This document shows positions 1 through 64,000 of a stretch of DNA of 64,000 bases, one piece after another. Numbering within the stretch: position 1 is the first letter of the stretch; the number at the start of each line of letters is the position of its first letter. Source of the DNA: Ceratodon purpureus. Its lineage: Eukaryota > Streptophyta > Bryopsida > Pseudoditrichales > Ditrichaceae. The DNA lies in NCBI GenBank assembly GCA_014871385.1, contig CM026426.1:61232084-61296083 (forward strand), read 5' to 3'. The notes beneath the pieces were generated by a model, which was not told where the DNA came from, searched no databases, and saw nothing but the letters and a program-made list of their open reading frames with translations. The translations under genes and the position numbers were made by a program.

Positions 1-496
1 TGGATTCTCATTTGTAATAAATGATATGCCATCAAGAATTAAAAAGAATGAACACTGCATTTTCAATTCATGCATTGAAACGAATAAGGGCAAAGTGCAA
101 GAACAAATTAATGTGAGGTAATGGAAGAACAAAATCTGAGCCGCATAAAACGAAATCTAGAATTTTATATACTCATAGAAATATGGGTATACAAATGGAA
201 TGTGACATTCTTGTTCTGGCTAGGTCATAGAGAAAGTCCTGTCCGACAGTCTAACGCAACTCAAGATATAATCTGTCTAAACTGAATGAAACATACATAG
301 ATAGTGCATATTATCCGGTAAAGTATAAGTATGATATAGTCTATAGAAGAGTGGCATAGGTGGGGCTGACTTGAGGACCGTGAGCAGCAGTGCGCTCACT
401 TTAGATTTGCAAAACAATAATCATTAGAAAGAGTCTGAAAAGATGATTCAAAAAAGAAAAAGAAAACGTTCAGAATATTTAGAGTTAAAACAGTAA
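1..496. other. 3' flank of methyltransferase-like copy 1, no gene recognised
   Basis: No convincing coding region. The last recognised exon of the minus-strand methyltransferase-like pseudogene ends at about 503 with a GTGAGT donor, so a final short exon is expected here, but I could not recognise it. A small inverted repeat, GTGAGC...GCTCAC, sits near 380-400. Confidence 0.5.
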
Positions 497-2532
497 TCAC
501 TCACAGGAGCGTCTAGGAGCTTTCTTTGAAGGGGGCTCTTCAGCGTGTTTGGATGGTCCTCGTTTCTTTGGAAGAGGAATAGGGGCCGGCGATTCATCGT
601 CAACAGCCTCCGGAACAAGTGGAAGCAGAATCTCATTGTGGAGATCCGTGTCCTCCTCGAGAGCAATGAGGTGCCTGTGCATATATTTGCAGGCCTTGAT
701 AGAGGCGCCTGAAAAAGGAACAGAAATAAGAAGTTAGATGTACAGGAGGATTCAGAAAACCATGAAACTAACAAGTATGAAGAAATTAAAGTTTACCTGT
801 AGATGCGGTAAGGTCCATAATTATGTCCTCCTCTTGAGTTAGAAGGTCCAGCAAACCAATGAAAAGGTCTTCTGACTTCTCACGTAGACCACGCCATGGT
901 TTACCACTGACTTCTCTCACTGTCCAGTTATCCTGGTTTGTCTTGTTAACCAGGAAACCTAGATTAACCATATCAACGCCCTTAGCCTCAAGGTCAGTTT
1001 GCTCATAGAAATGGAATCAAGAAGCAAGAATGTCTATAGCGGCATTTTCTTCTAGCGCAAACAGCATGGCGTTAGTGACCGTGGTATGTATATCTGGAAA
1101 ATCAGGGTTGTTCGTCTTAAGGTCGATCATGACGATCCACTTGTGTTGCACCTCTCGCCCACTCCGACCAGCCCTCCAACTCCGAGAGAGTGAACTTACT
1201 GTCAGGATAAAACAGAAGGACTACTCCATTGTCTGCGATCCACTCATAGGCCCACTCAAAGTGTTTCTGGATCCAGGGAGACTCTGACTTCCTGGAATTA
1301 GGATTTGTATCAATCGGCAATACATTCCATTCTGGAATGTCATCATCATCAAAGAAGGGCACAGGTAAATTCTCTGGAACGTCAAACACGATAAGGTCAA
1401 CTGCTTTGACATCTTGAGTGGCACCCTTGTACTGGCGACGCTTCTGCTGCTGGTGCGCACCCACGAAATGACTGATCGCTTTCCAATCGTTCTCAGATCT
1501 TGCATTATTGGAGATGAGGTCGTCAATAATCTGCTGTGCACTCTTATTGATCAGCAGAACATCCGGATCGTAATTCTCCCGGGCCTTGGACTTGATAGAG
1601 TAGTATGTCTGACTAAGGACCTGGCTGAGCAGAATAGAGACTCCGTGCGATCGCTAAGAGGGCATGCTACTTCCTGAAGGGGAAATTCCCTCTTCGTCCA
1701 TAGCGCCTTTTAGTCCCTTCTACTTGACAAGCTTAGCAAGTCTCTCATTGTTGACCTTATCCTCAGCTGCCTTTTGCTTGGCCAGCACCTTCTCCTTGTC
1801 GATTTGAGCCTTCGCTGCTGCCCTTTTCTCTTTGGTCTGCTTCTTTGCGAGTGACTTTGCTCGGTCTTTCTCAGACATGAATTCCTCCGCGGTTGGATTC
1901 TGCGTATTGATGCCTTGCGCCTCCATCTCCTCTGTCTCCTTGATACATTTGGCTTTGTAGGCGCGCTCTGAGTCTTGCTCTTTCTCTTCCTTTTTGAGCT
2001 CGAGATACCACGGACATTCTTGGAGATGAGGGCGAGAGAAATGTTTCCTCTGATAATCGTTGAAGATACAGTCGGGGCTGGAGGTATCAAGCCACTTGGA
2101 GAACCAAATGGGAATGTTGTCAACTGTAATGGCACCTTTCTTCAGAAGCTCCCAATAAAAATACCTTACAATCATCCGGTTCACACCCAGCTTAGTGTCT
2201 TTTTGGTCATTGAAATGATGCTTCTTCACAAACCCACCATACCTTCCAAGAAATTCTGGGAACCCCTTCTTCCAAATTTTGTGAGCTCCTGTGTTAACGA
2301 ACTTATCTATCGACACAATACCCATTGCAATTGCCTGAGGTGGAATAACAATCCCCTCATCTTCAAGAATTTGGGCGTATTGAATCCCAGTTTCTTCTTC
2401 AAGCTGTAAGGAAATATGATGTTCACTGTCAGCCCATGTAAATAGATTCACCGTTATAGCTAAGCTTCGTCATCTGATTGCAAGACTATGACCTTCCATG
2501 AAGACATTTTAGAAAAATCTTTGCATTGAAAA

Positions 2533-2556
2533 ATGTCTTTCGGATCCGAAAGACAT
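2533..2556. repeat. Perfect 24-bp palindrome with TCGGATCCGA core
   Basis: ATGTCTTTCGGA and its exact reverse complement abut. It lies in the intron between exons 2825-2608 and 2403-797 of copy 1 and shares its core with the hairpin array at 2.93-3.25 kb. Confidence 0.9.
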
Positions 2557-2929
2557 ATTTTGGTAGCAGAAATAAGCAAAAATATATGATAAAACAAATG
2601 AACTTACTCCTGCCCAGAAAGCTGCAACTTCCACCCATGGACGAAGTTGTCCTGTAGCTGCAGGATACTTTAACAGTTATATAATTCACGTGATTCTTTG
2701 CTCATATTCCACCAGTGAACCCATCTCTCATTGTATTTGGCTGACACTTTGGCAGTGGCAAACAGTTGGAGCTTCTCGGGATTCATCTCTATTTTGGTTC
2801 TGAAAGTGCTGAAATGGGCTTCAATCTACAAGAAATCAATGAAGTTTGTGTCAAAACGTCATGAAACTCTAAGGAAACCAATAAAATAGTCATATTTCAG
2901 GAAAATGATGCAAATATCATGATAAATTA

Positions 2930-3255
2930 GCTTTTTTAAGGGGCCCTAAAACGTCTTTCGGATCCGAGAGACGTTTTAGGGCCCTTAAAAAATGCAGAAA
3001 TATGGTGATAAATTAGCTCTTTAAGGGGGCCTAAATACGTCTCTCGGATCCGAGAGACGTTTTTAGGCCCCCTGAAAGAGCTAATATATTATGATATATT
3101 AGCTCTATCAGGGGGCCCTTTGACGTCTCTCGGAACCAAGAGACGTCAAAAGGCCCCCAAAAAGTGCTGCAATATCATCATATTGCAGCACTTTGGGTCT
3201 CTTTGGACCCTCCCAAAGGGTCCCTCGGATCCGAGAGACCCTTTGAGAGGGTCAA
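2930..3255. repeat. Array of long hairpins sharing a CTCTCGGATCCGAGAG core
   Basis: Consecutive near-perfect inverted repeats fill the intron: about 2932-2991, 3012-3085 (37-bp arms, 2 mismatches), 3109-3160 and 3205-3253. Between them lie hairpins that pair the ends of neighbouring units, e.g. AAAGTGCTGCAATAT against its complement at 3161-3194 and AGAGCTAATATAT against its complement around 3076-3106. Each arm carries GGGCCC-like and ACGTC-like blocks around TCTCGGATCCGAGA. Confidence 0.9.
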
Positions 3256-3769
3256 AAAAAGCCAAAATAACTCAAGAAACTTAATGAAAATCAGAAATTA
3301 AGCCTTTAAAATCCTTACCTCTCTAATGAATCCCTCTCCATTCTTCGGATCCGCTATCGCCAGTAAGCGGTCCATCTGAGTGTGCAGATGCGTCTTGCAA
3401 GCCTTTATCGCTGCATTCGCACGTTCAATTAGAATGTTGATGTCCTCCTGTCTCTTTTCACCATGAGTTATTAAGGAGTCGTCGTATATCTTCATTGCTG
3501 CTTCCTATGCATTGATAATCTCTCTCTGCAAACGAGATATAATCATTAATTCCATGGGTACTCCAATGCCATTCTATTCAACTTTTAGAAGACATGGAAG
3601 TGGTTTGGAACAATACCTCATACATGAAGTTCCAAAATGCATCCGTCGTGAGATGGTACCACTTCTTATTCTTGGTGGCACGGTTCCATTCTGTAAGGTA
3701 ACTTACATTGATAGATGGATGAATGAAATCTTCTAATCACATTGGACAGTGTGTAAGCAGAGGATGAAA

Positions 3770-3924
3770 GGAGTCAGACAACTCCCAGCTGAGGATGGAT
3801 GGACTGGAGTTAGACAACTCCAGATTGAGAACATGTGCACTGGAGTTAGACAGCTCTATATTTAGTGCATTGGAGTTAGACCACTCCAAGATTGAAAACA
3901 TGTGTACAAGAGTTAGACAACTCA
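3770..3924. repeat. Five GGAGTT-AGAC-AACTCC dyads in U3
   Basis: Copies lie at about 3770-3785, 3806-3821, 3842-3857, 3872-3887 and 3909-3924. Each is an inverted repeat with an AGAC loop, some with one or two changes. They could be protein-binding dyads of the LTR enhancer; that role is inferred. Confidence 0.8.
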
Positions 3925-3968
3925 AGATGAGGTACACTAGAATTAGACTACTGATAGTAGTGAATTAG

Positions 3969-4210
3969 CTTTACTCTAAATATAGGAGTAAAGATAGTGG
4001 TGAATTATCTTTACTCTAGATATAGGAGTAAAGATCTAGAAGAGTCTCTGAGTTAAAGAGATAGAAGGATCTAGAATGATCTATGGATTATCTTTACTCC
4101 AGATATAGGAGTAAAGAAGATGGAAAGATCTAGAAGAGTCTCTAAGTTGAAGAGATAGAAGAACCTAGAAGGATTTGTGGATTACCTTTACTCCAGATAT
4201 AGGAGTAAAG
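3969..4210. repeat. Four CTTTACTCC-AGATATA-GGAGTAAAG dyads in U3
   Basis: Copies lie at 3969-3993, 4009-4033, 4092-4116 and 4186-4210. Each pairs TTTACTCC (or TTTACTCT) with GGAGTAAA around an ATATA centre, separated by related purine-rich spacers containing GAAGAGTCTCT. Confidence 0.85.
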
Positions 4211-4267
4211 GAGATAGAATGATCTATGAATAGGCTAGACTCTGGGACATAGCCTAAGATAGACTGT

Positions 4268-4300
4268 AGTTCCTTTTGGGAAGGAACTCATATATAAAGG
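4268..4300 (+). promoter_or_regulatory. TATA box and upstream hairpin of the LTR promoter
   Basis: TATATAAAGG at 4291-4300 is a good TATA box, about 180 bp before the LTR end. Immediately upstream is the inverted repeat AGTTCCTT-ttggg-AAGGAACT (4268-4288). Confidence 0.7.
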
Positions 4301-4476
4301 CTCGGGGGTGAGATAGTGAGACACTTCTCTGGTGATCACTTCTCTATGGTTGGGTGGTGAGCCTTCAGTCAATATATTTTGATCTTTGTAGTTCTATTGA
4401 GTTTTTATCTTTCCCTTGTCTTATTTGTCTTTTTGTTGAGAGTTGGTGGCAAACCTGTTGGGAGGTTTGTTACAAT

Positions 4477-4490
4477 TGGTATCAGAGCAG
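4477..4490 (+). promoter_or_regulatory. Primer binding site, initiator-Met tRNA
   Basis: TGGTATCAGAGCAG matches the known plant LTR primer site complementary to the 3' end of initiator methionine tRNA, and it lies two bases after the LTR. Confidence 0.88.
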
Positions 4491-4491
4491 T

Positions 4492-5385
4492 ATGGATCCT
4501 CTGCAGGGTTTGGAAGGGAGAGTTGATCCTCTTGCGGGTTTAGAAGAGAGGATTATGAGAGGAGTGATGGGAGCCATGAGGAAAATTTTGTATTCAGTTC
4601 AATCTGGAGCTCATCCTCTTCCTAGAGGGGATTCTCTACAATCTGGAGCTCCACCTCTCCCCAGAGGTGTTCGTTCAGACACTCCTCGCTCTCCTTCATC
4701 TTTACCTGTTAGGTCAAGAGAGATAGAGTCTGTTGCAACATCTACGTTGAGGGGTCCTGGTCCTAGAAGAGTTGATGTTTTGAAGGACTTGAGGAAGTAT
4801 CCTTTCAAGCCTTCTTTTGGAGGAAGGAACTGCAAACCGGAGGAGGTCAAGTCTTTTATTTCGATGCTGGAGGACTTCTTCACTTCAGATTACCAAGATG
4901 ATGACAAGATCAAGGCTATGGTGATTTGTCTTCAAGACAAAGCTCGTGTGTGGTACGATAATCTGAAGAACGACCGGGAGAATCGTGGACTTCAACCTCT
5001 TTCAAATTGGAGCACTTTCAAGCACTTGTTTCTTCAAGAATTCCTTTCTGGGAATTACGGAGAAGACATGCGCCAAGGGCTCTATGACTTGAAACAGGGA
5101 AGTTTGTCTGTAACCCAATACAAGTCAAAGTTTGATTTACATATTGTCTATCTTCCCAATTGGGGTGAAAGTGATAGGGTTGAGTTCTTTCTTCGTAACT
5201 TAAAGGATTCAATTAGATTTAAAGTCAATGCATATCATCCAAGCCTTACGCCCTCCAGTCTGCAACAGATCCGCTCTGTTGTCACTGCTTCTCTGGACGT
5301 GTGCTGGTCTGCTCCTGTGTCTGCACCAGTGCCTCCTCCTTGGAAACACCTGAGTACCGTTGTCCTCTGTCTGCTGCCCCAGTGA
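4492..5385 (+). CDS. Ty3-like gag polyprotein (capsid part)
   Basis: The start chosen is the ATG directly after the primer site, giving about 297 residues (MDPLQGLEGR...); the frame is also open upstream into the LTR. Residues about 100-245 match the retrotransposon gag family (PF03732): YPFKPSFGG, then KAMVICLQDKARVWYDNL, FKHLFLQEFLSG and LKQGSLSVTQYKSKF. A short acidic and Ser/Pro-rich N-terminus precedes it. The frame degrades after about 5270 and ends at 5385. No zinc knuckle, protease or reverse transcriptase follows, so this is a truncated or non-autonomous element. Gag would coat the element RNA in virus-like particles. Confidence 0.75.
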   Translation: MDPLQGLEGRVDPLAGLEERIMRGVMGAMRKILYSVQSGAHPLPRGDSLQSGAPPLPRGVRSDTPRSPSSLPVRSREIESVATSTLRGPGPRRVDVLKDLRKYPFKPSFGGRNCKPEEVKSFISMLEDFFTSDYQDDDKIKAMVICLQDKARVWYDNLKNDRENRGLQPLSNWSTFKHLFLQEFLSGNYGEDMRQGLYDLKQGSLSVTQYKSKFDLHIVYLPNWGESDRVEFFLRNLKDSIRFKVNAYHPSLTPSSLQQIRSVVTASLDVCWSAPVSAPVPPPWKHLSTVVLCLLPQ

Positions 5386-6769
5386 TGTCGAGTGGAACCC
5401 CAAAGAGTCTGCCAGTGCTGAGCATGCAGCCTACCCCCAATGCAGACACGTGCAGTGACTCCCCAACACCCAATCAAAACTGTGCAGCCTGTGAATTGAG
5501 ATTTGACAACAATCAGCACCTCTAGAAGGTCGTAACAGATCTTGCTGCACCCTGCAGCCCTAAGAAGTGTACTTTCTGACCCTTCTAGTGTGTGGACAGC
5601 CCCAAAACAGCAGGAGATTCACATGGAACAAACTAGATCATGGTCGCCAATGGTAAAGGGAGGATTTCCTATAAAACCCTAACCTTCACAACCCATCAAA
5701 ACCCTACAAAAACCCAACTAACTTAGGGTCTGAAACACTCATACAATGCTGGAAACACTCAAAAGAAGTGGAAAAGTGAGTCAAAATTGTATAATGAGGA
5801 TCAAATCTGCCCCAAAATCATGGTACAGTAGCTCACAAAGTCTCCTCAATCTCTCCTAACTCTGAGTGCACTAGTGAGGAATGATCCCAAAAACCCTAAA
5901 ACCTGCCTTAAGAGTCTAGCAGAAATCATCCAGTTGGCTCCGACAGAGTTCATCCAGTCGGCTGTGACAGAGTTCATCCAGCCGACTGGATGACTGTCGA
6001 AGCCAGGGATGTAAAACTGTTAAAACTGTTGAATGGAATTTAGGGAAGGGGGAGTGGAGGAATCTCCGGTTAACAGAGCGGTAACCAAACATGAGTATTA
6101 CAGGTGCAGCAACGTAAAGGGCATTCATGACAAGCCGTCCCACAAGAAATTCAGCTAAAGGAAACACAATGTATTTATGAATTCAGCATACATGAAGGTA
6201 AACTAACCCTTCTAAACCTCACAATTTACAGACATGGCATCGCGATGAGACAATTATGTCATTGGATAATTTTTTAATTTTATTTATTTTATGTGTAGAT
6301 GAAAATTTGCTAATACTCAACAGTCAGTTGTTATAGGATACAAGCTGAAAACAGCCGCTATGCAAATGACCAATGACAATATTTAAATCCAATCTTGTCA
6401 TCACGTCAATTTACGAGATTCATGCAATGTAGAACCATAGCAGAGTATTGTCAAGCTCTCCCACAAGAAATTCGGGTAAAGGAAACACAATTTTTTTTTA
6501 AAAATTCAACATACATGAAGGTAAATTAACCTTTCTAAACCTCACAGTTTACAGACTAGGCATCGCGATCAAACTACCGTTTTGTTGGACTTTTGTACCT
6601 TCCAGTAAGGAAGTTTCCAAAGCGGGCACACGCGGTTCACTCTATATATCCTAGCTCGGTCGCTGGTTTTTGGTGTAGATCTATTGTACGTGAAGGTCTA
6701 GCGGAGTCGTCCATAGAAAATAAGATCCTCTACTGATATACGCGTAGGGGGAGGTCGGTGCTCGGTTTT
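5386..6769. repeat. Element remnants with a 140-bp direct repeat
   Basis: No gene is supported. Two diverged copies of about 140 bp lie at 6127-6265 and 6448-6585, both holding CCCACAAGAAATTC, AAAGGAAACACAAT, CATACATGAAGGTAAA and GCATCGCGAT. A shorter pair, CAGAGTTCATCCAG, repeats at 5943-5985. A stray TATA-like CTCTATATATCC occurs near 6640. Confidence 0.6.
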
Positions 6770-8662
6770 GCCGTCAAAATCTTGCTCATTTGAATGCCAT
6801 TTGTGGTCATTTCCATTTGAAGGAAGCCATTTCCTGTGTTGGTTGTCCTACACATTCTTGTTGAGGAATCTGGACCGTCTACTACAATTCAATGGTCCAC
6901 ATACGGGGCAACCCATGTATTCCTTTGTGAGGCATCCAGACACAATTTCAAGAGCTAGAAAGTCATGTATTGTCCAAAGAATCATGGCTCGCATTGTAAA
7001 CCAACTACTTCCATTGTGCAATGCGGCATCTCACATATGCACTACAATGCTCCATAACTCTAGAAGCTCCTCCATCAATGGCTCCAAAAAGACGTCAAGA
7101 TTATTGCCTGTTACAGATTGTTGCCCGGGAATTAGAAGCGTCACAATTATGAAATGCTTCTTGGTGGTTAGCCAAGGTGGAATATTGTAGTTTAGAAGTA
7201 GGATTGGCCAGGTCGACCAAGTAGACCTCTTGATAGAAAAAAGGTTCACCCCATCGGTGGCTAATCCCCATCGAACGTTTCTGTGCTCCTCCGCAAAACT
7301 AGGATATTTCCAGTCAATTCGATCCCGGTGACAAGAATCCGCAGCTTGTCTTTGCAGTCCATCAATGCTCTGATTCTCCTAGTGGTGTGTTTGCAACGCG
7401 GCCTGGACGGGTGTTTGATACATCTGCTGAAGGCGAGGGATGAGAGGGAAATGGTAGAGCACTTTCATGGGGACCTTAGAATCTCCTTGTTTCTTGTACC
7501 GTGACGCATCACATATCCTACATTTTTTGAGATCCTTGTCTGCTCTACCTTTTAAGAGCATGCAATTCTTTGGACAACAATGGATGGTATTGTAGGTCAA
7601 CCCCATCATCTTCAATTTCTTAGATGCAACGTATTCTGATCGCGGCATTGTTTTGATTTGAGGCAGGATGTTGCACGCTAAAATCTTGAAGAGATCGGTG
7701 ATGAACGCATTCAAAGTCCCATGCATTTTGCCAAGATTGAGCAGGATTAACGTCGCCCCAAGCGAAGACATGGATGCGCCAACAAATAAGAGGGTGCATG
7801 CACTGTCTTCCAAGAGTGTTTCCTCTGGAGTCAGTTCTGACTGGAATTCTTCATTCACAACGTTCAGATCATCGTCAAGTCGAGGCTGGCCGGCGACCTC
7901 TTCAGTCGGGTTGTCGGTCATTATCTCCCCGTCATGTGCACGGTTATCTCCTGTGTCAAAGTCATTCTGCCACATATGTTCAACATCCTCCGCTTACTGC
8001 TGATCTTCGGTTGTATCCTCTGTTGCAGTAGGTTGGAACAAGGGAGCCCCTATGTCATCCAGGACATGGACACCAAGAGCCTCGTCGACATTGCTGATCG
8101 GATTTGTCGCCGTTAAGTTGTCGTAATGGTTGAGGGCAAAGTGCACAATTCCCGCCGTGTCCAGACCCTCGTTTGTTTGTTTTATTGCTGACTATAATCT
8201 TCCTCTTCCCCTTACCTCGTAGTCTGCAATAGTAGCCGCGTCCCACTCGTCATCAAACGAGTCTTCTTCCCCGTCCCATCCCTGCAGGCATACAAACAAT
8301 GCGCAATTAGGTACGAAGAGAGCCAAACGCCTGAAAGAAAGACATTGTACTAAAAAAGAATATGAACTTATTGAATTGGAAAAAACAAGCAAGAATGTGA
8401 TAAAGAATTGTAGCTTAGTACGCCCTCGCAAGTAAGGGTATCTCCCGACCTCATTCAGATGCACCCAAACCATGGATCGTTTCTTCTTGCTATGAACCTT
8501 GTCCATGCAAACGTTGTAGGGGCATCTGACTGATATTAGACCCTTCCAGCTATTTACGATTTCCTCACGCTCCCACACCTTTGCATCTTGGTTCTTGCAC
8601 CAAATGGGATCATTAAAGGGAAGACGGTGTCTTTCTGCCATGTCGGAGACTTGAATCCCCAA
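6770..8662 (-). pseudogene. CACTA (En/Spm) tnp2 transposase A, decayed
   Basis: Reading from 8662 down, the N-terminal piece has the transposase-associated pattern WKGLISVRCPYNVC...MVWVHLNEVGRYPY. An acidic linker follows at 7975-7800. The tnp2 block (7740-6770) contains MGLTYNTIHCCPKNCMLL, CRICDASRYK, YHFPLIPRLQQMY, LATDGVNLFSIKRSTWSTWP, MILWTIHDF and MGCPVCGP. These match plant tnp2-family CACTA transposases, which cut and paste the element. The frame is broken by several stops and shifts, including a stop after FLNKNV near 6850, and no DUF4218 or DUF4216 part follows. Confidence 0.82.
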
Positions 8663-9954
8663 GATGGGTTAGACTAAGAAAGCTGCAAGCGAACAAAGTC
8701 AATAGATGTATGAATAAAAGTGCAAAACAACGCTGCAACTACTATAGGGCCACAACAACTTCAACAAAGTATGGAACTCCACCCCATAATAGTATTGTTT
8801 ACCCTAGACAAACGTATTGCTCCTCAGACTATGAGTATATTTCTTCGTCAACAGAACGTTACAATCAAGACATGTAGAAGTCAAAGACCTCCAAAAAGGA
8901 AAAGAACGTGGCGTCCATCGACTAAGACACTGAAATAGCAATTAGGATTTATTTCAATCATCATTTGAGCAATCGACGTGACTCAACTAAAGTAACAAAA
9001 ATCGTAACACAAGAATGTAGTTTATACATACCAATGTATCAAGTGCCGCACCCTTGAGCACAACATTTGGCGAGGGCTTTACTCCAACTCATGCGCCATA
9101 CGACGGCCGTCGAGAGGCATGAACCCTATTGCCATCGGAATGCAGAGACTCGTGATGAGTAATATGAAACTGCATCCCTACATTATGTATCACGTGAATA
9201 AGTGCAATAATTGACCGTACTTGTTGACACAATGATGAACTCTGCCATGTTAGAGCAGTCAACGGACGATCCATCCCACGCAGATTTCCTCTTGTCTTTA
9301 GCGGCGCTCCATCATCCAGCCACTCAGGCGCCAACAGATCCGTTCATTGGTGTACTTAACAGAGCATACCAAGTATGGCGATGTAGTCAACAGTATAGTC
9401 GACTTTCTGACAAGCCATGGTGCAATGAGAGATCAGCCACACCAGTCCCACGAAAGTGTTGTCCAATCTTAGCCATGTTGTGAATGGAAAATGCCTCTGC
9501 AAAAAGGCACCTTACGAGCTTATCTCGGGACGATTTCAAATTCCAGAATTTATTTTAGAAATTTTGGCGTGTAAGAGCATCATCTGGCAAATCTAGTGCT
9601 TCCCGTGAACTGATTCGTTCAACAATGCACCAAGATTGGCCCTAGAGTATTGTGCCGCAATCGCATTCGTCGATGACGTGGATATTATAGTATTTGAGGC
9701 GTAATGAGTACTATATATTTGATATGGCTTTGATATAAAGCCTTCAGATCCACGTCAATATAAAGCCATGCCGAATGTTCCATTGTGTGCATTTTAACCA
9801 CTTATATTGATCTGCTCGAGGGCGATCGGAGTGAGTGCGGTGTTCTCAAACACAGTCAGTTGCTTGTGTTTGTCCCTCATTTGTTGTTCTACTCCTACAC
9901 TCTGCTGCATTGATTCCCGACCGCTTGCTCCTTCCACGGCCATGCTGCCATTAC
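8663..9954. other. No gene recognised
   Basis: Short open frames only, no codon pattern or homology I can support. Probably the upstream flank of transposase A. Confidence 0.5.
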
Positions 9955-10391
9955 GTGCAAAATGGGGTCTCCAAAAGGCCCTCTAAGCCTGCCCAAGTTA
10001 GGTGACTCCCCTGCCCAAAAGCCCCTCTGATGCCAGAAACGCTGCCCGCACAGTTAAGAAGGGTCATCGGTGGCGCTGATAGCGCCAAGGTTGATTGGTT
10101 GAGTATTCAGAATATGCTAAAGTGTAACTCGTGTCATTAATACAATGACGAATATCCCAACTGACATCAGCTGGTCGGCTCGGGGTTTGGTCCCAAGTGG
10201 GCCAAGTTGCTGTTAGCGTGCCACTGTAGCAACGCCCGACACACGCCCTTTGCGAAGGTCATTGGTTCGACCCTCCGCTCCGGCGTTGCTGGCATCACGA
10301 TGGCATGAGTGGTGCCCCGTCAAAAGTACGCGGGCATCCTGTTTTTTTCCTCGTACTGCTTAGAGGGCCTTTTGGAGAACCCATTTTGCAC
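9955..10391. mobile_element. 437-bp MITE-like element with 34-bp terminal inverted repeats
   Basis: The left end 9955-9988 (starting GTGCAAAATGGGGTCTCC) and the right end 10358-10391 are reverse complements with one mismatch in 34. The inside is non-coding. It contains GGTTCGACCCT near 10268, similar to a tRNA B box. I could not see a clear target duplication (TAC on the left, CTA on the right). Confidence 0.8.
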
Positions 10392-13300
10392 CTAACGGAC
10401 GTCTTCTTTGCTCCAGCTCTAGGTTTCCACCTCCAGCTTCTTCCCCTTGCATAAGTTCATTTACAAAGGACTTATGATTTATTTATTTCTCATGCATCAA
10501 TCTATGACCATTGGTCCTTCATTGCCAACTTCTTGCTTTACATGCTTCTTAAGTGTACGTTGGGTAGAACAATCGTCGTCGCTGTCGTCACGTGGGTTAT
10601 ACTATCACTGTTCGCTCGCGATCTCTGGACTCATAGTTATTATAATCGTATGATCGTAAGAGGTAGTTGATAGATTTCTCATTTTTGATTTTGTTGTCCT
10701 ATTATTCTACCGAGCGAGAGAGCGATCGCGATGCTCACGTCCAAAACTTCCCATGGCAACTTCAACAGCGCCTTATAGTGTGTTGCAGCTCATCGCCGTT
10801 ACCAACACTACTGATTACATCTAACGCACAAACAACATTCTTATGTTCAAAACTTCAAAGATATGCCAAAAATAATCAGCCTAGAAGGATCATGCCCTCC
10901 ACGATTACTGCAATAATACAACTACCGTTAATTTGAAATCCATACGGCATACGTGTTTTTACTACTAACCATGGAAATCGACATATCTTATTGTCTATTA
11001 TTAGTGCCTATGAAACAAACTTGAACCCATAGGAATCCAACTTCCCACCTAACAACACGGTAGGCAACACTTCACCTAACGTCAGTTTGATTCTTACGCA
11101 CCCCACTTCACACACATGTTAAATAATATGAAATATAGCTAGAATCCCCAAAAACATTGACTAATCAGTAAAACTTTGGAGAGCTTAATGATAGAAGCGA
11201 TTCGTCAAAAGAAACTGCCGCACAAAGGATAAAGGGCTAACTTTTTATCCACAGCTAAATAATATCCAAAAAAGCTCAATCCAAAAAAATTAATTAGAAA
11301 TTAATAAATTTAAAATTGATAATTAAAAAAAATAAAAATTTGGAAACCTCAATGGCGGAAACAAAATGTCAAAAGAAACATCCTCATACGGGTTTGAGAA
11401 AGGGCTGTCAAAATCACCTCTGGAAAATAGTATCAAGAAGAGCCCCAAAAAAAATTTAAAAATTAAAAAAAATAAAAATAAATAATAAATAATAAATAAG
11501 TAATAAATAAAACTAGGAAATTTGAAAATGAGAAATTTAAAGAAAGAAAGAAAGAGTACTGATGGAAACAAAACGTGAAAAGAATCACCCTTAGAAAAGA
11601 AGAAAGGCCTGAAACTCTCACCTAAGGAAAATAATATCAAATGTAGCTAAGGAGTGTAAAAAATAATCTCAATCATAAAATATTAGAATGGAAAAAAGGA
11701 ACATTGATCAAAAGCTTAGTGACGGAAAAGAAACTCAATAGGGAATTTCTTCATAAAAGAGAAAGAGTTGACATTGTGACTTCACAAAGATATATAAATT
11801 GCAGCGAGAAAGAACGAAAAATGATACTATTGAGTAAATATAGTAATGATGTGAAATAATATGAAAAAATAAAAAGCTAATTTTAGAAAATGAATTTAAA
11901 AAAAAAAAAAAAAACATCCTCAACCCCGAGAGAGCCATGATATCAACAAAATAATATCAAATGTACTCAACTACGAGAAAAAATTATATTAATCAGTAAA
12001 TATTAAAAAAATATGAAAAAATACAAATTGAAAAGCTTGAAGACCAAAATGTACTTAAGCATGATACAAATTACTATATGCGTCAATGCATTTTGAGAAA
12101 AAAAGATTTGTATTCAAATGACTTACAAGGTGGATCTTTAATTCTTAAGGATAAGATCTTTCTCTAAATTTCAAAGTTTCAAAATCCTTTACATAATCAA
12201 AAGAAGAAATTTGAAGTTGATATTAAAAATACACTTCTAGATTATGGACTTTAAATCACATTGGTGCACTTGTGTCTATGATTGCTATCATCAATAATTT
12301 TTTGTGTTTTTGGAACCTATAATCCAAAATAATTTTTTATTTGATTACTTTTAAACAATTGAAATTCGCTGTGATGGATTTCAAGGTGATACTTTAATTG
12401 TGGTGGTGTTTAAAAATTTATTTGTTCTCTAATTTATCAGTCAATTCAATCAAGCAATTTTTGTAGGTGAACTTCAAGGGGTACATATTGTAGGAGTTAT
12501 TATATTGTTTACAGAAGCTTAAGACATTCATGATATAATTAATGATGATCATTGCTCCACTAAGATGCAATTAGATTCATGATTTTGGTATAAAAGACAA
12601 CTATAGGGTCTACCGTATGTAATGGGCTTGTTCGGCGGAAATTAAATTGAAATTGAAATCGCTGAAAAATCCATAAATTTCTATTTTTAGCAAAAACAAA
12701 ATCTATACTCAAAAAACATGGAATTGGCACGGAAATTGAAATGTTGAATTGAAAATCCTAAAAAAGTATTAATTATACAACAAAAGAGTGTCAAACTGGC
12801 CTATCACGTACGGTAGTATGAAGATTCATTGAGTCCCCTTATCAATATTAAGACTGAAATTTTTAGTCAATAGCTTCAATTGTCTATATCTCATTAAATA
12901 CTTTAAGTTGATATTTGATATTGGGCTCATTGGAAAAATTTCTTAAGCCTTCTAGCTTACTATATAATGAAGGTAAGAGATATCTAAGAGAATGTGGTGA
13001 TAAGTTTGGTGTCTTCAAGTCCACCAAGGCCTTTTAGGTTGAGATTTAATCATGCCACACATGTTTGCCTTGCATAAAACTTCAATGTTCCACTGCACAA
13101 AATAACTTTAAAGTTGTGGAGGCTGCAATGCAAACATTCTTTGAAAGAACCTTCCACTAAGAACAATCCTAATTACCATATAATAAAGGCTCCATTAAGA
13201 GGCAATTACCAGATTCTGAAAATCTCAAGGAAATTCATTCTTGCCAAATGATATACCATGGTGCATTTTTACTACTAAATTGACCATTGAGACCCAATAT

Positions 13301-13565
13301 TGACACCTTGTACATGCTTACCCTCCCCATATAACAAGTGTACGGAAATTATGGAAATGAGTGAAATGGAGATGAAAATTGGAAATGAATGTAAGAAAAT
13401 GGATAGGGAAAGGAAGGTTTGAATCAAGTCTAAACTAGGCCTTGTTTACGGAACTCACAAGGTCATCTGTACAAAATTTGGGGATACTATATAGTGTTGT
13501 GGCAACTAGGACCTGAATCTCGATGAAACTCATCCGGATACATGTACATGTAATTTTCCTTCTAT
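10392..13565. other. AT-rich intergenic stretch, no gene
   Basis: Long A- and T-runs, for example 11270-11650 and 11880-12070, and no credible coding frame. GGGCTTGTTCGG near 12625 and GGCCTTGTTTACGG near 13438 resemble ends of plant hAT-type miniature elements, but I could not pair them. Confidence 0.5.
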
Positions 13566-13571
13566 ACTCAC

Positions 13572-14519
13572 TTCTCTGGAATTGCTAGGTAGGCCTCAAC
13601 GGGCATAATTTTATTAGATTCAAGCGAATCTGACAGCCAATCTACGTACACAACTCTAATTTGTTCCGAGTTAGGTAGAATGAAACGTCCGAACATGACC
13701 ATGTCCTGCACACCTTGATCTCCCAAACTGTGTATGTGCGTGGAAAAAATATAATTAGGAACAGAAATTGCAAAACACATCAGAAGACGCAGTAATGGAA
13801 GCATATCATAGGATAGGAGGACCTCATATTGCATGACCAAGGTGTATACCTGCCGAGAATTTCTTTCTCAGATATAGTCTGGCCTTCCTTACGGTAGACG
13901 ATGATGTGTGTCACGAAATCGAAGACAGTCTCTGCCTCGGCCGCGCCAACAACAGTCGCCTCCAACATCAATCTCGACATGGTCGAGGAAGCTAAATTGA
14001 GTGCGTTCTGGTTTCTGAAGAACGACCAATAAGAAATCCTAATTAGGAACGTTTATGGTTTAACCGAATGTACTACATTACGCGTTTTGGCAAAGACCAT
14101 CTATAACAAAATCATGGAAACAACAGGAAAACTTGTAACTTACGCGGTATGTATTGGGCGAGAGATGAGGATCATTTTCACTCCTCGGAACCAGTTGTGT
14201 CTCGCCCAATCTTCCTTGAGGGCCCTCTGTAGTAATTCGAGCTTCAATCCGATATGGAGAAATCCATCCAAGAGACGCTCCCATCTCTCATGACCGTATT
14301 GTGTCAAAGGACGTTGATAGCCCTTATGAATTGCGCAACCGACAGTTGGGCTTCCCAGACCGTCTCAGCTTCAGAAGTGAGGCGTTTCGCTTCAAGCAGC
14401 GGAGTATGCGGAGACAACGGAGAGTCTGCGTCCATCTTAATACACTTCTCTTCCAAGTAAATTAGATGCAAAGTAGACACGAATCTCTGTACACGTTTCG
14501 CGAATGGGCAGATATGCAA
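13572..14519 (-). pseudogene. Unrecognised multi-exon gene fragment
   Basis: Three exons with good GT/AG borders read on the minus strand: about 14519-14144, 14014-13850 and 13727-13572. They encode helical-looking sequence with ICPFAKRVQRF, YGHERWERLLDGF, LASSTMSRLMLEATVVGAAE and MFGRFILPNSEQIRVVYVDW. Donors are GTAAGT, GTATAC and GTGAGT. A frameshift near 14310 separates VAQFIRAIN from YGHERW, so the first exon is broken. I do not recognise the family; the downstream exons beyond 13566 were not found. Confidence 0.5.
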
Positions 14520-14810
14520 CTCAGAAAAAAATGAAAATAACCAATTTGAAAATTATATAAATTAAAAAATAAAAAAATAAAAAAATAAAAAATAAAATAA
14601 AAAAAACAAACTCCTAATCACATGTGAGATTGGTTTGGGACCTTCTACCAATCTCACATGTGAAATTGATGGAGAACATGATTTGCGCTCCTCTATTGGT
14701 ATATCCGACATGACGAGGATGAACAACCAAAATCTAGGCGCCCTTTGTTCTGGTAGCAAATCTACCACTCTGAATATAACGCCTTGCATAGAAACTAACA
14801 CCCGCAAGTG
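14520..14810. other. Non-coding, AT-rich, with a small inverted repeat
   Basis: An AT-rich run (14530-14610) followed by an inverted pair, CACATGTGAGATTGG near 14620 and CCAATCTCACATGTG near 14645. No gene. Confidence 0.55.
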
Positions 14811-15435
14811 AATTAGTCACGAAGAGAGAGAGAGTAACTAGAGCCGAAGGCCCCCGTGAATGAAGTGTTTGTTGGGGATAGTGATACTAAGTATGCCACC
14901 AAGACCTACAGAGTGCATGCTACCTTTGCTACCTCCTTTCGAAGGTAAACACTATAACTACTTAGCCTAGAGCTCAGTACTACTACCATTAGGAAAAACG
15001 GACATGTTCTCCACCCCTAGGACATTTTAAAGGGTACCCATACAACAAGGTCAAGAGACCCCGCCAAGATTGGGTGGATCAATGGTGGTAAAGCCCTGGG
15101 CGGCATCGAGACTCGAACCCTGGTCATCCTAAAGGGATGCTAAGAGCCTACCCAACCACCGCCCGAAGGCTCTAAGGTAGTTTAAAGTCATTCCGGACTT
15201 GAAAATCCCCACGGGGGTTAAAGAGAAAATGAAAGTAACAAGACCACAAGGGTCGGGGGCGGGAACCAACCAATAGGTCAGACCCCAACCGCAAAACAAC
15301 CGAGAGGTTGAAAAACTGACCAGAGAGGAGGAAAAACCTCCGAGGAGCAAAGCTCGGGAGAGGTCAACACAAAGTCCAAAGTCACTGAGAAGCAGTGACA
15401 GCAACCTAGCACAAGGGCTAAATTAGTCACGAAGA
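14811..15435 (-). mobile_element. Retroposed 595-bp element with 15-bp target duplications and tRNA-like B box
   Basis: The direct repeat AATTAGTCACGAAGA occurs at 14811-14825 and 15421-15435 and flanks 14826-15420 exactly, as expected for target-primed retroposition. On the minus strand, about 15178-15105 reads like a tRNA-derived head: GGGCGGTGGTTGGGTAGGC followed by GGGTTCGAGTCTC (B-box pattern). The minus-strand 3' end is a CTCTCTCTCTC tail. About 240 bp precede the tRNA-like part, which is odd for a simple SINE; a composite or dimeric SINE is possible. Confidence 0.68.
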
Positions 15436-16840
15436 TTTAAGAGGCTAGAGAATAATGTTTCCTACTAAACTACGGATATATCCTATGATCATCCGCAATG
15501 AATGCGCTAGGGTCATTATCGTCTCCAGCGGCAGTTGTAATTAAGTTACAGTTAACTACAGTTATGTCTAGGTGGTCACGCAGAATTCGTTCGGGCTTTG
15601 GCGCCAGGTGAGGGATTCCTGTTCCAACCTTGTAGCACAGATGTCTCATGCGGGAGTAGGATTGGCGATACTCTCGGTAGTCTGGAGACAGACACACGGA
15701 GGTAGGAGTTCGGTCCTAAGTTTTATCTCACCTTCTCCAATGCATAGGGTAGTACATACGAAACGGTGTCCATCACCGCAGCGAAGTCCCCCCTGCAGAA
15801 AGCATCGACAAGCCGATGTCGCCAAACATTATGAAGACAAGCCGAAGTTTCTTTGTACCTTCGGATGCTAATTTCTGCATGTTTGTGTTTGTGTCTAGAG
15901 AAAGAAGCTTTCAGTTGGTTTTAGGCCAGTACGCTGTGCAGCAGGTGAGTCCTTGGAACCCGACCCTAACTGTTTCACATCTGACGTGTTTGCATGGTAC
16001 TGTAGTCTTTTGTATGTGTAGTTTTGTCCAAAGCCATAGCCCTTTCATGTCAAATTAGGTTGCGACCGATCCAGCGTCTCAGTGTACCGGTATTTAATCG
16101 TCATTTCTATTTTTTCAACCATGGCTAGAAATTAACCCTGTGGCTGATGATGAGTAATCAGGATTTGCACATCGCTCCTTGCATGTACCGTAACTGGTGC
16201 ATAGGGTTTCGCTGAACCTGTAATCTCAGAATTCCACAAATGTGAACATGAACAAAAAGGCATCGCCACAAGATTAACATCCTGCATTCCTTCATGTCGT
16301 TTCAATTAATGTAGTTGTTTTCGCAGGCTGTGCCCGTAGTCTATAATTTGCGACGGTACCTGGTTTCCAATAATACTACCACCATGGGAAACTAACTCAG
16401 TAGTGAGGTAAGCATACGTCACTGCTCATGGTGGTAATCAGTTAGTTTCATTCAAAGGTTGCTTTGGTGAGTGTTGGCATTTTAAACCTTGTTGTTGTAA
16501 GATAGAGTATATTGGAATGAATGACTTGCAGGGTTCAATAATTCACAGATACCGGAGGCGTTCTCTTACTGTTCAAGAAGTAATCTCACCCCAGTATCCC
16601 TTTACAATGGCTCCAAGGGGAGGTAGTAGGGCTAAACGCGGCCCTGAGAGCTGGAACACAAGGCGGCGTAAAACTACTGTGAATGCTTTGCAGAATCTAA
16701 TTCTAGAGATATTAGCAAGTTCGTTGCGGTCTCGCCCGAAATAACTACTGGGTCATGACCCTGTCATAGCACTCACTGAAGATTTCTAACTTAATCGTTC
16801 CAGCAAGTCAACTTCTGCTTCTAAGTCATCCTCACGAGCT
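15436..16840. other. No gene firmly recognised
   Basis: Short frames on both strands without support. The 16517-16744 frame (RGGSRAKRGPESWNTRRRK) could be an early exon of the RS-rich gene that follows. Confidence 0.4.
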
Positions 16841-16859
16841 GCAGATGTGATCCTCACGA

Positions 16860-19863
<3,004 letters not shown>

Positions 19864-20809
19864 GTAAGGATTGTAAGACTCACTACATGAGAATAAGCGA
19901 AAAACCAAGTAAAAAATAAGACAAAAATCTTGGAACCAAGACTGGGATTTCGTATTAGTTGATTGCAACCGCAGAGCAAGTGGACGCTACGAATTCAACA
20001 GTGAATCAAGTAAAGTATGTTGGAGAATTTCATGAGCTCGTCGCTCAGCCCTGTATCATTGTTGCCACGTCGGATAGATCCTACGTGTACGTAGTAAGGA
20101 ATCCGAGTCATTGTGTTTCTTACCGTGGTAGTCCTCGGAATTGTTCAGATTCGGTAATCTGCGTTACTGTATCGTAACAAATGACTGCTGTTTAAACCCG
20201 GGAGGGTATATCTGGAGCAATGACAAAACGTGTGTAATGAGGTCGACTTAGAGATGTCAAACTTTTTTAATTTTATTTCATATGACCTGAAAGGTCAGTG
20301 ACTTACAATTTACAAAGCAGTTACTCCTTGGGATAAACAGAATGACGCACACAATGTCCAAAACACTATAAGATTCGGCCTAGACGTATATTCTATATAC
20401 AGCTACAAAACATATCCGCATCAAAGTGTCATTGTGAGTAACGCCGGGTCTCTCAATTCTTCAATTCTCCCAAAATCCCGGTCTGAAGTACTTGAAGTAC
20501 ACGCCTCTCCCATAACGTCCGTTTCTTCAGGGTCCCCAAATTCAGATGTCATATGTTCTAGACAGAATTCAGTCTTGACCTTCACCATCTCCCGGTCTGT
20601 CTGTACCATAGGTATATTTTCCAATGAGTTAGTTGCCTAGAAGACGCGCATGGACCAATCATTGAAAACATTTTGCAATTGCGTGACTGTCTCACCCTAC
20701 TGTGACTCAGTGGAGAGAATATAGCATTTGTAAACTACAAGACCAACCTTTGCTGTTTCAAAATGGACTACTGCATTCATTGAGGACAGGGTTTAGGCTT
20801 ACCTGACAC
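19864..20809. other. No gene; CACTA-end-like motif
   Basis: No supported gene. CACTATAAGATTC at 20364 is identical to the presumed end of CACTA element C at 33964 and may be a terminus of another element. Confidence 0.45.
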
Positions 20810-21292
20810 TTAACACTCAAACCAAGTCCGCTGCTCCTTGCACACCCACATGCGAGGGTCCGATTTCAGTTTTTCTGCGTCGGCAACCCATATTTCTTGG
20901 TTCAGCGAATTATGGAGAAGTCCTCGCAACTCGCTCAGCTCCTCGCAGGTGAGATCTCCAATAGGTGAGAGCCGAAGTTGGTCATTTTCAATCGATGCCC
21001 ACATCTTATACGACTTACTGAACACAGCCCAATTCATGCCAAAGTTGGGGTAGTCCGACTGTGCCAAGCGAATACATGCCCACTCGGTGGATGAATCAAT
21101 TACGCCCTTGAACAACTCGCAGGCATTGTATGCACTGTCGATATCAGCAATTGTGCATCGCCTGCGTGGAATTTTGGGGCCCCAAGGTGGAGGAACCTCG
21201 TCCCATGCGCTCACGAGATTGGTCATCTCCCTCAGCATATTCCCCAGAATCAACTCACACTCGGTCCAGTCCGATGTGGACGTCATTTGCAA
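20810..21292 (-). CDS. F-box-like protein, related to the genes at 59.8-61.1 kb
   Basis: A 160-residue frame that aligns with the 59820-60344 protein: DSSTEWACIRLAQSDYPNFG against DSSPEYACLRLARWDYFSYE, and LTCEELSELRGLLHNS against LSCVELDQLRTLLWVN. The N-terminal helix-Trp pattern (IADIDSAYNACELFKGVIDSS) is reminiscent of an F-box region, which would join an SCF ubiquitin ligase, but the match is weak. I see no domain beyond it. Whether it is a host gene or another transposon passenger is open. Confidence 0.45.
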   Translation of the reverse strand: MQMTSTSDWTECELILGNMLREMTNLVSAWDEVPPPWGPKIPRRRCTIADIDSAYNACELFKGVIDSSTEWACIRLAQSDYPNFGMNWAVFSKSYKMWASIENDQLRLSPIGDLTCEELSELRGLLHNSLNQEIWVADAEKLKSDPRMWVCKEQRTWFEC

Positions 21293-23199
21293 TCACTCCT
21301 TCTGTCCCCTGCAAGGTACGCAAACCCTCCCCAATTTTACGAGAAAGAACTGAAGGTGAATGCAATCACCAAGGAACACAACCTCCTAACTCTGTCAAGA
21401 ACAAACACCGTTCTCTGTAAACTAACGACCTCTGCATAGTATGAGACAGTGCAAAACCTCAGCACTCCTCCTTTGCCTAAATACCCGACGATGGGGCGAA
21501 CCGCAAAACTAGTTCCCTACAAATCATCCTGTGAAGACATATGCATTGGATGCGGATGTGTAGGGTGTTACCTAGGTTCAATGACACTGGCGTCCTGGCG
21601 TGAAAACTTACTCATTTTCTCGCGCGAGAGATACTGAAGTTGTCATTTCTCTCCCACTCATCATGTGAATTTCGCCTCCTTCATGATGTTTTTGCTAAAC
21701 TGATTGTCCTGTCGTATCCCTCCCCTGGAAGACTTCATGTTCAAGCGTGGGAATGAACTCATATACCCTTGTCTAATCTCTGCCATCACTCCAACCTATT
21801 AATTTTAATTATGAATCTGGAATCTTTAGATATGATACCATCTTATTACATTGTGTTCAGGGAGTATAATTCATAGGGGAGCTAGTGCGTGTTTATGATT
21901 ATTTTCAACAGACGCTTTCAGTTGCCCATTTCACTGTATGCAAAATCAAACGGGACGTCTGACTAATGCAGGGGCATGCTGAATGAGATTTTAAACATGA
22001 CTTACGTCACTGGTGGTGATACACTTCCCCTTCTACTTTGAGGTAGTGGAATCCGGACTCTGTAATACATAAGTAGCTCGCTCCCTGTCTTTGCCTCCTC
22101 GGTGCTACTGGTCACCTTTTGTGCTACGCTGTGAAACTAGTTGTCGTCATGGAATCCTCTTAGACATCGCAATTTCTGACCGTAGATTAATCTTCACTGT
22201 CCACACTATTTGCACAGACCTTATTCAATGGCTATTGATTGGTCCAGGGTGATAATATATAGACTTACTACCAATGATATTTTCTAAAATGTTGACACTC
22301 AAGTGATGAATCGAAAGCAGATTTTTCCAAGATCATGTAAAATTTAAGTCACAGCATGCAAATATTATTTCAGGTGAGAGAGTACCTTCCCCTGCCATCA
22401 TAATGTCCAGCATTGTTCATGATGTACCGTTCGTCCTGGATTTCTATAGATACGCTTTTACTAACAGATCCTACCTTCGTAGACACATACTCATGAACTC
22501 CACTCCTGCGTTTCATCGTAGTCGACGATAATCTACTCCCAAACCGCTAGTTCAATTGGATCACTTCTTTACATCCACAGACGCATTTCAAATTTGATAC
22601 AGTAGTTCCTCTATGAACTATCAGCAATCCAGATAATTAATCAGTATTTCTATTCCCGGTACATATATTCGCTGATTAAATGTCACTTGCACATTAAAGA
22701 AAACCTGGTCCAGTTGCTGTGGATATAGTGATATTCCAGCAGATGCTCGTCTTAGCTTCCGCTACGATAAAAAAACCGCAGAAAGGTCACCCATGCATAC
22801 TTCTTTATAAACAAAACATCAGTATTAACCCGCACAGGGCGAAGTCCAAAATATAACGATGGAAGTCATTCACTCTCCACTCATATGCATCACTGCTGTC
22901 TATATGAAGCACATGGTTAGAATGTGGCTCTCAATACTCAGCGTTCACTCCTCTTCTCCCGTACAATTGCCTCACTACCTGTTGCAGAAGATGTTATGAA
23001 AGAGACCAACTCAAGTGAAGCAGAAACTAGTGTTAATTACTTACATTTAATTAGAACAGAATAAAATTAAGAATCTACACTACAACGTGTCACCTTACAA
23101 TAAACCCCCTAGCTCACATGGGGTGGGAAATTCTCTTATATGGGAATCGCGTGCATCAGTAAGATACTGTTGTTACTGTTATGATATTTAGTCTTCCTT
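21293..23199. other. No gene recognised
   Basis: Moderately AT-rich sequence without a supported coding frame, RNA gene or repeat pair on either strand. Confidence 0.5.
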
Positions 23200-23560
23200 T
23201 GAAGACTCCCCCAAGTCTCGGTCATACACGTCCCCAGTCTCCTGCTCAATATTCCCGGTCTCCTCCTCAATATTCCCGTTCTCCTCTTCAATATTCCCGG
23301 TCTCGTGCTCAATATTCTCGTAGAACTCCTCTACTCTGATCACCCTACCTCCCTTCTAGGTCCCTGTCGTGGATCCACCTCTGCATCACCGTGCAGACCT
23401 TCGGCTTCCTCGTCCCCTCCATCGCGGAACAACAATCCCCTGTCATCGTCTTCACGTGAGGAAACGACTCTCCTACCCTAGGGCTCGGTTTGTAATACAA
23501 CTCGCCAACCCGGAGCCTCGGGGCAGTCACTGTAGAACACCTGCTGGACTTGCGATGGGA
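23200..23560 (+). pseudogene. Fragment with tandem SPxQYSR repeats (RS-type)
   Basis: Positions 23240-23330 encode four tandem copies of roughly SPPQYSR from a 21-bp repeat (TATTCCCGGTCTCCTCCTCA and variants), ending in a TAG. In another frame a Ser/Pro-rich tail follows. It resembles the RS-rich gene at 16.9-18.1 kb on the same strand and could be a related transposon gene, now disrupted. Confidence 0.42.
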
Positions 23561-26088
23561 AGGCAAAAGAGTCTATACCAAAGTTCTCCATTCTGTTGAA
23601 ATTAGGCAATATAAATCCCCATCAGTCTCGCTTTACCGTCACGTTCGGGCCTCTGTAATTTGCTTTTACCCATGATCCAACTAGCAAAACCTATTTTAAT
23701 GATCCATAATCCAGCTCCAATATCTCCTCCAGGTGGCCCACGTATTCCAACGATGCCATTACTGGATTTGGGTCTCTTAGTCCAATTCGACATGGACGAC
23801 TGAAAGTGGCTGCTAAACTAGAGTCTGATGTCTTCATCGATGATTCAGCACTCTTTACCCTGTAATGATAACCGTACGCATATAAGCTTCTATATTTTTC
23901 TGCGATAGAGTAAGGATATTTTGACGTGGCTACTAAGTCGGGATCCAGGATAACACCGTCGTCCTTCTCAGCCTGCACAATATCTTTCAACCACTCCGCA
24001 AATCTTGGATGAGGAGCCAGCTCAGGAGGAAAGTTTGGCCCTTTGGCACCGTTGCGCCCTTGGTGGCGCCCTCTCCACCGTATTCTCTCGGCGGTCCTGT
24101 GATCGACAAGAATCTGGTACCTCTTACAGACGATTGGAACATGGGAAAAAAAAGCATCAGGTTAATATGAGGAGAGTGTTCTTATTTTCTCAAACAAAGC
24201 AACTAACTGACAAAGTAAATAAAGCAAAGCAAATACTTTGTTAGTTATTGACTAACTTATTTTCCCCGCACACCGACATCAATAAGTCAGCACCTGTACG
24301 ACGTCACCAAAACATTCTCGCAATTTATATCCCCTGCAACAGCCATTAAGTAAAAAAAAACAAAGCAAATAACTAACAAAGTACAGGGATAATATTGAAA
24401 TGAAAAGACAAGCACCCCCAAACTTACTCACGGTATGGAGCTGTAACGTTGGCATTGTCGATAACAAAGCCATGTATTTGTTGCTGTAATGGGACGTCCA
24501 GTATTCGTTGTTTGCTCCTCCCTTCAAGCACAACATCTGTCATCACCGGGTCCTCATCACTCGCCCATACCTTTTTCAGGTAATCTTGACCTTCTCCTAA
24601 GTATTCGCTTACGAAGCCGCAGGCCTCCTCCACTTCATAACCCTTGGCCATGCATCCCTCTGGCTTCGCCATGTTTCTGACAAATCCCTTTAGTGTTTTG
24701 AAATATCGCTCGTAAGGGTACATCCATCTTACATGGATAGGCCCACATTATACATATAAATAGCTCTTTAACTAGGTGAATGGTTAAGTGAACCATAATG
24801 TCGAAGAAAGAGGGGGAAATACCTGCTCCAAGACTGAAAGGGTTTTGGCACATTCCTCGAAGAGAGTTTCTCTCTCTGCATGGTCTACCGTCTTACAGCA
24901 TATTTTTTTAAATACTCTACTGACCCTTATAATAACCGCTGTCAATCTGTCATTTTCCACATTTCTCATACACACAGGCATTAAATCCTGAAGCAGTACG
25001 TGAAAGTCATGTGATTTTAAGCCGGAAAGTTTCCCCTTACTAATCTTCGAATGAAAGGAGCTAGAGAAGTGGCTTGGCAGCTTAATGGACTTCAAAGTTG
25101 AGTGGAATACGAGACGAGAGGGTTTAGATAGAACATAATTAGCATCCGGCATGTATGCCTTATTTGCTTGTCGTCGAACCTTCCTCAGCCATAAGTGCCG
25201 TCTAATTCCCCGGTTCTGCAGATCGAGTCTCACTTTAGGCGTATCTTCTTCTCCAAACATTGTCCTCAGCAAATTCTCTGCGAGGTTCTTCTCATAGTGC
25301 ATGACATCCACCAAGTTTCTTATCGGGAGATCCTACACATTCAAGGAACAACTAGTGGTTAGCATCCCGGGATTACATTAGATGAATAGTGTATACATAA
25401 ACTCAACAAACGTTCCATTCACATATATTCCATGTCAAAAATCGTAATTATGGTGAACAGAGTCTATCTCGATTAAACTACAAGATACGTCAGTATACAC
25501 ATATAATAGGACGTCCGATTCAACAAACCAATTGTGCACATTCCAGTCTCTCAGAACAATAACCACCGTCACAGTAATGTTGCACTGTGCATTCGGTGTT
25601 TTAAAGGTCAATCAACTGTGAGTCGCACACATGAGTCATGGGGCATACATTCTGACATAAAACCATAACATGTGTCCACTGCCAAACGTAACTACGACAA
25701 AATATAATTAGAGGCACGACATCTCTCTAGGTTGCTGAAGTCCAGACTGTGTCGTGCACGCTACAATTAATAATGTAGCGGGCACAATCTCTCACCGGAA
25801 TGATCTGAAAGAGCGACCTCTGGAGAACGGGTGGACACCTGCCATAATTACTAGGTGCCTTCCTCAACCACACTGATACACATATGTTTCCTTTGTTTCA
25901 CAATGCATTAAATATAGTCTACTTCTAATGGACTAAATGTATTCATGAATGGACTTCATACACAGAACTTCAGAGTAAACGATCCACGTGTGCAGACTGA
26001 GGTCACCAGTATGGGGACTTTTCTTCGAACATGCATGCAACGTGCATCTACAAGAATGCAATGACCACGTACAATGGATTGAACACTG

Positions 26089-26134
<46 letters not shown>
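26089..26134. repeat. 46-base poly(A) tract
   Basis: An uninterrupted run of A in the 1.3-kb intron-like gap of tnp2 B. It may be the tail of a retroposed sequence; I could not find matching target duplications. Confidence 0.85.
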
Positions 26135-26135
<1 letters not shown>

Positions 26136-27719
26136 ATACCGAGATTTAGACCGATTAAATAAGTTACAACTGATCCTCGCATCCTGGTGATTGCAGAGCA
26201 TCAGTGACTACTCTCAGAAAATGAGAATATCAGTAACAGTCTCGCGCTGGGGCTATAATGACAAAACAAACTTTAAAGGCCCTATCTATGTCATTGCCCG
26301 TAGCATATACACGAAGAAATTCAGCTAAAAGCAAATCATACTCCCGGACATAACACTCTCATGAGGACCACATTTGTTTCCGGCATTGGGCATGGACAAT
26401 GCCCTGGACATTCAAATACTTTTTAAAATTTATTTTTTTGCAAAGTCTCTAGCAATGAACCAGCAAATAAAATGGATCTGCTTAATGACAAATTCAAATA
26501 AAAACCCCTCCGACAGGAAACTATAAATCAACAGAGAAGGAAAATCATTATGTTCTAATCATTCAAAGCAAATTCACTGCACACATTCTAATCAAACAGC
26601 AGATCCTACACTCCACCTTTTTGCAAGACAAAATCGGGAGATGGAAGTACAGATCTCACCTTCTAATATGGAAGCACATAGAGAATACTAGCTCGTTTAA
26701 CTCCGTGCACCTTAACCGGGTCCATTTCAGAATCTTCAACGCCCCCTTGTCGTAGCCAATCCGCACGCGCCCTCTCCAGTGCCAAAATCTCCACCCCAGT
26801 TCTGCGATGTGGCCTCTCGGAATCTTTTGTCTGGTTGTTAAAAGAAACTCTGAGCCTCCTAAACCGGTGGGTTAAAGGTAAGAATCTACGGCTCCTCATG
26901 TACACCATTTTTGCTAGGATTCAAGAATGTTCCGAGTAGGTGTTTCCCCCACACTGGGCACGCGCAGTAACCCTTCACAGTTTGTCCGGATATAAGTCCG
27001 TACGCCGAAAAATCATGCACAGTCCACATTAAAATTCCCTTTAATGTGAATGATCTTTCCCCGACAGGTTTCGACATATTCAACGCCGGAACGCCTTACC
27101 ACAATTCGAGTAGGTCCCTAACCAAAGGCTTTAAGTAAATGTCTATAGTCTCAGAGGTAGGAGCTTTTGGACGTGGAATAAGAAGAGATAAATTTAAAAA
27201 GAATTTTTTTGTACTCAACCAACCTGGGAAGTTGTAAACTGCAATGAAAATAATCCAAGTTGAATGTTTGGATGACTGGTTGCCATCGGGCACACACCAT
27301 CTGCTACAAGGGCAAATCGGGGGTGCGTCGACATGTTTTGGAATTCTGGGTACAAGCGGTTAATTTCCGTCCACTGATGCGACTCTGCGACGGAAGACAC
27401 CTTCGTGTTCGTCGACTGCAAGGCAGTGTAATGTTCTAATAAACCAGCAAGTTTAGGACATCTGTATATCCTTTTCAGCTTCGGGACCAGGGGAAGTAGC
27501 GCATGACCGCAGTAGGTATAGAAATAGACCCTGTAATGTACCTCGGATGTCCACAGACCGGGCCGTGAGTTAATTCACCATTCACCTCTCCTTCGAAGAG
27601 CACGTGTCCATCTGGACAACAATGTATTCGTTCATGGTCCAGGCCTAGGCGTCGAATCATACTTTTCAGCTCATATGTCGTTCTAGGCAAGCAATTGGAC
27701 TGTGGGAGCAACATCCTTG

Positions 27720-28161
27720 TATTGATTTACCTTACCTTAGCCCCACATCAGCGTACTGTACGCAAGAAACCACTATCCCAGCTGGACACGGTGACAGCTG
27801 CGAATCGTACTCTTCTTGTGTTTGTGCATTTGAAACTTGGCACTAGTAATCATATTTCTGTTTTCCCTCATAAACTAGCCGCTACCAGCCTGGACATGTA
27901 CCTGGCCTGGTGAACGGAGTAGCTCTCTTACGTCAGTGCAGGATTAGCCTTGGAATGTGCTCCAAGATCCTGTGTGAGTCGTGTACTAGTGGGAGCTTAG
28001 TGAGGAACAAGTGTATTCAAGCTGTATGAAGCTCTTGTTATTAATCTAAGTACATCAGATCTTTGCCGAGTAAAGCATGTCGATGTGTCATCTGAATCCC
28101 TTCTGAGCGTAGCTTTGTCTAAAGCATTGTTGTCAATTGAGTCTTTCCACCTCTTACAATA
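27720..28161 (+). repeat. Copia 5' LTR
   Basis: 442 bp, TATTGATTTACC...CTCTTACAATA, preceded by CCTTG. Compared with the 3' LTR it differs at about five sites, e.g. CACATCAGCG against CACATTTGCG. Confidence 0.93.
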
Positions 28162-28175
28162 GGTTATGGGCCCAC
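28162..28175 (+). promoter_or_regulatory. Copia primer binding site of the half-tRNA type
   Basis: GGTTATGGGCCCAC directly follows the LTR. It is complementary to the anticodon-arm region of initiator-Met tRNA (GGGCCCATAACC), as in Drosophila copia, which is primed by a cleaved tRNA, rather than to the tRNA 3' end used by most plant LTR elements. Confidence 0.75.
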
Positions 28176-28362
28176 ACTTCGCTTTTCCAAGCAAAGTATA
28201 GAGAGAGGTTCAAGAAAGTGCAGTGGGAGTACGTTGCATTGTGCCTACAGTGCCTTTTTCTTTCGTTATTTATTTAATTCTTTTTTCTCTCTTGTAATTC
28301 CCTGTTGTCATTACAAGCAAGTGCAGCCTTACTGCTTGTTCTTAGTCGTTCATCAGTCCATC

Positions 28363-31300
28363 ATGGACGCTAATGCAGAGCTCAGAAACGTGAAAGCGTA
28401 CAATGGCCAGAATTTCCACTTATGGAAATTCCAGCTCCGTGCAATCTTGCTTGGACAAGATTTAATGGGTATAGTTGATGGCTCTGTCCCAAAACCTTCC
28501 GCAACTAATCAGCAGGCCGAATGGGTAAAGAAGGACAATCAATGCATCTCTTTGCTCTGCAAAGCCGTAGATGAGTCCATCTTGGAGATTCTCATGAACT
28601 GTCAGACTTCCAAGGCCATCTGGGATAAACTCAAACTGTTACACGATCAGTCTGCACATGAGTCTGTCCACCACATCCAGCAGCGTTTTTATGAGTGTCG
28701 AATGGATAGTTCCGACACCATAGCGTCTTTCCTTGGCAAGCTCGAAGTCATTAAGAGTTCTCTCATCAACATGGGAGACAACTCCATCTCTGATGCTAAT
28801 CTTATGGCCAAGATTCTAGCAAACCTCCCTTCCGCTCAGTACAGCTCATTTCTTTCTGCATGGGACAATGTAGACGATGCCCAACGCACCTTGAACAATC
28901 TGACCATACGGTTGCTTCGTCACGAGACTCGTCTTAGGAACGAAGACAGAGAGGAAGAGAAGGTAGCTGTAGCGTACGCCACTACTTACGCAGCAGGGTC
29001 CAATGGCTCAAACGCGCAGTCACGACCACATCTCACTTTTGAAGAGCGCCAAGAACGAAGAATGCAGCTCAATGAACGCAAGAAAGTCACACCGTGCTTT
29101 CGATGTGGACAGTTAGGCCATTGGGCAAGAGAGTGCACGTCGACAGACCTCCTTCCTCAGCCCACCATGAGCTCGAATACTGGTCAGACACATGCTAAGC
29201 CACCGCTTCATCGCGCTTACATGACCACTAGTGGCTCTGCAGATTCTGCATCCTGGTATGTTGACAGTGGCTGTACAGACCACATGACCAACTCTAGAGA
29301 ATTTTTTAGTAAGTACACCGATGTTGCACATGAGCGGCGGACAGTTCAGGGAGTCGGTGGCATCCTTCTTGACGTCATCGGTGTAGGAGACATAAATATA
29401 CAAGTGCATCTTGGAGACCGAGAAGAGTTCGCGACGCTCACTGACGTCTTACTGGTTCCAACTCCCGGTACTAGTCTATTTTCCTCACAGCGAGCTGCCT
29501 AGAAGAACATAGATACTATCACTTCTAAGCACTCTTGCCGCTTAGTGACACAGAAGGGAGACATTGTCATGACTGGAGTTCTTGTTAGCAAGTTGTATAA
29601 ACTGCTAATTTCTCCACTCCTTCCCAGTGCTATTGCTGCCTTGCATGTGGGAAGCTTTGGAGTCTCAACGAAGAAAGACTCTCTGCAAACAGTAGATGTG
29701 TGGCACAAGAGGCTCGCACACGTTCACCATGATATGGTGAAACAGATGTCAGCCCGCAACACAGTTGAGGGGCTTCTTTTGTTATCCCGCGCCGGACCTG
29801 TACCGTTCTGTACAGGCTGTGCATATGGTAAACTTCACCGCTGCAGCTTCCCACACAAAGATGAGCGCAAGAAGGTCGACACAGCTGGTATCTTGGTCCA
29901 CTCAGACATCTGTGGTCCAATGAACCAGCCGACTGTCAATGGTGCACGATACTTCATCAACTTTAAAGATGATGCTACCGGCTATCGGGTAGTCCAGTGC
30001 ATGGTGAAGAAGTCAGAAGCATTGCGACACTTCCGGGAGTACACAGACAAGCTTCACCAAGAAACAAGTTTTCATGTTCAACGACTCTGCACGGACCGAG
30101 GGTCAAAATACACGAGCGCTGCTTTTCGAGCGTTTCTGCAGCAGAAGGGAATCGCACAGGAGCTTACGACGCCTTATACACCCGAACAAAACGGAGTAGC
30201 TGAACGCGACAACCGGACTCTCATGGAGGCTGTTCGCAGCATGATTAATTCTGCAAATGTTCATACTCGTTTCTAGGGCGAAGCCTTGCACACCGCGGTT
30301 TACTGTTTAAACCGCACAGGTAGTCGCATGTTGGACGGCAAAACACCTTTTGAGCGGTGGTTTGGTGTACGTCCTGATGTATCTCACATTCGGATTTTTG
30401 GGGCTGACGCGTATATCTTTATCCCAACACAGTTGCGATCCAAGCTTGCACCAAAAAGTACCTGAGGTATCTTCATGGGCTACAGCCAGGTGAGCAAGGC
30501 TTACCGCATCTGGGTTAATAGCAGCCAGAAGATTGTTGAATCTCGAGACGTTTTATTTGACGAGAGCAGTGTACTCAATGGCGTCTATAGTGAAACCAGC
30601 AGCCAGCGACCTGACCGGACTACGCCACCTCTAACCTTGCTGCCGATTAGCGACGTAGTGCACATGCCTGCAGCACAGATAGGTGGGCTGCATGCAAACC
30701 CACCAGCAATGGCGGTGGGAGCACTCCCAGTTGCCATAGGACCAGCAGTGGGAGTGGGAGCGCCACAAGCCGGCATACCTCTTGCACCAGTGGGAGTTCA
30801 ACCACCACATGTAGCTCCAGTACTGGAAGATCAGGAGAACGCCGAAGAGCTTGAAATTACACCTGTCGTCCTAGCCGACCAGAGTGACCCACCATCGAAC
30901 AGCCCAGTGAACACCTTCAGCTCTTCTTCTGGACAGATCGACTCCGAAACCGAGCCCATTGAAGAAATCTTCGGTGGTCCACGCATGTCTACAGACAACA
31001 CGTTAGCTGACTGGGAGGACATCACCATTGCAGATACCGATGTCTTCATCTCACCAGTATTGCTACTCGATGAGCAGCCATCAATCCAACCAGACAATGA
31101 GACTCTCGGCCATGGCGCTCCAGATGTCTACACTGATGGCACTGTTCATTTGACTGATTCCACCAATCTTGGCGAACTCATAGTTGATCTCTCGATCGAA
31201 GAGAACATAGCACCACATGACCCACAAGGAAGCGAACCCATAGCAGCCCGCCCAGTCCGTTTACGCCAGCCCCCCAAGCGCTATGGCGAATGGGTATGCC

Positions 31301-32925
31301 CAGAAGACACCCCATATGCAGGTATGGCGCACTCAGGCACCACTCAGCCCGAATCGCCCATCGAGCCAGAGACATACCAGGACGCTCTGCGATCAGACGA
31401 ATCTCAGCAGTGGCAGGCGGCGATGACACAGGAATACAACTCCCTCATCAGTAACGCAACGTGGACACTCACCGAGCTTCCTGTCGGGCGCAAGGCAATT
31501 CAAAATAAATGGGTGTATTGAGTCAAGGTTTCCGCTGATGGGACAGTCAATCGCTTTAAGGAACGGCTCGTTGCAAAAGGGTTTTCGCAGAGAGAAGGCG
31601 TTGATTATTCTGAGACCTTCTCCCCAGTAGTGAAGTTCGATTCAATTCGAGCAATTCTCTCCATAGCTGCCGCTGAGGACATGCATCTGACCCAATTCGA
31701 CGTTGAAACGGCATTTTTATACGAGGAGATCACAGAGGAGATCTACATGGTCCAGCCCAAGGGATTTGTCTAGCCCGACTCGCCCCATCTTGTTTGCCGA
31801 CTGCATAAGTCACTTCACGGGCTCAAGCAGGCCTCGCGAGTCTGGAATCAACGTTTCAATAAATTCCTCGTTGAACACAGTCTCGTCCCTTGTCAGGCCG
31901 ATCCTTGCGTCTACATTGGACTCAGCGAACCCAAGCTCATATTGGCACTATTTGTTGACGATGGCATCATTGCCTGCATCGATGAGCAGCGTATCGACTC
32001 TGTCGTCCAATCTATGCGTGGGATATTTAATATCACCACCGGCAACCCTGAAGTGTATGTAGGCCTCCATATTACTCGAAGCAAAGCAGATCGCACCCTT
32101 CAGCTGGATCAGTCCAGGTACATTCGAAGGAAACTGCATCAGTATGGTTTTGTCAACTGTGCCGATCTCTCCGTACCGGCCGACCCTCACGTTCAGTTGG
32201 ACTTAGCCTCTTCAGTCGATGAAGGTACAAATGCTAACTTCCCCTACTCTGAAGTGATTGGTAGCCTCCATTTTGCAAGTCAAGGTACTCGCCTCGATAT
32301 TACCTATGCGACTAGTCACTTGTCCAAGTTCACGAAGAACCCAAAGATCTCTCATGTTTCTGGGGTCAAAAGGATTCTTAAGTATCTGCGAGGGACGCCC
32401 GACATGCACATTACCTATGCAGCTCACGGTTAGCCCAACATCGTCCAAGCATTCTGCGACGCCGATTATGCCGGCGATCTTGACGACAGGAAATCACGTT
32501 TGGGCTTCGTAATCATCTTAAACGGAGGACCAGTTGCATGGGGTTCTCGCAAACAAGGCTGCACCGCAGGCTCTACGACAGAGGCTGAATACATTTCAGC
32601 GCACCTAGCTTCACAGGAAATTGTTTGGATGCGACAGCTTCTAGCGGATCTCGGTTACCCACAACCTGCTTCAACTGTGCTCTACAGCGACAATCAAGCG
32701 GCAATTAGGCTGGTCCGCAACCCAAAGTTTCATCGTCGTACGAAGCACGTCGACGTGAAATATCACATCATTCGTGACCATTACCAGCAGGGACGTTTGC
32801 ACCTCGTCTATGTTCCGACGATTGACAACATGGCGGATGTTCTTACAAAACCGCTTCCTCGGGAACGCTTTCAGCGTCTCATCATCCTCCTTGGTCTCAC
32901 TAGCACCCCCTATGGCACTGGCTAA
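28363..32925 (+). pseudogene. Copia gag-pol polyprotein with six internal stops
   Basis: One reading frame of about 1520 codons with no frameshift. In order: gag (UBN2-type) residues about 15-220; zinc knuckle CFRCGQLGHWAREC at about 245; aspartic protease WYVDSGCTDHM at about 300; integrase zinc site WHKRLAHVH...CTGCAYGK at about 446-490; integrase catalytic HSDICG, CTDRGSKY and PEQNGVAE at about 512-610; reverse transcriptase about 1056-1300 with ALFVDDG as the catalytic box; RNase H FCDADYAG, TEAEYIS and SDNQAAIRL. Internal stops: TAG 29500, TAG 30274, TGA 30463, TGA 31519, TAG 31771, TAG 32431. Each is one transition from a sense codon that fits the family. The copy cannot make full-length protein but could move if supplied in trans. 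Confidence 0.92.
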
Positions 32926-32960
32926 ACACTATGATGTACGTGGTTTCTTGCGAGTGGGAG

Positions 32961-33402
32961 TATTGATTTACCTTACCTTAGCCCCACATTTGCGTACTGT
33001 ACGCAAGAAACCACTATCCCAGCTGGACACGGTGACAGCTGCGAATCGTACTCTTCTTGTGTTTGTGCATTTGAAACTTGGCACTAGTAATCATATTTCT
33101 GTTTTCCCTCGTAAACTAGCCGCTACCAGCCTGGACATGTTCCTGGCCTGGTGAACGGAGTAGCTCTCTTACGTCAGTGCAGGATTAGCCTTGGAATGTG
33201 CTCCAAGATCCTGTGTGAGTTGTGTACTAGTGGGAGCTTAGTGAGGAACAAGTGTATTCAAGCTGTATGAAGCTCTTGTTATTAATCTAAGTACATCAGA
33301 TCTTTGCCGAGTAAAGCATGTCGATGTGTCATCTGAATCCCTTCTGAGCGTAGCTTTGTCTAAAGCATTGTTGTCAATTGAGTCTTTCCACCTCTTACAA
33401 TA
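32961..33402 (+). repeat. Copia 3' LTR
   Basis: 442 bp, preceded by the purine-rich GCGAGTGGGAG (polypurine tract) and followed by CCTTG. Confidence 0.93.
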
Positions 33403-33825
33403 CCTTGCAAGATAAGTCAACAATGACGTCAGGAAGTTGTCTGAGACACCAAATACCTGGGCCAGAGTCATCAAAACAATCCTTGCCTGTAGCCTGTTCT
33501 CTGACAATCCTTCGTATAAAGGGTCCACTCATTCCTGAATCGTATTCTCGAACTGAACTTCTTCCTTGGCGGTAAAAACCTCTTCCACATTTCCATTCAC
33601 CCCTGGTCCATCGCGATCATTTTCCTCCCGTTCGAGAGTGTCTGCTCTCCCGTACGCTTTGTAAACCATGTCCATGTAGTTCACGTCTGGACGCTCGCGC
33701 CACTGGAATGTTGGAGTCCGCCCGTTTCGAGTACTCCTCCGGGAGTACAGTTCACCACGGCCCGCATTTTGTACAGGGCCTTTTAACGGGGCTCCGTCAA
33801 CTGTGTGAAGGAATAGCAAAAGCAA

Positions 33826-35640
33826 CTTATGTTAGCTGTTTTGATTACACGTAATTCCATTGCTTTGTCATAGCAGCTGCATAAGGTATTGCGATGCATT
33901 TACAGAACCAAATGAAGCCGGGTATACCATTTGGAACAAAACGATCTTTGGAGACAGAAAAACCACTATAAGATTCCCGCGTTTTAGGTAACATCTCGAA
34001 TGATGTCTAAAAAAACTAGCGGACGTCATATAGGATGTTGTGCAGACATGGGAACATCTAAGACGCGGGAAAAACAAATGAGGACATCCGAAAAAACATA
34101 CAGACATCCTTGTAGCACGCGCGTCTCCGGGTGATTATGGGGGCCGGCAACGTGGACGCCACGTCATGACACATCAGCAAAGGAATTTTCCGGGCAGTGC
34201 CACATGGGTGGAGGATGTCGCCGCTGCCATGGTGACGTGGCGGACATTGTGGACCCGCCATTTTCTGACGTGGCGGCGTGAAAATCTGACGTGTCATCCG
34301 CGAATCAGTGACGTGGCATGCCACGTTAGCACAATTTTTGGAGGTTCTTGAACCGGAGTTGCGTCACCAAAGACGTCACCTGGGACATCAGTGTGGTTTC
34401 CGAGACGTCTATGTGGTGACAGTGTGATGTCCACGCTGATGTCTTTGTGGGCATGAACTGTGTCCAGAATTTGTTTCAGTGGACATCCCCATGCCCAAAA
34501 TATTTGCCAGGCTTGACATGGCCATGTCAACTTGTATGTCGTTGCAACCATCTGGGATGACAAGTCTTTGTCTCTGTGTTTAGAGTAGCTGTTATTATGG
34601 ACGTCAGAGCTCATGTTTGTGTGGACATATGTGTGACTGTGTTGACATCCTGTCATGCATGGTTTTGCTTGATGTGATGTTCAGGCGGATGTTTCGAAGC
34701 ACATGTGACATGTTATAGAAGACATTGCCAGGTTGTAGCATTCACATAGATTCTCGGGGCGAACGTGTTATATTAGATATCTCATTGTCATGGAGAACGT
34801 CTTCGCAAACATTCACGTGGAACGTATCCTCGCTATGGAAGACATTGCAGTTTAACATTGAGACATGCTATAAAACATCTTAACGTCGTTGATCACCTGT
34901 TCTAGAAGATGTCCGTCTATTCATCGAGACGTCGTAGGTGGCGAGTCCATCAAAACGTGAGCAGGTCCAAATGAAAACGAATTCCACCAGCCATCGTAAC
35001 AAATGTTCATGAGTTAGAGTCCTGGTATTCATGTAGGAAATCGCAATGTACAATTGAAGGAGCAGATTAGAGTCTAGGAATGCAAAATAATATTGTTGAA
35101 ACTAAGCTCCATTTGCCCAAAGTATACATTGACTAATTTCATTGAAACCATATAGTCATGCACTATAGTCACAGACATAGATCGACATGAAGGGATCTGC
35201 CTTGCAATGGTGAAAGAGGTAACAAGCCATTGTGTCCGACATTACAGGTACTATGACCACGCAATGTTCTTCAAGCCTGCACGTATCAAGCAAAGTAGAA
35301 ATGCATTGAGTTATAGAGAGGACAGCAATGAAAGAAAAATGCATTATCTTCAATGAGTTGCTTAATCTACGTATACATGGTACAGTAATGACCGGAGTAA
35401 TGTAGAACTCAAGGTACGCTCATAGTGATGGCATCTGCCCGATGATCTCATGACGCACTTTGGTGGGTATCGTCTCGTACAACGTCTCTGCAGACGTCAT
35501 GACTATCATCACAGACGTTGTCAAAACGTTCATGCACTACAGTAGACGTCTGCGGAGATGTCTTACGAGACGTGAAACTTGAAGAATTGCAAAAAGCTAT
35601 CCATCTCTGGAACAGTGGCTAAGCGATTCTGGTTTTAATA
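33826..35640. other. Presumed left end of CACTA element C: motif-dense non-coding region
   Basis: CACTATAAGATTCCCGCG at 33964 looks like a CACTA terminus. To its right, GACATC/GATGTC and GACGTC words recur very densely (34000-35560), with several inverted pairs, e.g. around 35480-35560. A GC-rich island at 34130-34330 holds repeated TGACGTGGC/GCCACGTCA. No gene. This looks like the subterminal repeat zone where a CACTA TnpA-type protein binds. Confidence 0.55.
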
Positions 35641-36197
35641 GTCTATGAATTACGTACCCTGCTTTGAGGTAGTCCAAGCATTTACTTCTTCCTGGCCGCC
35701 TCTGCCCTTGTCGAGGCGCCAACCTGTACACATGCAATCCCAGTGTGTTCGGTTTAGGGTGAAAGTCCGACCATGGCTACGTATAGGACCATCAATCACG
35801 TGGGAGGACATTTTGCGTACCTTCTCAACCGGTAATCTAGCCTTAGTCATGCCGATATTCTTCAATGAATCGGGCTTGGGCGAGTTAGAAGGAGGCGTTG
35901 CCTTTGCCGGCTTAGACAAACCAGCTGGCTTAGGTGTCTTCGGATGTGATTTTGTGACAGAGGTGGTCTTCAGACTTCGGCGACTTGCGCCATGAGTGCA
36001 AGGTGTTCCCAATGCTCTAGGCCCCAAAGGTGTTCCCAAGGGATCCTGCAATTGCAATTCATCATTGGTGAACACATTCGGGACTACATCGACAGCTCAT
36101 ACCTAGACTATTGCAAACAGTGGAGAGGGGAGTGAAATGAAGGGGGCTCTCAATATGTAATAGGAATATTAAGACTGGATGACAGTCCTTTAACAAC

Positions 36198-36296
36198 CAA
36201 CGGGGTGGGGGGGTGGGGGGAGAGAGAGAGAATTGAAGGGCGTCCAAAACAAATTGAACTACAAAATGTGACCTCAGTTTCAAAGGGGGGGGGGGG
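36198..36296. repeat. G-run cluster
   Basis: GGGGTGGGGGGGTGGGGGG near 36199 and an 11-G run near 36286, both on the plus strand, within an intron-like gap of the TnpA-like gene. They could form G-quadruplexes. Confidence 0.7.
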
Positions 36297-37139
36297 TAGT
36301 GACAGTGGATGTGGATGGTGCCTCAAACATAGCACTGTTCTAGGATGTAATTCAAGATGTCTCCAGAAACGCAGAAATGTCTAGTACAACATCTATGCGT
36401 TTCCTATATGTGATTGCAAACGGTGTAGGGACGGTGGCTAGCGTGAGTCCTAGCAATTAGCCTACACTGCCTTTACCTGCCTGCTGTGGTCCGCTTGATC
36501 TGATTGCGCAGCAGACAGTGGAGCATCGAGGAGGGCATACACGTCATCTTCCTGGACGTCCTCAACAGCAGCTGCAACGGGAGATTTTTCTGGAGCTCCG
36601 GTTCCCTCCTTTGAGCCCTCTTCTTCGGGGTGCTCCACGGATTGTCCCGCTACAACGTCCTCCGTGGTGCCAATGTCGGGATCATCTTGGCCGCTGCGGT
36701 TGGTGAAGCCTGAGGCATCGAGGGTTGGTGACGTCTCCTTGTTCAGGTTAGGGCCGGCTTCATCTACGGAACTAATTTGCACAGACATAGGTAGAGGAGG
36801 CGCTACAGATGGGGGGGCTAAAGCCGCGACGTTAGAGGTCTTTGTAGTGAGGAGCTCTCGGATCATGGCCTCGAGTTTCTTGTGGGATTCGTCCATCTTC
36901 GACTCTAGGCGCGTGTTGCATGCCTCTAGCCGTGCCTCAAGGTCATCCATCCTTGAGCCCAGCTCGTCCGTGTCGGTGTCATGATCTCCGTGAGCACTCT
37001 CCTGCAGCCGATGGTACTGCTCCTCTACCTCTGCATTGATTTCAGACTTGTATGGCTCTCGTTACAGATGGATACTCTGCCATGGTTAAGCACAGTTAAC
37101 ACCATAAAAATTTTAAAAAAAATTAAAAAAACAAAACTA

Positions 37140-37525
37140 CCATAGCTAAAACACAAAAGCCGAAAGAAACAAAACACAAAAGCACAAAAGCCGAAAGAAC
37201 AAGGACAGTGGAGAGGGGGAAGGGAGGGGACGGGGGAGAGAAAAGGAGAGAAGGGTGAGTGTGAGGGGGTGCGAGGGGGGTGAGGGAAGGAGAAAATCAG
37301 CAAAGAAGCAGAAAGAAAAAAAAACACAAGATACAAAAACCGAAAAGAGCAGAGACAGTGGAGAGGGGGAAGGGAGGGGAGGGGGGAGAGAAAAGGAGAG
37401 AAGGGTGAGTGTGAGGGGGTGCGAGGGGGGTGAGGGAAGGAGAAAATCAGCAAAGAAGCAAAAAGAGAAAAAAAAAAAAAAAACACAAAACACAAAACAC
37501 AAAAGCCGAAAAGAACAATAGGAAT
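37140..37525. repeat. G-rich minisatellite array (plus-strand purine)
   Basis: About three units of roughly 125-135 bp, each with ACAAAAGCCGAAA, GACAGTGGAGAGGGGGAAGG, GAGAAAAGGAGAGAAGGGTG and GAAAATCAGCAAAGAAGC. The same unit occurs inverted at 41.86-42.64 kb. Long frames read through it are artefacts of low complexity. Confidence 0.88.
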
Positions 37526-39950
37526 GAGATCGATAGGGACAGTGGAGAGGTGTGGGAGAGTGACAAGGAGAGAAGAAGAGAATGAAGGAAAAGATAAAGA
37601 TGTGGGGAGCAAGGTTTAGGGGCACTTTATTCTGCTCAAGCTCTGTTAGTTTAGGAGTCAGGATGGGAACACGTTGACATAGAGACGTCATTGGGGATGT
37701 CTTGGGGGATGAGCCTTGTCAGAATAAACGATCATTCAGAGAGCGCACCAAGAATCACAGGTCAGACATTGGAACATGGAAGTGTAACGACAAGATGTAG
37801 GTGGATGGCTATACGCACCAGCTTGACTACTGCTGCCTCTTGGAGTGCGGCCATCTGGGTGGATCGGGTGCCTTTGCCCCTGGCAACTTTTCCCATTTTG
37901 TCTGACTTCATCTTGGACTCCTCCGTCGCCCTCTTTGCCACCAGGCAGTTCCACTGCTGGTCGGTCACTTCCGGTGGCTTCCGTACTTTCATGTCAATCA
38001 TCCTATTTAGCCGAAATCGGGTGTTGATCACGGTCTTGTTGATTTGTTTCACAATCCATGCCTGGTCGATGGTTTTGCGATTGCCTTCCCCCTTCACCTC
38101 CGAGGCTACAAAAGGCACATCCAATTAGCAAAAACTGTGTGTTAGTTCTACAATTCCCACATACAACTTATCATACAAGACAACACAAACAACATAGACA
38201 TGAGTTTGGAGAAGAATGCTAACCTGCATACACGCGCTCAAAAAATCGCTCCTGCACGTCCTCCTTCTGATTTGGAAAGTTAGTACAAGGATCCAAGTCC
38301 TTGCCAATGAGGCGGAGGTCCTCTTCAAAGACTTTCACCAAGGCACCAAACGGAATGCCTTTGGCATCCACGGTCAGCGGCTTCTTCCCCTACACCCGAT
38401 CACGCTCCATTGCTCGACGCAGCCCTGGAGGTGCTTCTTGCTCGTCAGACGTGTCGTTCTCTTCATCCTCCTCTGATTCTTCGTCATTGTCTTCCTCCTC
38501 CTCATACTCGGAGTGGGTGTGATATCCTTGGCTGTACAGCACAGAGACATAATCATGTTCGTCAGGACATGCCTGTGCTGTAATATTTCCCTAGAGACTT
38601 CTATCTACGCGCGCCGCTAACAAAGCACGCTCTAAGAGAAAGAGAAGGAGATTGTACGTACCTGATAGACGACCACAAACAACATGAGGAATGAAGGCCA
38701 CGACGGGGTTTTTAGGGTAGATTGAAACTAAGCAGCGTCCCTTGTCTTGGAAGACATCTGCCGAGACATATGGACGTCTTGAGAGACTTCTAGACATCCG
38801 CATGCCCTAATGGTTCCTGACCTCAACGCACCGCTAACAAGGCATACTCTAAGAAGAGCCATTGTCACCCTTACCTAACTCATCGCCAACTTTAGACGCC
38901 CCCAAGGAACGGCCACCATTCACTGCTCTAGGATTGGGACCATCTTTAATCGACGGTGTTTCGGCGCACATCTCCGAACACATGCGGACGTCTCTAGAGA
39001 CAGAAGGACGTCTCCATTTGCATTTTCTAAGACGCCTCCAGCAATATGGATTTTGATGCAATGAGAGACTCTCACAGAAATAGTTCAAGGAAACGCGATG
39101 GGTGAGACAATTACCTGAAGTCTTGCTAAAACTCCGGAGATGGCTCACGCGCTCTGCTCCTCTCTCTTGCGGGTCTAGAGCCGCGCGCCTCTTGCTTGTG
39201 CTTTGTTCTACGTTCCACCACTTGTTCCGCGACACCGCCGTCCCTTTCATTGAGCTCGTCGCCCCACCAAACACCTGGCGACCGCGGCCGCTTCTGCGAG
39301 CTCCGATGATGCTTCAGCATCCTGTGCCGCCGGGATGGCCACTCCTCGAAGGCCTCACCCCTCTTTTGCGGTACAAATCCACCAGACACAATCAGATGGA
39401 GACTACGACAAAGCAATAACAACAAGGACAATTCTAAGCTAATACCAACAGAAAAAAAAACACCTAGCGAGTCAATGTGGACTGTGTGGTGCGAAGACAG
39501 GTTGGAGCCCGGGGGAGTTCATGGCCTCCGGCAATGGCTTACGGCTCTTCTGCGTCCCGGATGAGTAGCTGCACCCCTCCGCAATCGCCCTGCAATGCCT
39601 GCGCACGCTCCAACTACGAGTTGTGTCTACTAGAATTAGCCTCCCATGGAGACACAACCATGTCGTAGGAAACAAGAGGACACGCCGCCGGTTTTAATGA
39701 GCATGGGGTGACTATGACCGTGCAAAGTCAGGACTCACCACCGTGGCGTGCCGGCACCCTATACCGTGGACGCAGGTGGCGACTAAACGGGTGACAGCAA
39801 TTACCTGTGGCGCACGCGGGTTTGGCGCAGGCGATGTAGGTGGCGCAGGTGCATCCAAGGGCTTCATCAAGCGCCCACTCCGTCCCAATTGAGTGGTGCT
39901 CTTTTCGGTCTTCTTCTTCATCGTTGCAGCAGGAGGAGAAACTTTCGTAT

Positions 39951-40698
39951 TCACCTCTACGAAATTGTTAAAAAACCTGGAGGGCTGCCTGCGTCACCTC
40001 ACACTCTTGTAGTGCTCCTGGTATAGTGCCTCTAAAACCTACAAGTCTATCGTGTTCTATGCATTCTGTGGTCACTCTCATGCTTGAATCACTCATATAA
40101 ACTACACTACCTTAGGGTTTTAGACACCCCCACCAAAATAATGTCGACCCGTTACATGGGCGCGTTCCTTGTACCAAGTCCATCATGCGGAACATTGAAG
40201 TGGTGGGACACGTGGATGAGAGATCATTGAAATTCCATCCCACAACTTTTCTGTCATAGAAGACATGCAGTGATGTCTTCTAAAACATCCATAGAGACAT
40301 CTTTATGGACACACTTCTGTTCATAATGACATCCATCCAGATGTCTCTTTTGACACAGTTATGTCTGTAGGGACATCGCCTTAGACATCTCAATACACAT
40401 GAAGACGTCATTGGTAACTTGTGAAACTCCAACGTGGGTCCGAGTCAAAGAAGTCGTATTCTCTGTCCTCGACACTTCTTATCAGATATAGGCGTCTCTG
40501 TTGACATGACAATTCACATGTCAGTTGTCACAATCATGTCTATGTATATATCTAAGAATATGTCCCCTATACATGGCAATGTAATGATATATATATTCTG
40601 CATTGAACTCTGCAGAACTTTAAAGCATGTGTGGTCTGATTAGGCCAATTAGTTCATGAACATACGTATTTGGCCTTACCCTGTTTCACAGCTAACGC
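39951..40698. other. Non-coding, GACATC/GACGTC-dense region between TnpA-like and tnp2 genes
   Basis: About ten GACATC, GATGTC or GACGTC words between 40260 and 40560. This is the likely upstream regulatory zone of the minus-strand TnpA-like gene. No gene seen. Confidence 0.55.
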
Positions 40699-40956
40699 AT
40701 GTTCAGCGTGTTGGATGAACAGATGCAGCCGGCGTGTCATGACACCGAGAAGGGGAAGTGTTTGTGTCCATGCGCAGGTTGTTGCATCCAGCGGTGGGGT
40801 AGTATAAGACCGCCGTGTATTTGTCCATTGCAGGTGAAGCGAACATTGGGGCTGGATTTTGCTATCCGCAAACAACGCCTATATTGCAAGTGTCGGTGGG
40901 TGAAGGGGCGGGTCCTCCCAAGCTGGATGTGCAAGTGCAAAATCAAAACCGGTTAA
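40699..40956 (+). CDS. Small Cys-rich ORF in CACTA element C
   Basis: An 85-residue frame with clustered cysteines (KCLCPCAGCC, PPCICPL, YCKCRW, MCKCKIK), suggesting metal binding. A possible splice site splits it after CICPLQ. No family recognised; it may be an exon of a larger element-encoded product. Confidence 0.35.
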   Translation: MFSVLDEQMQPACHDTEKGKCLCPCAGCCIQRWGSIRPPCICPLQVKRTLGLDFAIRKQRLYCKCRWVKGRVLPSWMCKCKIKTG

Positions 40957-41165
40957 TCTCTGGTGAGTTTCTATGACACCTATGGGTTACATGAAGTATA
41001 CATTTTGTGATGTCTTTGAAGATGTTCCTATGGACATCTTTAGGCATGGTGGACGTGTCTTAGTCATCTTGCAAGTCCAAGGAGCGCTGACATTGAGGTA
41101 GCGATGATCTTCTTCAGCCATATTCCAACGTTACAGGGCCTGCAAGCTATCCCGCTACTGTCAAC

Positions 41166-41507
41166 ATGGCGTTGCGTGAGGAGGGCTTGTCCGATGCTGA
41201 ATCGGTGGGAGAGTGCGCCGCACCGTACGAACATTATCCATTTGAAGAATATGATGTCCAGCTTGATGCATATCTTGAGAAGCTAGCATTTCTTCATAGT
41301 GAACACATGTATATCTATGAGCGTGGTTTATTAAATACCAAAGACTTTATGCCTGAGACTATTGACAATGTATACAACAAGAATATGTACAGCTTGTATT
41401 GGTTGTATGATGGTGGTTACCCTTTTGATATATGGGAGGACAACTATGACCAGTGGCTCTATGACCAAGTTTGTATTGCCATGAGTGAGGGAAATAATGT
41501 GTTGTGA
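41166..41507 (+). CDS. Acidic 113-residue ORF in CACTA element C
   Basis: It opens MALREEGLSDAESVGEC and is rich in Asp, Glu and Tyr (DNYDQWLYDQ), ending at a TGA at 41507. It lies between the two main element genes and starts after a GACATC-rich stretch. No domain recognised. Confidence 0.35.
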   Translation: MALREEGLSDAESVGECAAPYEHYPFEEYDVQLDAYLEKLAFLHSEHMYIYERGLLNTKDFMPETIDNVYNKNMYSLYWLYDGGYPFDIWEDNYDQWLYDQVCIAMSEGNNVL

Positions 41508-41859
41508 AGATATAGGTTTCTTACGTAGAGTACATGTTGAAGACTAAGGGGATTTTTGTTATTCATCCACATAGCCCATCATGTTATATATCGATGAAGG
41601 GGAACTGTTGGCAAATTCCAGCTGTAGTCCGCATTTTTGTACCAGACATCTGTTTTATGTATACAATACACTGATGTTTATAACACACATGAACAAATTA
41701 AAATGAGGATGCAAGATAGGAACTATCAGTGTTCAGCTTCAACATGTCTTTCTAAACGCGTGTGCGTCACCCAAGACATGACTATAGACGTGTTTTAAGA
41801 GCATATGACATTGTTTACCATGATGCCATTGCTTGGTTTTTTTCCCTTTTTTTTTTCTC
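41508..41859. other. Non-coding gap
   Basis: AT-rich, no gene or repeat pair seen. Confidence 0.5.
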
Positions 41860-42640
41860 TCCCACTCTCATCCCCCTTTCCCTCTTTATGTTTTACTCAT
41901 CTCCCTTCCCCTCTCCAATGTCCTTGCCCATCTCAGTTTTTTTTTTTTTTTTTTTTTTTTCTTTGTTGATTTTCATTATTTCTCCATCCTTCATCCCCCC
42001 CCCCTCGTACCCCCTCACACTTCCCCTTCTCTCCCCATCTTCCTTCTCTCCTTTTCTCTCCCCCTCCCATCTCTTCCCCTTCTTGAATCTCCACTATCCT
42101 TGCTCTTTTCGGTTTTTGTGTTTTATATTCTTTTTTTTTTTTTATTTTTTTTTTTGGCTTCTTTGCTGATTTTCTCCTTCCCTCGCACCCCCTCACACTT
42201 ACTCTTATCTCCTTTTCTCTCCCCCCTCCCCTCCCTTCCCCCTCTCCACTATCCTTGCTCTTTTTGGCTTTTGTATTTTTTTATTTTTTATTTTTATTTT
42301 TTTTTAAATTTTTTTTTGGCTTCTTTGCTGATTTTCTCCTTCCCTCGCCCCCACTCACACTCACCCTTCTCTCCTTTTCTCTCCCCCCTTCCCTCCCTTC
42401 CCCCTCTCCACTGTCCTTGCTCTTTTCGGCTTTTGTGTTTTGTGTTTTTTTTTTTTTTTTTTTTCTTCTTTGCTGATTTTCTCCTTCCCTCACCCCCCTC
42501 GCACCCCCTCAAACTCACCCTTCTCTCCTTTTCTCTCCCCCCTCCCCTCTCTTTCCCCTCTCCAGTGTCCTTGCCCATCTCAGTATTTGTTTGTTTGTTT
42601 GTTTTTTGTTTGTCACTCTCATTTCCGTAGAAACCTCCTC
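41860..42640. repeat. Inverted copy of the minisatellite (plus-strand pyrimidine)
   Basis: About five units of CTTCTTTGCTGATTTTCTCC, CACTCACCCTTCTCTCC, CCCTTCCCCCTCTCCACTGT and CTTGCTCTTTTCGGCTTTTG, separated by T-runs up to 24. These are the reverse complement of the 37.14-37.53 kb array, about 4.3 kb away. Confidence 0.88.
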
Positions 42641-42900
42641 ACACATCCCCCTTCTCTTCATCCTCCTCCATTTTTGCCAAATGTTGTCGCAGATAGAGAT
42701 TGTGACTGAGAAGCATCAATTTGCCTTTGGAAACGTCTATGTGTTTGCTACGACATAGTAACTCACGTCACGTCAGACAACTCGACAGTGCTCACAGACA
42801 CATCATTGCTTTGTCTTGCGGCTGGTATTTGTTGGGTTATTGGAGCTGATTTTGACATCTCTGCTTATGTTGTGTCTCTGATGGTAGGAGTTCAAGTGCC

Positions 42901-45900
42901 ATGAGCGGAGACGTCCGTCAGCGCGGTGCAAGAATCCGGCATGATGCTCAGGGGCGGACACTGCGTCACATCCCTCTCGATGACCTCATTCTGCAAACAG
43001 AGCTATGAGTGGCAACGACGGAGAAGATAACACAATACCGATGCCCTTGTCGCAACTGTCACGGAGGTCGAAGGAGGCGAATCTCCGTCATCCGAGACCA
43101 CCACGCAGCTGTGGGCACAGACCCCTTCTTGACAAACTCCCTCATTGGCGGCGACCCACCAGAGGGCTATCCACCGGATGGGATCTGGGTGGAAGACATG
43201 GCATACGACGACAATGTCGTTGACGATGCTCCCCAGGTTGGCAACAACGACGTTCTCCCAGACGTCGCTGAAGACGTCCCTGAACTGGATCATGTCGCTA
43301 ATGACGGAACTTTGCTAGATGAGTACCACGATCACTACGGCAAACCAAGGATTCTGGGAGCGAGTGTACTGTCCTCCTGGGGGTGGCACCCCCGGGAGCG
43401 AGGGCTTTCGATGTTCAAGGAGAGAGGGGACCAATCAGGTGTGTCGTTGTGTCCTGGTTTGAGGGGTTTTGCTCCCAGGAGTCGAGAGCAACTTCCAGTT
43501 CAATAGTTTTTACCTTGGCATGATGCCGTGGCCGCACCATGTGCTCTCTCGGGTGATTTACCTCGTCGAGTCTGTAACGAATGCTCTCTGTAAGCTGGAA
43601 TGCTCCCTCTTAGGATTTCTTCCCTTCTATGCAACGGAACGACATTCGATCTACGGATGGTGTTGAATTTTCCACTTCTGACATTTTAGAAGTTTTTTAA
43701 GAGCTCGGTGGAAGGATGCATGTGGCGATCAGGTGTTTATCGTTTGCTTTGTCCAATGTGCAATGATTAGGGTGCTTGTTAGGGTTTTGCTTGCCATTTG
43801 CTGCAGGTGCTGCCTGCGCGACGCAAGAGCACTCCTACCTGATCATTTGCTGGTCGATCATTTGCTTCACACGCAGTGGGAGCGTTTTGTCATCATTGTG
43901 ATTTTTGAGATGGCTTTCACGTCGAGGTGGATTCTGTGGTAGCTAGGGCTTTAATTCAGCAATTGATGTTGGCGGTAGGTAGATGCGAAGAAGTGTTCAC
44001 GTTTGTGCTTAGGGCGCTCGTTTCCAGGATCAATGAGCTAAACGATACGGACTGGAGAATATTGTTTGGTGTTGACACAATTGGCATGTTGGAAACATGT
44101 GGTCTGCCATCGCTTGGAATGTCACTAGGTGATTCTTTTGCCCATGATTTCGCTTTTTTAGTGTTTACTCGCATCCTTGTCCTGAACCATTCGATCATGA
44201 AGGGTTTGTTCAGGATATGTCAATGGTATTTTGACAACAAGCGGCACAATTGAGTGTGTGCACAGCCCCCGTGGATGGTGGGCATGGGCCGTCTGCACCG
44301 TCCCCGAACTACGAGAGTGCACCTCAAATGCAGGTATGGTTCACAATTCCATTGCTGGCTGGTTCACAATTTATGTGTTGGATTATGTTATTTTTAATTT
44401 CTGATTCATGTTCGGAAAATGGTTATATTCAACCAATTTATTGTTTCAGGGATGATAAACATATGAAGCACTTGAAAGCTGCTGCCTTCAAGTAGAGTAT
44501 CGTTGGAAACCCACCGTAAACTTACTGTAGGCAACGGTGGCGACTTCTAGTTCCAATCAGCAGCCAAAGGCAAAAGAGGAAAGAAGTGTGACCTACTTGG
44601 GATGGTTTAATTGTCGACAATACAAACTTGATACATTGACTGGTTAAATAAAACCATTTGCTTCACCACAAGTGGCAAGATGACGAAAAACAGTGAAGGA
44701 GAGAAGTCACTTCCAACTCCCACTTGTCCTCACGACAATGAAACTGCACAATCCAAGAACCATAGATTACAGACGAGAGACCACCACTTGGCAAAGCTGG
44801 ATTAGTAACGGTGCTACGAGGTAAAACTCAGAACAGGTAAAATTATTCGGATTCCGCGGTTACCATGACGAAGGAGAGCAGACTCGGGAGCCTGCTCTCG
44901 GGAGCAAGAGCCCCAGCTCCCCGCCCAACCCCCAGGTGCTGGAGTTTGGCGTAGTGGATGTCAAGAGGCAAGTCATGGAGGCCCTCGGCCGTGGCGATGC
45001 TCTCCATAGGGATGCTGGAGTTGAGCCTAATCTTTTGGCCGAAGATGACCTCGATCATGACAGTGTTGATGGACTGCGGCGTCTCTATGAGCAGGCTACA
45101 ACTGCCCTGTATCGAGGATCAAAGACAAGCGTTGTGTCTGTAACCATTGTCATCATGAACATGTGTGTGGTCTTCGGTGTGAGCAACAGCTTTGCCACGG
45201 AATTGTTGCGCTACTTGGCGGAGGACCTTCTTCCAGCAGGCAATAAGCTTCCAAATAGTCATTATGCTGCTGCAAAGTCAATTCGCAAATTGGGGCTTGA
45301 GTACAACAACATCCATGCATGCCCTGATGGTTGTGTATTATATGAGGGTGAACACGCAGACTTGCACACATGTCCAAAGTGTTCAAAATCCCGGTGGTTA
45401 GAGGGTACTGATTCTATCCCCTCAAAGGTGATCCGCCACTTCCCCCTTATACCCCGCTTGAAACGGATGTGGCGCTCACCAGAGATTGCTAGCATGTTGA
45501 CGGGTCACACGAAGCATGTCAGCGAAGACGGCATCATGCGGTCTGTAGTTGACAGCCCCGCATGGAAACACATCGACCCAGAGGGCGTCTTCGACAACTT
45601 CGGAGCAGACTCACGGAACATGCGTATGGCTTTAGCGACAGATGGTGTCAATCCTTTCAAGTTAAACAACACAAACTGGTCCACGTGGCCAGTGCTCATT
45701 TTGCTATACAATTTGGAGCCATGGTTTGTGACAAAGAAGTTCTTCATTTCGTTGTGCATATTGATCTCAGGGAAGCGATCACCAACTGCAGCAAATATTG
45801 GCGTGTTCATTCGACCATTGTTGAATGAGTTGCATCAGCTCTGGCAAGGTGTCCCAGCACTTGATTTCACTCAGCCCGTAGGGTCTCGACGCTTCAATCT

Positions 45901-47585
45901 CCGAGGTTTGCTCATGTGGACTATCTCAGATTTTCCGGCATATGGGCTCATCTCAGGTTTATGCTGTAAGGGATATAAGGGATGTCCTTCTTGCGGCCTA
46001 GAAACAGATGCTAGATCTGCAAAGACAGGAGATCTGCGTCCAGATTGTACCACTCGTGGCTTGAAGATTGTGTTTGGGGGTACACGTCGTTATCTTCCCC
46101 GTCACCATCCATATCGGCGAAACACGCGGTTCAATGGCAACCGCGAGACACGGACAGCACCTACAATCATGTCAGGATTAGACGTCATTAGGTATGCTGC
46201 GTGGCGGCAGTCATACCTAGACCTTGGTGGCAGGGAAGGAGGCCCAAGTGACCCCGTGCATATCACGAGCGTTAAGCGGCTAAGCGTGTTCTTTGAACTC
46301 CCTTATTGGCAGGTCAGTGGAGAATGACTACTCTACTTGAATGTTTTCCTAAGCACAACAACGTTGTTGCAGACAGTGTTTACATTGTCGCGTTTCCTGT
46401 AGATGTCTTTGTGGACATCAGGATGTCTCAAAGGACGTTTATTTTGACAAGCACTGAAGATGTGCTCACTGTCGACACTGGTTGGCAACATGTAGTCCTT
46501 CTAATGACTTTGGTTGCTAATAAATGAAGTGGACATCTTAAGAGCATCTAAAGATTCAACACGTCCTAGACGTCATGCACTACAAGAAGAACCTATGCGA
46601 GAACATTCTAAAGACTCTCTTTGGAATGAATGATAGTCCTGGGAGTCGCCAAGATGTGGAGGACTTGAACATACGAGAAGAATTATGGTTGCAACCTCCA
46701 CAACGCTGAGGAGACGAGTACTATATGCCGCAAGCCCCATACATCTTGAAGCCCGAGGAGAAGCAAGAATTTGTGAACATAGTGTCCAGTATCCGCACTC
46801 CAACCAACTACGTGGGGGCAATTCACAAACGATTGGCGGATGGGAAATTGCAATACGTGAAGACTCACGACTATTATGTTCTCATGCAACAGGTACGCTA
46901 TTGATTTCTTCACATGTGGAATTCTTGCTGGAGAGAAGTTTGTAGACCAATTCTGTCAAAGACGTATTCCCAAACGTTGTCACGTTTACTGAAGGACATC
47001 CTACAGAACGTTCTTTTGTATGCCTACATAGTGCTATTGAATACGACATTGTAATGTTCCGGTATACATGGTTGATGTTCCTGAGGACATATATAGCAAT
47101 AGGTGGCACACATACGTAGGACTGCTAGGTTTCAATTGTTCCTACTTCTTTCCTTGTAACAGTTTAACATGTGATGTTTCCATGGTGTCCATCTTGTAGA
47201 TACTCCCTGTGGCTATCCGCAACTTGTTGGGCGAAGAGGTGCGCATAGCCATCATCAAGATGTGCCGAGTAATTCAATGTATTTGTGGGAAAGAGGTACG
47301 AGCAGACAGCAGTGACGCGCTCATGCGAGATGTGATCATGGCATCCTGCGTGCTGGAGAAGGAGTTTCCTCCCACATTTTTGAATGTGATGATACATCTC
47401 TCCGTGCATCTTGTGGAGCAATTGTTCATATGTGGGCCAGTCCATTGCAGGTGGATGTATCCAATTGAGAGGTACATGAAGACGCTGAAAGACTATGTTA
47501 GGACACAGGCACATCCAGAAGGGAGTATTCCAGAAGGGTATCGTCTGCAAGACACACTTGGCTTCTGCACAAAGTACATGAAGCG
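42901..47585 (+). pseudogene. CACTA (En/Spm) tnp2 transposase C, N-terminal to DUF4218 part
   Basis: It starts at ATG 42901 (MSGDVRQRGARIRHDAQGR), meets a TGA after LILQTEL, then YRCPCRNCHGG (zinc-like N-terminal motif). After a 1.5-kb interruption the tnp2 core runs 44936-46315: LRYLAEDLLPAGNKLP, LEYNNIHACPDGCVLYEG, LATDGVNPFKLNNTNWSTWP, LLMWTISDFPAYGLISG, YKGCPSCG and RRYLPRHHPYRRNTRFNG. An intron (about 46313-46570) leads to DVMHYKKNLCENILKTLFG with a TGA near 46708. Another (46883-47199) leads to ILPVAIRNLLGEE, MIHLSVHLVEQLFI and MYPIERYMKTLKDYVR (DUF4218). The frame stops at 47585 because a 14.27-kb MULE is inserted after KYMKR; it resumes at 61863. Best preserved of the three tnp2 copies. 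Confidence 0.9.
43362..44935 (+). other. 1.5-kb intron or insertion within tnp2 C
   Basis: It separates DEYHDHYGKPRILG from LEFGVVDVKRQVME. The right border, CCCCCAG before GTGCTGGAG, could be a splice acceptor and GATCAGGTGTGT near 43437 a donor, so it may be a native intron. It contains a 108-residue frame at 43927-44253 of unknown origin. The near-identical GGGAGC words at both ends do not form a clear target duplication. Confidence 0.45.
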
Positions 47586-47640
47586 GACGTAGCTTGTACG
47601 TGAGCGGAGATTTGGAGAGCGGAGAGCACAGAATGAGGGA
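47586..47640 (+). repeat. Left terminal inverted repeat of the MULE
   Basis: Contains GTACGTGAGCGGAGA and GGAGAGCGGAGAGCACAGAA. It pairs with 61792-61851. A further inverted match, GACCCTATAACCGTGG, lies at 47748-47763 with its partner at 61748-61763. Confidence 0.85.
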
Positions 47641-48516
47641 CATAACCTAAAAATAGCACTTTTTTTACTAAAAATAAAACTTAAATTTAGAAGATTCGAA
47701 TATTCTCAGTATATTTTTAGAAAGTTACTTATTTTAGTAATTTAATTGACCCTATAACCGTGGAATAATTACAGTATTTTCATTGAATTTGTAGTTCGTT
47801 TGCTCTTCTCTTGGTGATTAATTTTTGTACGTGCACCAATTACTATGCTCCAGCTCCTTCTAACTTGTTCAGGCATACATTAATTCCCCTTACCTCCTCA
47901 CATTTATATGCAAATTACTCCTTAAAATGTATTGGTATTGAACCTCTTAAGAGGGATCAAGTAACATTCAAAATCGTAACATTTTCTTAACATTGGTAGA
48001 AATCATTCGCCATAGTCTACATGCCTTTCAACTTTTTTATTTTTTTTTATTTTTTATAATTGTCTTCTACTTTTTATTAACTTCCTCTATTTTATCTATC
48101 TTGTTAAAGGGGTCAAAAGAGTCCTTTCATTGAATTTTCTCTTTCATTTTATTTTCTCTTTCATTTTCTTAATTTCCTTCATATTATTTTCAACCTTAAT
48201 ATTTATTTTTACTTTGATTTACTTTTATTTTTTCAAATTCATTTTTTATAAATGTTTTTTTTTTTTTTTTTTCCTATTATAATTTCATTTTTTTTTTTTT
48301 TAATTTTTTAATTTGAAATGGTAAATGACTTCTGCTCAACCCTCATCCTTTTCTATTCAGTTTAGGAGGATGAAAACTTCTAAACGAATGAAAAGCCGAT
48401 TTTCAAGGGCGCCAAGCATCTTCTTCAGGGATATTTAAGATTAGATTATAGAATGTCTCTTCCTCTTTTGTGTTGGTGTTGTGTGAAGCTCTTTTCCGTA
48501 GTGCGGGACATCAGTT
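47641..48516. other. AT-rich left subterminal region of the MULE
   Basis: Many T- and A-runs (47990-48320), no gene. It probably includes the promoter of the ORF at 48517. Confidence 0.6.
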
Positions 48517-48969
48517 ATGGAAGACGTCAAAGATATTGTTGTTTCACTTGCTGATGATGTTTGTCGATTTCAACCATATGTTGAGGTGGAGGACGAAGAA
48601 GAGGTGATGGCCAACAGCCAAGGGCGTCCTTTGACAACGGATGTTGACGTGCAACCGGATGTAAGAACTGACCCTCCACGTTCAGAAAATTCGGATGATA
48701 TCAGAGTGCTAGAGGAGGACGCAGATGTGCCTTTGCAACCTCATGCATACTCTAAGGTTGGAAAGATCCCAAGGGGAACCTATTCCAGGGAATCAGTGAA
48801 TCGGAGGCGGAGAGGTGGGCCATTGCTGAAACGTTCATACCAAGGACACTTGCCAAGTGTGGGAACGAAGGTGAACGCAAATGTAGTTTGTCCTGCAGTA
48901 CAGTCAGAGATTCGCAGCCCTGCTGATAGTGTAGTGGGCAACCCTAAACGTGTTAGGTTCAAAGATTAG
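48517..48969 (+). CDS. Unknown 150-residue MULE-encoded ORF
   Basis: It starts MEDVKDIVVSLADDVC and ends NPKRVRFKD before TAG. The first half is acidic (VEVEDEEEVM) and the second basic (SVNRRRRGGPLLKRSY). It lies inside the MULE next to its left end and converges with the transposase gene. No domain recognised. Confidence 0.5.
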   Translation: MEDVKDIVVSLADDVCRFQPYVEVEDEEEVMANSQGRPLTTDVDVQPDVRTDPPRSENSDDIRVLEEDADVPLQPHAYSKVGKIPRGTYSRESVNRRRRGGPLLKRSYQGHLPSVGTKVNANVVCPAVQSEIRSPADSVVGNPKRVRFKD

Positions 48970-49220
48970 AACATCTAATAACAAGTATATGTTTGCTGTA
49001 ATAAAGAATGCATGTCAGCGGATACGAGGTATATAGTGCACTTGTTCAAGATAGAATGTATTGAAATAGAATGCAATCAATGTGAACGACAAAGCCTTTA
49101 TAATGAAAAAGTCAATACAGCTTCTGTATTGCTGACTTGGTACATGCGATAATAGTAAAATCATTCACTATATGATCAATGGCCATAGTGGAAATGGCAG
49201 TTCTAAAGAAGGAGTGCTAC

Positions 49221-52200
49221 CTACTTCTTCGCCAAGGGGTGACGCAAGATTTCACTCTCTAGGAGTAGCTTGACCTCGTTAAAGCTGAAGGTAGGCGCAT
49301 GGATGAAAAGCTCGGCTTCGGGATCACGGTTGCAGACCTTCAAGAGTATGTAGTAAAGATGCTTACAAAACGTGAACTGAGTCCTGCCTCGGAACGTAGT
49401 CATCGTCTTCTGGAATGCAGGACAAGTGCAACCAGGGTAAGAACTGATGGTAATCTGGTACCGTGTGATGTGTGGAGCGACGCCCGAATCCAATCCAATG
49501 ATGCAATCGTGGCCCGGCTCAGGTATCATGGTGACGGAACGGAGGCGCGCTTTGAGTGACTCGGAGGAGCCCATGGACAGTCGCTGCGCCGGATTGGGAC
49601 GAGTGGCAGTGCGCTTCACCATCTTGCCGTCTCTCTTGCCTGGGTAGCGGTCAGCGTCTGCAGGGACTGGCACCGAGCTGAGATTTGCAGGGGGCGGGGC
49701 AGAGGAGAAGAGGCGTCTTGAGGAGACCGGTTCTTCGGCGGAAGTTGAAAGCCTGCTGCTTCGAGGGCAAAAATCTCAGTGAGTTTTAGGTTAGTACCTA
49801 GTTTCACTGGCCAGACCTCTGGAATGGAGGGGAATTCCTGGTCCTTTGAGTAGAGTGCTACCCTGTTGCGCTTAGAGCCTTTCACGCAGCGCTCAATATC
49901 GTCGGAGCAGAAGAAAATCTCTGCCTTCTCAACTGTGTTCCTGCGGTTGTTAGTCCAAAGCCCAGTGTAGGTCGGGGCAGCTGTGCAATGGGGCCCCCTG
50001 ACGATTCTCTCAGTGCACTTCTTTCTCGTTTCAGCTCTTTGGGCCCAGCAGCACTTCGAAGAAAGTTTGTGAAGTCTCGAAATGTGCCACTCCTTCACGT
50101 CGACCTTCGTTTCTTCAACCGCGTTGACATGGCGAATGCCGCCCTTGTTCACGGGTGAAGGTAAAGGAGAATCAACTTCTGGGGCAGGAGATTGGGTACC
50201 TTCTACCTCGGTGTCGTGTTCGGAGTCGTCTTCGTCAATGACGGGCATCTACATAGGGCGAGCCCTGACGGCACGTGTTGGGCCTCTTGGGCGCGAGAAG
50301 TTTGTCTTGTCTGGGCAATGAGACTCCTCGTCAGCTCTGATGGGGACGTCGGCTTTTCGCTTCTGTGAACTGAAGACTTCCGCTCCAGGCATGATAGGCT
50401 GACGAGTGCAGAACTCATCCGCGCCTGGCATATCGAGCATGGGGTCTTCGAGCAGTGTAGGATTTCCCCATTTCTTCGCGTTGCGTTCCGCCATTCGGAG
50501 CCTGAGTTCGTTCTTGGACGGTCCTGTTCCGCCGACGTCTCCCTTGAGGAACTGGTAGTAGTTAACAACCTGTAGAAAAGCGCGAACGAAATCGTCCACG
50601 GTAGCAACGTAGAGGTCGTTCCCGTTGTTTCTTGAAGCTTGGAGCCACTTGTTGTGAACTGTTTCGGCGGGGTTACAGGTCGGCATCTCTGTGAGTTCTT
50701 CTTCCGTGAATTTCTGCAGTTTTGACAGTAGATGCCGTTAGATTCACTGATTAGAGTTTTGTAGGTTAGGGCTAGGAAACTAGTATCAAAAACCTCAAAA
50801 CAAAATGCAGAAATCGTACCGTGGTCATGAATCCCCCCCACTGGCGGAAGCGGTGGTGCCAGAATGACAGCCACTGATCGAGTTTGATGAGTCCGCTCTC
50901 GCCAACGACCCCGGTGGATGCCCACCAGGCTCGCAACGCGTGATAAAGAGTTTCCGCCTCTGCCATGCTGGTCGCATTCTTGTACAGAGTGCACATCTTC
51001 TTGTGCTGTTCCCAGAGTTCTTAGGGAAAGTGCTTCTGCGTATACGCCACCATGTTCTGAGTCCAGTGGAACAAGCACGACCTCTCCCGGTCCTCCATTG
51101 GGTCCTCTTTGTTGCCATTGCCGTAAAGGATTCGCACTGCATTCCAATTCGCCTGTGCGGTATCTGCCATGAACCCCTTGAAGTTCGGCGCTGCAAGGCC
51201 ATTGATCTCCATGACCAGGTTCAGGTTTTTCCAGAAGACGAGCTGGGCCTCCATGTCCTCAGAGTGCATGTCGCAAGTGGCGATTGTCATCACGCGGCAG
51301 TAGGTGGCGTCGTACACATGGCACGCCATGGTCGACCAGTCTTTGACGCGTTTGACATGGTCGAACATGATCCATGCGTTCTCCAAGTCGCCACCAGCTT
51401 GCATACGGCTGACCAAGTCGACACCACTTCCCGGCCCAACCTCCGACATCTTGAAGACGAAGACTTTGTCACGCATAGATCCCTGACCAGGAAACCTATT
51501 GTCCTGGACATACGCCCCAAGACTGTTTCCACGGAGCTTGGTGATACCGTTCATGATTCCGTACCTTCTGTGTTTTTTGAAGGTGGCGACCTTGTTGGGG
51601 ATGTTTGGTGACGCCATGTCTTTGCAGCGATCCAGAACAGGAACCAGCTCCTCCATCGTCAGCTTCCTCGGTGGTGCATCCTCAGGCTCTAGCAGGTAGC
51701 TCCCGATGAGGAGTTTGCTCGCCTCCAAGACAATGGCGCTCTTCATTGCTTTGTTGTTCATCTCTACATGCTCTTCTATTAAGCTACTAATCTCTGCTTT
51801 AGAGTCTCTGTAGTCTCCAACTTTCATTGGATGATCATGTGTTCCTATGTGGATACAAGCTCTAGTGTGATTTGCTTTGCCCACTACGTAATAAATCTTA
51901 GCCTCGCATGTAGCTACACATGATGGAGGTTCTTTACATACCTTGCACACCAGCGTGGAGTCAGATGGAGGAGGCTGATCCATGAGAAAAGCTTGTAGGG
52001 TACACCCTTCGAACTCAGTCTCGTTAACCTCGAAGATCTTGGGAACACGCTTCAGGAACTCACACTCCTTGTTGCTGTAGCGCAGCCATCCGACGCAGGT
52101 GGAACTTCGAAAAGACAGTCCGAAGTCGTTTTTGATGTTTGTTGTGATGGTCTTAGTCCACAAGTGTCCGTCGTATCGTTTGTCCATTCCCTGCATTGAC

Positions 52201-52978
52201 TTGGCGGCGAGCTTAGAGGGACGTGCAGCAGCTCGGGGCAACTCAAAAAGAACCGAACCATCAAACTTCGGAGGCAAGTACTCCACTCTCTCGTGTCTAA
52301 TAGTGGAATAGTCTATCTTCTTTAGAATGTTTTTTGACCCACGCGCCTTTGCAAGCTGTTGAAGGAGGGGGACAATGCTAACTGTGACCTGGGACAATGG
52401 AGGAGACACATTGGAAGGAGGAGCATCAACGTGGACCTTAGGCACGAACTTGAAGGGACTGACTTCGTCATCTAAAGAGAGAGATATGACGGACGGAGGA
52501 GGAGGTTTCTCTACGTCTGAAGTCTCGGTACCAGGCTCGACTTTGACCTTGACATCACGAGGTAAGGGAGTCTGAATTGTACAAGAAGAAGAGCGACGGG
52601 GGTGAGGATCTCAGTGGATGCAGCCATCAGAGAATCAGTAAGACCATAGACTCTATAGGATCCACGGAAGAGTCTCCACTGCAACATATTATTCTCATCA
52701 CTCATTGAAGGTTGCCCGAGGGTGTGGATAACCTCCGCAGTAATGTCATCAAAGATCTCCTTCTCTATATTGATTGAATCCTCACGGAAATGGAATCTGA
52801 GACTCAGGCGAAGAGAGGAAACTGTAGCTAGACCATCGTCATCTACGCGAAACCTAAGAGGGATGCCCATGCCTTGGGCGTACGGACAGACCATCCTCAT
52901 ATTCGTAGGCAACTCAGAGATACTAGAGGAAGGAGGGAGAAGAGGGAGTGTACTAGCGAAGCAATATCGCGAGAGCAA
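49221..52978 (-). pseudogene. MULE transposase with C-terminal SWIM zinc finger
   Basis: N-terminal exon 52978-52605 (MRMVCPYAQGMGIPLRFRV). Main block 52590-51021: a Cys-rich piece (VCKVCKEPPSCVATC) followed by the MULE DDE region, with WSTMACHVYDATYCRVMTI (first Asp in DATY), FKGFMADTAQANWNAVR (second Asp) and RERSCLFHWTQNM (C-x2-H), the spacing of Mutator transposases. It continues at 51020-50822 (LYHALRAWW) and, after an intron, at 50713-49760. SWIM finger at 49673-49221: YPGCTCPAF...FTFCKHLYYILLK. Damage: TAA after QKHFP (51018), TAG near 50250, and frame changes near 52605 and 49700. It would cut and rejoin element ends; this copy is probably inactive. Confidence 0.82.
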
Positions 52979-53459
52979 AGTGAGAGGAATGATGCATTGC
53001 TGTTGATCATTTTATTCTAGTTGGAATGTCCATGTGGACTACTAGGTAATGATTCATTCTGTTGGGTAACGAATGTATGATTAAAGAGAGACAGCGCTAA
53101 CTAATTAGAATGTTGCTTTTTTCAGGCCCAAGTTAACAGGGTAGGAGTTTTTAGAACTATGCATTTAATATATGAATCGTGGTACCGATTCTATTCGATG
53201 TGCAGTTTGGTGAGATTAGAGTGAGCCGTCAGTTGGTTCCATATTTAATATATGTATTTTAATGCTTAATTCAAATCTTTTAATATTTTGTGGGCTTGGT
53301 ATATTGTCTTCCAATATAGATTGATCTCTTCAGCTTTAATTCAAAATGCATTTATTTATAGTTTAAATTAATTTAAGTAGGTTTAGAATAGGGCTGAGTC
53401 AGAGGAGTTGAAGGTTTGGGATATATAGGAGGAAGGGAAGTTAGAAGGAGAGCTATATA
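52979..53459. promoter_or_regulatory. Divergent promoter region of transposase and ParB-methyltransferase genes
   Basis: A 480-bp AT-rich gap between the two head-to-head genes. ATATATAGGAGG near 53422 precedes the plus-strand gene and may act as its TATA box. Shared regulation is inferred from the layout. Confidence 0.45.
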
Positions 53460-54654
53460 GTGAGGAGAGTTCTCTCGTTAGTTAGACACATGAAGGAGAG
53501 TGGAGGGTCAGCTCCCTCCACTTATGTCACTCCTAAACCTAGAAGAAAGGCATATGTTACAGATTTTACGAACAGGAGAGCGAGGAAGAGGAGAGAATTA
53601 CGTAGGAAGTCCAAGTCGAAAGGCAACCTCTTGAGTGCACCTCTGAAGGTTCGAGGAGCTCGGCTGCCTGTGGCAATTAAATTTTGTAGCATCCGTAAAC
53701 TCATTCTAGAGTCCATAGTAGAGGTGAAAGATGAGGTTTTAGAGGACATATCAGTTGAGCATCAGGAGCATGAGGTAATACATAGCGGAGAAAAACACCT
53801 AGAGATGACGGAAGAGCTAGGGTTCAATTCCAGTCCGACTTTGGAGACACCACAACCTTCTTTCGGATTCAAGGAGGGACGGATTCACAGTCGGGCGACC
53901 ATTCTAACACGGATGTGGTAAGTTTTATAATTGATACATTGTAATATGCTAATTGTAAATAATGAATTTTTGAGAGTTACATTCATTTCTATGTAATGTC
54001 GTCGCGTTTAATTTTTTACTGTTTAGAGTTATGATGCCGCATCAAAGCGAGTGGTTGTTTAGAATAAGAGATCCGAAGTATTAATACTCGTCATAGTCTT
54101 AAATATTTGTGCTGATTGTTGATTGGTTTAGGATTGATCAAGAGGTTGTAGAGGAAAAGACGCCAGAAGTGGATGCAAGCAAGGAGTCAGATCCTGAGAC
54201 ATTGATAAGAGTGGCTCGTAGAGGAAGGCGAGAAATTATGGAGGCGGGCGAAGGTGGGGAAGCAATAGCTCCAAGACGAGCGGGACGAGGGGACCCCGGA
54301 AGTCCATCGCAGAGGAGTCTGGACGAAGTCCAATCGCAGGGTAGAATGGCGGGGCCCGTTAACGACAACGACTATGAAGAGGTTGAGGTTGTGAATCGAG
54401 GGAGAGGGATAGGTGGTCCAAAGACAGGGAGAGGTCAAGGTAGTCGAGGGAGGAGTAGAGGTGAGGGCACTTCTGAACTCAAACTTGCGGCATTGGAAGT
54501 GGAGGCATCTGTTCGGAACATGGATGGGCGTGGAGAGGACCGCGCGGAGCAGGAGATGGAGAGCGCGGGCGGTGAGACAGACCGAGGTACGGCCACAGAG
54601 GAGGTAAGTAATCGGACTTGGGCTTTTGTAGATGTGGGTTTGGTGAATGTTGTA

Positions 54655-54965
54655 GGATTTGAGGTCGCGGATTCAGACTTTGCACTATGAAGGAAAGCAA
54701 TGTGTGAGTTAGGGGTTGCAAATCCCTCTGCATCCATGGTTGCGAAGTGCGAGGTTGGGGATTCGGAGCCTGCAGAAGATGGGTCCGCGAGGTTTGAGGT
54801 GGAGATTACGGATCTTACTGCGGCCACAGCCGCAAGGTGCGAGGTGGAGAACCCTGACCCTGCAGCAGTCAGGGCCGTGATGTGCGAGGTGGGGGATGCA
54901 GATTTTACTGCAGCCATAGCCGCAAGGATTGAGGTGGAGAATGCGCAAGGCACGGCTGCGAAGTC
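54655..54965 (+). repeat. Seven tandem 15-16-residue repeats
   Basis: Consecutive units such as FEVADSDFAL, CEVGDSEPAEDGSAR, FEVEITDLTAATAAR, CEVENPDPAAVRAV and CEVGDADFTAAIAAR, from a roughly 45-48 bp DNA repeat, within the N-terminal region of the ParB-methyltransferase-like protein. A longer pair, GKEGAARNQAMA, repeats at about 55025 and 55142. Confidence 0.8.
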
Positions 54966-56186
54966 CAAGCAGGAGGACGCGGATACTGTTGTTGAGTGGG
55001 CCGCGGGGTACGTGGGCAAGGCGGGGAAGGAGGGGGCCGCGAGGAACCAAGCCATGGCCGCGGAGGAGAGGACGCGGACAGAGGCGCATTCGGCACCGAA
55101 TGCCACCCACAAGGAGGGGGAAGACTTTGGAAGAGCTGTGGGGAAGGAGGGGGCCGCGAGGAACCAAGCCATGGCCGTGAAGGAGAGGAGCCTCCCCATG
55201 AGGCATTCGGTGACGAATGCCACTCAAGAGGAGGGGGCATATTTGACTACAACTCTTGCTTTTTTATTGTTATATGATGTTTTTTTTCTCAATTGTTATA
55301 ATTCGTATATCTTATGTGTTGTAGGAGTTCACGGATCAACTTACTGCGACTGAAGCTGATGGCCTAACTCCTGCAGAAACTGAGGTAATTTAATCATATT
55401 TGCTTTTTGTAATAAACATGGCATTGTAGATTAATTTATCTTAAGTAGTATTGTAAACTAAAATGGTTAATTGACATTGTCTTTGTCTCTATGCTTGTAG
55501 GTATTCTCAGATGCACCCTTGTCCATCAGTTCTCCGATCACAGTGATCAATGTTTCCGACCTCTCGGATTCATTTGATCAGCCCCATTTATGTAGGTGTG
55601 ATTTAGGAAACCCTATAGGTTTAGATAGTGGACTTCCTCGCCGGTAGAGTCATGTACATTTCCATATACAACCACGAAGAGAAGACAGCCGATGTCACTG
55701 AGGAGACCAAGGCTGAGTGGAGCCCTTGTTGGCAAAAAGCAAATGATGCTTTCGAGGATGAGCTCTTGGCCGACTCGGATTGGAAGGAGTTTTCTGGGAA
55801 GATGTTCTATGTCTGGGAAGGTAACCATCGCCTTGCCGCCTGGTACAGACATATCAACAACCATCACAGCGAAGATCCTGCGTGGCACATCTCTGTGCAC
55901 TGCATAGTTCTCGACCCACGCGGACATGTGGGAAACCTTCTTCATGCCATGCACGACATCAATTGGTAAGAATATGAAACCCCTCTATTTTGGCCAGACG
56001 TCTTGATGTTCATGCATTTTACTAACTACCGTCTATTCGTGTAGGTCTACAGAAAATGATCATGTAAAGAGCAATCTTCCGGCTAAACTTTTCCAAATTC
56101 GCTCCTTCGGTGTGATGAAATTGGAGGAATTCAAGGATTTGCTCACAGCAGAGGAGTATCAATTATCTTTGAATCATAAACCATCT

Positions 56187-56314
56187 ACTCCATCTTGGTT
56201 TACCTTGCCAACCAAAGTCTTCATCGCGTTTCTTTATTGTGTAAGCACTTACTCCATCTTGGTTTACCTTGCCAACAAAAGTCTTCATCGCGTTTCTTTA
56301 TCGTGTAAGCACTT
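56187..56314 (+). repeat. 64-bp exact-length tandem duplication spanning a splice donor
   Basis: 56187-56250 and 56251-56314 are near-identical (two changes). Each contains ACTCCATCTTGGTTTACC and ends with GTGTAAGCACTT, so the GTAAGC donor at 56241 is duplicated. Confidence 0.88.
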
Positions 56315-59300
56315 GATCCATCCTTTGTCACACTTCCATTCGACAATTGATTTTTGTTTGTCTGTGTACTAAAAAGGGGGATAACTATGTTTTCCAGAGA
56401 GAAATCGTGGCGGCCTGAGACGAAGCTGCAAGAATCTACAAGGAGAAAACAGCCATTGAAGACCAAACCGCAGTAGGTGTTTGAGATGCCATGACTGCGG
56501 CTATAAACAACATGGTCGAATCCATTAAGAAGAAGGACTTCACCAAGTACTTGACAATTGCAAATCCCAAGAACGGTGACGACTTCCTCAATGAGGTGAT
56601 ACCCTTACCGTGGTTGACTTAAATATTTCTTTTCACTACTTTATATTTGTATTCATATTTCCTAAATCTTCTCTACTTGTTGCAGATTAATCGGCATTAC
56701 AGTGACAACTCTAAATCTAAGATGTCACTCGATAAGCTTCAGAAGGTTGTTCCAGCGGCCATTGAGGCCAAGTACAAGGCTCGTTGCTTGAGGTGGTGGA
56801 ACTCATCTCTGAGATCCCGAAAGTCTTACAGATTTCTGCCAGCTGAATTCAAGGACACCGATTTCGACCCATGGTTGAACAAAGCTTTATTCTGGGTCGG
56901 GGTAAGTTTCATTCATGAACCGTTCCAATGACTTGATCCTTTCTTCTGCCCCTCATTTCTTTCTCACTACTACTGATATGTATTTTGTATATTAGTTGGA
57001 GGAAGCCGTCATCAACGAAGTCGAGGACATATGCAAGGCGGAGAACCTCGTTATCAATTGGAAGGCATTTCCTGATGTACAAGAGCCGGGCGATTATGTC
57101 GAGAGTTCATGTATTCTGTTATGGGACAAGGCCTTCCCTACATTCGTTGGAAAGAAGGCTGAGAAGGTGTTCGACAAGAAGTCCAACTTCGCTAAATTCC
57201 CTGGAACCGCTGAGGTTGTCAAGCGGGTTACTTACTGGTAAGTTACTTTGCTTTGTTAGATTCAAATTCCATAATGAGCTCTACATATCTTTCTCATACT
57301 AACCTTCTCCATATTGGTTTCCTTAGGTACTTTAAGCGAGAGCTTGTTCTGAAGGGGGCACTTAAAGTTCAGCAACTGCCTAAGTTCTTTAGTGCTTGGA
57401 CGTCGAGAACCTCGGACCAGTGTATGTACTCTCCCAAACAGCTGAAAAGGTACAAAACTCCTCACTTGCTTGAAGGATGCTGGTATCTTGATTGCTCTTG
57501 TGGTTTCACGATTGACTCAGAGGCGGACGTCAAGACTCTACACGATGGGGGTGAGGTTGTGGTGGAGGACTCCGTGGATGATGCAGAAGGTCGTGAAGGA
57601 GAGCAGGATCACTCTTCTGCTCCACCACCGAAGAGAGGGAGAAGAAGGCGACTAAAATCTCTGCGTTCTCAGTCAGAGGCATCACAGCAAACTGGTGCGG
57701 AGTCTTCCGCGCCAGCTGAGAAGGCACCAGAGCCCTCTCCGGGTATTGTCGTTACAAAGCCTTCTCCAACTTCTTCGCCGGCTCCTTCCTCGATCAATGC
57801 TTCCGAGGTCACTAGAGGTCTCCTTGAGCAAAGGAAGGCCAAGCAGTTTCCACAGACTACTTCTTCCGCTCCAACTCCGCTATCCACACAGGTTTATGTC
57901 ATCAACTCCTCTGTGGATTCAGTTATGCTTCGACAGAAAGAGCTCTGAGACATGGGTGGCGATCACGAATGGAACAAGGCTCTAGACATCGTTAGAAAGG
58001 TATGATCCGTTGCGTACTGTTTTTTCTTCAATACATACATTACTGTAAATCTTATATAGTCTAACTCTGCTTTCATGGTTCCTCTAGTTTGGAGCAGGCC
58101 GCCAAAACGGAGTTTCTGATCGTTGCAAACAGCAGAATCACTTGGGATTCGACTTGATCATTGCCGACATCCTTGAGAATCTTCTCGTTCCTTCGGTGTC
58201 CGATCCCCCCGACGTCATTCCACCTTGGAACACTCGTGACAAGGATTATGTGTGGAACATCTTCGAATTTGCTAGACACTATTTGCAGTACGATGATGCT
58301 CTTTGCATAATCCACAACAACGACCAAGACGTGGTAGCGCATATTTCTGTACAGGCTAAGCACAATTCTTTTGTGCAGTACCGAGACTGGTGGTGCTTCA
58401 ATGCACTAGGCTTGGCTCACCCTACAATCCCCGGCTCCTTGGTATGTACATCATAGACATTCCTTAAACTTTCTTAATATTTACACTTTCTTAATTTTGC
58501 ATTGTGCTAAACTTTCTTAATATTTACACTCACATGTTTTGGTGTCTCGCAGTCTCTTCGGTTCTGGGTGTGCGCCTTCATCCGTGGTGGCAATCCCCCA
58601 TCGAAGTTTTCCTTTCAAACGAAGAAATCCGATGTCGTATACAGCGACCTCCACATTACCGAGAGTGATGCCATTCTCAACTTCACCGATTTTGAATCGC
58701 AGCACATGAATGGGGACGTACCGTGGAGAGGGCTAAGGGAGAAAGCCCATGAGATGATGCAAACCATAATTGAAGAGATGTCCAAGCCCGGAGACATAGT
58801 CTTTGAGTGGATGGCTGCAACAAGTAATCTTATATAAACTTTCTCTGTATTTCCGTTCCTATGATTTTCTCCAGAGTCTTAATTTTTATACTTGTGCTAT
58901 ATGTTTCAGGGGCCTCCATCAAGGCTTGCCAGAGTATTGGTCGTCATATTATAGCTTGTGAGGAGGACGAAGCCATATTCAACGCCCTTCTCAATCCGTA
59001 TATGGCTACGTCATCCGCCATGGGCCCTCCTAAACATCCTAGACCGGCCGCAGTTGAAGAAGCACCTCCAAAGAGACCACGACAAGATAAGTATTGTAAG
59101 TTCTACTTCACATTTTCTAGCTTCAGCGCTCATTCTCTTTGCTTCTTTACTGATTCACTCTTCACCCACTCGTTCTTACCATTATCAATTTTCTCTTGCA
59201 GAGTAGTTGCGGCAACACCGTCACGTAGGCCAACACCCGTGTGTATTCCATCGTGGCATCTTCATTCCAGCCCAATTCAGTCTTATGTACTTCCGGACTA

Positions 59301-59408
59301 TGCAGAGGGCTTAGCACATGCGCTTGAATCAAAGCACTTAGATATGTTCCTAGTCGCCCCACTAGTTTTGATCCCAGGGCCCTACTATTTGTCGATGACG
59401 AGGCTGTA

Positions 59409-59819
59409 GAAGGAGATTCTGAGTCATCGGGTTCTGAGAGTGGAAGTAGCGATTGTAGCATCTTCTCAGTTTGAAAGAGGCCTCGGTCTATCATTGTTTT
59501 CATTTGATTTCATTTCATTTCAGTGGAGTTGATTACATACTCCATCGTCTACTCTATTGCAAACCACTTAAAGTATTCATGATTCTCATTTCCAGTTTAT
59601 ACTCGTGTATGTAAAGGTCTACAATTGCAAGTCTTTTTAGCTCTCAATTCTCATATGCTTGAAGGGAAAACCACTTCAGTGATGAAGTTATTTTAGTCTG
59701 CAAATTCTATTTAGAACACTAGACAGTACTAACATGACCAACTACAATGCTCAAAATATATAGAGTACTCTAATTTTTTCCTTTATCAATGAACAAAATC
59801 TCACATTTCCATAGCCATG
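59409..59819. other. Convergent intergenic gap in the MULE
   Basis: Between the 3' ends of the methyltransferase-like gene and the F-box-like gene. AT-rich, no gene. Confidence 0.55.
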
Positions 59820-60344
59820 TTACCTATTCTTGGGAGAGATCCAGATACCATCTCTCGGAGAAATTTTCTCTCCTTCCGGCACATCCAAGACCTCATTCCC
59901 ATTGACCCATAGCAATGTCCTCAACTGATCTAACTCAACGCAACTAAGTTCTCCAAGGGATGCTGTCTCTAACCTCTCGTTGTAAATTGGAGTTGCAAGT
60001 TTCCAAGAACTCCTAAAAACACTCGAGTTGATGTTGAACCGATTAACTTCGTATTCATCCTTCGAACTCCAATGGCGACCCTCGTACGAAAAGTAATCCC
60101 ACCTCGCTAGCCGAAGGCATGCGTATTCAGGACTGCTGTCAATCTCACGGTTCCACCTCTTCGACACAGCACGAGCGTTCTCGACATCTTCAAACGTGAT
60201 TACCGTCGCAGGAGTCCAACCCTGCGTGGCACTACTACCTATATGATCCCAAGGGTTAGGCCCATCCGCCATCCGCTTAAGCAAATCCTGTAAAACCGTT
60301 TCACAGGCAACGACCTCAAATGAATCTCCCATACCTTCAAACAA
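59820..60344 (-). CDS. F-box-like protein 1 carried by the MULE
   Basis: An intact 174-residue frame starting MFEGMGDSFEVVACE. The pattern ITFEDVENARAVSKRWNREI is reminiscent of the F-box helices that dock to SKP1 in SCF ubiquitin ligases, followed by SPEYACLRLARWDY and LSCVELDQLRTLLW. It is related to the frame at 20810-21292 and its upstream DNA is similar to that of the gene at 60708. The F-box call is weak; no substrate-binding repeats are seen. It lies near the right end of the MULE, opposite in direction to the methyltransferase gene. Confidence 0.5.
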   Translation of the reverse strand: MFEGMGDSFEVVACETVLQDLLKRMADGPNPWDHIGSSATQGWTPATVITFEDVENARAVSKRWNREIDSSPEYACLRLARWDYFSYEGRHWSSKDEYEVNRFNINSSVFRSSWKLATPIYNERLETASLGELSCVELDQLRTLLWVNGNEVLDVPEGEKISPRDGIWISPKNR

Positions 60345-60707
60345 CTCCCTAGCAAGTACACGCTTAAGTTCTACAGAAATGATTGAGCTTATACAACTTC
60401 AAGGACGTCTCCTAAGGCTTATATAGATTCTTGCTTGACACTCAAGCTAGGAATGGTCTTATCTAAAGACGGAGAATTCTTCGACGAAGACAAGCAGTCT
60501 GACTTGGTGTACAGATTGGTTTCTGCTACTCCATTATTGTACACGAACTCCGAAATATTCCACGAACTTTTAAGACCATTTCTTTTTGGTGGTTTCGAGT
60601 TCTCTTATTCCTATAATTATCTATATTATCTAAAAACATCATGCTAGAATACTCGTATCTAGATCCAATAAGGGACCAAATCTAAGGGAATGTATTCAAA
60701 CACCCCA
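60345..60707. repeat. Upstream region of F-box-like gene 1, duplicated at 61.32-61.47 kb
   Basis: 60460-60590 and 61350-61470 share GAAGACAAG, TTGGTTTC, CACGAACTCCGAAATATTCC (ACAAATCTTGAAATATTCC in the second copy) in the same order, so the two minus-strand genes look like a tandem duplication including their 5' flanks. Confidence 0.65.
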
Positions 60708-61094
60708 CTAGTTTTTACAGTAATAATCCTTCGGAGGATATATAGTCCAACTCTTGTCGATATCAAACCAGCAAGTTTTGCCATCCGATATGATCACTTC
60801 GGGCAGCTGAACAACTGGATTCTCATCGACGTTCGAAAGCAAGGGATACGGGATTAGGGACAACTCCATAATACGGAGAAGCTCATTGGTACAAAGCACT
60901 GTCCAACGCCATTCACCTTCACCAACATGGAGGCTTCCAATGTGCCTAAATGGTGGCAGGTCCATGCCTCGTTCCCTGGCGCGCTCCACCTCCAGCAGCC
61001 AGGGCCGCAGCTCCTGATAACTCGCCGGTGCCTTTCGGGCCAAACCTACAGCCGCTCTCGTCCTCCTCGATCTCGCATTACGCACCTTCGGCAT
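60708..61094 (-). CDS. F-box-like or associated protein 2 carried by the MULE
   Basis: A 128-residue frame, MPKVRNARSRRTRAAVGLAR at the N-terminus, then WLLEVERARERGMDLPPFRH, VLCTNELLRIMELSLIP and WFDIDKSWTIYPP. It lies directly upstream of F-box-like gene 1 in the same direction and shares its 5' flank. Protein similarity between the two is not obvious, so the F-box relation rests on the shared flank. Confidence 0.42.
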   Translation of the reverse strand: MPKVRNARSRRTRAAVGLARKAPASYQELRPWLLEVERARERGMDLPPFRHIGSLHVGEGEWRWTVLCTNELLRIMELSLIPYPLLSNVDENPVVQLPEVIISDGKTCWFDIDKSWTIYPPKDYYCKN

Positions 61095-61791
61095 CGCGCA
61101 ACACAGTAAATTGTTGTAGTCTTAAAACGTTCCATGCAAGCTTGCAGATTGACCCTCCTGAATTCGTACGCTACCTTCGCATACAGAGAGGAATGCCAAG
61201 GACTGTGTCACTATCCAAATACGCCACCTAGAAACAAGCTCAAGAAACCAAGAGTGACCGCCTTCTGTGGAACCCAGCTTACCAAGAGCTGTTTCATGAT
61301 GAGAATCTCTTACTTGTATCACTCAAATGAAGAAGCTTCGCTGCCTAAGAAGAGAGAGTAATCTTCGATGAAGACAAGGACTCTAACAAGGTATATCTTG
61401 GTTTCAGCAGTTAAGATATTATACACAAATCTTGAAATATTCCAGGAAGTTTTCAAACCTTGCCTCCTTTATGTTCTATGAAAGTTATTTTTTTTCCTTG
61501 TGCATTTACATAATCCTATGAAAGAATTATTTGTTTGATCTAAAACTTAACGCCTGATCATTGTATCTTGCCTAAACCCATGACAAATCTTACAAAATAT
61601 ATGCATGACGTCATCATGACATTAGCCCTAATTTGTATCTTAGAGAACAAACGTAATAAATTCTTAGCAGAGATAACCCTGATTTCCACGGTAATATACT
61701 CTTTTCCTAATAAAAGTGTCAAAATCAAGCCTTAATTTAGTAATTTCCCACGGTTATAGGGTCTACTTTGCTTTTGAAAATTTGGCTACTT
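61095..61791. other. Right subterminal region of the MULE
   Basis: No gene. It contains the flank duplicate at 61350-61470 and CCACGGTTATAGGGTC (61748-61763), which is inverted relative to 47748-47763. Confidence 0.6.
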
Positions 61792-61851
61792 GTCATTTCT
61801 GTGCTCTCCGCTCTCCGCTCTACGCTCTCCGCTCACATACGAACTTTCCCC
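61792..61851 (-). repeat. Right terminal inverted repeat of the MULE
   Basis: TTTCTGTGCTCTCCGCTCTCC ... TCTCCGCTCACATAC, the complement of the left end with a short internal expansion of GCTCTCC units. It is followed directly by TACATGAAGCG. Confidence 0.85.
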
Positions 61852-63080
61852 TACATGAAGCGACATTGCGCAACAACGCACCGTGTTTGGGACCCCGCAG
61901 AAGATGCCACCATGAATGATGAGATCTTGCGTGATAATGAAAACAGCAAGCACAAATTGTCTGATGAGGTACGGGGCTATGCACATGCCTTCGTCATCGA
62001 CAACGCTCCGTGCTTAGAACCATGGCGAGAGTGAGCCCCGAAACCTATGGCCCACCCATCTAAGACGCCTCCAGAAATCAGTAGTAGTTCAGAACCGTGT
62101 TCAGGGCAGTGATTCAGTGAAATGTGTAGACGTTTGCATGTCCCCTAAAATGTCTTTTATAACATCTTCCATAACATCGTCTTGTTTTTTTTTTTTAAAT
62201 TGGAATATGTCAATACAGACGTCATTAGCAACACCGCACCAAACTGTTAGATGTCCTCTTGGGCGTCAAATTTAACAAACATGTAGTTAGATGTGTTATT
62301 TCTATTCATGCCGCTGTGTCATTGTTTGACAGCGGTGTTTGGTCTTGTTTACAGGGAGTATATGGCTGCAAAGGGACGTTGTTGGGAGGAGCGTGAGGCA
62401 TTTCAAGTACAGTCAAGACGCCATCGTCCTTCGAGACCAGTCTCGTATCCACCCGAGCTGTCAGATCTGCCTCGTTTTTCAGAATGGCTGAGAGCACGGG
62501 TGGCAGAAGCTCAAGCAGCCGGTGATGAACTGCAGGAAGAAGTGGTACAGTACTCCTCCCCCCTAGAGAGGTATGCTACCCCCCATCGGCTACTCAAGGC
62601 ATTTGGAATGCGCTTGCGCCCTCGCACAGCAGAGGGAGGACTTGTCACTCGAGACTCGTGTGTAGTTGCAGCATATACGCAGCAACTTCGTTGGGGGATT
62701 CGCAACGGGAGGCCCATTGACCGCACCTCCGAGTATGTTGGGTATATCGAGGAGATTCTCGAATTGGATTACCGCAATCACTGCACCACAGTGCTGCTTC
62801 GTGATTGGGTTAAAGCCTCCCGTGATGCGCGCGTCCCCAGCGTTGAACTTGACAAGTACGGATTTAGCGTGGCGAACTTCAACCACATAGACGGCAGAGT
62901 GCACGCGGACTCTTTTGCGTTTCCGTTGCATTGTCAACAAGTCATTTTTGTTGATGACCCCACGAGCAGGGTTGTTCAAATAGACGTCCGACCCGGCTCC
63001 GGACGTCAAGACGTCCGACCCGGACGTCCCCCGTCCCGGACGTGGCGTCCCCGACGCTTGAGAATTACGTCGCGGTAATA
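61852..63080 (+). pseudogene. tnp2 transposase C, C-terminal part (DUF4216 region)
   Basis: After the target duplication the frame reads KRHCATTHRVWDPAEDATMND, continuing the tnp2 gene cut at 47585. It then runs HAFVIDNAPCLEPWRE, an intron (about 62031-62351, GTGAGC...TTACAG) and EYMAAKGRCWEEREAF, LVTRDSCVVAAYTQQLRWG, TSEYVGYIEEILELDY, VANFNHIDGRVHADSFAFPL and CQQVIFVDDPTSR. This is the DUF4216 pattern found at the C-terminus of plant CACTA transposases. After about 62975 the sequence becomes GC-rich repeats, so the end of the protein may be disrupted or is unusual. Confidence 0.88.
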
Positions 63081-63840
63081 ATTTTGCGACCCCGGAGGGG
63101 TAAAAACATTCCCCAGCCGTCCGATCGGCCGATCCCGCCACCACGCCCCATCTCGGCCGTCCGTTCGCGGGGACAGCCGCGGAGACGGCCGCGGGGTCGT
63201 TGGGGACGGCCGCACGTCGATCCGACGGCCAAGATGCGGCCGTGCTGGCACATCGCGGGACGTCGGATGTGGGCGGCCCTACTGGGCCGTCGGATCCCAC
63301 GGCCGTCGCCGTGGCCGACCGCGGGGACGGCCGCGGGATCCGACGGCCCGGATCGACCCCGGCGCAGGCCATCGGGGACCGGTCGATCGGCGCGGCCGAC
63401 CGCGGGCCATCCGATCCCGCCGCCGTCCCGTGGCCGTCCCCGCGGTCGGCAACGGCGACGGCCGCGGGATCGGACGGCCCGCGGCAGCCATGGTCGGCCT
63501 AGGTGGGCCGTCCGATCGGGCGGCCGTCTCCGCGGTCGGCCGCGGAGACGGCCACTGGATCGGACGGCCCTCCCAGGCCGACCATGGCGGCCGCGGAGGG
63601 CCGTCCGATCCCGCGGCCGTCCGCGTGGGCGACCGCGGGAAGACACGGCCGTCCGCATGGCCGACCGCGTGGAGACGCGGCCGACCGCGGAGACGGCCGC
63701 ATCGGTCGGACGGCCACGCGGCGCCATCGCTTGACGTGGCCGTCCGATCGGACGGCCGGCGCCTTCGGGCGGAGTCGCGCCTGATCGGACGGCCGCGGGG
63801 GCGTAGATCGGACGGCCGCGGGGACGGCCGCGAGGTCGGC
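62975..63840. repeat. Extremely GC-rich CGGACGGCC repeat block
   Basis: It begins with GACGTCCGACCCGG words and then shuffles GGCCGTCCGATCG, GGGACGGCCGCGG and their complements for about 750 bp, with countless short inverted repeats. Long open frames on both strands are by-products of the composition and are not annotated. Confidence 0.88.
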
Positions 63841-63861
63841 TTCCCCTATATAAGGGGAAGC
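63841..63861 (+). promoter_or_regulatory. Candidate core promoter: TATATAA in a CTTCCCC/GGGGAAG dyad
   Basis: TATATAA at 63847-63853 is centred between CTTCCCC and GGGGAAG, right after the GC-rich block. This suggests the block is the upstream part of an LTR or promoter transcribed rightward; the transcribed part lies at the window edge. Confidence 0.5.
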
Positions 63862-64000
63862 CGCCTCTTCATTTTTTACCTTTTTTCTCCCTTTTCGAGT
63901 GAGGCTGATTGCTACAGGTGGGGGATTCGATCCTTCTCCGTTGGTCGTTCTCACCGGGAGGAAAGGGGTCCTTCATTTGATGGGGGGGGACTTTTCGAAA
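63862..64000. other. Window edge, no gene
   Basis: CT-rich leader-like sequence after the TATA box, then a G-run (GGGGGGGG near 63984). Nothing codable. Confidence 0.5.

Follow-up and report, generated by a model that had tools for sequence, protein, structure and literature searches.

The closest described system is the accessory gene of the Ectocarpus transposon Sola1-1_Ec32, reported to encode a protein with a ParB and a DNA methyltransferase domain that is predicted to make 4mC or 6mA; similar proteins are described from transposons of green and red algae (PMC12477816). Transposon cargo that pairs ParB with a methyltransferase is therefore already published for algae. Other elements offer partial parallels. 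VANC proteins act as anti-silencing factors of the Arabidopsis VANDAL MULEs (PMC5735166, PMC10398659). Fungal DNA transposons have taken up TET/JBP genes, and oomycete MuDR elements contain SET genes (PMC12730594). Dinoflagellate and charophyte retrotransposons carry cytosine methyltransferases; the algal enzymes were tested in yeast and, according to a section heading of the report, can methylate de novo (PMC5890265). Finally, a ParB domain is linked to an adenine methylase in a bacterial fusion protein.

We analysed a window of 64,000 nucleotides from Ceratodon purpureus (assembly GCA_014871385.1, contig CM026426.1, positions 61,232,084 to 61,296,083), in which a gene of related layout lies within a MULE-like element. 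As described for Sola1-1_Ec32, the predicted protein is large (1104 aa there, about 1240 here), is assigned the same two named domains and is encoded opposite the transposase strand of a large DNA transposon. The carrier differs (Sola1 there, MULE-like here), the gene studied here has fern relatives, and its catalytic letters are degenerate, whereas the algal proteins are known from that report by description, without their letters. The locus looks like a variant of a known cargo, new in its MULE-like carrier, its fern relatives and its degenerate motifs.

The likeness to VANC lies in a MULE accessory gene with proposed control over the epigenetic state of its own element; it is drawn at the level of role, and the abstracts of the VANC reports do not mention a methyltransferase domain. 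The TET/JBP and SET cases, as reported, share a DNA- or chromatin-modification gene on a DNA transposon, with a MuDR carrier for SET, but involve a dioxygenase or a histone methyltransferase in fungi and oomycetes. The retrotransposon genes are also DNA methyltransferase cargo, one host being a charophyte, but are described as C5 enzymes on a retrotransposon carrier. The bacterial fusion differs in its host and in that its ParB domain is reported as a nonspecific nickase.

The host element and its insertion site

The cargo gene and a divergently oriented, broken MULE-like transposase gene share one element of 14,266 bp. This placement, already claimed in the initial annotation, is well supported by the inverted ends, the 11-bp duplication and a tnp2 reading frame that resumes across the element. 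The features of the element other than the cargo gene are as follows.

47575..47585, left 11-bp target-site duplication TACATGAAGCG
47586..61851, full extent of the MULE-like element (14,266 bp)
47586..47640, + strand, left imperfect terminal inverted repeat, with one GAGCGGAGAGC unit
48517..48969, + strand, small ORF of 150 aa, no Pfam family
49221..53011, - strand, broken MULE-like transposase gene, with a DDE-like core and a C-terminal SWIM-like zinc finger
59820-60398 and 60708-61121, - strand, two further ORFs
61797..61851, - strand, right imperfect terminal inverted repeat, with four GAGCGGA-type units
61852..61862, right 11-bp target-site duplication

The duplicated sequence occurs twice in the window, both times flanking the element, and a duplication of 11 bp was reached in 4 of 20,000 random draws. 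Local alignment of the element ends scored 70; with the right end shuffled base by base, 200 times, the score did not exceed 42. The element was inserted into a tnp2 (CACTA-type) transposase gene. Target-site duplications of MULEs are reported to measure 8-11 bp (PMC6446971), and we find the combination characteristic of Mutator-like elements, namely a duplication in this range (11 bp) and terminal inverted repeats, here imperfect. The MULE class proposed initially fits the duplication and inverted ends, but the transposase had no MULE family match in Pfam. The SWIM family PF04434 was matched at E 0.097, and at E 0.0071 with a trimmed piece, both under the Pfam cut-off. We tentatively take the DDE-like core of this transposase to be of MULE type. 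The gene reads with in-frame stops. An F-box hint (E 0.094, under the Pfam cut-off) was confined to the ORF at 59820-60398, and a search of the window against Rfam gave 0 matches. The bounded element with its 11-bp duplication, and a second, diverged copy of the cargo gene at about 500-3573, go beyond the initial annotation.

The cargo gene

We modelled the cargo gene as 14 exons on the + strand (53490-59207), joined in a single frame across 13 GT-AG introns and encoding about 1,240 residues, with splice sites chosen by hand so as to preserve the frame. The many introns announced earlier are thus present, although the model has 13 in place of about 15 and spans 53490-59207, not 53460..59408. 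The ORF ending at 59409 can be attained through an alternative splice choice alone.

53490..53917, + strand, exon 1, basic N terminus
54132..54603, + strand, exon 2, low-complexity
55325..55384, + strand, exon 3
55501..55591, + strand, exon 4, where the ParB-like region begins
55629..55965, + strand, exon 5 with SGKMFYVWEGNHRLAAW, EGNHRLAAW at 55817-55843
56045-56240, 56398-56595, 56686-56901, 56996-57237 and 57327-57999, + strand, exons 6-10, middle region aligned with the fern proteins and the second copy
58088..58441, + strand, exon 11, methyltransferase-like, motif IV place, with DILE at 58166-58177 and DPPD at 58202-58213
58553..58823, + strand, exon 12, methyltransferase-like, motif X and the first part of motif I, with EWMAAT at 58805-58822
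58910..59095, + strand, exon 13, remainder of motif I and motif II ASIKACQSIGRHIIACEED
59202..59207, + strand, exon 14, stop codon

The model contains two or three in-frame TGA codons (residues 535, 557 and 954, the first possibly intronic), so the window copy is probably dead.

The methyltransferase-like domain

Profile and pairwise comparisons indicate homology, above chance, between the C-terminal domain and DNA methyltransferases of the bacterial N6/N4 type. The window copy matched phrog_3008 (E 1e-7) and phrog_6952 (E 2.8e-7) in PHROGs, and hhalign against six phage methylases gave E 1.2e-7, the control giving E 0.46. In tblastn searches of phages the best match had E 2e-4, and 16 of the 20 matches listed were annotated as methylase or methyltransferase, the other 4 being unannotated. 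These three lines bear out the descent from N4/N6 methylases suggested initially. PF01555 itself was matched at E 0.00091; its bit scores of 17.4 and 19.7 fall short of the curated cut-off of 26.7. The four PDB sequence matches listed were named DNA methylases throughout (E 0.015 to 0.68), and the NCBIfam matches, of CcrM type, were weak (E 0.084 and 0.039).

Strong methylase matches were restricted to the last part of the domain. There, over motifs X, I and II, the window copy shows the homology of a beta-class N6/N4 (PF01555-like) protein, and motif I lies at the domain end, as in PF01555 (positions 165-217 of 221). Motif IV was placed from phrog_67, which spans motif IV to motif I in the second copy in a weak match (residues 48-274, E 0.0055), together with the alignment. 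Of the permuted layout proposed earlier, a motif IV-like stretch ahead of the motif I-like one (GDIVFEWMAAT, then ASIKACQSIGRH..EED) is present. The aligned places show neither DPPY nor FxGxG.

The canonical letters of beta-class enzymes are a catalytic DPP[YFW] and a SAM-binding FxGxG. At the aligned places, DPPY was found in 0/5 family sequences (which have DILE, DVPE, DFPI, DFPT and DFPT instead) and FxGxG in 0/3 (MAATR, TASTG and GCSTA), compared with 6/6 and 5/6 of the phage references, P0010 being the exception. The degenerate letters are common to both window copies and, by alignment, the Adiantum proteins. We therefore class the domain as derived from the methyltransferase family and not as an active member of it. 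A DPPD lies 12 residues past the aligned motif IV place in the window copy; the second copy and the ferns are without it. The sequences read for motifs may be decayed copies.

The main rival to an accessory role in chromatin control is an active enzyme: intact copies would specify a working N6-adenine or N4-cytosine methyltransferase, directed by the ParB-like region, and this enzyme would mark the DNA of its own element, the odd motifs reflecting divergence or decay. We regard this as unlikely, though well short of negligible. Motifs X, I and II are clearly homologous, phrog_67 covers motif IV to I in the second copy, the motif IV Asp is invariant and the Pro two residues on is mostly kept (3/4 sequences; 4/5 in a larger alignment). 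The Ectocarpus relative is predicted to be enzymatic (PMC12477816), and the algal retrotransposon enzymes are said to be able to methylate de novo (PMC5890265). Against these points stand the motif counts and the recurrence of the departures in both copies of the window as well as in ferns. Element marking by methylation, as put forward in the initial annotation, is weakened because catalytic letters are missing in all readable sequences (five for motif IV, three for motif I).

The ParB-like region

An N-terminal ParB/sulfiredoxin-like region is plausible at the level of the motif; a GxHR-type box set between a strand and a helix is characteristic of this superfamily. The EGNHRLAAW box is present as first reported; its core reads GNHR in the window copy and GNHH in the fern protein P0001, and SGKMFYVWEGNH of exon 5 is identical in P0001. 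The ParB domain proposed earlier has its motif, but searches of Pfam, PHROGs, NCBIfam and PDB yielded no match to ParB, and tblastn against phages and plasmids and scans of the collections returned nothing relevant to its confirmation. The Pfam miss carries little weight, since among 10 viral GNHRLAA proteins the Pfam ParB profile matched one, under the cut-off, and missed nine. With a home-made profile of these 10 proteins, the window region took first place and P0001 second place, ahead of 392 ORFs of the window and 500 shuffles; the profile is circular, as it aligns only over the very motif used to choose the references, and the window match was gone when that motif was masked. Structure models, a check proposed with the initial annotation, were built for P0003 and P0001 from shallow alignments and reached mean pLDDT values of 39 and 34, too poor for a judgement of fold.

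Relatives and origin

A second copy of the cargo gene was identified in the window.

500..3573, - strand, second cargo gene copy, diverged and broken, with the middle region and methyltransferase-like domain

Its best piece matched at E 1.6e-15 and its outermost at E 0.007, with a possible weak extension to 3742 (E 5.4). It is 27-28% identical to the cargo gene of the element and retains that gene's succession of middle and methyltransferase-like regions; the ParB-like exon was not found in it. Protein searches recovered relatives in Adiantum: one search gave 1 match among 7,990 scored, and another gave 4 among 7,995, the query being one of these. A further search gave 0/109 and was insensitive, as it missed P0001 itself. 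P0001 contains the ParB-like box and the motif IV place, and P0003 the middle region and both methyltransferase motifs. Searched alone, the fern proteins matched no methylase family (P0001 in Pfam and PHROGs; P0002-P0004), so their methyltransferase reading rests on the alignment with the window. No donor stretch was confirmed as a relative in viral_contigs (0/47, 0/60 and 0/86) or genome_contigs (0/49), and a donor scan with transposase patterns returned 0 stretches; the old bacterial acquisition suggested at first found no confirmed donor here.

We take the kept order of regions in a copy of such low identity, together with the fern relatives, as a sign of long-term selection on the cargo protein. 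The same observations speak against a passenger, that is, a host or foreign gene taken up by the MULE in the manner of Pack-MULEs and without a role in the element. Gene acquisition is reported as frequent in MULEs (PMC6446971), the window copy has in-frame stops, and tblastn in the window detected no second transposase beside the second copy, but the conserved layout, the relatives in ferns and the same domain pairing as described for another transposon superfamily (PMC12477816) speak against a passenger, and we consider it quite improbable. It is very improbable that the model mixes exons of unrelated, separate transcripts or that chance linked unrelated ORFs: the splice sites were hand-picked, and the ParB-like box and motif I do not occur together in any one fern protein, but one frame runs through all 13 GT-AG introns, and P0001 and P0003, which overlap broadly (68% identity across 72% of the query stretch), span the whole order between them.

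Possible role of the cargo protein

We give about even credence to a reading, drawn from the sequence features and from analogy, in which this MULE-like cargo encodes a non-catalytic DNA-binding accessory protein that steers the chromatin state of its own element. The transposon bears a large accessory gene opposite its transposase, the product of which combines a plausible ParB/sulfiredoxin-like region with a domain derived from a bacterial-type N6/N4 DNA methyltransferase. In intact copies this protein may recognise its own element and control its chromatin state, the methyltransferase fold serving as a binding scaffold in a VANC-like manner, without ordinary adenine or cytosine methylation. 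More tentatively, and with considerable doubt, we suggest a long-lived plant family of transposon pseudo-methyltransferases, in which a ParB-like clamp and a fold devoid of chemistry would counter silencing by binding the element ends or by blocking host methylation, in parallel to VANC.

If the accessory-protein reading is right, the ParB-methyltransferase type of cargo, reported for algae, would also occur in a MULE-like element, with relatives in ferns and a seemingly lost active site. It would also pose a testable question, namely whether such proteins are writers of methylation on their own elements or anti-silencing factors that act by binding only.

Boundaries of the element and its transposase

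We identified inverted repeats pairing 47577-47633 with 61797-61857, whose local alignment score of 70 compares with a maximum of 42 over 200 single-base shuffles. In the 64 kb, the sequence TACATGAAGCG is present at two positions, 47575 and 61852, immediately outside the inverted ends; among random position pairs, an 11-bp match within 15 bases arose in 4 of 20,000 draws. The upstream ORF is tnp2 (PF02992, E 7.9e-60). Its reading frame continues once the flanks are joined, and the DUF4218 match is slightly longer in the flank-joined protein (116.4 bits versus 115.5 for the left part alone). The inverted ends, the TACATGAAGCG pair and the resumed frame together indicate that one 14,266-bp element is inserted in the tnp2 gene and contains both a transposase and an intron-rich cargo gene.

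Predicted features in the window
44825-47592 and 61852-62034, plus strand: the two parts of the tnp2 transposase gene (CACTA type) interrupted by the 14.3-kb element (reading frame and Pfam)
49221-53011, minus strand: broken transposase ORFs with putative DDE-like core and C-terminal finger, interrupted by in-frame stops
About 500-3573, minus strand: second cargo copy, highly diverged and broken; a weak match may extend to 3742

Elsewhere, a further tnp2-like fragment (7031-7993, minus strand) is similar by eye to the split gene, and a long plus-strand ORF at 4336-5385 is presumably gag-like, of retrotransposon type. Of two low-complexity stretches (62958-63972 and 41756-42758), one is G+C-rich with 12- to 93-bp repeats and the other pyrimidine-rich with long open frames.

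We take the architecture of the transposase ORFs to be a DDE-like core followed by a C-terminal CxC...CxH finger. A Pfam scan of these ORFs returned no MULE family; the sole match was SWIM (E 0.097, or 0.0071 on a trimmed piece, both below cut-off). The window contains no second transposase copy that we could find. Based on the duplication length and the presumed architecture, the transposase is probably of the MULE class. A passage of PMC6446971 gives 8-11 bp for MULE target-site duplications. Two minus-strand ORFs (59820-60398 and 60708-61121) also lie inside the element, and the first gives a weak hint of an F-box (E 0.094); near them are direct repeats, 60466-60577 and 61350-61459, 70% identical.

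Structure of the cargo gene

Exon joining, with splice sites picked by hand to preserve frame, gave 14 exons and 13 GT-AG introns in a single frame of ~1,240 residues, from an ATG at 53490 to 59207. The initial annotation, a ParB-like domain joined to a methyltransferase-like domain at 53460..59408, was close in its estimate of about 15 introns; its end at 59408 is reached only with a different splice choice. The model contains three in-frame TGA codons, at residues 535, 557 and 954. The first may be intronic, because the corresponding stop of the second copy precedes a possible acceptor; the count of stops is therefore two or three. Tandem duplications occur inside the gene at 54747-54941, 55023-55237 and 56186-56322; the first two fall within a 721-base intron of the model, and the third, with a 64-bp period, copies an exon end plus its splice donor.

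A C-terminal half related to methyltransferases

Several searches support a methyltransferase ancestry for the C-terminal half of the predicted protein. For the joined protein the PF01555 match had E 0.0044, improving to E 0.00091 when only the domain was scanned; this family was matched by two of the four members scanned, the window copy falling under the curated cut-off. In PHROGs, the window copy matched phrog_3008 (E 1e-7) and phrog_6952 (E 2.8e-7), and the second copy phrog_8769 (E 0.0016), phrog_3008 (E 0.0028) and phrog_67 (E 0.0055; residues 48-274). A PDB profile search listed four sequences, each of them named as a DNA methylase, with E between 0.015 and 0.68. Phage records matched at E up to 10 in 169 of 50,697 cases (best E 2e-4); among the best 20, 16 have a methylase or methyltransferase annotation and four have none. 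Alignment by hhalign to six phage methylases gave probability 94 (E 1.2e-7, 77 columns), or 88 (E 2.9e-6, 56 columns) with fern pieces added; the control, the ParB-like region, gave 0.1 (E 0.46). The strong matches span motifs X, I and II. For the motif IV place, support comes from phrog_67 in the second copy and from the alignment.

Queried with the window protein, the protein database yielded a single fern protein, Adiantum P0001, which in turn recovered three further Adiantum proteins (P0002-P0004). Searched alone, these four matched no methylase family. P0001 contains the ParB-like box, the middle region and the motif IV place. The box is missing from P0002, and P0003, which has both methyltransferase motifs, is without the ParB-like region. 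The second copy has no ParB-like exon among the matches listed, and lacks the main-copy intron 57238-57326. No viral or prokaryotic relatives were confirmed in the contig collections searched.

Degenerate catalytic letters

DPPY is kept in all six aligned phage references and FxGxG in five (the exception is P0010). The aligned motif IV place reads DILE in the window copy, DVPE in the second copy, DFPI in P0001 and DFPT in P0002 and P0003, and motif I, in the three sequences that extend to it, is MAATR, TASTG and GCSTA. These readings support degenerate catalytic letters in both window copies and, by alignment, the ferns. Against them, the window copy carries a DPPD 12 residues past the motif IV place, where the second copy and the ferns have no such string. 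The aspartate of the motif IV place and a downstream P-x-W-N are invariant among the four sequences of one alignment. Decay may account for part of the loss, since neither window copy is intact and the fern proteins come from database prediction. That separate lineages depart alike argues for an old change in the active site.

The ParB-like region

The window and P0001 share the string SGKMFYVWEGNH without a difference; the next residue is arginine in the former and histidine in the latter. Library, PDB and similarity searches gave no support for a ParB domain, and the region alone as protein query recovered no relatives in an insensitive search that also missed P0001. A profile of 10 viral GNHRLAA proteins gave its top rank to the window region (E 1.8e-5), followed by P0001 (E 0.013), aligning solely over the motif used to choose the references and not at all once it was masked. 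Fold models were too poor for judging the region. A ParB domain is plausible, the more so given the published outline of a ParB and DNA methyltransferase accessory protein of algal transposons (PMC12477816).

Implications for the element

As that outline indicates, transposon cargo combining ParB and a methyltransferase is an already known kind; searches of an open-access library gave us no report of it in MULEs or ferns. At the level of sequence, the present data support a cargo of a single element, with methyltransferase ancestry and degenerate catalytic letters, in a broken copy. Because every relative read lacks the catalytic letters, we prefer to methylation a binding role, by analogy with VANC, the anti-silencing proteins of VANDAL MULEs; we give the binding role roughly an even chance and methylation about half of that. 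Intact copies would act on the chromatin of their own element.
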